Shown: positions 1 to 42,559 of the stretch, in pieces | Layout: every line of letters starts with the position of its first letter | Position numbering within the stretch: position 1 is the first letter of the stretch | Origin: Paenibacillus sp. | Lineage (GTDB): Bacteria; Bacteroidota; Bacteroidia; Bacteroidales; Muribaculaceae | DNA length: 42,559 nucleotides | Assembly: GCA_023663345.1 (NCBI GenBank) | Contig: JAMPHR010000004.1 | Coordinates: 257,070-299,628, forward strand | Direction: 5' to 3' | The notes under the pieces: generated by a model | What the model saw: only the letters and a program-made list of their open reading frames with translations | What the model was told of the DNA's origin: nothing | The model's database searches: none | Program-made: the position numbers and the translations under genes

Positions 1-268
1 TTCAGCTCCGCTGAATAATAACCTTATAACCTTTCAGCCGTAAGGCTGAAATAAACGCTCGGCAAGCGTCCCTTGACATACTGCGACAATATTACAAATA
101 ACAAAATGACTCTTACTCGTGAGAGCAGGAGCCATTACTTATTCACCTTCTTTTGACATTGTTTAAGACTTACGGGTGAGAAAAAGTTGATGAATCCTAC
201 CTATCTTTAGAGAAAGTTGAGTAAATTTGCATAGAATCATCAATTAAGTATTTCTTAATATCATTATC
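1..268. other. Gene-free leader with nested hairpins
   Basis: No coding region is recognisable here. Three small inverted repeats are visible near the left edge: TTCAGC/GCTGAA at 1-15, TTTCAGCC/GGCTGAAA at 32-51 and ACGCT/AGCGT around 54-68. They look like the 3' end or terminator region of a gene lying to the left of the window, but none is followed by a clear T-run. The remainder holds the promoter-like element of the next gene and nothing else that I can name. Confidence 0.4.
222..229 (+). promoter_or_regulatory. Bacteroidota -7 box (TAAATTTG) before the DUF386 gene
   Basis: The octamer matches the Bacteroidota -7 consensus TAnnTTTG and lies 40 bases before the ATG at 269. No good TTG -33 element sits at the usual 19-20 base spacing, so this is a moderate call. 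Confidence 0.45.
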
Positions 269-829
269 ATGTCAAACGAAAATAAATTTACCCCCGAAGA
301 GGCCCAGGCCTGGGTCGATAGCCGTGTATGGGCCAATGGATGGAATGTCAATGCCGACGCCACAGTCAATGCTGTAGAGTTTGCCGAGCAATATGCCGCT
401 AACAAGGAGTTGTGGGACAAGCTGTTCGCATTTCTTGCCGAGGCCGACATCGACAATCTCCCCTTGGGCAAGCATGTGCTTGTAGAGGACCGTCTGTGGG
501 TCAACATCATGGAATATACCCCCAAGAATGCGGAGAGCACCCGCACCGAGTCTCACAATAAATTCATCGACCTCCAGTACACATTTGACGGAGCCGACAA
601 CGAGCTGTATGGTGTGCCTGTGGGCCGTGTTACCCCCACTCAGGAATATGATCCCGTGAAGGACCGCACATTCTTCACTCCCGAGGAGGAGGTGTCATAC
701 GTACCCGCCGGTCGTGACCGTTTCTTCCTCTATTTCCCCGGTGAGCTGCATCAGCCGTCGGTGGCCATCAACGAGCCCGCCAAGCCTGCCCGCAAGGCTG
801 TAGGCAAGATCGAATATGCCAAACTCTAA
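269..829 (+). CDS. YhcH/YjgK/YiaL (DUF386) family protein
   Basis: A 186-residue protein of the DUF386 family, small cupin-like metal-binding proteins linked in other bacteria to sugar catabolism (YiaL in diketogulonate use, YhcH in sialic-acid use). The family core is visible in the second half: a segment with ESHNKFIDLQ followed by YVPAGRDRFFLYFPGELHQP, supplying the His/Glu/His residues expected to bind a metal. The N-terminal third (WVDSRVWANGW and following) is an extension beyond the minimal family of about 150 residues. Glutamine synthetase starts 36 bases downstream in the same direction, so the two are probably co-transcribed. The exact biochemical role of the family is unsettled, and the link to nitrogen metabolism here is only by position. 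Confidence 0.8.
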   Translation: MSNENKFTPEEAQAWVDSRVWANGWNVNADATVNAVEFAEQYAANKELWDKLFAFLAEADIDNLPLGKHVLVEDRLWVNIMEYTPKNAESTRTESHNKFIDLQYTFDGADNELYGVPVGRVTPTQEYDPVKDRTFFTPEEEVSYVPAGRDRFFLYFPGELHQPSVAINEPAKPARKAVGKIEYAKL

Positions 830-865
830 AACACTCCCTTCTCATTAATTCCCTTCTCATTCAAT

Positions 866-2386
866 ATGGAATCAACAATGGACCCCCGGACTGCCAAATA
901 TGCCATGAGCCGTAATCCGCTCGTCCGTGCCATGGGCGACCCCGCCGGTTGGACCCGCAAGGAGATCATCGGATATATCCGTGACAACGGTATCGAGATG
1001 GTCAACTTCATGTATCCTGCCGCCGATGGCCGACTCAAGACCCTCAACTTTGTGGTAAGCTCGCTCGAATATCTCGAGACTGTGCTATCTACCGGTGAGC
1101 GTGTCGACGGTTCGAGCCTATTCCCCTTCATCGAGGCCTCTCGCAGTGACCTCTACGTGATCCCGCGCTACTCCACCGCGTTCATCGATCCGTTTGCCCC
1201 CATCCCCACACTCACCATGCTGTGCAGTTTCTTCGACAAGGACGGCAACCCCATGGACAGTGATTCGCGTGGCGTTCTCGCCAGAGCGTGCAAGGAGTTC
1301 AAGGAGGTCACCGGCATGGACTTCGAGTGCATGGGCGAGTTGGAGTATTACGTGATCGCCGCCGATCCCGGATCTTTCCCCGCCACCGACCAGAAAGGCT
1401 ATCATGAATCGGCCCCGTTTGCCAAGTTCAATGATTTCCGTGTCCAGGCCATGCACACCATCGCCTCTATAGGCGGAGAGATCAAGTATGGTCACTCCGA
1501 GGTGGGTAACTTCACCCTCGGAGGCATGATCTATGAGCAGAACGAGATAGAGTTCCTGCCCGGACCCGCACTCAGTGCCGCCGACCAGTTGATGCTTGCC
1601 AAATGGGTGATACGTAATCTCGCCGCACAGCGCGATCTTGAAGTGACGTTTGCGCCCAAGATCTCGGTTGGAAAGGCCGGTTCAGGATTCCATATCCACA
1701 TGCGTCTAATGAAGGACGGCAAGAACGTGACCCAGACCGCCGAGCGCACTCTCAGCGACGATGCCAAGCGTGCTATAGCCGGACTCATGAAGATGGCTCC
1801 CGCCATCACAGCTTTCGGCAACTGCAATCCCACCTCCTATCTGCGCCTCGTGCCACACCAGGAGGCTCCCACCGCAGTGTGCTGGGGCGACAGAAACCGT
1901 TCGGTGCTGGTACGTGTACCCCTCGGATGGACTTCCGGAAAGGATATGTGCGTGCAGACCAATCCCAACTCGCCGTGCGAGATCGAGACCTACGGAAAGC
2001 AGACATTCGAGATGCGTTCGCCCGATTGCTCGGCCGATGTCTACACCCTCATCGCTTCGCTTTGCGTGGCCGCCCGCATAGGCTTCGAGATGGACAATGC
2101 GCTGAAGGTGGCCGAGGATACCTACGTGGACGTAAACATCCATGCAGCCGCCAATGCCAAGAAGCTTGCCTCGCTGACCACTCTCCCGACATGTTGCGTG
2201 GAGTCGGCCGACAAGCTCGAGGAGATGCGCTCGATGTTTGAGGCCCGTGGCGTGTTTGCTCCCGCGATGATCGACGCAACGATAGCCAAGCTGCGCGCAT
2301 TTGACGACCGCGACCTTGCGGCTTTCCTTAAAAACAATCCCGAGGAGGTGAAGACTCTCGTAAAGGAGTATTTCCATTGCGGATAA
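866..2386 (+). CDS. glnA: Glutamine synthetase (GSI-like)
   Basis: Glutamine synthetase makes glutamine from glutamate, ammonia and ATP in the cytosol. At 506 residues it has GSI-like size. Signature elements appear in order: an N-terminal beta-grasp region (YPAADGRLKTLNFVV), the metal-binding GELEYYV near residue 157, the ATP-site GSGFHIHMRL, and NPTSYLRLVPHQEAP followed by NRSVLVRVP, which form the glutamate/ATP site. It follows the DUF386 gene by 36 bases and is followed by a hairpin at 2434-2455. The first ATG is used; a second possible start (MDPRTAKYAM) lies four codons on. The GSI assignment rests on length and motif order. Confidence 0.92.
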   Translation: MESTMDPRTAKYAMSRNPLVRAMGDPAGWTRKEIIGYIRDNGIEMVNFMYPAADGRLKTLNFVVSSLEYLETVLSTGERVDGSSLFPFIEASRSDLYVIPRYSTAFIDPFAPIPTLTMLCSFFDKDGNPMDSDSRGVLARACKEFKEVTGMDFECMGELEYYVIAADPGSFPATDQKGYHESAPFAKFNDFRVQAMHTIASIGGEIKYGHSEVGNFTLGGMIYEQNEIEFLPGPALSAADQLMLAKWVIRNLAAQRDLEVTFAPKISVGKAGSGFHIHMRLMKDGKNVTQTAERTLSDDAKRAIAGLMKMAPAITAFGNCNPTSYLRLVPHQEAPTAVCWGDRNRSVLVRVPLGWTSGKDMCVQTNPNSPCEIETYGKQTFEMRSPDCSADVYTLIASLCVAARIGFEMDNALKVAEDTYVDVNIHAAANAKKLASLTTLPTCCVESADKLEEMRSMFEARGVFAPAMIDATIAKLRAFDDRDLAAFLKNNPEEVKTLVKEYFHCG

Positions 2387-2433
2387 CCTCTTCATAATTG
2401 ACCGATACAAATTACCCTATATCAATACAAGGA

Positions 2434-4500
<2,067 letters not shown>

Positions 4501-4509
4501 CCATCATGT

Positions 4510-4529
4510 TTCCCGGCTCTGTCCGGGAA
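4510..4529 (+). terminator. Short hairpin after ligA
   Basis: TTCCCGG/CCGGGAA with a 6-base loop begins 10 bases past the ligA stop and is followed by a short T-containing stretch. Weak terminator candidate. Confidence 0.35.
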
Positions 4530-4553
4530 CTTCCTGATTTCCCGAAACAAAAA

Positions 4554-4604
4554 AATCAGAGCGCCGTGTGCCGGGCATAAGCCGGTGAACACGACGCTCT
4601 GATT
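4554..4604 (-). terminator. Convergent terminator between ligA and the HAD gene
   Basis: A long interrupted palindrome: AATCAGAGCG pairs with CGCTCTGATT, with inner CGTGT/ACACG and CCGG/CCGG arms. On the plus side it is preceded by seven A residues, giving a U-tract for transcripts coming from the right, so it best terminates the minus-strand cutC-transglutaminase-HAD operon. It may also serve ligA. Confidence 0.75.
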
Positions 4605-4631
4605 CTATATCGTCTGTAACGCGGGAGTGGG

Positions 4632-5249
4632 CTATATCTCGGAATTACCGGTGATGCGGGCCAGGTCTTTGCGGTAGGTTTCGGCATCGGTGAACACCAC
4701 AGCATCCATGCCTATGCTCTTGGCTCCCGCCACGTTCTTCTCCTTATCGTCGGTAAACAAACATTCCTCCGGTTTGAGGGAGTATCTCTCACACAGGCAT
4801 CGGTAGATGGCCGGGTCGGGTTTGATCAGTTTTTCCTCCGACGATACCACGCGTCCGTCGAGAAGATCGAATATCTCATAGCGACGCATCACTTCATGCA
4901 CCACACTGCACCAGTTGGTGAGGCCGTAGTGGCGGTAACCCATCCTTTTGAGGCGGGTGAGCAATTCGTGCATTCCCGGCATCTCTCCGAGTACAAATTC
5001 GATGTATCGGTCATTGAACAGCCTGAACTCTCGGCTGAATTTGGGATACCGTTCGGTGTAGTGATTCACCAGTTCCTCCAGATTCATCTCTCCGAGATCA
5101 CACTGATCGAGAAATTCATCGGATGTGATGATGTCAAGGAACTCCTTTTCGGCCTCCTTGTCGTTGTCACTGAAAAATTGTGTGATGAGTTGCTGGAAGT
5201 CATAATCAACCAGCACCTTTCCAAAATCAAATATGAGATTACGTATCAT
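4632..5249 (-). CDS. HAD-superfamily hydrolase (YihX-like)
   Basis: A 205-residue soluble haloacid-dehalogenase-like phosphatase. Motif I is LIFDFGKVLVDYD near the N-terminus, the FDFGxVL variant seen in YihX-type glucose-1-phosphate phosphatases and relatives. Motif II is LTNWCS, motif III the lysine in IKPDPAIY, and motif IV FTDDKEKN. The helical cap lies at residues 15-90, as in subfamily IA. It is the last gene of a three-gene minus-strand run, 36 bases after the transglutaminase-like gene. The substrate cannot be told from sequence; a small sugar phosphate is likely from the family. Confidence 0.88.
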   Translation of the reverse strand: MIRNLIFDFGKVLVDYDFQQLITQFFSDNDKEAEKEFLDIITSDEFLDQCDLGEMNLEELVNHYTERYPKFSREFRLFNDRYIEFVLGEMPGMHELLTRLKRMGYRHYGLTNWCSVVHEVMRRYEIFDLLDGRVVSSEEKLIKPDPAIYRCLCERYSLKPEECLFTDDKEKNVAGAKSIGMDAVVFTDAETYRKDLARITGNSEI

Positions 5250-5285
5250 GATGTCTTGAAGTGTGATTGCGGGAATGGATATGAA

Positions 5286-7745
5286 TTATTCCGGAAGCAT
5301 GGGGAGGATGTTGGCGATGCGGTCGACCGATCCTACCGAGTAACCGGTGGAAATCTGCACTACGCGATTGAACGAATCGGCCACTACCACCACTGGCAAT
5401 CCGGTGTTCAGGTTATCGCCCTGGGCGAAATGGAATTGTCCGTTGAGCTCCTCCAGGAACGGGCGGGTAAGCGAGGAGTCGGTTGCCACCACTACGGTTG
5501 ACGGCAGGCCCGGATGCTTGGCCGGATTGAATCTGGCCGCTTCCTCTACCGATGAGAACAGAAGCACTATAGGTCGGCCCCATGCCTCGAATTGCTTGGC
5601 CGAGGCGGCGAGCTCGTTGAGGAAGTGGGACGACGGCTCATGATCGGGGGCTACCGCTGCGGCCACAAAGAATCCGCGCCCTGTGAGTGGCAGAAGCGGA
5701 TCGGCGTTGACCGAACCGATAATTTCCGCAGCCGAAGGATCGTGGCGCAGAGTCAATGGCATTATGATGGTATCTGCTCCGGCTATGTCAAATATCTCCA
5801 CATGAGCGTTGACCGATCCTGATGCGAGACGGCGCCCGGTGGTGAGCATGTAACGGCCTGGAGCAAGATTTACGCCCTCCTTGAACATCGAGCGCCAAGT
5901 GGCTTCCTCGGGATAGTTAAGCAGATGCGGACGGCCGTCCTTCCCGATTGATGACAGAGTGAAGTGTACAAAGTATTTCGGATCGTCGGGCACAGTTCCG
6001 CTCTCGGGATATGTGAGACGGAACAGCGCCTTTGCTGAGGCATCGTCAACAGCGCTTTGAGTCTGACCGGTCACCTCATCAATGGCGGCAGGTATGCCGG
6101 CCCATCGGCACAGTGCTACGTAGAGCAGTTCGCGTGAATGGCTGTCAGCCACGCCGGCCTTAACTGCGGCTGCGGGATAGATGGGATATAGGTTGGGGTT
6201 TCGGCTGTTGTCGATCCGGATATTGGTTTCCACCCATCGGCGTACCTCATCGGGATTGGTGTTCCAGCGCTGGCGCACATCTTCACCGAATATGGAGTCG
6301 AACTGTACGGGGAACGGCGTGAGTGATTCCCACTCGACGCGCGGATCCACTATGCGTCCCGGTCGGAAACATGCGTCGAGCACGGTGGGGGAGATGTCGC
6401 GCCAGTCCTTGGCCTGGAGTTTTGAGAAGAAGTCAACGATTTCGCGTGGCTTGTCGTTGTTGGCAGTCAGGAACGCTGTTATAGCCGGATGGTTACCGTA
6501 GCTTTCTACAAGAAGGGTTTCGAGTGATTTGCGGTCGGCGGAATCAGTGGTGGCGAAAGTCTGGTTCACAAACTCCCGGGCGGTTTCGGGATTGAAGAAT
6601 GTAGCGCTTCTCACAGCCCGGAGAGAATCCTCGTATGCCTTACGGCGGTTGTTCTCATCAATCATAGCTTGGGATGGAGACGGGGCAGAGCCTGACGGAG
6701 CCGGCGGTACAACATCGAGGTCAATCGCTCCTGATGGAGAGTCCAATACAAGAGTAACAGGGCCATCGGCATCACTTTTTAGCAGAGTATAGCCATAAGC
6801 ACCGTTGCCGGGCGTATTGGCCCAGGCGAGTATATCGCCATATCCACATTCCACCCAAGCTTGTCCGTTGGAGTCGGTGATAGTTTGGAGCAACGGGTAA
6901 AACTCGGCATAATTATAGAGACGGAAACCCACCTGCGCTCCGGCTACAGGTTTCCCCGAAGTATCGGTGACTTTCACTGTGGCACGGCGCACGGGCGCAT
7001 AGTTGGCTGTCACATTTATGCGGGTGAAGCAGCTGTCGGAGTACAATTGCTGTTCAGGACCGTCATATTTTCCGGCTACGTTGGTAGCCATCATCATGCC
7101 ACGCGATGCGGGCGAGTTGAACCAGGCAAGGTTGAGCACCGGTTCCGGCTCACATGCTCCGAGGAAATGCCAAGCGCCATCGACCCACACCTCGACCCAG
7201 GCGTGATTGTCGTCGGTATGAGCCCATCGCGGAGTGTACACCTGGCGTGCGGGAATACCCACCGAACGCATGGCAGCCACGCCAAGGGTGCTTTCCTCGC
7301 CACAACGTCCCCAGCCTGTGCGCACTGTGGCAAGAGCCGGAGAGGTACGGGGATCTGACGGACGGTAGGATGCTTTCTCGTGCAACCAGTGGTTGACTTC
7401 AAGGGCAGCCTCGGTCATAGTCATACCCTTTACGCGGTCGCGCAACTCGCGGTAGAACACCATGCGCGATGAGTCGAGCTCCTCGTTGTTGACACGGACA
7501 GGCAACACGAAATGACGCCACTCGCGCTCGGGTACTTTATGGCCCCAAGGCATTGTCTCGCGGGCTTCGAGAGTCGTCGCGATATTCTTTTCCCAAAAGT
7601 CACGCGAATAGTTGAGCGAGTCGGGGAGAGGCATCACTGAATAGAGGTAATCGAGTGTACGCTCTTTTTCCTCCGGACTTACGGCCATGGCCGAGCTTAT
7701 GGCTGCGACAGCTGTCGCCACTGAAAGCAGATGTCTTATTTTCAT
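5286..7745 (-). CDS. Secreted transglutaminase-like protein
   Basis: An 819-residue exported protein with a signal peptide at residues 1-21 (hydrophobic core LLSVATAVAAISSAMA). A transglutaminase/papain-like core occupies about 100-220, with the nucleophile Cys148 in GWGRCGEEST and His181 in DDNHAWVEVW. The usual third acidic residue is not in its common context: the segment reads GACEPEP, so Glu may substitute for Asp. A carboxypeptidase-regulatory-like beta-sandwich follows (VKVTDTSGKPVAGAQVGFRLY). Around residue 555 a second helical segment (LLYVALCRWAGIPAAI) resembles a degenerate transglutaminase repeat, and the C-terminus is thioredoxin-like in flavour. Members may act as periplasmic peptidases or amidases; the substrate is unknown. 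It lies 28 bases after cutC in the same operon. Confidence 0.82.
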   Translation of the reverse strand: MKIRHLLSVATAVAAISSAMAVSPEEKERTLDYLYSVMPLPDSLNYSRDFWEKNIATTLEARETMPWGHKVPEREWRHFVLPVRVNNEELDSSRMVFYRELRDRVKGMTMTEAALEVNHWLHEKASYRPSDPRTSPALATVRTGWGRCGEESTLGVAAMRSVGIPARQVYTPRWAHTDDNHAWVEVWVDGAWHFLGACEPEPVLNLAWFNSPASRGMMMATNVAGKYDGPEQQLYSDSCFTRINVTANYAPVRRATVKVTDTSGKPVAGAQVGFRLYNYAEFYPLLQTITDSNGQAWVECGYGDILAWANTPGNGAYGYTLLKSDADGPVTLVLDSPSGAIDLDVVPPAPSGSAPSPSQAMIDENNRRKAYEDSLRAVRSATFFNPETAREFVNQTFATTDSADRKSLETLLVESYGNHPAITAFLTANNDKPREIVDFFSKLQAKDWRDISPTVLDACFRPGRIVDPRVEWESLTPFPVQFDSIFGEDVRQRWNTNPDEVRRWVETNIRIDNSRNPNLYPIYPAAAVKAGVADSHSRELLYVALCRWAGIPAAIDEVTGQTQSAVDDASAKALFRLTYPESGTVPDDPKYFVHFTLSSIGKDGRPHLLNYPEEATWRSMFKEGVNLAPGRYMLTTGRRLASGSVNAHVEIFDIAGADTIIMPLTLRHDPSAAEIIGSVNADPLLPLTGRGFFVAAAVAPDHEPSSHFLNELAASAKQFEAWGRPIVLLFSSVEEAARFNPAKHPGLPSTVVVATDSSLTRPFLEELNGQFHFAQGDNLNTGLPVVVVADSFNRVVQISTGYSVGSVDRIANILPMLPE

Positions 7746-7773
7746 GGTGTATGGACTGTATCGATGGATATGA

Positions 7774-8448
7774 TTATTCGATTGATTGCATTATTGCGCG
7801 AATCAGCGATGGATCGGAGACATCTCCGGCTGTGCGGCATGATCCGTGTATCTCGCGGCATCCCGTCTCATCGAGGATTGTACGGGCGTTGGACAGGTTC
7901 ACACCTCCACCCGGCATAATGATGATGTGGTCGCCGTACTCTTCATTGAGTGCCTTGAGCAGAGGTATCCCATCGAGAGCAGTGGGGGCTTGCCCTGATG
8001 TGAGCACGCGGTCACATCCCAGAGCTATAATATCCCTTAGCCCCTTGTCGGGATTGGCGCATCGGTCAAACGCGCGATGAAATGTCACCGTCAGGCCCGA
8101 GGCTTTGGCCAGTTCCACCAACGGAGCGCACCCGTGCATATCGATATCCCCCTCGGAGGTGAGGGCTCCTATAACCACGCCCGATGCTCCGAGCGAAGCC
8201 GCAGAACGTATCTGCCGGAGCATGGTATCAAACATCGTGCTGTCATATACAAATCCTCCGTCGACCGGGCGTATAAGCACATTGACACGTGGACCTCCAT
8301 CCGCCACTGCCTCGCTGATCGTGGCCTCATCGGGTGTCAGCCCGTCGAGCGGAAGGTCCTTACATAGCTCCACCCTGTAGGCTCCGGCCTCTCTGGCGGC
8401 TTTGACTGATGCTATGTTGCCACAGCACACCTCTAATACTCTTTCCAC
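7774..8448 (-). CDS. cutC: CutC family protein
   Basis: A 224-residue TIM-barrel protein of the CutC family, historically called copper homeostasis protein though its enzymatic role is still uncertain. Family hallmarks are clear: LEVCCGNIAS and RVELCKDLPLDGLTP at the N-terminus, VNVLIRPVDGGFVYD, GVVIGALTSEGDID, VTFHRAFDRC and the C-terminal GGGVNLSNA segment. It is the first gene of the minus-strand operon and is divergent from the GH28 gene. A TATCTTTG -7 box lies 41-48 bases upstream. At this length it is near-complete for the family. Confidence 0.93.
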   Translation of the reverse strand: MERVLEVCCGNIASVKAAREAGAYRVELCKDLPLDGLTPDEATISEAVADGGPRVNVLIRPVDGGFVYDSTMFDTMLRQIRSAASLGASGVVIGALTSEGDIDMHGCAPLVELAKASGLTVTFHRAFDRCANPDKGLRDIIALGCDRVLTSGQAPTALDGIPLLKALNEEYGDHIIIMPGGGVNLSNARTILDETGCREIHGSCRTAGDVSDPSLIRAIMQSIE

Positions 8449-8488
8449 AAATTACTGATGAGATTGAATTATTGATGAGATTGAACTG

Positions 8489-8496
8489 CAAAGATA
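8489..8496 (-). promoter_or_regulatory. -7 box for the cutC operon
   Basis: CAAAGATA on the plus strand reads TATCTTTG on the minus strand, matching TAnnTTTG, 41 bases before the cutC start. Just downstream of it, 8466-8485 contains two near-copies of a TGATGAGATTGAA motif, a possible regulator site in the leader. Confidence 0.5.
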
Positions 8497-8528
8497 TACA
8501 AAAATAGAGAGTTTTATATCCGTGCGGG

Positions 8529-8558
8529 TTGAAAATTCCTATGGAATCATTAATTTTG
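8529..8558 (+). promoter_or_regulatory. Promoter of the GH28 operon
   Basis: TTG at 8529-8531, a 19-base spacer, then TAATTTTG at 8551-8558: an exact Bacteroidota promoter. It places transcription initiation near 8565, downstream of an in-frame upstream start near 8522, and so supports the ATG at 8585 as the true start. Confidence 0.75.
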
Positions 8559-8584
8559 TAGAGTTAAATTTTTATAGTGTTACC

Positions 8585-10138
8585 ATGAAACTATTTTCAG
8601 CCATTGCCGCCATGTCGGTAGCTATGACTCTCGGATGCGGTGTGATGCAAGCCGGGAACTATGATCATCTGTATAAAGGCCTGCAGTTTGAGATGCCTGT
8701 AATCGATAGCCCAGTGTTTCCTGACCGCGTTGTCTCGCTTTCCGATTTCGGAGCTGTGGCCGATGGCGAGACATTGAACACCAAGGCGTTTGCCGATGCC
8801 ATCAATCATCTCTCAGCCCAGGGTGGTGGCACGCTTAATGTTCCGGCGGGAGTATGGCTCACCGGACCGATAGAGTTGAAATCCAATATCAATCTCCATC
8901 TCGACGGAGGCGCGATAATAACATTCTCGTCTGACGATAGCCTCTATGAGACCCGCTACGTGGTATATGAGGGATATGAGGCGTGGCGCACCCAGTCGCC
9001 GGTATCCGGAATCAATCTCGAGAATGTGGCCATAACCGGCGATGGCGTGATTGACGGCAACGGCGGTGCATGGCGTCCTGTGAAAAGGGATAAGCTCACA
9101 GCCGGTGAGTGGAAGAAGCTGATAGCTACCGGTGGTGTGGTCAAGGATGACCGCCTGTGGTATCCCACCCAGGGCAGTATCGATGGCGAGGAGCTGTGCA
9201 AGGGGGACCGTCGCGCATCTCTGACCAAAGAAGAAGCCTCGGCTATAAAGCGCTATCTGCGCCCCGTGATGATACAGCTCGTGGGATGCAAGAATGTGAT
9301 GCTTCAGGGTGTCACATTCCAGAACTCTCCCGCATGGAATGTGCATCCCCTCATGTGTGAGAATCTCATAATCGACGGAGTGTTCATCAAGAATCCCGAT
9401 TTTGCTCAGAACGGCGACGGCCTGGATGTGGAATCATGCCGTAATGTGATCGTTTACCGTTCTACGCTCGACGTAGGTGACGACGCCATCTGTCTGAAGT
9501 CGGGCAAGGATGAGGCCGGACGCAAGCGCGGAATACCCACCGAGAATGTGATCGTGCGCGACTGTCGTGTATATCATGGTCACGGAGGCTTTGTCGTTGG
9601 TAGCGAGATGTCGGGAGGCGTGGCCAATGTGTCGGTTGCCGACTGCCAGTTTATCGGTACTGACATAGGTCTGCGTTTCAAGAGTACCCGCGGACGTGGT
9701 GGCGTGGTGAAGAACATATACATTGATAATGTGAACATGCTCGATATTTCGGGAGATGCCATCACGTTTGACCTGTACTATTTCGTGAAGAATGCTCCCA
9801 CCGAGATTCCGCCCGTAGATGAGACCACTCCCCAGTTCCGCGACATATTCATCAATGATGTCACCTCGTTCCGCTCGGGCAAGGCGTTGAAGTTCAATGG
9901 TATTCCCGAGATGCCTATCGACAATATCCGCGTGACCAATTCGGTGTTCACTGCCCGTGAGGGAGGTCTGCTTTCGGAATCAAAGAATATATTGCTCGAC
10001 AATGTGACGATACGACCGCTTGAAGGCCCTGCCATGACTGTCAATAATGTGACCGATGCCACATTCACCGGTTGCCATTTCGTGTCGTCCACACCCATCG
10101 AGTACACCGGAAAGAACAAGAATATAAAGGAGAAGTGA
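8585..10138 (+). CDS. Glycoside hydrolase family 28 (polygalacturonase-like)
   Basis: A 517-residue right-handed beta-helix glycosidase of family GH28, which hydrolyses galacturonic-acid-containing pectin backbones or side chains. The chosen ATG begins a signal peptide (MKLFSAIAAMSVAMTLGCG), while the longer reading begins upstream of the mapped promoter. GH28 motifs are intact and in order: NGDGLDVES, GDDAICLKSG, GHGGFVVGSEMSGG and RFKSTRGRGG, supplying the three catalytic aspartates, the histidine and the RxK substrate-binding pair. The protein is probably periplasmic. Its stop codon overlaps the GTG start of the response regulator by four bases, an unusual coupling of a pectinase to a two-component system. 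Confidence 0.93.
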   Translation: MKLFSAIAAMSVAMTLGCGVMQAGNYDHLYKGLQFEMPVIDSPVFPDRVVSLSDFGAVADGETLNTKAFADAINHLSAQGGGTLNVPAGVWLTGPIELKSNINLHLDGGAIITFSSDDSLYETRYVVYEGYEAWRTQSPVSGINLENVAITGDGVIDGNGGAWRPVKRDKLTAGEWKKLIATGGVVKDDRLWYPTQGSIDGEELCKGDRRASLTKEEASAIKRYLRPVMIQLVGCKNVMLQGVTFQNSPAWNVHPLMCENLIIDGVFIKNPDFAQNGDGLDVESCRNVIVYRSTLDVGDDAICLKSGKDEAGRKRGIPTENVIVRDCRVYHGHGGFVVGSEMSGGVANVSVADCQFIGTDIGLRFKSTRGRGGVVKNIYIDNVNMLDISGDAITFDLYYFVKNAPTEIPPVDETTPQFRDIFINDVTSFRSGKALKFNGIPEMPIDNIRVTNSVFTAREGGLLSESKNILLDNVTIRPLEGPAMTVNNVTDATFTGCHFVSSTPIEYTGKNKNIKEK

Positions 10139-10785
10139 AAATACTGATTGTAGATGATGAGGAGACTCTCGCCGAGGGTCTCCGCACCTACCTCGAGCTC
10201 GAAAGCTATGATGCGCATATCGCATCAGGCGCCGAGGAGGCGCTCAAACTTGATATTGCCGGATATGACCTCATATTGCTCGATATAATGATGGGCGGTA
10301 TGAGCGGTACCGAGATGGCCGGGATTCTGAAAAAGAATCCTGCCACCGCCGGTATTCCCATAATATTCCTTACGGCCAAGGATGAGGACGATGATATGGT
10401 GGCCGGGCTGAGGCTCGGGGCCGATGATTATATCACCAAGCCATATTCGGTGAAGAATGTGATGGCGAGAATCGAGGCTGTGATGAGGAGAACCAGGCCC
10501 AAGGAGGCGAAAGGGGTGCATTGCGACCGGCAGGCCCTCACGTGTACGGTGGACGGTAATGTAGTGCGTTTGCCAAAGAAAGAATTTGAGATCCTTGCCT
10601 TGTTGCTCGATCATCCGGGCAGAGTGTTTTCACGCGACGAGATACTTCAGCGGGTGTGGCCCGAGAAAGTGGTTGTGGCCGATAGGACGGTGGATGTGCA
10701 TGTGACTCGCATCCGCGGTAAGATCTCGCCTTATGGCCGTTGCATAATATCGCGATCGGGTTACGGTTATGGCTGGCAGGATTAG
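10135..10785 (+). CDS. OmpR/PhoB-family response regulator
   Basis: A 216-residue DNA-binding response regulator. The start is a GTG at 10135 within GTGA, overlapping the GH28 stop and preceded by AAAGGAG; longer upstream readings run back into the GH28 gene. The receiver domain (1-115) shows the acidic pair DD at 7-8, the phospho-acceptor Asp50 in LILLDIMMGG, and LTAKDEDDD followed by YITKPYS. The winged-helix effector domain (about 130-216) has RLPKKEFEILALLLDHPGR and VDVHVTRIRGKI, typical of OmpR-type regulators. The partner kinase overlaps its end by 17 bases. The targets are unknown. Confidence 0.94.
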   Translation: MKILIVDDEETLAEGLRTYLELESYDAHIASGAEEALKLDIAGYDLILLDIMMGGMSGTEMAGILKKNPATAGIPIIFLTAKDEDDDMVAGLRLGADDYITKPYSVKNVMARIEAVMRRTRPKEAKGVHCDRQALTCTVDGNVVRLPKKEFEILALLLDHPGRVFSRDEILQRVWPEKVVVADRTVDVHVTRIRGKISPYGRCIISRSGYGYGWQD

Positions 10786-12157
10786 ATTGTCGTTCCGGTC
10801 GCGCGTGCTGTTGTATCTGCTTGCCTTGTGCTGGATACTTGTGGGCACGTGCATGGCGTTTCAGTATCATCGTGAGAAGGAGTTCAAGAAAGAGCTGCTC
10901 GACACGCGTCTGCAGATCTACAATGAGCATATAATCAACTGTCTACGCATGGGAATATCGCCCGACTCGGTTCACGGAGTTACCGATGATGAGACGGGCC
11001 AGTTGAGAGTGACTGTTGTCGACAGTGCCGGCAATGTGGTGTATGATAACAACAGGAACACTCCGTATCCGTCGACCAATCATAATGACCGTCCCGAGAT
11101 AGTCGAGGCCAGAGCCAAGGGGGTGGGATACTCCACGGCCCGACATTCCGAGAGCGATGACACCGATTATTTCTATTCAGCCCGTCTCGGCGATGATGGC
11201 ATGGTTGTGAGGTCGGCCGCGCTGTACACCCATTCGCTAAAGGAATTTCTTCGGGCCGACCGCACATTGTTGTGGATAATGGCTGTGATGACACTGCTGA
11301 TGAGTCTGGCCGGATTCATGGTGGCGAGACGCATATCGCAGAGCATCACCAGGCTCAATGTTTTTGCCGGCCGGGCCGAGAGGGGAGAGCGCATATATGG
11401 TGATGAGGCTTTCCCTCACGATGAACTGGGCAGTATCGCGAGCCATATAGTCAGGCTGTATGTGCAGCGCGACCAGCAACACCGCGAGGCTTTGCGTCAG
11501 GAGCAGGATAAAATCAGGCTGAAGAAACAGCTTACCAACAATATCAACCATGAACTGAAGACTCCGGTAGCCTCTATGATAGTGAGTCTCGAGCTATTGC
11601 GTGATCATCCCGAATTGCCTCCTGAGAAAAAGACCGAGTTCATCGACCGCATATATGCCAATGCCCAGCGGTTGAATTCCATGCTCAAGGATGTGTCGGT
11701 GATAACCCGCATGGATGAGGGGGCCGGAATGATTGAGAAAGAGCCTGTGAACCTTAGGCAGCTCGTTGACGAGGTGGCCGAGGAGGAAAGGCTGCGTACC
11801 GATATGTCTATAATCACCGATGTGCCCGACCTCACGATCAATGGCAACCGACAATTGCTTGAATCGGTGTTCCGTAATCTGATTGACAATGCCATCGCTT
11901 ACAGCGGAGGTACGGAGATAAGAGTTGTAGCCGACCGTGACGGGTATTTCATGGTAAGCGACAATGGATGCGGGATAGCCGAGGAGCATCTGCCTCATAT
12001 TTTCGAGCGCTTCTACCGGGTTGACAAGGGGCGGTCGAGAGCTGCCGGGGGTACGGGGCTTGGCCTGTCCATAGTGAAGAATGCGGTAGGACTCCACGGC
12101 GGTACTATCACTGCCACAAGCGACAACGGCCTTAAAATGACGTTCAGGCTGATATAG
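10769..12157 (+). CDS. Membrane sensor histidine kinase
   Basis: A 462-residue sensor kinase partnered with the preceding regulator. Transmembrane helix 1 lies at about 10-29 (VLLYLLALCWILVGTCMAF), a periplasmic sensor segment of roughly 130 residues follows, and helix 2 is at about 168-188 (LLWIMAVMTLLMSLAGFMVA). A HAMP-like linker leads to the HisKA domain with the phospho-accepting His261 in NNINHELKTP. The ATPase domain has the N box NLIDNAIAYSGG, the G1 box DNGCGIAEEH, the F box IFERFYRVDKGRS and the G2 box GTGLGLSIVKNAV. Its layout resembles PhoR-like kinases. The phosphate-transporter gene lies 120 bases downstream, which would suit phosphate sensing, but the coupling to GH28 points elsewhere; the signal is unresolved. 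Confidence 0.93.
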   Translation: MAGRIRLSFRSRVLLYLLALCWILVGTCMAFQYHREKEFKKELLDTRLQIYNEHIINCLRMGISPDSVHGVTDDETGQLRVTVVDSAGNVVYDNNRNTPYPSTNHNDRPEIVEARAKGVGYSTARHSESDDTDYFYSARLGDDGMVVRSAALYTHSLKEFLRADRTLLWIMAVMTLLMSLAGFMVARRISQSITRLNVFAGRAERGERIYGDEAFPHDELGSIASHIVRLYVQRDQQHREALRQEQDKIRLKKQLTNNINHELKTPVASMIVSLELLRDHPELPPEKKTEFIDRIYANAQRLNSMLKDVSVITRMDEGAGMIEKEPVNLRQLVDEVAEEERLRTDMSIITDVPDLTINGNRQLLESVFRNLIDNAIAYSGGTEIRVVADRDGYFMVSDNGCGIAEEHLPHIFERFYRVDKGRSRAAGGTGLGLSIVKNAVGLHGGTITATSDNGLKMTFRLI

Positions 12158-12277
12158 CTTTTTTTAAGATAGGTGCAATAAAAAAGCAACAATATATTCA
12201 TAATCGTGAAACATTAATTGTGGAAATTTGTGATGCCTAAATAAATCACAGAATCCGAAACAATTAATGATTCAGAT

Positions 12278-14560
12278 ATGGATATTCTATTTCTCATCAT
12301 AGTAATCTTTCTGTTCCTGCTGGCGATATTTGATCTGACGGTGGGAGTGAGCAATGATGCTGTGAATTTTCTCACCTCGGCTGTCGGGTCGAGGGCCGCG
12401 TCGTTCAAGCGCATACTCATTGTAGCGTCGATAGGAGTATTTATCGGTGCGGCCATGAGCAACGGCATGATGGATGTGGCACGTCATGGCATATTCCGGC
12501 CGGAGAATCTGTCGTTCTACGATGTCATAGCCATTTTCATGGCTGTGATGGTGACGGATATAATATTGCTCGATGTGTTCAATTCGCTCGGTATGCCCAC
12601 CTCTACCACGGTGTCGATGGTGTTTGAGCTGCTCGGAGCTACATTTGTAGTGGCTTTGTTCAAGATCGCCGCTCCCGGGAGTGAACTTGGATTGGCCGAC
12701 CTGATCAATGCCGAAAGGGCACTGTCGGTGATACTCGGCATCTTCCTGTCGGTGGCGATCGCCTTTGTGTTCGGTACAGTGGTGCAGTTCCTGACACGAC
12801 TGGTGTTCACGTTTGAGTACAAGAGCCGCATGAAGTGGAAAGTGGGGCTGTTTGGAGGCGTTGCCTGTACGGCCATCGTGTACTTCATGCTCATAAAAGG
12901 GATCAAGGACCTTACCATCATGACTCCCGAGCTAAAGGCATGGATTGCGGACAACACCGCGATGCTTCTCGGAGTATGTTTCGTAGGTTTCACTGTACTT
13001 ATGCAGGCTTTACATGCGTTGAGGGTCAATGTGCTCAAGACGGTTGTACTTCTCGGTACATTCTCGTTGGCCATGGCCTTTGCCGGTAATGACCTGGTGA
13101 ACTTTATCGGTGTCCCGCTTACCTCGATAGCGTCATATCAGGATTACATGGCCAATGGTAGCGGTGATGTACACGGGTTCATGATGGGAAGCCTGAACGG
13201 TCCGGCCGACACTCCGTTTTATTTTCTTGTGGGAGCCGGAATGATAATGGTGGTGGCACTCGCAACATCGAGCAAGGCCCGTCGGGTAACACAGACCACA
13301 GTGGGTCTTAGTTCCCAAAGCCAGTGTGACGAGATGTTTGGTTCATCGCGCATAGGGCGTGCGCTTGTACGTGCCACTCTTAAGGTTTACAACAGCCTCA
13401 TGGAGATTATGCCAGCCGGAATGCGCCGATGGCTGTCGCGCCGACTGGATGCGACCAAGGCTCAGCCTGAGGATGGAGCAGCGTTTGATCTTGTGAGGGG
13501 GGCTGTCAATCTGATGCTCGCAGGTATGCTCATCGCTTGGGGTACATCCATGAAACTGCCCTTGTCAACCACTTTCGTCACATTTATGGTGGCGATGGGA
13601 ACATCCCTTGCCGACAGAGCCTGGGGACGTGAGAGTGCCGTGTTCCGCATCACGGGTGTCATCTCGGTGATAGGCGGATGGTTCATCACAGCCGGAGTGG
13701 CCTTCATCGGTGCAGGTATCGTGGTATGTCTCATGCACAAGGGTGGTGTGCCGGTGATGTTTGCCGGAGCAGCCATAGCCGTGATATTGCTTATACGCAG
13801 TAATATCCGCTTCAAGAACAAGAAGAAGGAGATGGAGAGTGACACGCTGTTCCAGACCATCCTGTCCACCGAGAATCCTGCTGATGTATGGCCTCTGCTA
13901 AGGGTGTATATCAATGAAAAAGAGCGGATGTTCCTGAAATTTGCCGCCGATGCCTACTCCGAGGTCACCACAGGTTTCATCAATGATGACAACAAGGCGA
14001 TGTCGCGTTCCGAAAAAGTATTGATAACCGAGAAGGATGTTCTGAAAGGCCAGCGCCGGAAACTCACCCTGTGTCTGAGACGGGTGACTCCCGAGATAGC
14101 TATGGAGAAGAACACATGGTTCCACCTGAGCAACAACATGGCCATGTCGATGACCTATAATCTGAGACGTATCAATGAGGTGTGCAAGGAGCATGTGGAT
14201 AACAATTTCCGGCCTCTTCCCGAGCATTTCCACAAGTCATTCACAGCTATATGCGACAAGATTCGTGATGTGTTGCTTGATGCCGAAGCTGCGATAGAGG
14301 TGAGCCAGCCCGAGGTCATAGACGCCCTGCGTCGCCGATGTGAACGCATCAAGAACGAGCTGTCGGCAAGGTCGAAGGAGGCATATGGTTACATACAGCA
14401 GGGTGATGCGTCCGATATGACCGTAGTATATGTCTATCTCAACGTCCTGCAGGAGAGTCAGGAGTTCGTGACCTCTCTGAGAAAGATGCTCCGTGCGTCG
14501 GGCAAGCTGAATCTTGCTCCCTCGTCCTACCGTAGCTTTACCAGTCCGGAGGTGTCATGA
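12278..14560 (+). CDS. PiT-family inorganic phosphate transporter
   Basis: A 760-residue inner-membrane transporter of the PHO4/PiT family, which moves phosphate with a cation. The duplicated family motif is seen as GVSNDAVNFLTSAVG near residue 24 and GAVNLMLAGMLIAWG followed by KLPLSTTFVTFMVAMG near 410-440. About ten to twelve hydrophobic segments cover residues 1-510. The last 240 residues are soluble and helical (FLKFAADAYSEVTTGFINDD and on), resembling the PhoU/DUF47-like tail found in Bacteroidota PiT proteins, probably regulatory. A strong convergent hairpin at 14584-14613 ends the transcript. It follows a two-component system, which might control it. Confidence 0.92.
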   Translation: MDILFLIIVIFLFLLAIFDLTVGVSNDAVNFLTSAVGSRAASFKRILIVASIGVFIGAAMSNGMMDVARHGIFRPENLSFYDVIAIFMAVMVTDIILLDVFNSLGMPTSTTVSMVFELLGATFVVALFKIAAPGSELGLADLINAERALSVILGIFLSVAIAFVFGTVVQFLTRLVFTFEYKSRMKWKVGLFGGVACTAIVYFMLIKGIKDLTIMTPELKAWIADNTAMLLGVCFVGFTVLMQALHALRVNVLKTVVLLGTFSLAMAFAGNDLVNFIGVPLTSIASYQDYMANGSGDVHGFMMGSLNGPADTPFYFLVGAGMIMVVALATSSKARRVTQTTVGLSSQSQCDEMFGSSRIGRALVRATLKVYNSLMEIMPAGMRRWLSRRLDATKAQPEDGAAFDLVRGAVNLMLAGMLIAWGTSMKLPLSTTFVTFMVAMGTSLADRAWGRESAVFRITGVISVIGGWFITAGVAFIGAGIVVCLMHKGGVPVMFAGAAIAVILLIRSNIRFKNKKKEMESDTLFQTILSTENPADVWPLLRVYINEKERMFLKFAADAYSEVTTGFINDDNKAMSRSEKVLITEKDVLKGQRRKLTLCLRRVTPEIAMEKNTWFHLSNNMAMSMTYNLRRINEVCKEHVDNNFRPLPEHFHKSFTAICDKIRDVLLDAEAAIEVSQPEVIDALRRRCERIKNELSARSKEAYGYIQQGDASDMTVVYVYLNVLQESQEFVTSLRKMLRASGKLNLAPSSYRSFTSPEVS

Positions 14561-14583
14561 TACAGCGACTGATGTAATAAAGG

Positions 14584-14613
14584 CCGGGATGCACTGTTCA
14601 ATGTGCATCCCGG
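14584..14613. terminator. Bidirectional terminator between PiT and gadC
   Basis: CCGGGATGCAC (14584-14594) and GTGCATCCCGG (14603-14613) form a perfect 11-bp stem with an 8-base loop between two convergent genes. T-runs are modest on both sides. Confidence 0.7.
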
Positions 14614-14633
14614 TCAAGTCTTATATCAGTTCA

Positions 14634-16208
14634 TTATTTGTCGGGTAGAGTGTCGGCAGGGGGCGTATCGCCGGCCTGTTTTGCCTCGAAAGCCTTGCGG
14701 GCTGCTTCAAGGAGTGCCTGGGCTTTGGGGTCCTTTTCCCAATGGAACGGCACGAAATCGCTCTTGGGATTTACCCACGACGGCTTACGACATGCAAGGA
14801 TTATGAACGGAAGGATGGTGAAGAGTGCAACTCCGCCAAACAGGACGCTGTACCATACGGTGGTTGATCCCATCGAAATCTGATCGGGCGGGAAGAAACT
14901 GAGCACAAATGCCAACAGCGATCCGAGGAATCCTACGCCAGCCACTACCCACATGAGCCAGTTGCCGTTACGCCCTATACGGAATGGGCGAGGGGCTTTC
15001 TTCATGGAATAGCGCAGATAGATGGCTGCCGAGAACATGAGCAGATAGGCGATGAGATAGAGCAACACGGTGAGCTGTGAGAGTATCTGATAGAAGCTCT
15101 GTACCGACGGCATCACCACGAAAAGGAGTGAGAGCAGTGTCACGGCTCCACCTTGGATGAGCAGGATATTGCGCTGCACGCCATTCTTGTTGGCTTTCTG
15201 GAAGAAAGGTGGAAGAAATCCGGCTTGTCCTACTGCAAATACGCCCTTGGATGGTCCGGCAACCCATGTGAGTACTCCGGCAAGCACTCCGAAGGCGAGC
15301 GCAATGGCTATGACGGGTGTGAACCAGTTCATGTGGAACGCCTTGAAGTAGTTGTCGAATCCTACCAGAAGACTCTGTACGAGGTTTATGTCCTTGGCCG
15401 GGATTATCACTCCGAGGGCAAAGGTTCCGAGTACGAAAATGAGTACCGTGACGAGAGCTCCTCCAAATACGGCTTTCGGATAGTTGACCGCCGGATTCTG
15501 GATGTCACGCACATGCACGCCCGACATTTCCATACCGGCATAGAAAAGGAATATCGAGGCGGCGAGCACCACGTTGTCGAAATTGGAAAGGTCAGGCAGG
15601 AAATCTCCATGGAAATCCATTTGCGACTGTCCGCCTGTGGCAAGGAATACCACTCCGCACACCACAAGAAGTCCGGCGGGAATGATGGTGCCTATCATAC
15701 CTCCTATCTTCGACACTTTGCCTACCCATCCGAGTCCTTTCATGGATATGAGTGTCGCCAGCCAGTAGATCGCGAGCACCACTATGATGGTATAGTACTT
15801 ATTGGACGCGAGATGAGAGTCGGCCACATGATCCATGCCGATAAATGCCAGAGATACGGCACCAAAGGTGAGAACCGTGGGAAACCAGATAGTACTTTCG
15901 ACCCATTGTAGCCAGATGCCGAGAAATCCGAGTTTACTGCCGAAAGCCTCGCCTATCCACCGGAACATACCGCCCTGCTGATAGGGGAACATTGCCGCCA
16001 GTTCGGCGGCTACGAGTGACACCGGGATGAGGAATACCAGTGCCGCAAAAAGGTAATAGAACGCTGAACTCACGCCGTACTCGGCCTCGGCCGGAAGGCC
16101 TCGTAGCGAGACTACGGCCACGATGTTCATGATCATCAGGGTACCTACGCCCAGTTTTGCCGCAGATTTCACTTTGGATGCTGTGGAGGGAGGAGATTGT
16201 GTAGCCAT
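14634..16208 (-). CDS. gadC: Glutamate/GABA antiporter GadC
   Basis: A 524-residue amino acid permease of the APC superfamily, matching GadC: it imports glutamate and exports GABA, so each decarboxylation cycle removes a proton. About twelve hydrophobic segments run from residue 17 to about 480, starting with KLGVGTLMIMNIVAVVSLRG and including YQQGGMFRWIGEAFG. A hydrophilic C-terminal tail (FVPFHWEKDPKAQALLEAA and on) corresponds to the pH-gating C-plug region of GadC. I chose the ATG at 16208 (MATQSPPSTAS) over one 11 codons upstream, because the upstream extension is hydrophobic and poorly supported. It is the last gene after gadB and glsA, 63 bases after glutaminase. Confidence 0.92.
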   Translation of the reverse strand: MATQSPPSTASKVKSAAKLGVGTLMIMNIVAVVSLRGLPAEAEYGVSSAFYYLFAALVFLIPVSLVAAELAAMFPYQQGGMFRWIGEAFGSKLGFLGIWLQWVESTIWFPTVLTFGAVSLAFIGMDHVADSHLASNKYYTIIVVLAIYWLATLISMKGLGWVGKVSKIGGMIGTIIPAGLLVVCGVVFLATGGQSQMDFHGDFLPDLSNFDNVVLAASIFLFYAGMEMSGVHVRDIQNPAVNYPKAVFGGALVTVLIFVLGTFALGVIIPAKDINLVQSLLVGFDNYFKAFHMNWFTPVIAIALAFGVLAGVLTWVAGPSKGVFAVGQAGFLPPFFQKANKNGVQRNILLIQGGAVTLLSLLFVVMPSVQSFYQILSQLTVLLYLIAYLLMFSAAIYLRYSMKKAPRPFRIGRNGNWLMWVVAGVGFLGSLLAFVLSFFPPDQISMGSTTVWYSVLFGGVALFTILPFIILACRKPSWVNPKSDFVPFHWEKDPKAQALLEAARKAFEAKQAGDTPPADTLPDK

Positions 16209-16271
16209 ATCAATAATAATTGAAAGGTTGTTTTTAAGCAACCTCTAAGTGAAAATATGAATTGTAGAAGT

Positions 16272-17234
16272 CTATGCTATAGTAACGCGATCGCCGTTCA
16301 TGATGCCGAGTCCGAGGATCTGCATGAATTTCTTGATCGCGGCCTGCGCCTTTACCGAATTTCCGGCATCATCGAGCGGAGGAGCGAAAGCCGCTATTCC
16401 CAACACGCCTGGTAGCACTCCGAGCACGCCTCCGCCTACTCCGCTTTTGGCGGGGATTCCTGAGGTATAGAGCCAGTCTCCCGTGTGTTGATAGAATCCC
16501 ACGGTGGCGATCAGGGTGGTGATTTTGGGGGCGATAGCGGTATCAAACACCCTCTTGCCATTGACGGGACAATTTCCTCCTGATGCTATGGTCGCTCCCA
16601 TTGCTGCGAGTTGAGCAGAAGTGACACCGAGTGAGCATTGGCGAGTGTAGAGGTCGAGGCTCATGTCGGGGTCGTCATAGATGCGGTCATAATTCTTGAG
16701 TAGCCATGTGATGGCACGGTTGTTGAAGTTGGTGGCGCTTTCGCTGTGATACAATTCGTCGATGAGCTGAGGAGCCGAACCACACAGGTCGGTGATATTG
16801 TCGGTGATGGCTTTCCACTTGGCATCGGAATCCCCCTTGGGGTCTATCATTGAACATGCCGAGATCGCACCGGCGTTGACAAGCGGTGTGGATGGGTGGT
16901 CGTTCTCAAGGAGTATGGCAAATATGGAATTGAACGGCAACCCGGTGGCATCGGCTCCTATCTTCTTGAGCACACCCTCGGGAGTGTGTTGGCGCATGGC
17001 CAGTATCGCTGTCGGGACTTTGGATACCGATTCGATACCAAACCGGTAGTCGGTATCGCCGATATTGACGGCGGTACCGTCGGGCAACATCACGCTGAGA
17101 CCAAACAGCGAAGAATCTATATTGGCGAGATACGGGATATAGTTGGCATTGGCTCCACCGGTGATTTTGGAAGCGTAATCGTAGGCCTGCTGTGTGGCAT
17201 CACGTATCTGCTGTTTTGTCAAGTTGATATCCAT
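16272..17234 (-). CDS. glsA: Glutaminase A
   Basis: A 320-residue serine-dependent glutaminase that converts glutamine to glutamate and ammonia. The beta-lactamase-like fold signature is visible: FGIESVSKVPTAIL holds the SxxK catalytic pair, LPFNSIFAILLEND and PLVNAGAISACSMI form the substrate pocket, and SGGNCPVNGKRVF and SGIPAKSGVGGGVLG complete it. Placed between glutamate decarboxylase and the antiporter, it would feed glutamate to GadB, and the released ammonia would itself consume protons. This gad-gls arrangement is known in several gut bacteria. Confidence 0.94.
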   Translation of the reverse strand: MDINLTKQQIRDATQQAYDYASKITGGANANYIPYLANIDSSLFGLSVMLPDGTAVNIGDTDYRFGIESVSKVPTAILAMRQHTPEGVLKKIGADATGLPFNSIFAILLENDHPSTPLVNAGAISACSMIDPKGDSDAKWKAITDNITDLCGSAPQLIDELYHSESATNFNNRAITWLLKNYDRIYDDPDMSLDLYTRQCSLGVTSAQLAAMGATIASGGNCPVNGKRVFDTAIAPKITTLIATVGFYQHTGDWLYTSGIPAKSGVGGGVLGVLPGVLGIAAFAPPLDDAGNSVKAQAAIKKFMQILGLGIMNGDRVTIA

Positions 17235-17287
17235 AAGTTGAAATTGGAGGTGGGTAAAAGTACTCTATGGGCGGTTGGTGAAAAAAT

Positions 17288-17333
17288 ATCCGGCTGGCGC
17301 ACGTCATCTATGGTGAGCGGTCGTCAGCCGGAT
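17288..17333 (-). terminator. Terminator after gadB
   Basis: ATCCGGCTG and CAGCCGGAT form a 9-bp stem, extended inward by CG/CG. On the minus strand it is followed by ATTTTTTC. It lies between gadB and glsA, so gadB likely makes a monocistronic message plus readthrough into glsA-gadC. Confidence 0.7.
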
Positions 17334-17405
17334 CTATATCAGTAGTAGGATCAAAAGGGTGGAAGGACGGTCGTTGTATCGTTACAGCCGTCGTGCCCTA
17401 TATGA

Positions 17406-18845
17406 TCACTTACCGGTGTGGTTGAATGTCTTCGCTACCAAGGGCACATTCTTCTCCATGGCGATACGGGTCGGGGTGGGGTACTCAAGTTTGTTGAGTT
17501 CGTCCACGGCAAATTGTATGTCGGCGAGAAGCTGATCGGCCATGTCGCGGCTGAATCCCTGCTTGCAGAGGGTACGCATCACCACGATCTGCTCGATATT
17601 GGCAGGCATGGTATAGGCAGGTACCATCCATCCCTTCTGAGCGAGCTTGTCCTGGAGGTCAAAGAGGGTCCATTTGGATGTCTTCTGTACCTCAGGCTTC
17701 ATGAGCCATACGAATATCGGGTTGGGAAGATCCTCCTGAGCGTAAGGCTGGAATTCGGGCATCGCGCCAACTTTCTCCTTGAGATACTTGGCTACCTGGA
17801 GTGAATTGTACTGGACGTTCTTGTAGCCTTCGAATCCGAGGCGGATGAACTGATAGTACTGGCCGAGAATCTGTGCGGCTGGGCGTGAATAGTTCAGGCC
17901 CACCTGAGTGACCTCGGCTCCGAGATAGTTGACAGTGAACGACATATCCTCGGGCAGATACTTCTTGTCCTTCCATACTACCCATCCGAGGCCCGGATAT
18001 ACGAGGCCGAACTTGTGGCCCGAGGTGCTGATCGAGAGCACCCATTTGAGTCGGAAGTCCCATTTCTTTTCAGGATTGAGGAACGGGAGGATGAAACCGC
18101 CACTCGCAGCGTCGATGTGGATGCACACCTCGTTGCCGGTCTCGGCATTATACTTGTCAAGTGCGGCATCAAGAGCCTCCACATCGTCATTGAGGCCTGT
18201 CCAGGTCACACCCTGGATAGGAACTACGCAGATGGTGTTCTCATCACACAGTTTGATTGTCGCATCGATGTCAAGAGTGGGGTGTTCGAGCGAGAGGGGC
18301 ACACAGCGCATCTCGATATCCCAGAACGTGGCGAATTTCTCCCATACGACCTGATAGCCGGTGGAGATAATCATATTGGGTTTGTCGTAAGGCTTACCTG
18401 CTTTCTTGCGACGTTCGCGCCAACGCTTGAGGGCGGCGATACCTCCGAGCATACAAGCCTCGGATGAGCCGATGGCCAACGCGCCGGCTTTCCATTTGTT
18501 GGTTTCGGGGGTGTTCCACAGATTGGCCATGATGTTGATACACTTCTGGCACATCACGGCTACACGTGGATATTCGGTCTCGTCGATATAATTGATGTTC
18601 ACAGCCTCGTTCATCAGTCGGGTGGCATATTCGTCCATGTATGTTGTGACGAATGTTGCAAGGTTTAGGCGAGGTTGAGTCTGGGCGAATGTCTCGTCCT
18701 TTACCATCTGATAGGCGATCTCGGGGGTGGTGGAACCCTGAGGAATACGGTCTACAGGAGCGGGCTGAAGCATGGCATCAGATCCGAACACATCGGTCTT
18801 GGCATCACCGTTGCGGAAATTGGGGTCGTTTTTGGGGTCGAGCAT
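17406..18845 (-). CDS. gadB: Glutamate decarboxylase
   Basis: A 479-residue PLP-dependent enzyme that converts glutamate to GABA, consuming a cytoplasmic proton. The PLP lysine is in STSGHKFGLVYPGLGWVVWK near residue 280; HIDAASGGFILPF and PIQGVTWTG flank the cofactor site. The N-terminus (MLDPKNDPNFRNGDAKTDVF) resembles the helical segment that mediates acid-dependent membrane association in enterobacterial GadB, and the protein ends in NHTGK, reminiscent of the His-containing C-terminal pH switch of that enzyme. Length and motifs are complete. It is first in the minus-strand gadB, glsA, gadC series and has its own terminator. Confidence 0.95.
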   Translation of the reverse strand: MLDPKNDPNFRNGDAKTDVFGSDAMLQPAPVDRIPQGSTTPEIAYQMVKDETFAQTQPRLNLATFVTTYMDEYATRLMNEAVNINYIDETEYPRVAVMCQKCINIMANLWNTPETNKWKAGALAIGSSEACMLGGIAALKRWRERRKKAGKPYDKPNMIISTGYQVVWEKFATFWDIEMRCVPLSLEHPTLDIDATIKLCDENTICVVPIQGVTWTGLNDDVEALDAALDKYNAETGNEVCIHIDAASGGFILPFLNPEKKWDFRLKWVLSISTSGHKFGLVYPGLGWVVWKDKKYLPEDMSFTVNYLGAEVTQVGLNYSRPAAQILGQYYQFIRLGFEGYKNVQYNSLQVAKYLKEKVGAMPEFQPYAQEDLPNPIFVWLMKPEVQKTSKWTLFDLQDKLAQKGWMVPAYTMPANIEQIVVMRTLCKQGFSRDMADQLLADIQFAVDELNKLEYPTPTRIAMEKNVPLVAKTFNHTGK

Positions 18846-19176
18846 GGAAGTAAATTGTTGAAGAGGTTTGTATATTTATTTGTATATTTATATGTGCATT
18901 AATTCGCGACATTTTTAGCGGGGTAGGATTTATCTCCGCTCATTTTATCGTTACATTATGTTTTTTAAACATATCGCTCGGGGAAATAGTTTTATACCCC
19001 TTGGCGTATTGCACTGTTTTTAACTTGCAGGCGTTAAATTTAACATTAGTACGTGTTTTATTATCTATCCGGGACACATAACTGAATCACATTGCTTGAC
19101 TGTTGATATAATTTTAGTAATTTTGCAATGTAAAAGACAATAAGTGTCATAAATCCTTAAACTCAGAAAATAAAAA
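18846..19176. other. Divergent intergenic region with a 17-bp palindrome
   Basis: A 331-base gene-free stretch between gadB and the aldo/keto reductase operon. It holds TATGTTTTTTAAACATA at 18957-18973, an A/T-rich palindrome that could be a regulator site, and an AGCGG/CCGCT pair around 18917-18940. The plus-strand promoter is listed separately. I found no clear minus-strand TAnnTTTG box for gadB, which may use an alternative promoter. Confidence 0.45.
19096..19125 (+). promoter_or_regulatory. Promoter of the aldo/keto reductase operon
   Basis: TTG at 19096-19098, a 19-base spacer, then TAATTTTG at 19118-19125, identical in spacing and -7 box to the GH28 promoter. Start codon at 19177 gives a leader of about 45 bases. 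Confidence 0.75.
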
Positions 19177-20109
19177 ATGGAGTATCATGAAATAGGAAAG
19201 ACCGGCATGAAGGTGTCGGCTTTGAGCTTCGGAGCCTCGTCACTCGGTGCAGTTTTCCACGATATCAACGAGCCCCGTGCCATTGAGGCTGTCCACGCTG
19301 CTGTTGACGGCGGGATGAATTTTATCGATGTATCGCCTTACTATGGACACTACAAGGCTGAGACTGTGCTTGGAAAGGCTCTGCGCGAGATACCCCGCGA
19401 TAAGTACTATCTTTCCACCAAGGTGGGCCGTTACGGTAAGGACGGGGTGAACACTTGGGATTATTCTGCCAAGCGTGCCACCGAGAGCGTATATGAGAGC
19501 ATGGAGCGTCTGGGCATCGATCATATCGATCTTATAAATGTCCACGATATAGAATTTGCAGATCTCAACCAGGTTGTCAACGAGACCCTCCCGGCTCTTG
19601 TGGAGCTTCGCGATAAAGGTGTGGTGGGACATGTAGGTATTACCGACCTGCAGCTCGAGAATATCAAATGGGTGGTGGAACACACCCCCGAGGGCATGAT
19701 CGAGAGTGTGATGAATTTCTGTCACCATACTCTTAATGATGATAAGATCCTCGATTTCCTTGATCTGTTCGAGTCAAGAGGTATCGGCGTGATCAACGCT
19801 TCTCCCTTCTCCATGGGTCTGCTCACCAAGCGTGGTGTGCCTGCCTGGCACCCTGCTCCCAAGCCCCTTGTAGAGGTTTGCCGTAAGGCTGTGGAGCATT
19901 GCGAGGCCAAGGGATGCCCCATCGAGCATCTGGCCATACGCTATTCCATAAGCAATCCCCGCATTGCCACCACTCTGTTCAGCTCGGCCAATCCCGACAA
20001 TGTGCGTCGTAATCTCGAACTTATCGAGGAGCCTGCCGACATGCAGCTTGTGGCTGAGGTCAGAGATATAATAGGCGACCAGTTCCGCGTGAGCTGGGCT
20101 AACTCATAA
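19177..20109 (+). CDS. Aldo/keto reductase, L-fucose/L-galactose dehydrogenase type
   Basis: A 310-residue cytosolic NAD(P)-dependent aldo/keto reductase. The N-terminal MEYHEIGKTGMKVSALSFGA and the stretch FIDVSPYYGHYKAETVLGKA closely fit the sub-group containing plant L-galactose dehydrogenase and bacterial L-fucose dehydrogenases, which oxidise the sugar to its lactone. The catalytic tetrad is present: Asp and Tyr in DVSPYYG, Lys in LSTKVG, His in NVHDIE. It begins a tight three-gene run (12 and 29 base gaps) with a lactonase-like amidohydrolase and a zinc alcohol dehydrogenase, and is convergent with fucP-rhaM-fucI. Fucose oxidation is inferred from subfamily and context. Confidence 0.88.
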   Translation: MEYHEIGKTGMKVSALSFGASSLGAVFHDINEPRAIEAVHAAVDGGMNFIDVSPYYGHYKAETVLGKALREIPRDKYYLSTKVGRYGKDGVNTWDYSAKRATESVYESMERLGIDHIDLINVHDIEFADLNQVVNETLPALVELRDKGVVGHVGITDLQLENIKWVVEHTPEGMIESVMNFCHHTLNDDKILDFLDLFESRGIGVINASPFSMGLLTKRGVPAWHPAPKPLVEVCRKAVEHCEAKGCPIEHLAIRYSISNPRIATTLFSSANPDNVRRNLELIEEPADMQLVAEVRDIIGDQFRVSWANS

Positions 20110-20120
20110 CCACCCTGTGA

Positions 20121-21050
20121 ATGATGGATCATTTTATAATTGACGCTCACGCCCATCTGTGGCTCAAGCAGGATACCGTGGTCAACGGTAAGCCTATACG
20201 TCCGTTGCCCAACGGCCGGTGTGATTTCATGGGCGAGGAAAGGCAGATGCTTCCTCCGTTCATGATCGATGGTCGTAATACCGCCGAAGTGTTTCTTTCC
20301 AATATGGATTATGCACAGGTTGCCGGAGCGGTGATCGTGCAGGAATTTATCGACGGTCAGCAGAATGAGTATCTTGCCGAGGTCGCCAGGAAGTATCCCG
20401 AGAGATTCTTTGTCAACGGCATGTGTGAGTTCCGTGAGCCTGGATTTCTTGAGGAGGGTATCGGATTGCTCGATGCCGGTTTCAAGGGTCTTGCGATACC
20501 CGGTCACAGATTACCGCTTGAGGGGGAGGGTCGTATGTGGCTTAACTCTCCCGAGATGATAGCTCTGTTTAAAGAGATGGAGCGCCGTGGTGCCATACTC
20601 TCCATCACGCTTGCCGACGGTGACATGCAGGTGGGCGAGATGAAGGAGGTGATACAGGAATGTCCCGACCTGAAAGTGGCCATCGGACATTTCGGCATGG
20701 TGACTGTGGACGGATGGATGGAGCAGATCAAGCTCGCCCATGCCAAAAACGTCATGGTGGAGTCGGGCGGTATCACATGGCTGTTCAATTCCGAATTCTA
20801 CCCATTCCCGTCAGCCGTAAAGGCTATCAAGGAGGCCGCCGATGAGGTGGGTATGGATAAGCTGATGTGGGGCTCGGATTATCCACGCACTATTACGGCC
20901 ATCACCTACCGGATGTCCTATGATTTCATCACAAAGTCTACATTACTCACAGCCGATGAGAAGAATGCTTTCCTTGGAGATAATGCCAGGAAGTTCTACG
21001 GATTCGGCGAACTTCCCGTTCTTCCTTACGTGAAGAATATGTCAGAATAA
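20121..21050 (+). CDS. Amidohydrolase-2 family lactonase (fuconolactonase-like)
   Basis: A 309-residue TIM-barrel metal hydrolase of the amidohydrolase-2 family (COG3618 type), which includes L-fucono-1,5-lactonase and L-rhamnono-lactonase. The metal-binding DAHAHLW starts at residue 8, GHFGMVT supplies a mid-barrel histidine, and MWGSDYPRT near residue 255 gives the catalytic aspartate. It lies 11 bases after the dehydrogenase, whose lactone product would be its substrate, yielding an aldonate such as L-fuconate. A decarboxylase of the same superfamily is a less likely alternative given the neighbours. Confidence 0.82.
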   Translation: MMDHFIIDAHAHLWLKQDTVVNGKPIRPLPNGRCDFMGEERQMLPPFMIDGRNTAEVFLSNMDYAQVAGAVIVQEFIDGQQNEYLAEVARKYPERFFVNGMCEFREPGFLEEGIGLLDAGFKGLAIPGHRLPLEGEGRMWLNSPEMIALFKEMERRGAILSITLADGDMQVGEMKEVIQECPDLKVAIGHFGMVTVDGWMEQIKLAHAKNVMVESGGITWLFNSEFYPFPSAVKAIKEAADEVGMDKLMWGSDYPRTITAITYRMSYDFITKSTLLTADEKNAFLGDNARKFYGFGELPVLPYVKNMSE

Positions 21051-21079
21051 CAATCACTACAGTATAGTATATAAAGAAA

Positions 21080-22102
21080 ATGCAAGCAGTTAAAATTGTT
21101 GCTCCCGGCCGAGTAGTGGTAGAGGAGCAGCCGATGCCCGAGATTGCGGCCGACGAAGTGTTGGTCAAGATTCATTATGTAGGATTCTGCGGATCCGATC
21201 TCAACACCTACAGGGGTAAGAACCCCATGGCTATTGATCAGGTGATACCCGGTCACGAGATAGGTGGTACAGTCGAGAAGATCGGCGCTGACGTTCCTGC
21301 CGGACTCCTTGAGAAAGGCATGAGCGTGACAGTGAATCCTTACACAGCATGTGGCAAGTGTTCGTCGTGTCGTCGTGGCCGTCCTAACGCATGTCGCCAC
21401 AACGAGACTCTGGGCGTACAGCGCAACGGTGCCATGAGCGACTATATCGCAGTGCCCTGGAGCAAGATCATCCCTGCCTCGGGCCTCACCCCCCGCGAGT
21501 GTGCTCTCGTTGAGCCTATGAGCGTTGGTTTCCATGCCGTTGACCGTGGAGCCGTGACCGATATCGATGTTGTGGCCGTGATAGGTTGCGGTATGATCGG
21601 TCTTGGAGCTATCGTGCGTGCCGCTCTGCGCGGAGCCACAGTGATCGCTATCGATCTCGATGATGAGAAACTGGCTCTCGCCCGCGAGCTTGGTGCGACC
21701 TATTCGATCAATTCGGCTACATGCAATCTTGCCGATGAGCTCAACCGCCTGACCGACGGCAACGGTCCCGACGTGGTGATCGAGGCTGTAGGTTCACCGT
21801 TCACTTACGTGGCTGCTGTGGAGAATGTGGCATTCTGCGGACGTGTGGTGTGCATAGGCTATGCAAAGGACGATGTTTCGTTCCACACCAAGCTGTTCGT
21901 ACAGAAAGAGCTTGATATCCGTGGCTCGCGCAACGCCATGCCTAACGATTTCGCCGCAGTGATACGTTATTTCCTCGCCGGTGGACGTGACAATGCCGAG
22001 AAACTGATTTCGGCTACAGTAACTCCCGATGAGGCCGGCGATGCCCTTGCCAAGTGGGATGCCGCTCCCGGCAAGGTGTTCCGTATCCTTGTGAAGTTCT
22101 GA
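21080..22102 (+). CDS. Zinc-dependent sugar-acid/alcohol dehydrogenase (LgoD-like)
   Basis: A 340-residue medium-chain zinc dehydrogenase. The catalytic zinc site is seen as GFCGSDLN and PGHEIGG, and the structural zinc cysteines as ACGKCSSCRRGRPNAC. The Rossmann NAD site is AVIGCGMIGLGA near residue 170. The late segment GSRNAMPNDFAAV is close to the one in E. coli LgoD, L-galactonate-5-dehydrogenase, also 340 residues long. L-fuconate is 6-deoxy-L-galactonate, so oxidation of that product by this enzyme would fit the preceding two genes. It is followed 57 bases later by a strong terminator, closing the operon. Substrate assignment is inference. Confidence 0.85.
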   Translation: MQAVKIVAPGRVVVEEQPMPEIAADEVLVKIHYVGFCGSDLNTYRGKNPMAIDQVIPGHEIGGTVEKIGADVPAGLLEKGMSVTVNPYTACGKCSSCRRGRPNACRHNETLGVQRNGAMSDYIAVPWSKIIPASGLTPRECALVEPMSVGFHAVDRGAVTDIDVVAVIGCGMIGLGAIVRAALRGATVIAIDLDDEKLALARELGATYSINSATCNLADELNRLTDGNGPDVVIEAVGSPFTYVAAVENVAFCGRVVCIGYAKDDVSFHTKLFVQKELDIRGSRNAMPNDFAAVIRYFLAGGRDNAEKLISATVTPDEAGDALAKWDAAPGKVFRILVKF

Positions 22103-22159
22103 TAAACAGGTAATACCGGGAGATTGCTGCATTGACAATCTCCACCCACGTAAATTAAA

Positions 22160-22200
22160 CATCTCAGTGACCATGATGGCCACTGAGATGTTTTTATATA
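22160..22200 (+). terminator. Rho-independent terminator of the oxidation operon
   Basis: CATCTCAGTG and CACTGAGATG make a perfect 10-bp stem (22160-22190), followed by TTTTTATATA. A classic intrinsic terminator on the plus strand. Confidence 0.88.
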
Positions 22201-22236
22201 GCGGTACGATTGAGGAGAGAGGGGGGAATCTGTGGA

Positions 22237-23541
22237 TCAATTGTGTATGCGTCTCATGCCGTAGAACACTATGACCACGAAGCATATGAGCGGGAGTATG
22301 AACGAGAGGTTCACGGCGGGGAAACCTGCTATGGTTCCGCAGTCGATGATGCGGGCCTGGATGGGGGGAAGCACCGATCCGCCGAGGATGGCCATGATGA
22401 GGCCGGCGGCTCCGAATTTGGCATCGTCACCGAGGCCTTCGAGTGCTATACCGTAGATGGTGGGGAACATGATGGACATGCAAGCCGATACACCCACGAG
22501 GCAATACAGACCCATGCGTCCGTCCATGAAGATCACTCCGGCGGTTAGGGCTACACCACATGTGGCCAGAATGGCAAGCAGGCGTCCCGCATTGATATAG
22601 CGTAAAAGATAAGTGAAGATGAAACGGTTGCAGCAGAATATGGCCATTGCTATGATGTTGTATTGCTGCGACAGCACTTCGGCGCTCTTTTCATCCATGC
22701 CTTCGTTCATGAACACGCGTGTGCCATACTGGATGATGAATGTCCAGCACATGATCTGGGCACCCACATAGAAGAACTGGGCAATGACTCCCTCACGGTA
22801 ACGGCTCAGCGAGAATATGCGCTTGAGGCTCTTGAAGAAATGCACGTCGTGAGAGTCGTCGCCATTGGCTGGCATCCTCATGAACTTGATGACAAGGAAC
22901 ATAATCAGGACTACAAGTCCTATGAACAGATAGGGGGTGATGAGTACCATGAGGTCGGCATCGCGCACAGCCTCAAATTCGGCATCGCTCAACGTGGCGC
23001 GGGCCTCGGTCTCAAGCGGATTGAGCTTGGCCTGGATGAATTTCATTGCCACCCACATGCCGGTGAGCGAGCCTATGGGGTTGAACGCCTGGGCAAGATT
23101 AAGTCGGCGCACCGAGGTGCTTTCCGATCCCATCGCAAGGATGTAGGGGTTACAGCTTGTCTCAAGGAATGAGAGTCCGCACGTGAGGATGAAGTAGGCG
23201 ATTAGAAACGGATAATAACTGCCTGTGAGCATGGCCGGATAGAACAGGAATGCTCCAATGGCGTAAAGGCCGAGACCGGTGAGCACACCGGCTTTGTAGG
23301 AGTACCGGCGGATGAATATTGCGGCAGGGAAAGCCATGGCGAAGTATCCGCCGTAGAAAGCTACCTGGATGAGCGTGCCGTCGGTGACGCTCATACGGAA
23401 TATTTTGGAGAAAGCCTTCACCATGGGGTTGGTGATGTCATTGGCAAATCCCCATAGGGCAAAGCAACTGGTGATGAGGATAAACGGTATCAGATAATTG
23501 ACACCGTTGTATCGAAGGAGCGATTGATTCTCTTTCATCAT
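22237..23541 (-). CDS. fucP: L-fucose:H+ symporter, MFS
   Basis: A 434-residue major facilitator transporter of the FucP family that brings L-fucose across the inner membrane. Twelve hydrophobic segments are apparent. Family-specific stretches include FILITSCFALWGFANDITNP near the N-terminus with the conserved Asp, GYFAMAFPAAIF, FILTCGLSFLETSCNPYI, NLAQAFNPIG, and in the C-half FMDGRMGLYCLVGVSACMS and FPTIYGIALEGLG. It is last of the minus-strand run after the mutarotase gene (90-base gap) and convergent with the sugar-oxidation operon. A related 6-deoxy sugar or an O-methylated fucose are possible alternative substrates. Confidence 0.9.
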   Translation of the reverse strand: MMKENQSLLRYNGVNYLIPFILITSCFALWGFANDITNPMVKAFSKIFRMSVTDGTLIQVAFYGGYFAMAFPAAIFIRRYSYKAGVLTGLGLYAIGAFLFYPAMLTGSYYPFLIAYFILTCGLSFLETSCNPYILAMGSESTSVRRLNLAQAFNPIGSLTGMWVAMKFIQAKLNPLETEARATLSDAEFEAVRDADLMVLITPYLFIGLVVLIMFLVIKFMRMPANGDDSHDVHFFKSLKRIFSLSRYREGVIAQFFYVGAQIMCWTFIIQYGTRVFMNEGMDEKSAEVLSQQYNIIAMAIFCCNRFIFTYLLRYINAGRLLAILATCGVALTAGVIFMDGRMGLYCLVGVSACMSIMFPTIYGIALEGLGDDAKFGAAGLIMAILGGSVLPPIQARIIDCGTIAGFPAVNLSFILPLICFVVIVFYGMRRIHN

Positions 23542-23631
23542 TAATGATTCATGATTAGATTTCTGGATTCGTATTGACTGAGGCGAGATAGTCGGATAGT
23601 CGGTAGTGAGGAAGTGTCCTGTGTGGTGGTG

Positions 23632-24021
23632 TCAGTCATAGAGGTGGAACACACGTTCCATCGGTTGCCATTTTTCGGCTGACGATGCTCCGGGGGCAGC
23701 TTGCTGGAATATGGACATGAAATCCTCCCATTCCTGCTGTCGGGGCAGTGTGGCAAGACGTGTCATGGCCTCGTCAAGATCGAGGTCGGCCGGAACTTCA
23801 AGTATCATCATCAGGCGTGTCCCACGTATATATATGTCCATCTCGAGAATACCCACCTCCTTGATACCTGCAAGTATCTCGGGCCAGAAGTTCTCCTCGG
23901 CATGTCGGCGACGGTATTCGGCTATGAGTTCGGGATCATCCTTAAGATCGAGTGTACGGCAAAATCGTTTTACCGGCACGCTATATGGTCTCATTGGATA
24001 GCCGGTCTCTTTGTTTTCCAT
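23632..24021 (-). CDS. RhaM-type sugar mutarotase
   Basis: A 129-residue protein of the L-rhamnose mutarotase (RhaM/DUF718) family, which interconverts alpha and beta anomers of deoxy sugars. Signature pieces: FCRTLDLKDDPELIAEYRRR, HAEENFWPEILAGIKEVGI with the conserved His, DIYIRGTRLMMILEV, and the closing W-PMERVFHLYD. Placed between fucI and fucP it probably acts on L-fucose, supplying the right anomer to the isomerase or dehydrogenase; true FucU mutarotases belong to another family. It follows the fucI terminator, so it may be transcribed by readthrough or its own weak promoter. Confidence 0.88.
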   Translation of the reverse strand: MENKETGYPMRPYSVPVKRFCRTLDLKDDPELIAEYRRRHAEENFWPEILAGIKEVGILEMDIYIRGTRLMMILEVPADLDLDEAMTRLATLPRQQEWEDFMSIFQQAAPGASSAEKWQPMERVFHLYD

Positions 24022-24036
24022 CGTAATAGGTATAAT

Positions 24037-24074
24037 TAAAAGTGGTAAGGACGCTTGCGGGAAGCGTCCTTACC
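24037..24074 (-). terminator. Rho-independent terminator after fucI
   Basis: GGTAAGGACGCTT (24044-24056) pairs with AAGCGTCCTTACC (24062-24074) over a 5-base loop. On the minus strand it is followed by an AC dinucleotide and then TTTTAATTA. Strong intrinsic terminator between fucI and the mutarotase gene. Confidence 0.85.
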
Positions 24075-24101
24075 CATTGGTTTATCGTTCAGAGATGGAT
24101 A

Positions 24102-25880
24102 TTACTTGTAGATGGGACCGTAGGTCGAGCAAGCGCGGTAGTCGGCACCTTCCTTGTCCATGCCGAAAGCATTCCATGCGGCGGGACGGAATATCTTTTC
24201 GTTCTCGACGTTGTGCATACATACGGGGATGCGCAGGATAGAAGCGAGAGTGATAAGGTCCTGTCCGATGTGGCCGTAGGTGATAGCGCCGTGGTTGGCA
24301 CCCCAGTTGTTCATCACCGAGTACACGTCCTTGAACGCTTCGCGGTCGGGGCACAGACGGGGTACGAACCATGTGGTGGGCCAGGTGGGATCGGTGCGCA
24401 TGTCGAGCACCTTCATGATCTCGGGATCAACATCGGCAGTCCATCCTTCGGCGATCTGGAGCACGGGGCCAAGGCCTTTGACAAGGTTAAGGCGCATCAT
24501 GGTCACAGGCATACCGCCACGTGTGAGGAAGTTGGACGAGAAGCCTCCACCACGGAAGTAGTCGCGGTCGGCAGGATACCATGTGGTGGCTGCCAGGCAA
24601 GCCTCGGCATCGGCGGGTGTCATTTCCCAATGGGGTTTCATTACGGGATTGCCCTCGGCATCCGATACTTGTCCGGTGCCGTCGAGAGTAGTAGCACCCG
24701 AGTTGATGAGGTGGATCATACCACCGGCGGCACGTCCGGTGAGTTCCTTGCCGGTGACACGTTTCACAGCCTCGGGGCTCCAGTAGGTGCGCACGTCGCT
24801 GAAGAACTGGGCACGGTTGGTGAGAAGGTGGCCGAAGAGCATTGCTATGCCATTGCAAGCGTCATTCTCGGTAGCGAATACGAATGCCTCACGTATGCCG
24901 TTCCAGTCAAACGATGTGTTGAGCAGGGCCTCGGAGAAGTCGCCGTTGGGGTAGAAGTCGGTCCACTGGCGCTGACCCTGGAATCCTCCGGCGATGGCGT
25001 TGTGTCCGAGTGCCTCCTCTTTGTAACCCATCTCTTTGAGTTTGGGATTGCCTTGCATGAGATCGCGGATAATGAGAGTCATCTTCACCACGAATTCCCA
25101 GTCGGCATCTTTCTCCTCGCGGGTCTTTTTCTTTTCGGGACGGTTCTTGAAGTCCTCGCCTTCGCGGGGCTTGCAGTATTTCTCGGTCCATGCCATAGCC
25201 TTGGCATATTCCTCGTGGTCGTATATGCCGAGAGTGATGCGGCGGGCAACTTCGGTCATATCGACTGATTCGGCACGCATACCCAGATATTCCTGGATGA
25301 AATTGGGGTCAACGATTGATCCGGCGATACCCATGCATACCGATCCGATCGACAGATAGGACTTTCCGCGCATGAGAGCCACGGCGAGGGCGGCACGTGA
25401 AAAGCGGAGGAGCTTCTCGGCTACATCCTCGGGGATAGTGTTGTCAGCGAGATCCTGTACATTGTGACCATAGATGCCGAATGCGGGAAGGCCCTTCTGG
25501 GCATGAGCGGCGAGAACGGCGGCGAGATACACAGCGCCGGGACGCTCGGTGCCGTTGAATCCCCACACGGCTTTCGGCCAATGGGGATTCATGTCCATTG
25601 TCTCGGATCCGTAGCACCAGCATGAGGTGACTGATATGGTGGCGCCTACACCCTCGCGCTCAAATTTCTCGGCACAAGCGGCTGCTTCGGGCACACGGCC
25701 TATGGTGCTGTCGGCGATGACACATTCTACGGGAGATCCGTCGGGGTAACGGAGATTGGTCGATATGAGGTCGGCCACTGCTTTGGCCAGATTCATTGTC
25801 TTGTCCTCAAGACTCTCGCGGATGCCGCCTTGGCGGGCATCGATGATAGGGCGAATGCCAATTTTAGGATATTTGCTCAT
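24102..25880 (-). CDS. fucI: L-fucose isomerase
   Basis: A 592-residue Mn-dependent isomerase interconverting L-fucose and L-fuculose (also D-arabinose/D-ribulose). The length matches the family. [20 protein letters not shown] opens the protein as in known FucI; the metal-binding Glu is at about residue 338 in [10 protein letters not shown], followed by [20 protein letters not shown] with the metal Asp; [13 protein letters not shown] and a late His complete the site. It is first in the minus-strand run, with TACATTTG as -7 box. No fuculokinase or fuculose-phosphate aldolase gene occurs in the window, unlike the usual Bacteroides fucose locus. Confidence 0.96.
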
Positions 25881-25945
25881 GGTATAATAGTAATAGTTTT
25901 ATATTTGATATTATTACCGATAATATAAGTTTTTCAATGATATTG

Positions 25946-25953
25946 CAAATGTA
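25946..25953 (-). promoter_or_regulatory. -7 box for fucI
   Basis: CAAATGTA on the plus strand reads TACATTTG on the minus strand, 66-73 bases before the fucI start. The leader between box and start is very AT-rich. No good -33 element at the ideal spacing. Confidence 0.5.
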
Positions 25954-25987
25954 CGGAAAAGTTTTGAAAGAGTATCCGTCAAAATTG

Positions 25988-26006
25988 TTAGAAACTGTTT
26001 AAAATT
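25988..26006. repeat. Solo terminal inverted repeat of the MITE-like element
   Basis: TTA followed by GAAACTGTTTAAAATTC. Read on the minus strand, GAATTTTAAACAGTTTC is identical over 17 bases to the right end of the 160-bp palindromic element at 41335-41494. Only one end is present here, just past the activase stop codon. Confidence 0.6.
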
Positions 26007-26015
26007 CGTTTAACT

Positions 26016-26723
26016 CTATTTCCTTATTTCTTCACGCCGAGGAGGCTGCTTGCGTTTGTAACATTGCTTGAAGTCGCACAATCCGCACGAATATTCGAGT
26101 TTTCTCACTTTGTCCCCAAGCCCGAGCACACCGCTGACTGATTTTATCGGCAACATGAGGCTCGATAGGGTAAGTGTGACACCACATGGCTTACCGGTGG
26201 GAAATAGCGAGAACAATGTCTGCTGACCCGAGACATGCCATCCGCAGTAGCCGGGGCTGAAACGGTTGGTGTGATGCCATCCGGTCGTTGATAGGAGATT
26301 TTCGAGGGATAGCTCCATCATATCAGCGGTCTTTTCGGCGATAACACTGCCTATTGCATCGGCTATGAATGTCTTGACCATGTCTCCTCCTGAAGACACC
26401 GCCTCCAGATATTCTCCGAATTCCTTTCCGGCAGTGGCCACGAAAAATGCGTAGCGCTGAGAGCCACGCAGTTGGCGTGCGATGATCTTACCGATCGAAA
26501 AGTCATATCCCATAGCCGAAAGCGTGTCGGTGGCGGTATCGAGCGATCCGTCGGTGATGAAGAAGCAGTATCGTGCCTTGACAATACCGCTTATTTCCGA
26601 GAGCATGGCAAGGGTCTCTTCGGCAGTGGCCTCGTCGGGAGTCGCATTGCCATATCCCATCTGCTCATATATGTCGGCGGGCGATATGCCAAGGTCATTG
26701 TAGGATAGAGTGTTCTCGATCAT
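26016..26723 (-). CDS. MetH activation-domain-like protein (corrinoid reactivase candidate)
   Basis: A 235-residue soluble protein resembling the stand-alone relatives of the C-terminal activation domain of B12-dependent methionine synthase. That domain binds S-adenosylmethionine and remethylates cobalamin that has become inactive Co(II). The diagnostic segment is RFSPGYCGW at 154-162 (compare the RxxPGYP-type AdoMet loop of MetH), followed by LFSLFPTG and a helical tail. The C-terminus carries a cysteine motif CGLCDFKQC at 213-221, which could bind a metal or an Fe-S cluster. Its start overlaps the stop of the upstream UroD-family methyltransferase as ATGA, so the two are translationally coupled. 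Reactivation of the fusion protein at 32015 is inferred. Confidence 0.8.
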   Translation of the reverse strand: MIENTLSYNDLGISPADIYEQMGYGNATPDEATAEETLAMLSEISGIVKARYCFFITDGSLDTATDTLSAMGYDFSIGKIIARQLRGSQRYAFFVATAGKEFGEYLEAVSSGGDMVKTFIADAIGSVIAEKTADMMELSLENLLSTTGWHHTNRFSPGYCGWHVSGQQTLFSLFPTGKPCGVTLTLSSLMLPIKSVSGVLGLGDKVRKLEYSCGLCDFKQCYKRKQPPRREEIRK

Positions 26724-27724
26724 GAGTTGTAGTCATGCAGGGCCTCGAAGAACGAGTCGATATTCTCCATAGGAGTGTGAGGCGGGGTGTCGCATCCGCT
26801 CGACAGTACGAAATTGGGGTAAGCGCTCATTTTCTTGAGCAGTTTAGTGGTTGCCTCGCGCATCTGGGTTGGGGTGCAGTCCTTGAATACCGATACCGGA
26901 TCAAGATTGCCCATGGCAAGGGCTGTGGGCGGGACATCGCGAATCACTTGTTCCATATCACACTTGTTTCCGAAATGGTATGCCGCGGCTCCGGTTGCCA
27001 CCATGGCTTCGGTACAGTGACCGGTGTTGCCACAGTTGTGGAGGAGCACAGCGAAATTATCATCCTGCACGCGGTCCACGATTCGTTTCACATAATCGGA
27101 TGAGAAGCGTCGGCAATCATCGTTGGACATCAGTCCGGCAGCCGGTTCGGCCATCATCACGCCATTCACGCCCGCCTCTTTCTGTGCGAGGCAGTAGCGC
27201 AGGATGAATTCGGTACATTTCTCAAGCAGGGCGTGTGCCGCCTGGGGATCCTGATATATGAGCACCATGATTTCCGACATGTCATACAGGCGTCCCGCCA
27301 ATGAAAACGGTCCGATACATCCACCTATCACCGGGCGGTCGGTGATGGCCCTTGCGGCGAGAAGATTGGCCTTTATGTATTCCGGTACACGTCCTGCCTT
27401 CAGCGACGGGACTTTGAGATTATATATGTCGTCGGCTGAATTAAGCATGTGGCCTATTACAGCCGGTACTTCATTTTCAGTAAAGGAAATCTCAGCCCCG
27501 AATGCCTCAGCCTCGACCGTGAGGTCCATTATCACAGTCGCGGCCGCTGTGGGATATTTATTAGCCAAGGCAACGATGGCATTGCAATGGGCAACTCCGT
27601 CCGAGACTGCTTTCAATACAGTGTCGCCGGTTATTTCAATTCCGGGATGCGTCATTACGGGAATTGCCACAACGTCCTTGCGGTCAATTATTTCCTGCAT
27701 CCATCGGGTCATATCTATCTTCAT
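26720..27724 (-). CDS. UroD-family cobamide methyltransferase (MtaA/CmuA-like) with zinc site
   Basis: A 334-residue TIM-barrel protein of the uroporphyrinogen-decarboxylase-like family in its methyltransferase branch. The arginine-rich N-terminal motif of true UroD (RQAGRY type) is absent. The zinc ligands of MtaA/MtbA/CmuA enzymes are present: His229-x-Cys231 in LLHNCGN and Cys311 in LSSGCDTPP. In that branch zinc activates a thiol acceptor that takes methyl from methyl-cobamide. Gut Bacteroidota are not known to make coenzyme M, so the acceptor may be homocysteine or another thiol, or THF. The ATG at 27724 (MKIDMTRWMQ) is chosen; the upstream extension of 19 residues overlaps the -7 box. 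It is coupled to the activase gene. Confidence 0.85.
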   Translation of the reverse strand: MKIDMTRWMQEIIDRKDVVAIPVMTHPGIEITGDTVLKAVSDGVAHCNAIVALANKYPTAAATVIMDLTVEAEAFGAEISFTENEVPAVIGHMLNSADDIYNLKVPSLKAGRVPEYIKANLLAARAITDRPVIGGCIGPFSLAGRLYDMSEIMVLIYQDPQAAHALLEKCTEFILRYCLAQKEAGVNGVMMAEPAAGLMSNDDCRRFSSDYVKRIVDRVQDDNFAVLLHNCGNTGHCTEAMVATGAAAYHFGNKCDMEQVIRDVPPTALAMGNLDPVSVFKDCTPTQMREATTKLLKKMSAYPNFVLSSGCDTPPHTPMENIDSFFEALHDYNS

Positions 27725-27754
27725 GGTAAAACAGGTGTTTAGGAAATTTGACCG

Positions 27755-27762
27755 CAAATATA
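27755..27762 (-). promoter_or_regulatory. -7 box for the methyltransferase-activase operon
   Basis: CAAATATA on the plus strand reads TATATTTG on the minus strand, 31-38 bases upstream of the start at 27724. This box and the plus-strand promoter at 27817-27847 lie back to back within 145 bases, so one regulator could control both operons. No cobalamin riboswitch core was recognised here. Confidence 0.55.
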
Positions 27763-27816
27763 CGCAAATTTGCTCTAACATATTGCTTATATTTTACACT
27801 TATTGTAAGAATAATT

Positions 27817-27847
27817 TTGAAGAATTACACAAATATCCCTAATTTTG
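27817..27847 (+). promoter_or_regulatory. Promoter of the GH141-like/GH31/methyltransferase operon
   Basis: TTG at 27817-27819, a 20-base spacer and TAATTTTG at 27840-27847, 23 bases before the ATG at 27870. Confidence 0.7.
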
Positions 27848-27869
27848 CATAAAGTTAACCAGTGATACC

Positions 27870-29699
27870 ATGAAACCGATCTTTTCAATAATCGGATTGT
27901 TGTTTGCCACGGCTTTTAATATGCAAGCCGGCGACATATATGTGTCGACATGCGGAAATGATTCATTATCAGGGCGTGCCGATGCCCCGTTGCGTACCGT
28001 AGCCGAGGCGATGAAGCGTGCCCGCGAGTGGCGTAGACTTAATGCGCCTGAGGCTGATGGAGATATACGCATAATATTATCCGATGGTGTCTACCGGCAA
28101 ACAGAGCCACTTTTCGTGCGTCCCGAGGACAGCGGAAAGCCTGGCTCGGCCACTATAATCTGCTCGCCGGAAGGTGAGCAGGCTGTGATAAGTGGCGGTG
28201 TGGAGGTGACCGGCTGGAGGCAAGGTTGCGATGACAAGCGCATCTCGCCATCGTTAAGAGACAGGATATGGGTTGCCGATGCTCCTATGAATGGAAATAG
28301 AATGGTGGAGACCCGCCAGCTGTATGTCAACGGACGCAAGGCCGTGAGGGCATCCCAGTTTGAGCCGGGCAAGATGGAGCGGATGGTTGATTTCAATCCG
28401 TCGGAACTCACCATCACTGTGCCGGCACCTTCCATTGACCTGTCATCGGCCTCGCAGCTCGAGATGTATGTTCACCAGCGTTGGGCAATCGCAATACTTA
28501 GAGTGAAAAGCATCACCCCCGATGGCAATGGCAACGTGGTGGTGAGATTCCATGACCCTGAAAGCAGGTTGGAGTTTGCACATCCGTGGCCTCAGCCGGT
28601 GATAGGCGGAGAGAAGGGAAATTCATCCTATTATTTTGCCAATGCGCTTGAATTGCTTGACACACCCGGAGAATGGTATCAGGATTATCCCTCAGGACGC
28701 ATATATTATTATCCGCGCGAGGGGGAGGAGATGAACCGCAGTAATGTGGTGATTCCGGTGCTTGAGACCATACTCGCAATTGACGGTACGCGTGAACGCA
28801 CGGTGAGTGACGTGAGATTTGAGAATGTGGCGTTCGAGTATGCCGCATGGACCAGGCCCTCTCGCGAGGGACATGTCACGCTTCAGGGCGGATTCCGTCT
28901 CCTTGATGCCTACAAGTTAAAGGTACCCGGCCTGCCTGAGAAAGCGGAGCTCGAGAATCAGGCATGGATCGCCCGACCTGAGGCGGCTGTGACCGTAAGC
29001 CATGCTTCCGGAATAGATTTTGACCGCTGTCGTTTCAGCCATCTCGGCGCAACTGGCCTTGATTTTATCACAGCTGTCAAGAATTCGGAGGTTACGGCAT
29101 GTACCTTTGAGGACATAGGCGGTACGGCATTGCAGATGGGAACATTCCCCGACGGAGGATTCGAGACCCATGTACCATATATTCCCGCTGTTGACAGCGA
29201 TATATGCTCGGATATCACAGTGAGCGGTAATCTCATCACCGATGTCACCAATGAGGACTGGGGATGTGTGGGTATAGGAGCCGGTTACGTGCGCGATGTC
29301 ACGATCAGTGACAATGAGTTGTCCCTCCTCAACTATTCCGGTATATGCGTTGGGTGGGGATGGACTTCACTTGAAAGCGGTATGCGCAACAACCGCATCA
29401 CTGATAATTACGTGCATCATTTCGCTTCACAGTTATATGATGCCGGTGGCATATACACGTTGTCCAATCAACCCGGATCGGTAATATCTGGCAACAGAAT
29501 CGAGAATCTTGTCAAGGCTCCTTATGCCACAAATGACCGCGGATTCTATATCTATTTCGATGAGGCTACCGATGGCTTCACTGTGGAAGGGAACCTGTGC
29601 CCCGATCCTGAGTTCGGATACAACCGGCCCGGTCCGGCGATGAAAATAAGAAACAATGGTCCTGATGTGAAACTGAACAACCGTTTCGCAGATAAATAA
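27870..29699 (+). CDS. Exported right-handed beta-helix protein, GH141-like
   Basis: A 609-residue exported protein with a signal peptide (MKPIFSIIGLLFATAFNMQA). The N-terminal block (PLRTVAEAMKRARE, IILSDGVYRQTEPLFVRPED, EQAVISGGVEVTGW) and the following parallel beta-helix repeats (VTVSHASGIDFDRCRFSHLG, VTACTFEDIGGTALQMG, VTISDNELSLLNYSGICVG) resemble family GH141. Characterised GH141 members include an alpha-L-fucosidase acting on rhamnogalacturonan II and a xylanase. It opens the operon that continues with a GH31 alpha-xylosidase, so it probably removes a fucose- or xylose-containing unit in the periplasm. The GH141 call is pattern recognition; a related lyase or epimerase-like beta-helix is possible. 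Confidence 0.72.
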   Translation: MKPIFSIIGLLFATAFNMQAGDIYVSTCGNDSLSGRADAPLRTVAEAMKRAREWRRLNAPEADGDIRIILSDGVYRQTEPLFVRPEDSGKPGSATIICSPEGEQAVISGGVEVTGWRQGCDDKRISPSLRDRIWVADAPMNGNRMVETRQLYVNGRKAVRASQFEPGKMERMVDFNPSELTITVPAPSIDLSSASQLEMYVHQRWAIAILRVKSITPDGNGNVVVRFHDPESRLEFAHPWPQPVIGGEKGNSSYYFANALELLDTPGEWYQDYPSGRIYYYPREGEEMNRSNVVIPVLETILAIDGTRERTVSDVRFENVAFEYAAWTRPSREGHVTLQGGFRLLDAYKLKVPGLPEKAELENQAWIARPEAAVTVSHASGIDFDRCRFSHLGATGLDFITAVKNSEVTACTFEDIGGTALQMGTFPDGGFETHVPYIPAVDSDICSDITVSGNLITDVTNEDWGCVGIGAGYVRDVTISDNELSLLNYSGICVGWGWTSLESGMRNNRITDNYVHHFASQLYDAGGIYTLSNQPGSVISGNRIENLVKAPYATNDRGFYIYFDEATDGFTVEGNLCPDPEFGYNRPGPAMKIRNNGPDVKLNNRFADK

Positions 29700-29725
29700 G
29701 AAAGATAAAAAGAAGATTATAGAGA

Positions 29726-32002
29726 ATGAAACCTACGAACTATCATTTATTTGATTTTCTCGACTTTGATATTGAGCTGAGCAAGCCCGAGTCTCTGTGG
29801 AAAGCGTGCAAGCCTACAGCAGTGGAGGAGCATGACGGTGATATACATGTCACAGTGCCTTTCCAGAAGCAGATTTTAGCAAATGACATGGCTCCTGACA
29901 CTGAAGTCCCGCGGGAGTCGCACACCATGATCATGCGCCAGTACGGTCCCAAGATACTGAGAGTATTCATGGGATTCGGCGACGTGGAGATGTCGGACAG
30001 TTCAGAGATGCTTATGCTCAATGAGCGTGTGGACAAACTGCCGCTCTCTGTGCGCTTCGAGGATGGCCAGTGGATAATATCCACCGAGCGCGAAGGGGAG
30101 ATCCGTGCGGTAATCAATGTTCGCGAGCCTGAGTTGGATCGCTGGAGCGAGTTGCTTCCCGATCCGCAGGAGACTCTCGACCTGCGTCTGTACCCGGACG
30201 GAGAGCATGAAGTGCGCCTCGCTGCCTACGACCATTTCTCGCCCCCACGTTACGATGCCCTGCCCATAGCTTATTGCAAGCTCAACGGTGAGCGTGAACG
30301 TGCCACACTGTCGTTTGAATGCAAGCATGACGAGTGTTTTGGCGGTACAGGCGAGCGCTTTGCCAAGATGGACCTGAGCGGACAGACATTCTTCCTGAAG
30401 AATCAGGACGGACAGGGTGTAAACAACCGCCGCACTTATAAGAATATACCGTTCTACGTATCGAGCCGTATGTACGGAACATTCTATCATACCACTTCCC
30501 ATAGCAAACTTTCGCTGGCCGGTCATTCTACCCGCTCGGTACAGTTTATGAGCGACCAGGCACTGGTGGATGCCTTTGTTATTGGAGGAGAAACTGTCGA
30601 GGAGATCATACGCGGATACCGTGACCTTACCGGCTATCCCACGATGCCTCCGCTGTGGAGCTTCGGTGTGTGGATGAGCCGTATGACATATTTCAGCGCC
30701 GAGGAGGTCAGCGGTATTTGCGATCGTCTGCGCGAGGAGCACTATCCCTGTGATGTGATCCATCTCGATACCGGTTGGTTCAAGACCGACTGGCTGTGTG
30801 AATGGAAATTCAACGAGGAGCGCTTCCCCGATCCCGAGGGATTCATACGCGGACTCAAAGATCAGGGATTCCGTGTGTCGCTGTGGCAGTTGCCCTACGT
30901 GGCACGTGATGCCGAACAGATTGACGAGGCTAGGGCCAATGACTATATAGCGCCTCTTACCAAGGAGCAGGCCTCGGAGGGATCCAATTTCTCGGCGCTT
31001 GATTATGCCGGAACAATCGACTTCACCTATCCTGCCGCCACCGAGTGGTACAAGAGTCTGTTAAAGAGGCTTCTCGATATGGGTGTGGTGTGCATAAAGA
31101 CCGACTTTGGCGAGAATATCCACATGGATGCCGTATACAAGGGGATGAAACCCGAATTGCTCAACAATCTCTATGCCCTGTTGTATCAGAAAGCCGCCTA
31201 CGAGATCACCAAGGATGTAACCGGCGACGGTATCGTGTGGGCTCGTGCTGCCTGGGCTGGATGTCAGCGTTACCCATTGCATTGGGGCGGTGACTCGTGC
31301 AGTTCATGGGACGGTCTGGCCGGATCGCTCAAGGGTGGATTGCATTTCGGCCTGTCGGGCTTCGCATTCTGGAGCCACGATGTGCCCGGATTCCATTCAT
31401 TGCCCAATTTCATGAATTCGCCTGTCGAGGATGATGTGTACATGCGCTGGACCCAATTTGGCGTATTCTCATCCCATATCCGCTATCACGGTACCAGCAA
31501 GCGCGAGCCTTGGTTCTATCCGGCAATCGCCCCGCTGGTGAAGCGTTGGTGGAGACTCCGCTACTCGCTGATCCCCTATATACTGAAGGAGAGTGAGAAG
31601 TCGACCGTGAGCGGTTCGACGCTTGTCCAGGCCATGATATTCCACAATGCCGATGACCGCACCTGTCTCCACATCGACGATCAGTATTATTTCGGCGACA
31701 GCTTCCTGGTGGCTCCCGTGATGAACTCCGAAAATGTCAGGGACATATATCTGCCCGAAGGTCGTTGGGTGAACTTCTTTACCGGTGAGGTACTCGAAGG
31801 TGGCCGTTGGCTCAAGGATGTGTATGTGCCGATGGAGGACATGCCGGTCTACGTGAAACATGGAGCGGTTATACCGTTCTATCCCGAGGTTGTGGATTGC
31901 ACCGATCAGATGGATCTCGACAAGACCGTGATGCTGACTGTAGGTGACGGATTTCGTGGCGTGTGGAATGAGTTTAAGGAACTGTTTTCCGATGCAGAAT
32001 AA
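29726..32002 (+). CDS. GH31 alpha-xylosidase (YicI-like)
   Basis: A 758-residue family GH31 enzyme that releases alpha-linked xylose or related units from oligosaccharides. It has no signal peptide, so it acts in the cytoplasm. After an N-terminal beta-sandwich, the catalytic barrel shows LWSFGVWMSRMTYFS, the nucleophile Asp460 in CIKTDFGENI (the KTDFGE form of YicI-type alpha-xylosidases) and the acid/base Asp523 in HWGGDSCSSW, followed by GLSGFAFWSHDVPGF. It starts 27 bases after the beta-helix gene and ends 12 bases before the corrinoid methyltransferase fusion. Its aglycone and any tolerance of O-methyl-xylose cannot be read from sequence. Confidence 0.93.
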   Translation: MKPTNYHLFDFLDFDIELSKPESLWKACKPTAVEEHDGDIHVTVPFQKQILANDMAPDTEVPRESHTMIMRQYGPKILRVFMGFGDVEMSDSSEMLMLNERVDKLPLSVRFEDGQWIISTEREGEIRAVINVREPELDRWSELLPDPQETLDLRLYPDGEHEVRLAAYDHFSPPRYDALPIAYCKLNGERERATLSFECKHDECFGGTGERFAKMDLSGQTFFLKNQDGQGVNNRRTYKNIPFYVSSRMYGTFYHTTSHSKLSLAGHSTRSVQFMSDQALVDAFVIGGETVEEIIRGYRDLTGYPTMPPLWSFGVWMSRMTYFSAEEVSGICDRLREEHYPCDVIHLDTGWFKTDWLCEWKFNEERFPDPEGFIRGLKDQGFRVSLWQLPYVARDAEQIDEARANDYIAPLTKEQASEGSNFSALDYAGTIDFTYPAATEWYKSLLKRLLDMGVVCIKTDFGENIHMDAVYKGMKPELLNNLYALLYQKAAYEITKDVTGDGIVWARAAWAGCQRYPLHWGGDSCSSWDGLAGSLKGGLHFGLSGFAFWSHDVPGFHSLPNFMNSPVEDDVYMRWTQFGVFSSHIRYHGTSKREPWFYPAIAPLVKRWWRLRYSLIPYILKESEKSTVSGSTLVQAMIFHNADDRTCLHIDDQYYFGDSFLVAPVMNSENVRDIYLPEGRWVNFFTGEVLEGGRWLKDVYVPMEDMPVYVKHGAVIPFYPEVVDCTDQMDLDKTVMLTVGDGFRGVWNEFKELFSDAE

Positions 32003-32014
32003 TTAGGAGGAGCA

Positions 32015-34162
32015 ATGATGAATACATGGAAAAAGAATCTTGAAGAGACCAAGAAACGCTATATAGACTGGTGGAACCATAAGGGTATCGTGCTCAACAT
32101 GTGGGAGCATTTCCAGAATGGAGTGACTCCACATGCCGATGTGCCGGCTCCTGTTGCGCCTGTGGATCTTAACCAGAAATGGTTTGATCCGAAATGGCGT
32201 GCCGATTATCTCGACTGGTATGTGGCACACAGTTCGCTTAAGGCCGATATACTCCCTGTGGCCAATACCCATCTCGGCCCCGGCTCACTTGCCGCCATAC
32301 TCGGCGGTGTCTTTGAGGGTGGCGAGGATACTATATGGATCCACCCCGACCCGAAGTACACGGATGATATAAAGTTTGATGAGAATCATCCCAACTGGCT
32401 TTTGCATAAGGAGCTTCTGAAAGCCTGCAAGCGCAAGGCCGACGGGCATTACTACGTGGGTATGCCCGACCTCATGGAGGGACTCGATGTGCTTGCCGCC
32501 ATGAAGGGTACTGACAAGGTGCTTCTTGATACCGTGATGCAGCCCGATGTGCTCGAACGGCAGATGCGCCAGATCAATGAGATCTATTTCAAGGTGTTCG
32601 ATGAGCTGTACGATATAATCCGCGAGGGTGATGAGATGGCGTTCTGCTATTTCTCCTCATGGGCTCCCGGCAAGATGGCCAAGATCCAGAGCGATATATC
32701 CACCATGATCAGCGTGGAGGATTACCGCCGGTTTGTACAGCCGTTCATCCGCGAGCAGTGCCAGCGTATCGATTATACCCTCTATCATCTCGACGGTGTG
32801 GGTGCCTTGCATCATCTCCCCGCACTCCTCGAGGTTGAGGAGCTGAACGCCGTGCAGTGGACTCCCGGTGTGGGCGAGCCTCAGGGCGGATCTCCGAAAT
32901 GGTATGACCTGTACCGCCGTATTCTCGGAGCCGGCAAGAGCATCATGGCTTGCTGGGTGACTCTTGATGAGCTACGTCCATTGCTCGACAATATCGGTGG
33001 TGACGGCGTGCATCTCGAAATGGATTTCCATAACGAGGATGAAGTCGAGCAGGCCATGAAGATCGTAGAGGAATATCGTGGACGTCCGGCTATAAAAAGA
33101 GAGGAGACCGAAGCTATAAAGATTGACTCCCCGGCATTTGATGCTGATGCCGAAGTAGCGCGTATAATTGAAAAGGTCGAGAATGAAACTGTGGCCGAGC
33201 CCGAGGCTGTCACGGAAGCTGAACCCGCAACAGCAGGGGCTGTTCCGACCGCAGATCACTCGGTAGAGGTGTCATCTTCAGTTCCAGAGATCAAGGTCTC
33301 AGTTCCCGACAGTGTGAAGGAATTACATATTCATGTGCATATCCATGTCGATGGGAATGATGGAGCATCATCGTATGTACCTAAGATCAATATCACCAAT
33401 TCCACATCAGCACCCAAGGAAGCTGTGGCTCCGAAAGGGGCGATGCGTCCCGTGAAGTTGACCTCGGCGTCTGAGCCGTGCCCGTGTTGCGAGCCTGAAT
33501 CCAAGGTGGCCAAGGTGGATGCCGAGATGGCAGGTAAAGATGTGTTTGATGCGATAGTTGCAGGAAAGTCCGATGATGCGGCCAATGCTACCCGCCGGGC
33601 TATAGATGCCGGAGTCGCTCCGCAGGATATTATAAACAACCGCATGATCAGCGCCATGAGTGAAGTGGGGCAGAGGTTCCAGGATGGAAAGGCTTTCGTG
33701 CCCCAGCTCCTGATGGCCGGACGCGCCATGAAGTCGGCGCTCGAACTGCTCAAACCCATGATGGCTGGATCGGCCTCGACCACTATCGGCAAGGTTGTTA
33801 TCGGTACAGTGAAGGGGGACCTTCATGACATAGGCAAGAATCTTGTAGCCTCGATGCTGGAGGGTTGCGGATTTGAGGTGATAAATATCGGTATAGATGT
33901 TCCGTCCGAGACATTTGTCGAGGAGGTGAGGAAATCACAGGCCGATATCCTGTGCATGAGTGCCCTGCTCACCACTACCATGACCTACATGAAGGAAGTG
34001 ATAAAAGCTCTGGAAGATGCCGGTCTGCGAGACAAGGTAAAAGTCATGGTAGGTGGTGCCCCCGTCACACAGAATTTTGCTGACGAGATCGGTGCCGACG
34101 GCTATAGCGATAATGCCAACACTGCTGTGGCCCTGGCTCGTCGCCTCGTGGGAAAACAGTAA
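32015..34162 (+). CDS. UroD-like methyltransferase fused to a B12-binding corrinoid protein
   Basis: A 715-residue cytosolic fusion. Residues 1-360 are a UroD-like TIM barrel. It lacks the HxC zinc pair of its paralogue; the equivalent region reads YHLDG at 257-261, followed by LNAVQWTPGVGEPQ, suggesting a zinc-free methyltransferase for a non-thiol substrate. Residues 361-498 are a low-complexity Ala/Glu/Val/Pro linker containing HIHVHIHV (438-445) and CPCC (489-492). Residues 500-585 form the helical cap of corrinoid proteins (FQDGKAFVPQLLMAGRAM), and 590-715 the B12-binding Rossmann fold with Asp602-x-His604-x-x-Gly607 in GDLHDIGKN, then SALLTTT and VGGAPVT. So substrate methyltransferase and methyl carrier are joined in one chain. 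A strong AGGAGG site precedes ATG 32015; ATG 32018 is also possible. It sits 12 bases after the alpha-xylosidase. An O-methyl-sugar substrate is inferred. Confidence 0.87.
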   Translation: MMNTWKKNLEETKKRYIDWWNHKGIVLNMWEHFQNGVTPHADVPAPVAPVDLNQKWFDPKWRADYLDWYVAHSSLKADILPVANTHLGPGSLAAILGGVFEGGEDTIWIHPDPKYTDDIKFDENHPNWLLHKELLKACKRKADGHYYVGMPDLMEGLDVLAAMKGTDKVLLDTVMQPDVLERQMRQINEIYFKVFDELYDIIREGDEMAFCYFSSWAPGKMAKIQSDISTMISVEDYRRFVQPFIREQCQRIDYTLYHLDGVGALHHLPALLEVEELNAVQWTPGVGEPQGGSPKWYDLYRRILGAGKSIMACWVTLDELRPLLDNIGGDGVHLEMDFHNEDEVEQAMKIVEEYRGRPAIKREETEAIKIDSPAFDADAEVARIIEKVENETVAEPEAVTEAEPATAGAVPTADHSVEVSSSVPEIKVSVPDSVKELHIHVHIHVDGNDGASSYVPKINITNSTSAPKEAVAPKGAMRPVKLTSASEPCPCCEPESKVAKVDAEMAGKDVFDAIVAGKSDDAANATRRAIDAGVAPQDIINNRMISAMSEVGQRFQDGKAFVPQLLMAGRAMKSALELLKPMMAGSASTTIGKVVIGTVKGDLHDIGKNLVASMLEGCGFEVINIGIDVPSETFVEEVRKSQADILCMSALLTTTMTYMKEVIKALEDAGLRDKVKVMVGGAPVTQNFADEIGADGYSDNANTAVALARRLVGKQ

Positions 34163-34196
34163 AATAGGAAACACTTAAATCTACATATCATACCCT

Positions 34197-35801
34197 ATGA
34201 ATGACTTATCATTGCGACCGATGGACTGGGCAGTCCTCATCGCATATTTTGTAATCCTTCTCGCAGTTGGCCTATGGGCCAGCTCGAGAAGCAAGAAGGG
34301 GGAGCATAAGTTCCTTGCCGGAAATTCCCTCAGGTGGCACCATATAGGTTTCTCCATGTGGGGAACCAATGTGGGCCCCTCCATGCTCATTGCCTCGGCC
34401 AGTGCCGGATTCACAGCCGGTATCGTGTCGGGCAATTATGCGTGGTATGCTTTCGTGTTCATCGCTTTGCTCGCTTTTGTGTTTGCTCCGCGCTATCTTG
34501 GTGAGAAGATCACCACGTTGCCTGAATTTATGGGTAAGCGCTTTGGCGAGTCGACCCGAAACATGCTTGCTTGGTACACCATTGTGACGGTGCTTATCTC
34601 ATGGCTCGCGCTCACGTTGTTTGCCGGCGGTATCATCATCCGTCAGGTGTTCGGTATCCCCATGTGGTTATCGGCCTTTATACTGCTTGGTATCTCGGCG
34701 TTTTTCACCATACTTGGCGGACTCAAGGCCATCGCTTATACAAATGTATATCAGATGGTGTTGCTGATACTCGTGTCGGCCACGCTCACTATAGTGGGTA
34801 TATGGCATCTCGGCGGAGAGTCGGTGGTGGGTGGAGTAAGCACCCTTGCCGATCCCGATGTTGTGCCCTCGCACTACTGGAATCTGTTCCAGCCCAATTC
34901 CCATAAGGAGTTCCCCTGGCTTCCGATTCTGCTCGGCTATCCCATTTCGGGACTGTGGTTCTGGTGTACCGACCAGTCGATGGTTCAGCCTGTACTCGCC
35001 GCCCGTGATATCAACGAGGGTCAGAAGGGCGCCAATTTCACAGGTTGGCTCAAGATTCTTGATGTGGCTATCTATATAATCCCCGGAGTGGTGTGTTTCG
35101 CATTGTGGCAGAAAGGTTTCTTTGGCAGTGCCACCATCGAACCTGACAATGCCTACATGACACTTGTGACTCATCTGTTCCCGGTAGGTATGGTAGGACT
35201 TGTGATCGCCGTGCTCACAGCCGCGCTCATCAGTACCATCGGATCGGCCCTCAATGCACTCAGCACAGTGTTCACGATGGATATTTATCTCAAGAATATC
35301 AACACCGGAGCCACGTCGAAAGAGATTGTCCGCACAGGTCATATCGTCACTATCGTAGGTGCCCTTGTATCGGTGGTTATCACTGTGGCGGTCGACAATA
35401 TCAAGGGGATGGACCTTTTCAATGTGTTCCAGTCGGTACTGAGCTTCATCGCTCCCCCTATGGCAGCCGTGTTTGTGATGGGTGTGTTCTGGAAGCGGTG
35501 TACAACCCTTGCCGCCAATGTGGTGCTTACGTTCGGTACTATATTCAGTATCGGATGCGGAGTGCTCTACCTGTGGGTGATACCTCATGCTACCGAGCAG
35601 GTCCATTTCATGATGCTTTCATTCCTGATATTTGTGGTTCTTATCCTCAGTATGGTCGCTATCAGTTTTGCCGATAAGGCAGTTGCGGAGCGTGCTCCCA
35701 TGGCTGTGGTCAAGACCAAGATGTCGGCAAGCGTGAGAATCGCTTGGATCGCCCTCGCATTGGTAATGATATCACTATACATATTCTTCAACGGAAACTA
35801 A
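34197..35801 (+). CDS. Sodium:solute symporter (SSS family)
   Basis: A 534-residue inner-membrane symporter of the SSS/SGLT family with about fourteen hydrophobic segments. Typical stretches are MDWAVLIAYFVILLAVGLWA at the N-terminus, LAGNSLRWHHIGFSMWGTNVGPSMLIASASAGF, TTLPEFMGKRFG, YPISGLWFWCTDQSMVQPVLAARD and LISTIGSALNALSTVFTMDI, close to sodium/glucose-type members. It follows the methyltransferase fusion by 34 bases and precedes the aldolase by 20, so it probably imports the sugar or oligosaccharide this operon uses, such as a xylose- or fucose-containing unit for the cytoplasmic alpha-xylosidase. Exact substrate unknown. Confidence 0.9.
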   Translation: MNDLSLRPMDWAVLIAYFVILLAVGLWASSRSKKGEHKFLAGNSLRWHHIGFSMWGTNVGPSMLIASASAGFTAGIVSGNYAWYAFVFIALLAFVFAPRYLGEKITTLPEFMGKRFGESTRNMLAWYTIVTVLISWLALTLFAGGIIIRQVFGIPMWLSAFILLGISAFFTILGGLKAIAYTNVYQMVLLILVSATLTIVGIWHLGGESVVGGVSTLADPDVVPSHYWNLFQPNSHKEFPWLPILLGYPISGLWFWCTDQSMVQPVLAARDINEGQKGANFTGWLKILDVAIYIIPGVVCFALWQKGFFGSATIEPDNAYMTLVTHLFPVGMVGLVIAVLTAALISTIGSALNALSTVFTMDIYLKNINTGATSKEIVRTGHIVTIVGALVSVVITVAVDNIKGMDLFNVFQSVLSFIAPPMAAVFVMGVFWKRCTTLAANVVLTFGTIFSIGCGVLYLWVIPHATEQVHFMMLSFLIFVVLILSMVAISFADKAVAERAPMAVVKTKMSASVRIAWIALALVMISLYIFFNGN

Positions 35802-35821
35802 TCATATAACAATATAAGATT

Positions 35822-36760
35822 ATGACAGCTAATTTCAAATCTCCGCTCAGCGGAATCATCCCTCCCCTCGTCACACCTCTCCTCGGCAATGATCAGCTCG
35901 ATGTTGCCAGCCTTGAGAACCTCATAGAACACCTTATCGCCGGTGGCGTGCATGGACTTTTCATCCTCGGTACCACCGGTGAGGAGCAGAGCCTGAGTTA
36001 TCGTCTGCGCAAGGAGATGATACATGAGACCTGCCGCATCAATGCCGGACGTCTGCCGGTGCTTGTATGTATTACCGATACATCGATTGTGGAGAGTGCC
36101 AATCTTGCCAAGGTTGCCGCCGATTGCGGAGCCTCAGCCGTGGTGAGCGCAGCTCCTTATTATTTCGCAACCGGCCAGCCTGAGCTCGCCGAGTTCTACG
36201 AGGATCTTCTGCCCCTGCTTCCCTTGCCTCTGTTCCTCTACAATATGCCCAGCCATGTGAAAGTGAACTTCTCGCCGGCTACCATACATCGTATTGCCGA
36301 GAATGAGAAGGTGGTGGGATTCAAGGACAGTTCGGCCAACCTTCCTTATTTCCAGTCGGTGATGTACACCATGAAGGACCGTCCCGATTTCGCTATGCTG
36401 ATGGGTCCCGAGGAGGTGACAGCCGAGTGTGTGATGCTTGGTGCCCATGGCGGTATTAATGGCGGCGCCAACATGTTCCCCGAGCTGTACGTGGCTATCT
36501 ATAATGCCGCCAAGGCCGGAAATCTCCAGGAGGTGTGGCGCCTGCAACAGTACATCATGCAGATCAGTACTTCGATCTACAGTGTCGGCAAGCATGGCTC
36601 AAGCTATCTCAAGGGTCTCAAGTGTGCATGTTCGCTGCTTGGCGTGATCAAGGATGACTTTGTGGCCGCTCCGTTCCATAAGTTCAACGAGCCTGAGCGT
36701 CGCAAGATCCAGGAGGCTCTCGACCGTCTGCCCATACGTGACGGAAAGCTCATTTTCTAA
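35822..36760 (+). CDS. DapA-family aldolase (2-keto-3-deoxy-aldonate type)
   Basis: A 312-residue class I aldolase of the dihydrodipicolinate synthase/N-acetylneuraminate lyase family. The Schiff-base Lys168 is in VVGFKDSS, the catalytic Tyr140 in FLYNMPSH, and the pyruvate-binding loop is LGTTGEEQSL. In a sugar operon without lysine-biosynthesis genes, a role splitting a 2-keto-3-deoxy sugar acid into pyruvate and an aldehyde is more likely than lysine synthesis. It could finish the oxidation route begun at 19177 (2-keto-3-deoxy-fuconate to pyruvate plus lactaldehyde) or act on 2-keto-3-deoxy-xylonate. No aldonate dehydratase is present in the window. It is last in the operon and is followed by a strong terminator. 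Confidence 0.88.
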   Translation: MTANFKSPLSGIIPPLVTPLLGNDQLDVASLENLIEHLIAGGVHGLFILGTTGEEQSLSYRLRKEMIHETCRINAGRLPVLVCITDTSIVESANLAKVAADCGASAVVSAAPYYFATGQPELAEFYEDLLPLLPLPLFLYNMPSHVKVNFSPATIHRIAENEKVVGFKDSSANLPYFQSVMYTMKDRPDFAMLMGPEEVTAECVMLGAHGGINGGANMFPELYVAIYNAAKAGNLQEVWRLQQYIMQISTSIYSVGKHGSSYLKGLKCACSLLGVIKDDFVAAPFHKFNEPERRKIQEALDRLPIRDGKLIF

Positions 36761-36776
36761 AAACACCATAAACCGG

Positions 36777-36820
36777 ACTCAAGTTGGGATTCCCATTGAA
36801 TCCCAACTCGAGTTTCTTTA
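36777..36820 (+). terminator. Rho-independent terminator after the DapA-family gene
   Basis: ACTCAAGTTGGGATT (36777-36791) pairs with AATCCCAACTCGAGT (36799-36813), one mismatch, 7-base loop, followed by TTCTTTAAT. It closes the operon that begins at 27870. Confidence 0.85.
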
Positions 36821-36875
36821 ATCTAACCTTATAATTTCCGATGCGAGAGTAGATGTCTCGATTGGATTCCATGCC

Positions 36876-38330
36876 ATGAATTTTATTGATATTATAGTAT
36901 TTCTAATATTTACTGTCGGAACTATCCTGTTTGGCTACATGTTTGGCCGTAAGAAACAGAGCAGTGACGAATTTACCAGGGGCGGAGGCAAAGTCCCCGG
37001 ATGGATAGTAGGTCTTTCCATTTTTGCATCATTCTGCAGTTCGATTTCATTTTTAGGATATTGCTCATCGGCGTTCATGGGCAACTGGAATGCGTTTGTG
37101 TTCACTATCTCCATATTGCCGGCAGGATTGCTGGCGATGTATTATTTCGTGCCGTTCTACAGATCGCTGGGCAGCATCAGTGCCTACAGCTATTTTGAGA
37201 AGCGTTTTGGCCGCTGGGCCCGTTTGTATGCGTCGGTTTTCTATCTCTTTACCCAGGTGTGCCGTTCGGGAGCCATTCTGTTTCTCCTTGCGGTGCCTAT
37301 GAATGTGCTTATGGGGTGGAGTATTCCTCTTGTCGTCACCGTCACAGGTCTCGGCATCATCCTGTACAGTCAGAAAGGCGGATTGAAGTCGGTGATATGG
37401 ACCGAGGCTCTCCAGGGAGCAATTCTTGTGGTGGGAGCTGTGATATGCCTGATCACCCTATATTGGGGTATGCCCGAGGGTCCTATGCAGGCTATAAATA
37501 TATGTATGGAGCATAACAAGTTCTCACTCGGAAGTTTTGAGGGTGGTATCGTGGAAAGCACATTCTGGGTATGCCTCATATATGGAATGTTCACCAATCT
37601 CAATAACTTCGCCATTGATCAGAGCTATACCCAGCGCTATTGCGCGGCTCCGTCGTTGAGCGAGGCCCGTAAGAGTGCATTCTGGGGTTCGCTGCTCACG
37701 TTGCCTGTCAATCTCATACTTTTCCTCATCGGATCAGGTCTTTTTGCATTCTATTATATCAATTCAGGATCGCTTCCCGAGGGGATCAAGAGTGATTATG
37801 TGTTCCCCTATTTCATTATCAATGAAATGCCTGTGGGCCTTGTGGGTCTGCTCATCGCCTCGATATTCTGTGCCGGTATGAGCACGGTGGCCACAAGTGT
37901 GACATCCTCGGGTACTATTGTACTTACCGATTTTTATTCCCACATGTTCCCAAATTCCAGCGATGCCCGCAAGGTCATAGTGTTGCGTGTCGCTTCGGTT
38001 GCAGTGGGTATTCTTGGCATTGGTGTTGCACTGTGTTTCCTCTTGGTGGATAATGCACTTGATGCCTGGTGGGCATTGAGCAGTGTATGCTCGGGCGGTG
38101 TGCTCGGCATGTTCCTGTTGGCGTTCCTCTGTCCTAAGGCTAAGAAATGGCATGTGGTGCCCGGAGTGGTCGTAGGTGTGGCTTCGCTTGTGCTTATCGC
38201 GCTTCAGACCAAGCTCACCGACTGGTGGGGAATACCTCAGTTTGTACATATCAATCTGAGTATCGTGATCAGTACTCTTCTTATATTTATGATAGGATTT
38301 ATACTTGCACGGTTCTTTAGCAAGAAATAA
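36876..38330 (+). CDS. Sodium:solute symporter (SSS family), second copy
   Basis: A 484-residue inner-membrane symporter, about thirteen hydrophobic segments, of a different SSS sub-group from the one at 34197. Visible family pieces: VFLIFTVGTILFGYMFGRKK, FTRGGGKVPGWIVGLSIFAS, SYFEKRFGRWARLYASVFYL, NFAIDQSYTQRYCAAPSLSEA and SIFCAGMSTVATSVTSSGTI. The sub-group includes transporters for sialic acid, sugar acids and other small organic acids. It lies beyond the terminator of the previous operon; a small CGAGA/TCTCG repeat at 36844-36860 sits in its leader. Whether it belongs with the methyl-sugar genes is uncertain. Confidence 0.87.
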   Translation: MNFIDIIVFLIFTVGTILFGYMFGRKKQSSDEFTRGGGKVPGWIVGLSIFASFCSSISFLGYCSSAFMGNWNAFVFTISILPAGLLAMYYFVPFYRSLGSISAYSYFEKRFGRWARLYASVFYLFTQVCRSGAILFLLAVPMNVLMGWSIPLVVTVTGLGIILYSQKGGLKSVIWTEALQGAILVVGAVICLITLYWGMPEGPMQAINICMEHNKFSLGSFEGGIVESTFWVCLIYGMFTNLNNFAIDQSYTQRYCAAPSLSEARKSAFWGSLLTLPVNLILFLIGSGLFAFYYINSGSLPEGIKSDYVFPYFIINEMPVGLVGLLIASIFCAGMSTVATSVTSSGTIVLTDFYSHMFPNSSDARKVIVLRVASVAVGILGIGVALCFLLVDNALDAWWALSSVCSGGVLGMFLLAFLCPKAKKWHVVPGVVVGVASLVLIALQTKLTDWWGIPQFVHINLSIVISTLLIFMIGFILARFFSKK

Positions 38331-38427
38331 TTTAGTATAGAGGATCTTTAGTATAGAGGGGAAAGTGTAGCGTCGGTCACCACACTTTACCCTCGATTCT
38401 TAAAAAATAAAAAACTCTGACCCTCAG
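38331..38427. repeat. Tandem 13-mer and inverted repeat at the left edge of the accessory module
   Basis: TTTAGTATAGAGG occurs at 38331-38343 and again at 38347-38359 with a short offset. GAGGGGAAAGTGT pairs with ACACTTTACCCTC (ends near 38393), a terminator-like stem without a T-run. The sequence GTATAGAGGGGAAA at 38351-38364 recurs in inverted orientation at 41636-41649, bracketing the whole module. Confidence 0.5.
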
Positions 38428-38696
38428 GTCTTAATTTTCACCCACTAAACGACATTATCGCAACATATCACCCACATCGGTACCTTACCTTTGCCGGTGA
38501 TATGAAACCAACGAGCCACAAGGTTACACACCTACGCAAAAGAATCCGTCGCCCCGACATCTGGTGCCCCCCATTCTCACGTTTTCTCGGCCGGGAACTC
38601 TCCCCCGTCGAGAAAAACGTCATATCCCGGCTCGAACGCACTCGCCGACTATCCCGCCCGCGCCCATCGTCATCGTCGACCCAAAAGGCTACGACT
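38428..38696 (+). repeat. Left copy of a 269-bp direct duplication
   Basis: From GTCTTAATTTT to ACGACT this segment matches 41670-41938 almost base for base, with a small number of substitutions and compensating single-base indels. It includes the upstream region and about the first 65 codons of the C-rich gene that is complete at 41743. Similarity ends abruptly after 38696. Confidence 0.85.
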
Positions 38697-38765
38697 AAAG
38701 GAGATTGTCCATTTTGCGTTGAAACAGATCCACCCAAGCCTGATCTTGAACGGTTAATAGCCTAA
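38502..38765 (+). pseudogene. Truncated, frameshifted copy of the C-rich gene at 41743
   Basis: An open frame of 87 codons starts MKPTSHKVTHLRKRIRRPDI exactly like the full-length protein at 41743. A one-base deletion near 38665 (CGCCCATCG against CGCCCGATCG in the intact copy) shifts the frame, changing IVIVDPKGYD into an unrelated SSSSTQKAT stretch. Homology then stops at 38696, and the remaining codons to 38765 come from unrelated sequence. It is therefore a 5' remnant and not a small gene of its own. Expression is possible, since the upstream region with its TACCTTTG box is retained. Confidence 0.82.
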
Positions 38766-38825
38766 AAGATGAGATTTATTAGACATGTTTTTTTGCTCAC
38801 CATTTTAAATTAAAAATATAATCCT

Positions 38826-38833
38826 TAACTTTG
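38826..38833 (+). promoter_or_regulatory. -7 box for the structured RNA
   Basis: TAACTTTG matches TAnnTTTG and lies immediately before the first hairpin of the structured region, placing a start site near 38838-38840. The 130 bases before it (38697-38825) are AT-rich and hold nothing else recognisable. No clear -33 TTG. Confidence 0.5.
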
Positions 38834-38834
38834 C

Positions 38835-39165
38835 GACATGGTTGGCTTAACACCAATCATGTCACATATTTGTAAAAGAGGCGTTAAGTCTTCATCTTGT
38901 TGGTGAAAAGCGTAGGAAACTTAATCACATGAATACAAGAGATGGCCTAACGGTCTCCACGCATATAGCGTGGGGCTGTTAATCCACATCTGTATTCAAA
39001 GGTATTCCTACCACCTTCACCATAGGACGTGGCTTACAGCTCCACGCTTCTATGTATAAACATAAGAACCTTCCACTCAAGAAAAAGAGCTGTATTGGGT
39101 GATTTGATATATGTTATAAAGTATCGATTTTATCGAAAATTTCATGAGGGCAAAGTCCCTCCATC
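38835..39165 (+). ncRNA. Putative structured non-coding RNA or leader, unknown family
   Basis: A non-coding stretch with nested, mutually compatible helices. First hairpin: GACATGGTTGG/CCAATCATGTC (38835-38863). Closing stems: TGGTGAA 38901-38907 with TTCACCA 39016-39022, and GTAGGAA 38912-38918 with TTCCTAC 39005-39011. Inside is a long arm: GAATACA/TGTATTC (38931-38937, 38991-38997), TAACGG/CTGTTA (38948-38953, 38976-38981) and CCACGC/GCGTGG (38957-38962, 38968-38973) with loop ATATA. Next comes CATAG..CGTGG/CCACG..CTATG (39021-39054). A last small stem, GAGGG/CCCTC, is at 39146-39161. GCGTGGGGCT (38968-38977) could instead pair with AGCTCCACGC (39038-39047), ten pairs with one wobble, giving an alternative fold. 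It lies directly upstream of the lipoprotein gene, so it may be a cis-acting leader or an independent RNA. I do not recognise the family. Confidence 0.6.
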
Positions 39166-39202
39166 CAATCAACTTTCTAATAAACCTTAATTCTCTTGAA
39201 AC

Positions 39203-41335
39203 ATGGGTAAAATTTATTCTGTGATATTGTCCCTATCCATGGCACTTGTGATCGTAGGATGCAAGGACAATAATGAAGAAAACATCGTCAAGGATGACGA
39301 TAAAACTGAAAATGTAACTACGCCTGCTTATGACGTTATAACTACAGAATGTAGCATAGGAACAATTAGTAATCCAACCGAGTTTTATGCAGGATGTAAG
39401 ATTGAGTCAATTGTCGAGCAGACAGAAATTTCTGACGGCAAAATTCTCATAAAATCCAACTCGAATGACTGTGTTCAGACCTTTTTTATCTCAGAGGGCG
39501 ATGATGTATATATGGCTGTGCGCACTCCTGTTTTCCCTAATACGAAAATAGAATTTAATGCTGAGTCCACAGCGTTAGCTCTTGTTATGATGAATCCATT
39601 GTACTCTCCGTTACAGATAGATAGTTACGATGAAGTATATAAGCGTATTACAAATAGTCAAGCCTACACTTCTCTATTGTATGAGGTCGAGAAACTGATC
39701 AAGGCAAAGCATGATATTCTTGACGAAAATAACACCGAAATGATAATGGCATTAGGGAATTTGATGGAAGATCTGCTTAAAGACTTTAATCCTGATAAAT
39801 TTGACGGTTCTGGGGCTGTTGTTCTTGATCCAATATCTTCAGGCGACACGCAATCGCGAGGTAATTATACCAATCCCAATATATACCCGATATCTGCCTC
39901 GATATATGGAAATAAATTGGTCTTGAAGAATACAGGACTCACACCATCGTATTATGGTTCAGTGACTCTTCCCGATGGTGGTATCCAGGAATTCAGTGTA
40001 ATTACCGCTGACGATTGGGGCATCAGACAATGGGTTCTGCACAACCAAATTCATTATGGTTCAGAGACTGAATTCTATTTTGATAAAGAGGGGGAATACA
40101 AGTTCAATTTATCTCGGACCAACAATCGGGCACTACTCGATATGTGCTTACGAATCGGCTATAGCACTATAACCACATTAGGATTAGCAGTCAACGATCC
40201 CACTGATTTCACACAATTCATAATTAATAATTGTGGCTCATTGCTAATAACAATCCGTGACGAAGATATTTGGGGCATATTAAGACAAGTCTCAACAACC
40301 GTTTGTGATTATCTCTCATCGGACCATTCTGAAAACCTCATAAAAAACGGGAAGTGGAAAAATATTCAGAGAATCGGAAAAATCGGATCCAGATTTTTTC
40401 TTATTTATAATACAGTCAAGGGTACAACTAATATCATAAATCGTATTGCATACTGCTTGGAATCTCCTGAGGAATTAAACTTCTGTCTATGCTACTATGA
40501 CAACGAGGTTGGAACATGCACTACAGCCAAACTTTTTGTAGCATCCGGAGATAATCAGACTGGACAAGCGGAGAAGAAACTATTGTTGCCTTTAAAAGTT
40601 TATATCCAAACAAAGGGGGATGATGGCATGTATTACGAATCAAGTAGTTATCATAAAATACAGTTTAAGGTATTGGAAGGTAATGGTCATCTGACAGAAG
40701 AAGTTGTATCAGCTGAAGGTAGTAGGGTTGCAGAAACCGAATGGTATTTGGGAAAAGAGGGGGATCAATTGGTTGAAGCCGTTATTATCGATCTGATTAC
40801 AAATACTGAAATCTCCGATCCTGTATATTTCAAGGCAACCATAACCGAGGCCGATGTCACTATCAGATTAGACTGGAGTTCGGATGCCAAAGAAATAGAT
40901 CTTGACCTTCATGTTGTAGATCCGTATGGAGAGAGGATATGGTATGATAATATGAAATCCGCATCAGGTGGAGAACTTGACAGAGATGACACTTCCGGCC
41001 CTGGTCCTGAACATGTGACATGGAAAGATGCTCCGGTTGGTAACTACAAAATATATGTGCACTACTATGACAGCGATGAGGACAGCGATTTTAATGATTA
41101 CGATAATCGTTATCACTCAGTTGTACAATATAAAGTCACAGTTTCTGCTGATGAGATCGACTATTTGCCCAAGTCTGGTTTCATTGCTTACGATGAGATG
41201 GTGCCAGTAGGTCAATTCATCGTTGGAGGATCTAAATCTCGCACAGATCTCGATGATTTCAATACTTGGGATCTCAATGATATATTAAAAAGCATCCGAG
41301 GAGCAAAGAAACGTAATTTAAGTTTGAAACATTAG
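39203..41335 (+). CDS. Large lipoprotein with DUF2135-like C-terminus
   Basis: A 710-residue predicted lipoprotein: the signal peptide MGKIYSVILSLSMALVIVGC ends in a lipobox with Cys20, and the following KDNNEEN is acid-rich, as in Bacteroidota lipoproteins exported to the cell surface. Residues 40-480 are not recognised; they contain a helical region (YEVEKLIKAKHDILDENN). A beta-rich segment follows at about 450-550. Residues 553-665 resemble DUF2135/YfaP: RLDWSSDAKEIDLDLHVVDP, GELDRDDTSGPGPEHVTW and GNYKIYVHYYDSDEDSD, with many Asp residues suggesting calcium binding. Codon use is visibly more AT-rich than in the metabolic genes, suggesting recent acquisition. It has the structured RNA upstream, and its stop codon coincides with the left boundary of a MITE-like element. 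Function unknown. Confidence 0.75.
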   Translation: MGKIYSVILSLSMALVIVGCKDNNEENIVKDDDKTENVTTPAYDVITTECSIGTISNPTEFYAGCKIESIVEQTEISDGKILIKSNSNDCVQTFFISEGDDVYMAVRTPVFPNTKIEFNAESTALALVMMNPLYSPLQIDSYDEVYKRITNSQAYTSLLYEVEKLIKAKHDILDENNTEMIMALGNLMEDLLKDFNPDKFDGSGAVVLDPISSGDTQSRGNYTNPNIYPISASIYGNKLVLKNTGLTPSYYGSVTLPDGGIQEFSVITADDWGIRQWVLHNQIHYGSETEFYFDKEGEYKFNLSRTNNRALLDMCLRIGYSTITTLGLAVNDPTDFTQFIINNCGSLLITIRDEDIWGILRQVSTTVCDYLSSDHSENLIKNGKWKNIQRIGKIGSRFFLIYNTVKGTTNIINRIAYCLESPEELNFCLCYYDNEVGTCTTAKLFVASGDNQTGQAEKKLLLPLKVYIQTKGDDGMYYESSSYHKIQFKVLEGNGHLTEEVVSAEGSRVAETEWYLGKEGDQLVEAVIIDLITNTEISDPVYFKATITEADVTIRLDWSSDAKEIDLDLHVVDPYGERIWYDNMKSASGGELDRDDTSGPGPEHVTWKDAPVGNYKIYVHYYDSDEDSDFNDYDNRYHSVVQYKVTVSADEIDYLPKSGFIAYDEMVPVGQFIVGGSKSRTDLDDFNTWDLNDILKSIRGAKKRNLSLKH

Positions 41336-41494
41336 AAACTGTTTAAATTTATTTGATAAAGATTTTGAGAGTATTATCGAATGGCATTTTGTTTGTGATG
41401 AAGGAGTGTAGCTGTAGCTACATGACTGAAGAACGAGCAAAATGACAACGATAAGACTCTCAAAAGCATAGTGAAATGAATTTTAAACAGTTTC
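41335..41494. mobile_element. 160-bp MITE-like palindrome flanked by TTA
   Basis: The ends GAAACTGTTTAAA (41335-41347) and TTTAAACAGTTTC (41482-41494) are perfect inverted repeats. The similarity continues inward imperfectly (TTTTGAGAGTATTATCG against CGATAAGACTCTCAAAA; GGCATTTTGTTTG against GAGCAAAATGACAAC) to a centre near TGTAGCTGTAGCTACA. TTA flanks both ends (41332-41334 and 41495-41497), as expected for a 3-base target duplication. There is no coding capacity. The left TTA and first G supply the TAG stop of the lipoprotein gene. It may also act as that gene's terminator. Confidence 0.72.
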
Positions 41495-41497
41495 TTA

Positions 41498-41669
41498 AAC
41501 GCCTTATTGATAATGCCCGTTGCCACCTGCCTAAATTTCATGTCTATGGAGGATAAGCGACGGGCATATATTTTTATGCTTTAAAAACCATGTAATTATT
41601 TGGCTTAAAAAATTTTGCCTATACGTCTCTATACTTTTCCCCTCTATACTCAAAACCTTTGGTCCTTTA
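41498..41669. other. Gene-free segment with a loose terminator-like stem
   Basis: ATGCCCGT (41513-41520) can pair with ACGGGCAT (41560-41567), followed by ATATTTTTATG, but the loop is about 40 bases. CTTTTCCCCTCTATAC-type sequence at 41635-41649 is the inverted partner of the repeat near 38351. Nothing else recognisable. Confidence 0.35.
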
Positions 41670-41938
41670 GTCTTAATTTTACCCACTAAACGACATTATC
41701 GCACCATATCACCCACATCGGTAACCTACCTTTGCCGGTGATATGAAACCAACGAGCCACAAGGTCACCCACCTACGCAAAAGAATCCGTCGCCCCGACA
41801 TCTGGTGCCACTCATTCTCACGATTTCTCGGCCGGGAACTAACCCCCGTCGAGAAAACCGTCATATCCCGGCTCGAACGCGCCCGCCGACTCTCCCGCTC
41901 GCGCCCGATCGTAATCGTCGATCCCAAAGGCTACGACT
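41670..41938 (+). repeat. Right copy of the 269-bp direct duplication
   Basis: Matches 38428-38696 from GTCTTAATTTT through ACGACT. This copy continues into the complete gene at 41743. In both copies a TACCTTTG box lies nine bases before the ATG (here 41727-41734). Confidence 0.85.
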
Positions 41939-42507
41939 CCACCCAACTCCTCAGGAGCTACCTCGACTACCGCCTCGCAACATCCCCCGAGGGCGCAACC
42001 GCGCTCCTCTACCTCTCCCAGGAGGGCAAAAGGCGTGAATTTGGAGGCATGTACCCCGAATACACCGGCTACACCCGCCGTCAGGTCAAAACCCTCCACA
42101 AACGCATCCGTTACGCATCCTACTCCCGCCCCGACAGCGTCCGAGGCACCTCCCCAGCCTTCATGCTCCTGCTCAACGCCCAGGAATATAAAGGCTTCTC
42201 ACCCATGCAACCCAACCCGGGGAAATTCCTCAGCCTATGCTCCGCACTATTCCCATTGCTGTGCCGCATCGGCTTCCTTGTCATACACATAAACGTCGAC
42301 AAGGAACAGATCCCCGCCTTCTTCTACCTCGGCCTCCAGGGGCACACCACCCGTAAGCCCCCGAAACCCGAACCACCGGTCGAGACCACAGTGATTGTGC
42401 TGACCGACCCAATGTCCATCCTCCGCTGGAGCCTGCCCACCCGAGAGGGCCCGCCCGGCCTCACATCGGACGAGGCACCAAATCCCCCACCACCCATACC
42501 CATCTAA
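41743..42507 (+). CDS. Hypothetical C-rich gene, proline-rich C-terminus
   Basis: A 254-residue protein I cannot assign. The N-terminal 65 residues are basic (HLRKRIRRPD, VISRLERARRLSRSR), followed by IVIVDPKGYDSTQLLRSYLD, and a hydrophobic patch FLSLCSALFPLLCRIGFLVI at about 165-185. The last 50 residues are proline-rich (KPPKPEPPVETT, NPPPPIPI). Codons end overwhelmingly in C and the plus strand is strikingly C-rich and G-poor, unlike the metabolic genes and unlike the AT-rich lipoprotein gene. A truncated duplicate of its 5' end lies 3.2 kb upstream. A GCGGAG/CTCCGC stem begins directly after the stop. The conservation of the reading frame against the broken copy supports it being, or having been, a real gene. 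Confidence 0.55.
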   Translation: MKPTSHKVTHLRKRIRRPDIWCHSFSRFLGRELTPVEKTVISRLERARRLSRSRPIVIVDPKGYDSTQLLRSYLDYRLATSPEGATALLYLSQEGKRREFGGMYPEYTGYTRRQVKTLHKRIRYASYSRPDSVRGTSPAFMLLLNAQEYKGFSPMQPNPGKFLSLCSALFPLLCRIGFLVIHINVDKEQIPAFFYLGLQGHTTRKPPKPEPPVETTVIVLTDPMSILRWSLPTREGPPGLTSDEAPNPPPPIPI

Positions 42508-42526
42508 GCGGAGAGCCGACCTCCGC
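42508..42526 (+). terminator. Hairpin abutting the stop of the C-rich gene
   Basis: GCGGAG/CTCCGC with a 7-base loop starts at the base after the stop codon. No T-run follows, so termination is uncertain. The final 33 bases of the window show nothing else. Confidence 0.35.
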
Positions 42527-42559
42527 CGTTCCACCCGGAACCAGCAATAAGGTTACAGA

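Follow-up and report, generated by a model that had tools for sequence, protein, structure and literature searches.

The window, a stretch of 42,559 nucleotides, contains a locus that probably serves the anaerobic, corrinoid-dependent O-demethylation of methyl sugars from rhamnogalacturonan II (RG-II), the most complex of the plant pectins, with the methyl group most likely being passed to a thiol. RG-II is common in the human diet (PMC12282258). For its two methyl sugars the releasing enzymes are known, and the fate of these sugars is not described in the parts of the literature examined. Likewise, no paper on corrinoid-dependent sugar demethylation was recognised among the open-access matches listed. 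If our interpretation is correct, it would fill a gap in methyl-sugar use by anaerobic gut bacteria, and it would give vitamin B12 a part in both the use of pectin and the provision of methionine in the gut. All components named in a preliminary description of this DNA were confirmed in the window, namely a fusion of a UroD-type domain with a B12 domain (UroD1-B12), a UroD-family methyltransferase with a His-Cys-Cys site (UroD2), a MetH-type activation protein, GH141 and GH31 enzymes, and a sodium symporter. The role of the fusion in methyl-sugar demethylation, as proposed in that description, is supported by our findings, but a homocysteine domain present in most of its homologues had been overlooked.

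The genes are arranged divergently. On the minus strand, the gene for the stand-alone activation protein (26016..26723; 235 aa), a candidate corrinoid reactivase with a CxxCxxxxC motif close to its C-terminus, overlaps by 4 bases with the gene for UroD2 (26720..27781; URO-D 2.2e-62), a putative methyl-corrinoid:thiol transferase. Downstream of both, on the same strand, are genes for FucI, a RhaM-like mutarotase and a FucP-like transporter (22237..25880; FucP assigned by eye). The intergenic region between UroD2 and GH141 was read and spans 88 bases (27782..27869); an Rfam search of positions 18000-39500 at E ≤0.1 returned one sub-threshold miRNA match only and no riboswitch. On the plus strand, the GH141 gene (27870..29699; GH141_M 3.2e-62), with a signal peptide recognised by eye, is followed after 26 bases by the gene for a GH31 alpha-xylosidase-like enzyme (29726..32002; assigned by Pfam), which is predicted to be cytoplasmic as a signal peptide was not evident by eye. 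The fusion consists of the UroD1 domain (residues 1-360; 32015..33094), a putative methyl-sugar:corrinoid methyltransferase as judged by fold and alignments, a linker (33095..33538), and the corrinoid-binding domains PF02607-PF02310 with the DxHxxG motif (33539..34150; Pfam, TIGR02370 and 1y80). Lastly, the sodium:solute symporter SSS1 (34197..35801), a putative importer of a methylated di- or monosaccharide, precedes a DapA/KDG-aldolase-like gene (35822..36760) and a second SSS transporter gene (36876..38330), both on the plus strand.

In the proposed pathway, GH141 would act outside the cytoplasm on side chain A of RG-II and free a methylated product, SSS1 would bring this product into the cell, and the cytoplasmic GH31 would convert it to 2-O-methyl-xylose and fucose. 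UroD1 would cleave the sugar ether, thereby freeing xylose, with Co(I) in the corrinoid domain of the fusion taking up the methyl group, and the methyl-Co(III) would be demethylated by a zinc-thiolate transferase, which would be UroD2 in the window and the homocysteine domain of the fusion in most relatives. The thiol acceptor would probably be homocysteine, so that the methyl group would most likely end in methionine. The MetH-type activation protein would, with SAM, restore oxidised cobalt to active use, and the freed fucose could enter metabolism through FucI, encoded next door. 2-O-methyl-fucose, the GH139 product, would be a second likely substrate.

UroD1 was modelled as a single domain with a 58-row alignment, and the predicted structure has the UroD fold; an AlphaFold2 single-sequence model of the whole fusion reached a pLDDT of only 41. 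A profile-profile comparison of UroD1 with UroD2 gave no match, and a UroD1 profile search of the PDB gave CdmB as its only match, which was non-significant (E 1.2). The UroD assignment therefore rests on the fold, by which UroD1 belongs with the UroD-superfamily/TIM-barrel donor enzymes of three-part corrinoid systems. In place of His-Cys-Cys, UroD1 carries H258-L-D260 and D337, as judged by conservation in alignments of 58 and 14 rows (A3 and A4); D337 is a candidate third ligand from a hand alignment of proteins that are only ~11% identical. According to a published metal-site rule, S-type enzymes have His-Cys-Cys and O-type enzymes have carboxylates (PMC10418091). By alignment, UroD1 thus appears to have an O-type metal site with H258, D260 and D337 as candidate residues. 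The corrinoid domain of the fusion scored 219.1 bits against pyl_corrinoid TIGR02370 (cut-off 215.3) and 199 bits against 1y80, and the DxHxxG motif is present in 82 of 85 homologous fusions, the other three (L023, L053 and L086) being cut short by a contig end ahead of that domain.

Closer examination revealed that in 74 of these 85 homologues the UroD1 and B12 domains are separated by a homocysteine S-methyltransferase domain (BLAST, E ≤2e-23). The domain was confirmed by Pfam in the L037 fusion, and its zinc Cys motifs are intact in 73 of the 74 cases, the remaining one being cut off by a contig end. The L119 operon has a separate PF02574 gene (1e-72). Neither the window fusion nor the L037 fusion has a Pfam match to a pterin-binding domain. 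Most of these fusions are MetH-like enzymes in which the folate domain is replaced. As in MetH, homocysteine and B12 domains share one chain in most relatives and a MetH-type activation protein lies near many of them. Unlike in MetH, a UroD domain takes the place of the folate domain and activation is encoded by a separate gene, and in the window protein the homocysteine domain is missing as well: no PF02574 was found in its fusion by inspection of the linker or by Pfam and NCBIfam scans. Since MetH is the sole PF02574 match in the window's genome, the assignment of an acceptor enzyme there depends on UroD2. UroD2 as a replacement where the homocysteine domain was lost could be ruled out, as both occur together: UroD2 is also present in 26 of the 35 full-flank loci whose fusion has the homocysteine domain. 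The two may therefore differ in their job.

The H248/C250/C330 motifs of UroD2 were found in 49 of 49 homologues. This His-Cys-Cys site predicts a sulphur ligand and makes UroD2 a candidate acceptor methyltransferase, in agreement with what had been suggested at the outset. UroD2 is MtaA/CmuA-like but not a curated methylcobamide:CoM methyltransferase, with NCBIfam scores of 138.5 bits for MtbA (cut-off 600) and 104.1 bits for MtaA (cut-off 400). In 4 of 10 further stretches, UroD2 lies next to other UroD-type enzymes and is accompanied by corrinoid and activation proteins, as would be expected for a shared acceptor. This fits the acceptor role, but a donor-side role of UroD2, towards 2-O-methyl-fucose, is conceivable with a lower probability; the acceptor would then be the homocysteine domain or, where this was lost, MetH in trans. 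Such a scheme is one step apart from our preferred explanation. It would fit the occurrence of UroD2 with and without the homocysteine domain, the UroD2 match obtained in 15 of the 16 genomes examined (fragments only in G042), the gene order GH139-corrinoid-UroD2 in L136, and the fucokinase/pyrophosphorylase-type gene adjoining UroD2 in L139. In G493, UroD2 is grouped with GH139 and a corrinoid protein, which would also suit a second donor-side role. The predicted sulphur ligand and the recurrence beside different UroD enzymes nevertheless argue for UroD2 as the acceptor enzyme.

The activation protein matches Pfam Met_synt_B12 (1.4e-11) and 1j6r, annotated 'methionine synthase' (E 3.3e-5), which we take to be the activation domain. 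Its homologues have RxxPGY in 49 of 49 and CxxCxxxxC in 48 of 49 cases. No match to the RACo-type (Ram/RACE) domain PF14574 was found in the window's genome, which is 86.6% complete and encodes the MetH-type activation protein instead. This bears on the type 1 mlp clusters of anaerobes, which similarly combine UroD-family and corrinoid proteins and include His-Cys-Cys enzymes, but have several Mlps plus Ram/RACE and were proposed to act on methyl-selenium or methyl-sulphur compounds (PMC10418091). The similarity of UroD2 to the methyl-thiol branch could suggest such a metabolism here, the sugar genes being nearby by accident. We consider this very improbable, given the missing RACo-type domain, the O-type site of UroD1 predicted by alignment, and the glycosidase association across several families.

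Partner genes were counted by tblastn around UroD1 in 80 loci on genome contigs, 41 of which had full flanks (≥7.9 kb on each side). The full-flank loci contained GH31 in 35, SSS1 in 35, GH141 in 33, UroD2 in 30 and the activation protein in 30 cases, and 6 had neither GH31 nor GH141. A GH139-bearing gene abuts the fusion in 8 of the 80 loci; its end falls anywhere from 9 bases ahead of the fusion ORF to 38 bases within it. The GH139 domain was followed through DUF5703_N, since the L037 protein scored 774 bits to 9hyq, which is among the two structure entries that came with the paper on GH139 (PMC12282258); DUF5703_N may also cover non-GH139 proteins. In a phylum-wide draw of 395 genomes, the window's genome was the sole match apart from a single weak and partial one, and an order-wide draw of 295 genomes was used instead. 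In the latter, UroD1 was present in 9 genomes, the GH139 domain in 20, and both in 8 (Fisher p 8e-10), so that the domain occurred in 8 of 9 UroD1-positive but 12 of 286 UroD1-negative genomes. It was also present in 45 of 49 further genomes, all UroD1-positive, a set that has no UroD1-negative control from the same genera. GH31 had no close match in the UroD1-positive genomes G042 and G539, and was present in the UroD1-negative G635. The preliminary description would have been contradicted by homologues lying mostly away from glycosidases; the opposite was found. Of the neighbours that it named, FucI (6 of 80 loci), FucP (4 of 80) and the aldolase (4 of 80) are too rare to be defining partners. 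The second SSS transporter is a similarly variable partner (4 of 80).

Methanol corrinoid systems are classical, and pectin carries methyl esters. The methyl donor could be methanol that pectin esterases release, or some other small methylated molecule accompanying a pectin diet, with the glycosidase genes as bystanders. This is very unlikely, as the genes often found beside UroD1 are those for a symporter and GH31/GH141, GH139 is found in the genome, and no pectinesterase family was detected among the selected neighbour proteins scanned.

The window GH141 scored 209 bits against the model of the GH141 insertion domain (cut-off 27) and 528 bits against 5mqp (BT_1002), with both catalytic Asp residues aligned (numbered as in PMC10154630, assuming an offset of 5). 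It is not a BT1002 orthologue but forms a separate subgroup: the window's genome also encodes a BT1002-type GH141, which scored 1026 bits against 5mqp and is 44% identical to the window enzyme. This BT1002-type enzyme is encoded on another contig, C11, in an RG-II-type locus with GH139 and GH140-, GH95-, GH106- and GH2-like genes. The window GH31 scored 1451 bits against 5f7c, the nearest solved structure, which is named alpha-glucosidase, 361-365 bits against YicI entries, and 481 bits against the curated PRK10658 (cut-off 606). BT1002 releases 2-O-methyl-D-xylose-alpha-1,3-L-fucose (PMC10154630). That the window GH141 is not of this type leaves some room for an O-methyl sugar from outside RG-II, for example 4-O-methyl-glucuronic acid or one of the methylated sugars in microbial glycans. 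The class may also act on a wide range of sugars, because the corrinoid/UroD2/activation module is found together with different UroD enzymes next to GH29 and GH38 genes. For UroD1 itself we regard a sugar from outside RG-II as improbable, in view of its link to GH139 and to RG-II-type loci with apiosidase. Indeed, in a distant family an unfused UroD1 lies with GH31, GH141, SSS1, a corrinoid protein, UroD2 and the activation protein in an RG-II-type locus, on a contig that also has GH140 apiosidase, GH78/BNR, GH106, GH95, GH2 and GH139. The balance of evidence leans slightly towards the UroD1-homocysteine-transferase-B12 protein being a MetH with a sugar O-demethylase replacing the folate domain, and a member of a broader group of corrinoid demethylases linked to glycans in Bacteroidales. 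Within that group, a UroD2/corrinoid/activation module would be shared, while the UroD donor would differ from system to system, lying next to GH29, GH38 or other genes.

Like the window, the three-part O-demethylases MtvB, OdmB, VdmB and archaeal MtoB and the chloromethane enzyme CdmB (PMC13222342) combine a UroD-superfamily donor, a corrinoid protein, a separate acceptor enzyme and an activation protein. Their substrates are aryl ethers or chloromethane, with the methyl group passing to tetrahydrofolate in bacteria (PMC10418091), whereas the present system lies in glycan loci, has a predicted thiol-type acceptor and a MetH-type activator, and its UroD1 showed no significant sequence similarity in searches. 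In the MtgBCDE glycine betaine demethylase/split methionine synthase of marine bacteria, a shared corrinoid carrier likewise joins nutrient demethylation to methionine synthesis, but the donor is of the pfam06253 family and the substrate a quaternary amine (PMC12478193). A P450 of marine Bacteroidota also removes a methyl ether from a polysaccharide sugar, 6-O-methyl-galactose, but oxidatively and with production of formaldehyde (PMC10033563). A monooxygenase route should be unsuited to strict anaerobes. RG-II degradation by Bacteroides thetaiotaomicron involves the same enzyme families (GH141 BT1002 and GH139 BT0984) and releases 2-O-methyl-xylose and 2-O-methyl-fucose; a demethylation step is not described in the portions of PMC10154630 and PMC12282258 consulted. 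The genes are present in gut relatives of Bacteroides, including species that can be cultured and thus tested directly; one of these is Phocaeicola vulgatus ATCC 8482, in which the fusion is located at about 3719948-3721750 of NC_009614.1. Lastly, homologues of the DapA/KDG-aldolase-like gene are also present in two distant RG-II-type loci.

The locus lies in a genome of 2.64 Mb with a completeness of 86.6%, and it is organised as a leftward and a rightward gene row separated by 88 bases of divergent intergenic DNA. The leftward row (minus strand) starts with UroD2, the UroD-family methyltransferase proposed as acceptor enzyme (26720-27781), which overlaps by 4 bases with the gene for a MetH-type activation protein (26016-26723); beyond these lie FucI, a RhaM-like mutarotase and a FucP-like gene. 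The rightward row (plus strand) encodes, in order, a GH141, a GH31, the fusion protein (32015..34150), the sodium:solute symporter SSS1, a DapA-type aldolase and a second symporter; the gaps between successive genes measure 26, 12, 34, 20 and 115 bases. The preliminary description had observed this arrangement correctly, and its domain assignments held except in the first half of the fusion (UroD1, the proposed methyl-sugar:corrinoid methyltransferase), where neither a Pfam match nor a significant match in a PDB sequence search was found. Its view of the locus as an O-methyl-sugar demethylase system tied to rhamnogalacturonan II (RG-II) is well supported by the GH31 and GH141 neighbours and by co-occurrence with GH139. 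In full-text searches of open-licence literature we noticed no report of such a system. Elsewhere in the window, a row of genes for an amino acid permease, a glutaminase and a pyridoxal-dependent decarboxylase (14634-18845) resembles a glutamate-based acid-resistance set, and a below-threshold miRNA-family match (36762-36826; 26/56 bits) is surely due to chance.

UroD-family S-methyltransferases have been described to bind zinc via His-Cys-Cys, while carboxylates or non-coordinating residues replace one or both cysteines in the O-methyltransferases (PMC10418091). UroD2 has the former set (H248, C250 and C330), and its motifs HNCGN and [ST]GCD are present in 49/49 homologues. In UroD1, H258-L-D260 is found at the end of a strand matching that of UroD2, and D337, a position that is invariant in a 58-row alignment and holds D or H in 12 rows of a second, 14-row one, is a candidate third ligand placed opposite the second Cys by hand alignment. 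Given these residues and the published rule, UroD1 looks like an ether-oxygen enzyme and UroD2 like a sulphur enzyme.

A scan of GTDB species genomes yielded at least 264 stretches encoding a relative, of which we analysed the best 80; these come from Prevotella and relatives, Phocaeicola (P. vulgatus, P. sartorii, P. coprophilus), Bacteroides and Muribaculaceae. Among the 41 of these 80 loci with at least 7.9 kb on either side, GH31 and SSS1 were each found in 35, GH141 in 33, UroD2 and the activation protein each in 30, GH139 in 7, FucI in 6 and the aldolase in 4. Six of the 41 (L052, L059, L064, L067, L096, L100) have neither GH31 nor GH141; three of them have FucI, and L052 and L067 also the aldolase. 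In other families of the same order the parts are encoded by separate genes. Locus L019 shows the row GH31, UroD1, SSS1, corrinoid protein, UroD2, activation protein and GH141, adjoining a GH140 apiosidase and GH78/BNR, on a contig that also bears FucI, GH28, GH95, GH2, a GH139 domain and GH106. L119 and L120 have GH31, UroD1, SSS1, GH141 and the activation protein amid similar pectin genes. In these two loci, from two families, a GFO/IDH/MocA oxidoreductase (L119:10530-11579, L120:8210-9274; 78% mutual identity) is located between UroD1 and SSS1.

BT1002, a GH141, is reported to free 2-O-methyl-D-xylose-alpha-1,3-L-fucose from chain A of RG-II (PMC10154630), and GH139 frees 2-O-methyl-L-fucose, being termed in 2025 the sole family known for this (PMC12282258). 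The DUF5703 protein at L037:5643-7800, whose domain serves here as the GH139 marker, matched 9hyq, one of two PDB entries from the latter paper, with 774 bits. In 8 of the best 80 loci a GH139-domain gene abuts the fusion gene, its end lying between 9 bases ahead of the fusion ORF and 38 bases within it. Among 295 evenly drawn genomes of the order, 9 had UroD1 (E up to 1e-20), 20 had GH139 and 8 had both (Fisher p 8e-10). The sole UroD1-positive genome lacking GH139, G596, has a distant variant (5e-43; 28% identity), which directly adjoins GH31, a RhaT-family transporter and a GntR regulator (L124:72-6486), with no corrinoid match in that stretch. GH139 was also present in 45 of the 49 genomes analysed for the fifty loci L051-L100 of the best 80, a set made up solely of UroD1-positive genomes. 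GH31 genes of the close type (E up to 1e-150) occurred in 7/20 GH139-positive versus 0/20 GH139-negative genomes. Of these seven genomes, six have UroD1, G635 being the exception, and no such GH31 was found in the UroD1-positive genomes G042 and G539. Two sugars are candidate substrates: 2-O-methyl-xylose, to which the GH31 adjoining UroD1 points, and 2-O-methyl-fucose, to which the GH139 gene abutting UroD1 in some Prevotellaceae points. Contig C11 of the genome containing the window encodes a GH139 domain, homologues of GH140, GH95, GH106, several GH2 and GH78-type genes, and a BT1002-type GH141; the GH141 type of the window forms a separate subgroup. In G493, GH139, a corrinoid protein and UroD2 are consecutive on the same strand (L136:15280-19534), apart from the UroD1 operon.

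A homocysteine S-methyltransferase domain lies between UroD1 and the corrinoid-binding domain in 74 of 85 homologous fusions (BLAST; 29-38% identity, E 2e-23 or better; L012 and L031 are from the same genome). Pfam agrees in the fusion checked, L037 (PF02574, 1.7e-84), and 73 of the 74 have both the GxNC and the GGCCG motif intact, the remaining one being cut by a contig end. In L119 the enzyme is a stand-alone gene within the GH141-GH31-UroD1 row (PF02574, 1e-72). The domain is absent from the fusions of the window, L018, L026 and L027 and from eight of Phocaeicola/Bacteroides, while L094 (Bacteroides) carries it; a quick 50-row tree shows 6 switches between its presence and absence, at least two of them forced by strong branches. 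Compared with MetH, domain-bearing fusions have the UroD barrel in place of the folate domain, and the activation domain is a separate gene. UroD2 occurs both with and without the domain. As an ordinary MetH is the only PF02574 match in the window's own genome (86.6% complete), UroD2 should be the acceptor enzyme there, and homocysteine would be the likeliest thiol acceptor. A serine hydroxymethyltransferase gene precedes UroD2 in two Phocaeicola genomes (L141:3-1858, L142:8518-10910), either as a one-carbon link or by chance. UroD2 is also the only Pfam URO-D match in the window's own, 86.6% complete genome, HemE not being found, which suggests that the uroporphyrinogen decarboxylase step for haem is missing.

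UroD2 (E up to 1e-70) was present in 16 of the 295 genomes, nine of which lack UroD1. We inspected ten UroD2 stretches, nine from UroD1-negative genomes and one from G596. No corrinoid match was found within L153, L156, L159 and L160. In four stretches, UroD2, corrinoid and activation genes stand alongside other UroD enzymes: L154:5622-9015, L155:7977-15109 (two UroD-like genes), L158:1013-9854 (with GH38 and an MFS transporter) and L161:7279-12714 (with GH29). This recurrence suggests a common carrier and acceptor set with interchangeable sugar-specific donor enzymes, the four modules probably representing further types of glycan demethylase. In L157 and L162 a LacI regulator precedes UroD2 and a corrinoid gene.
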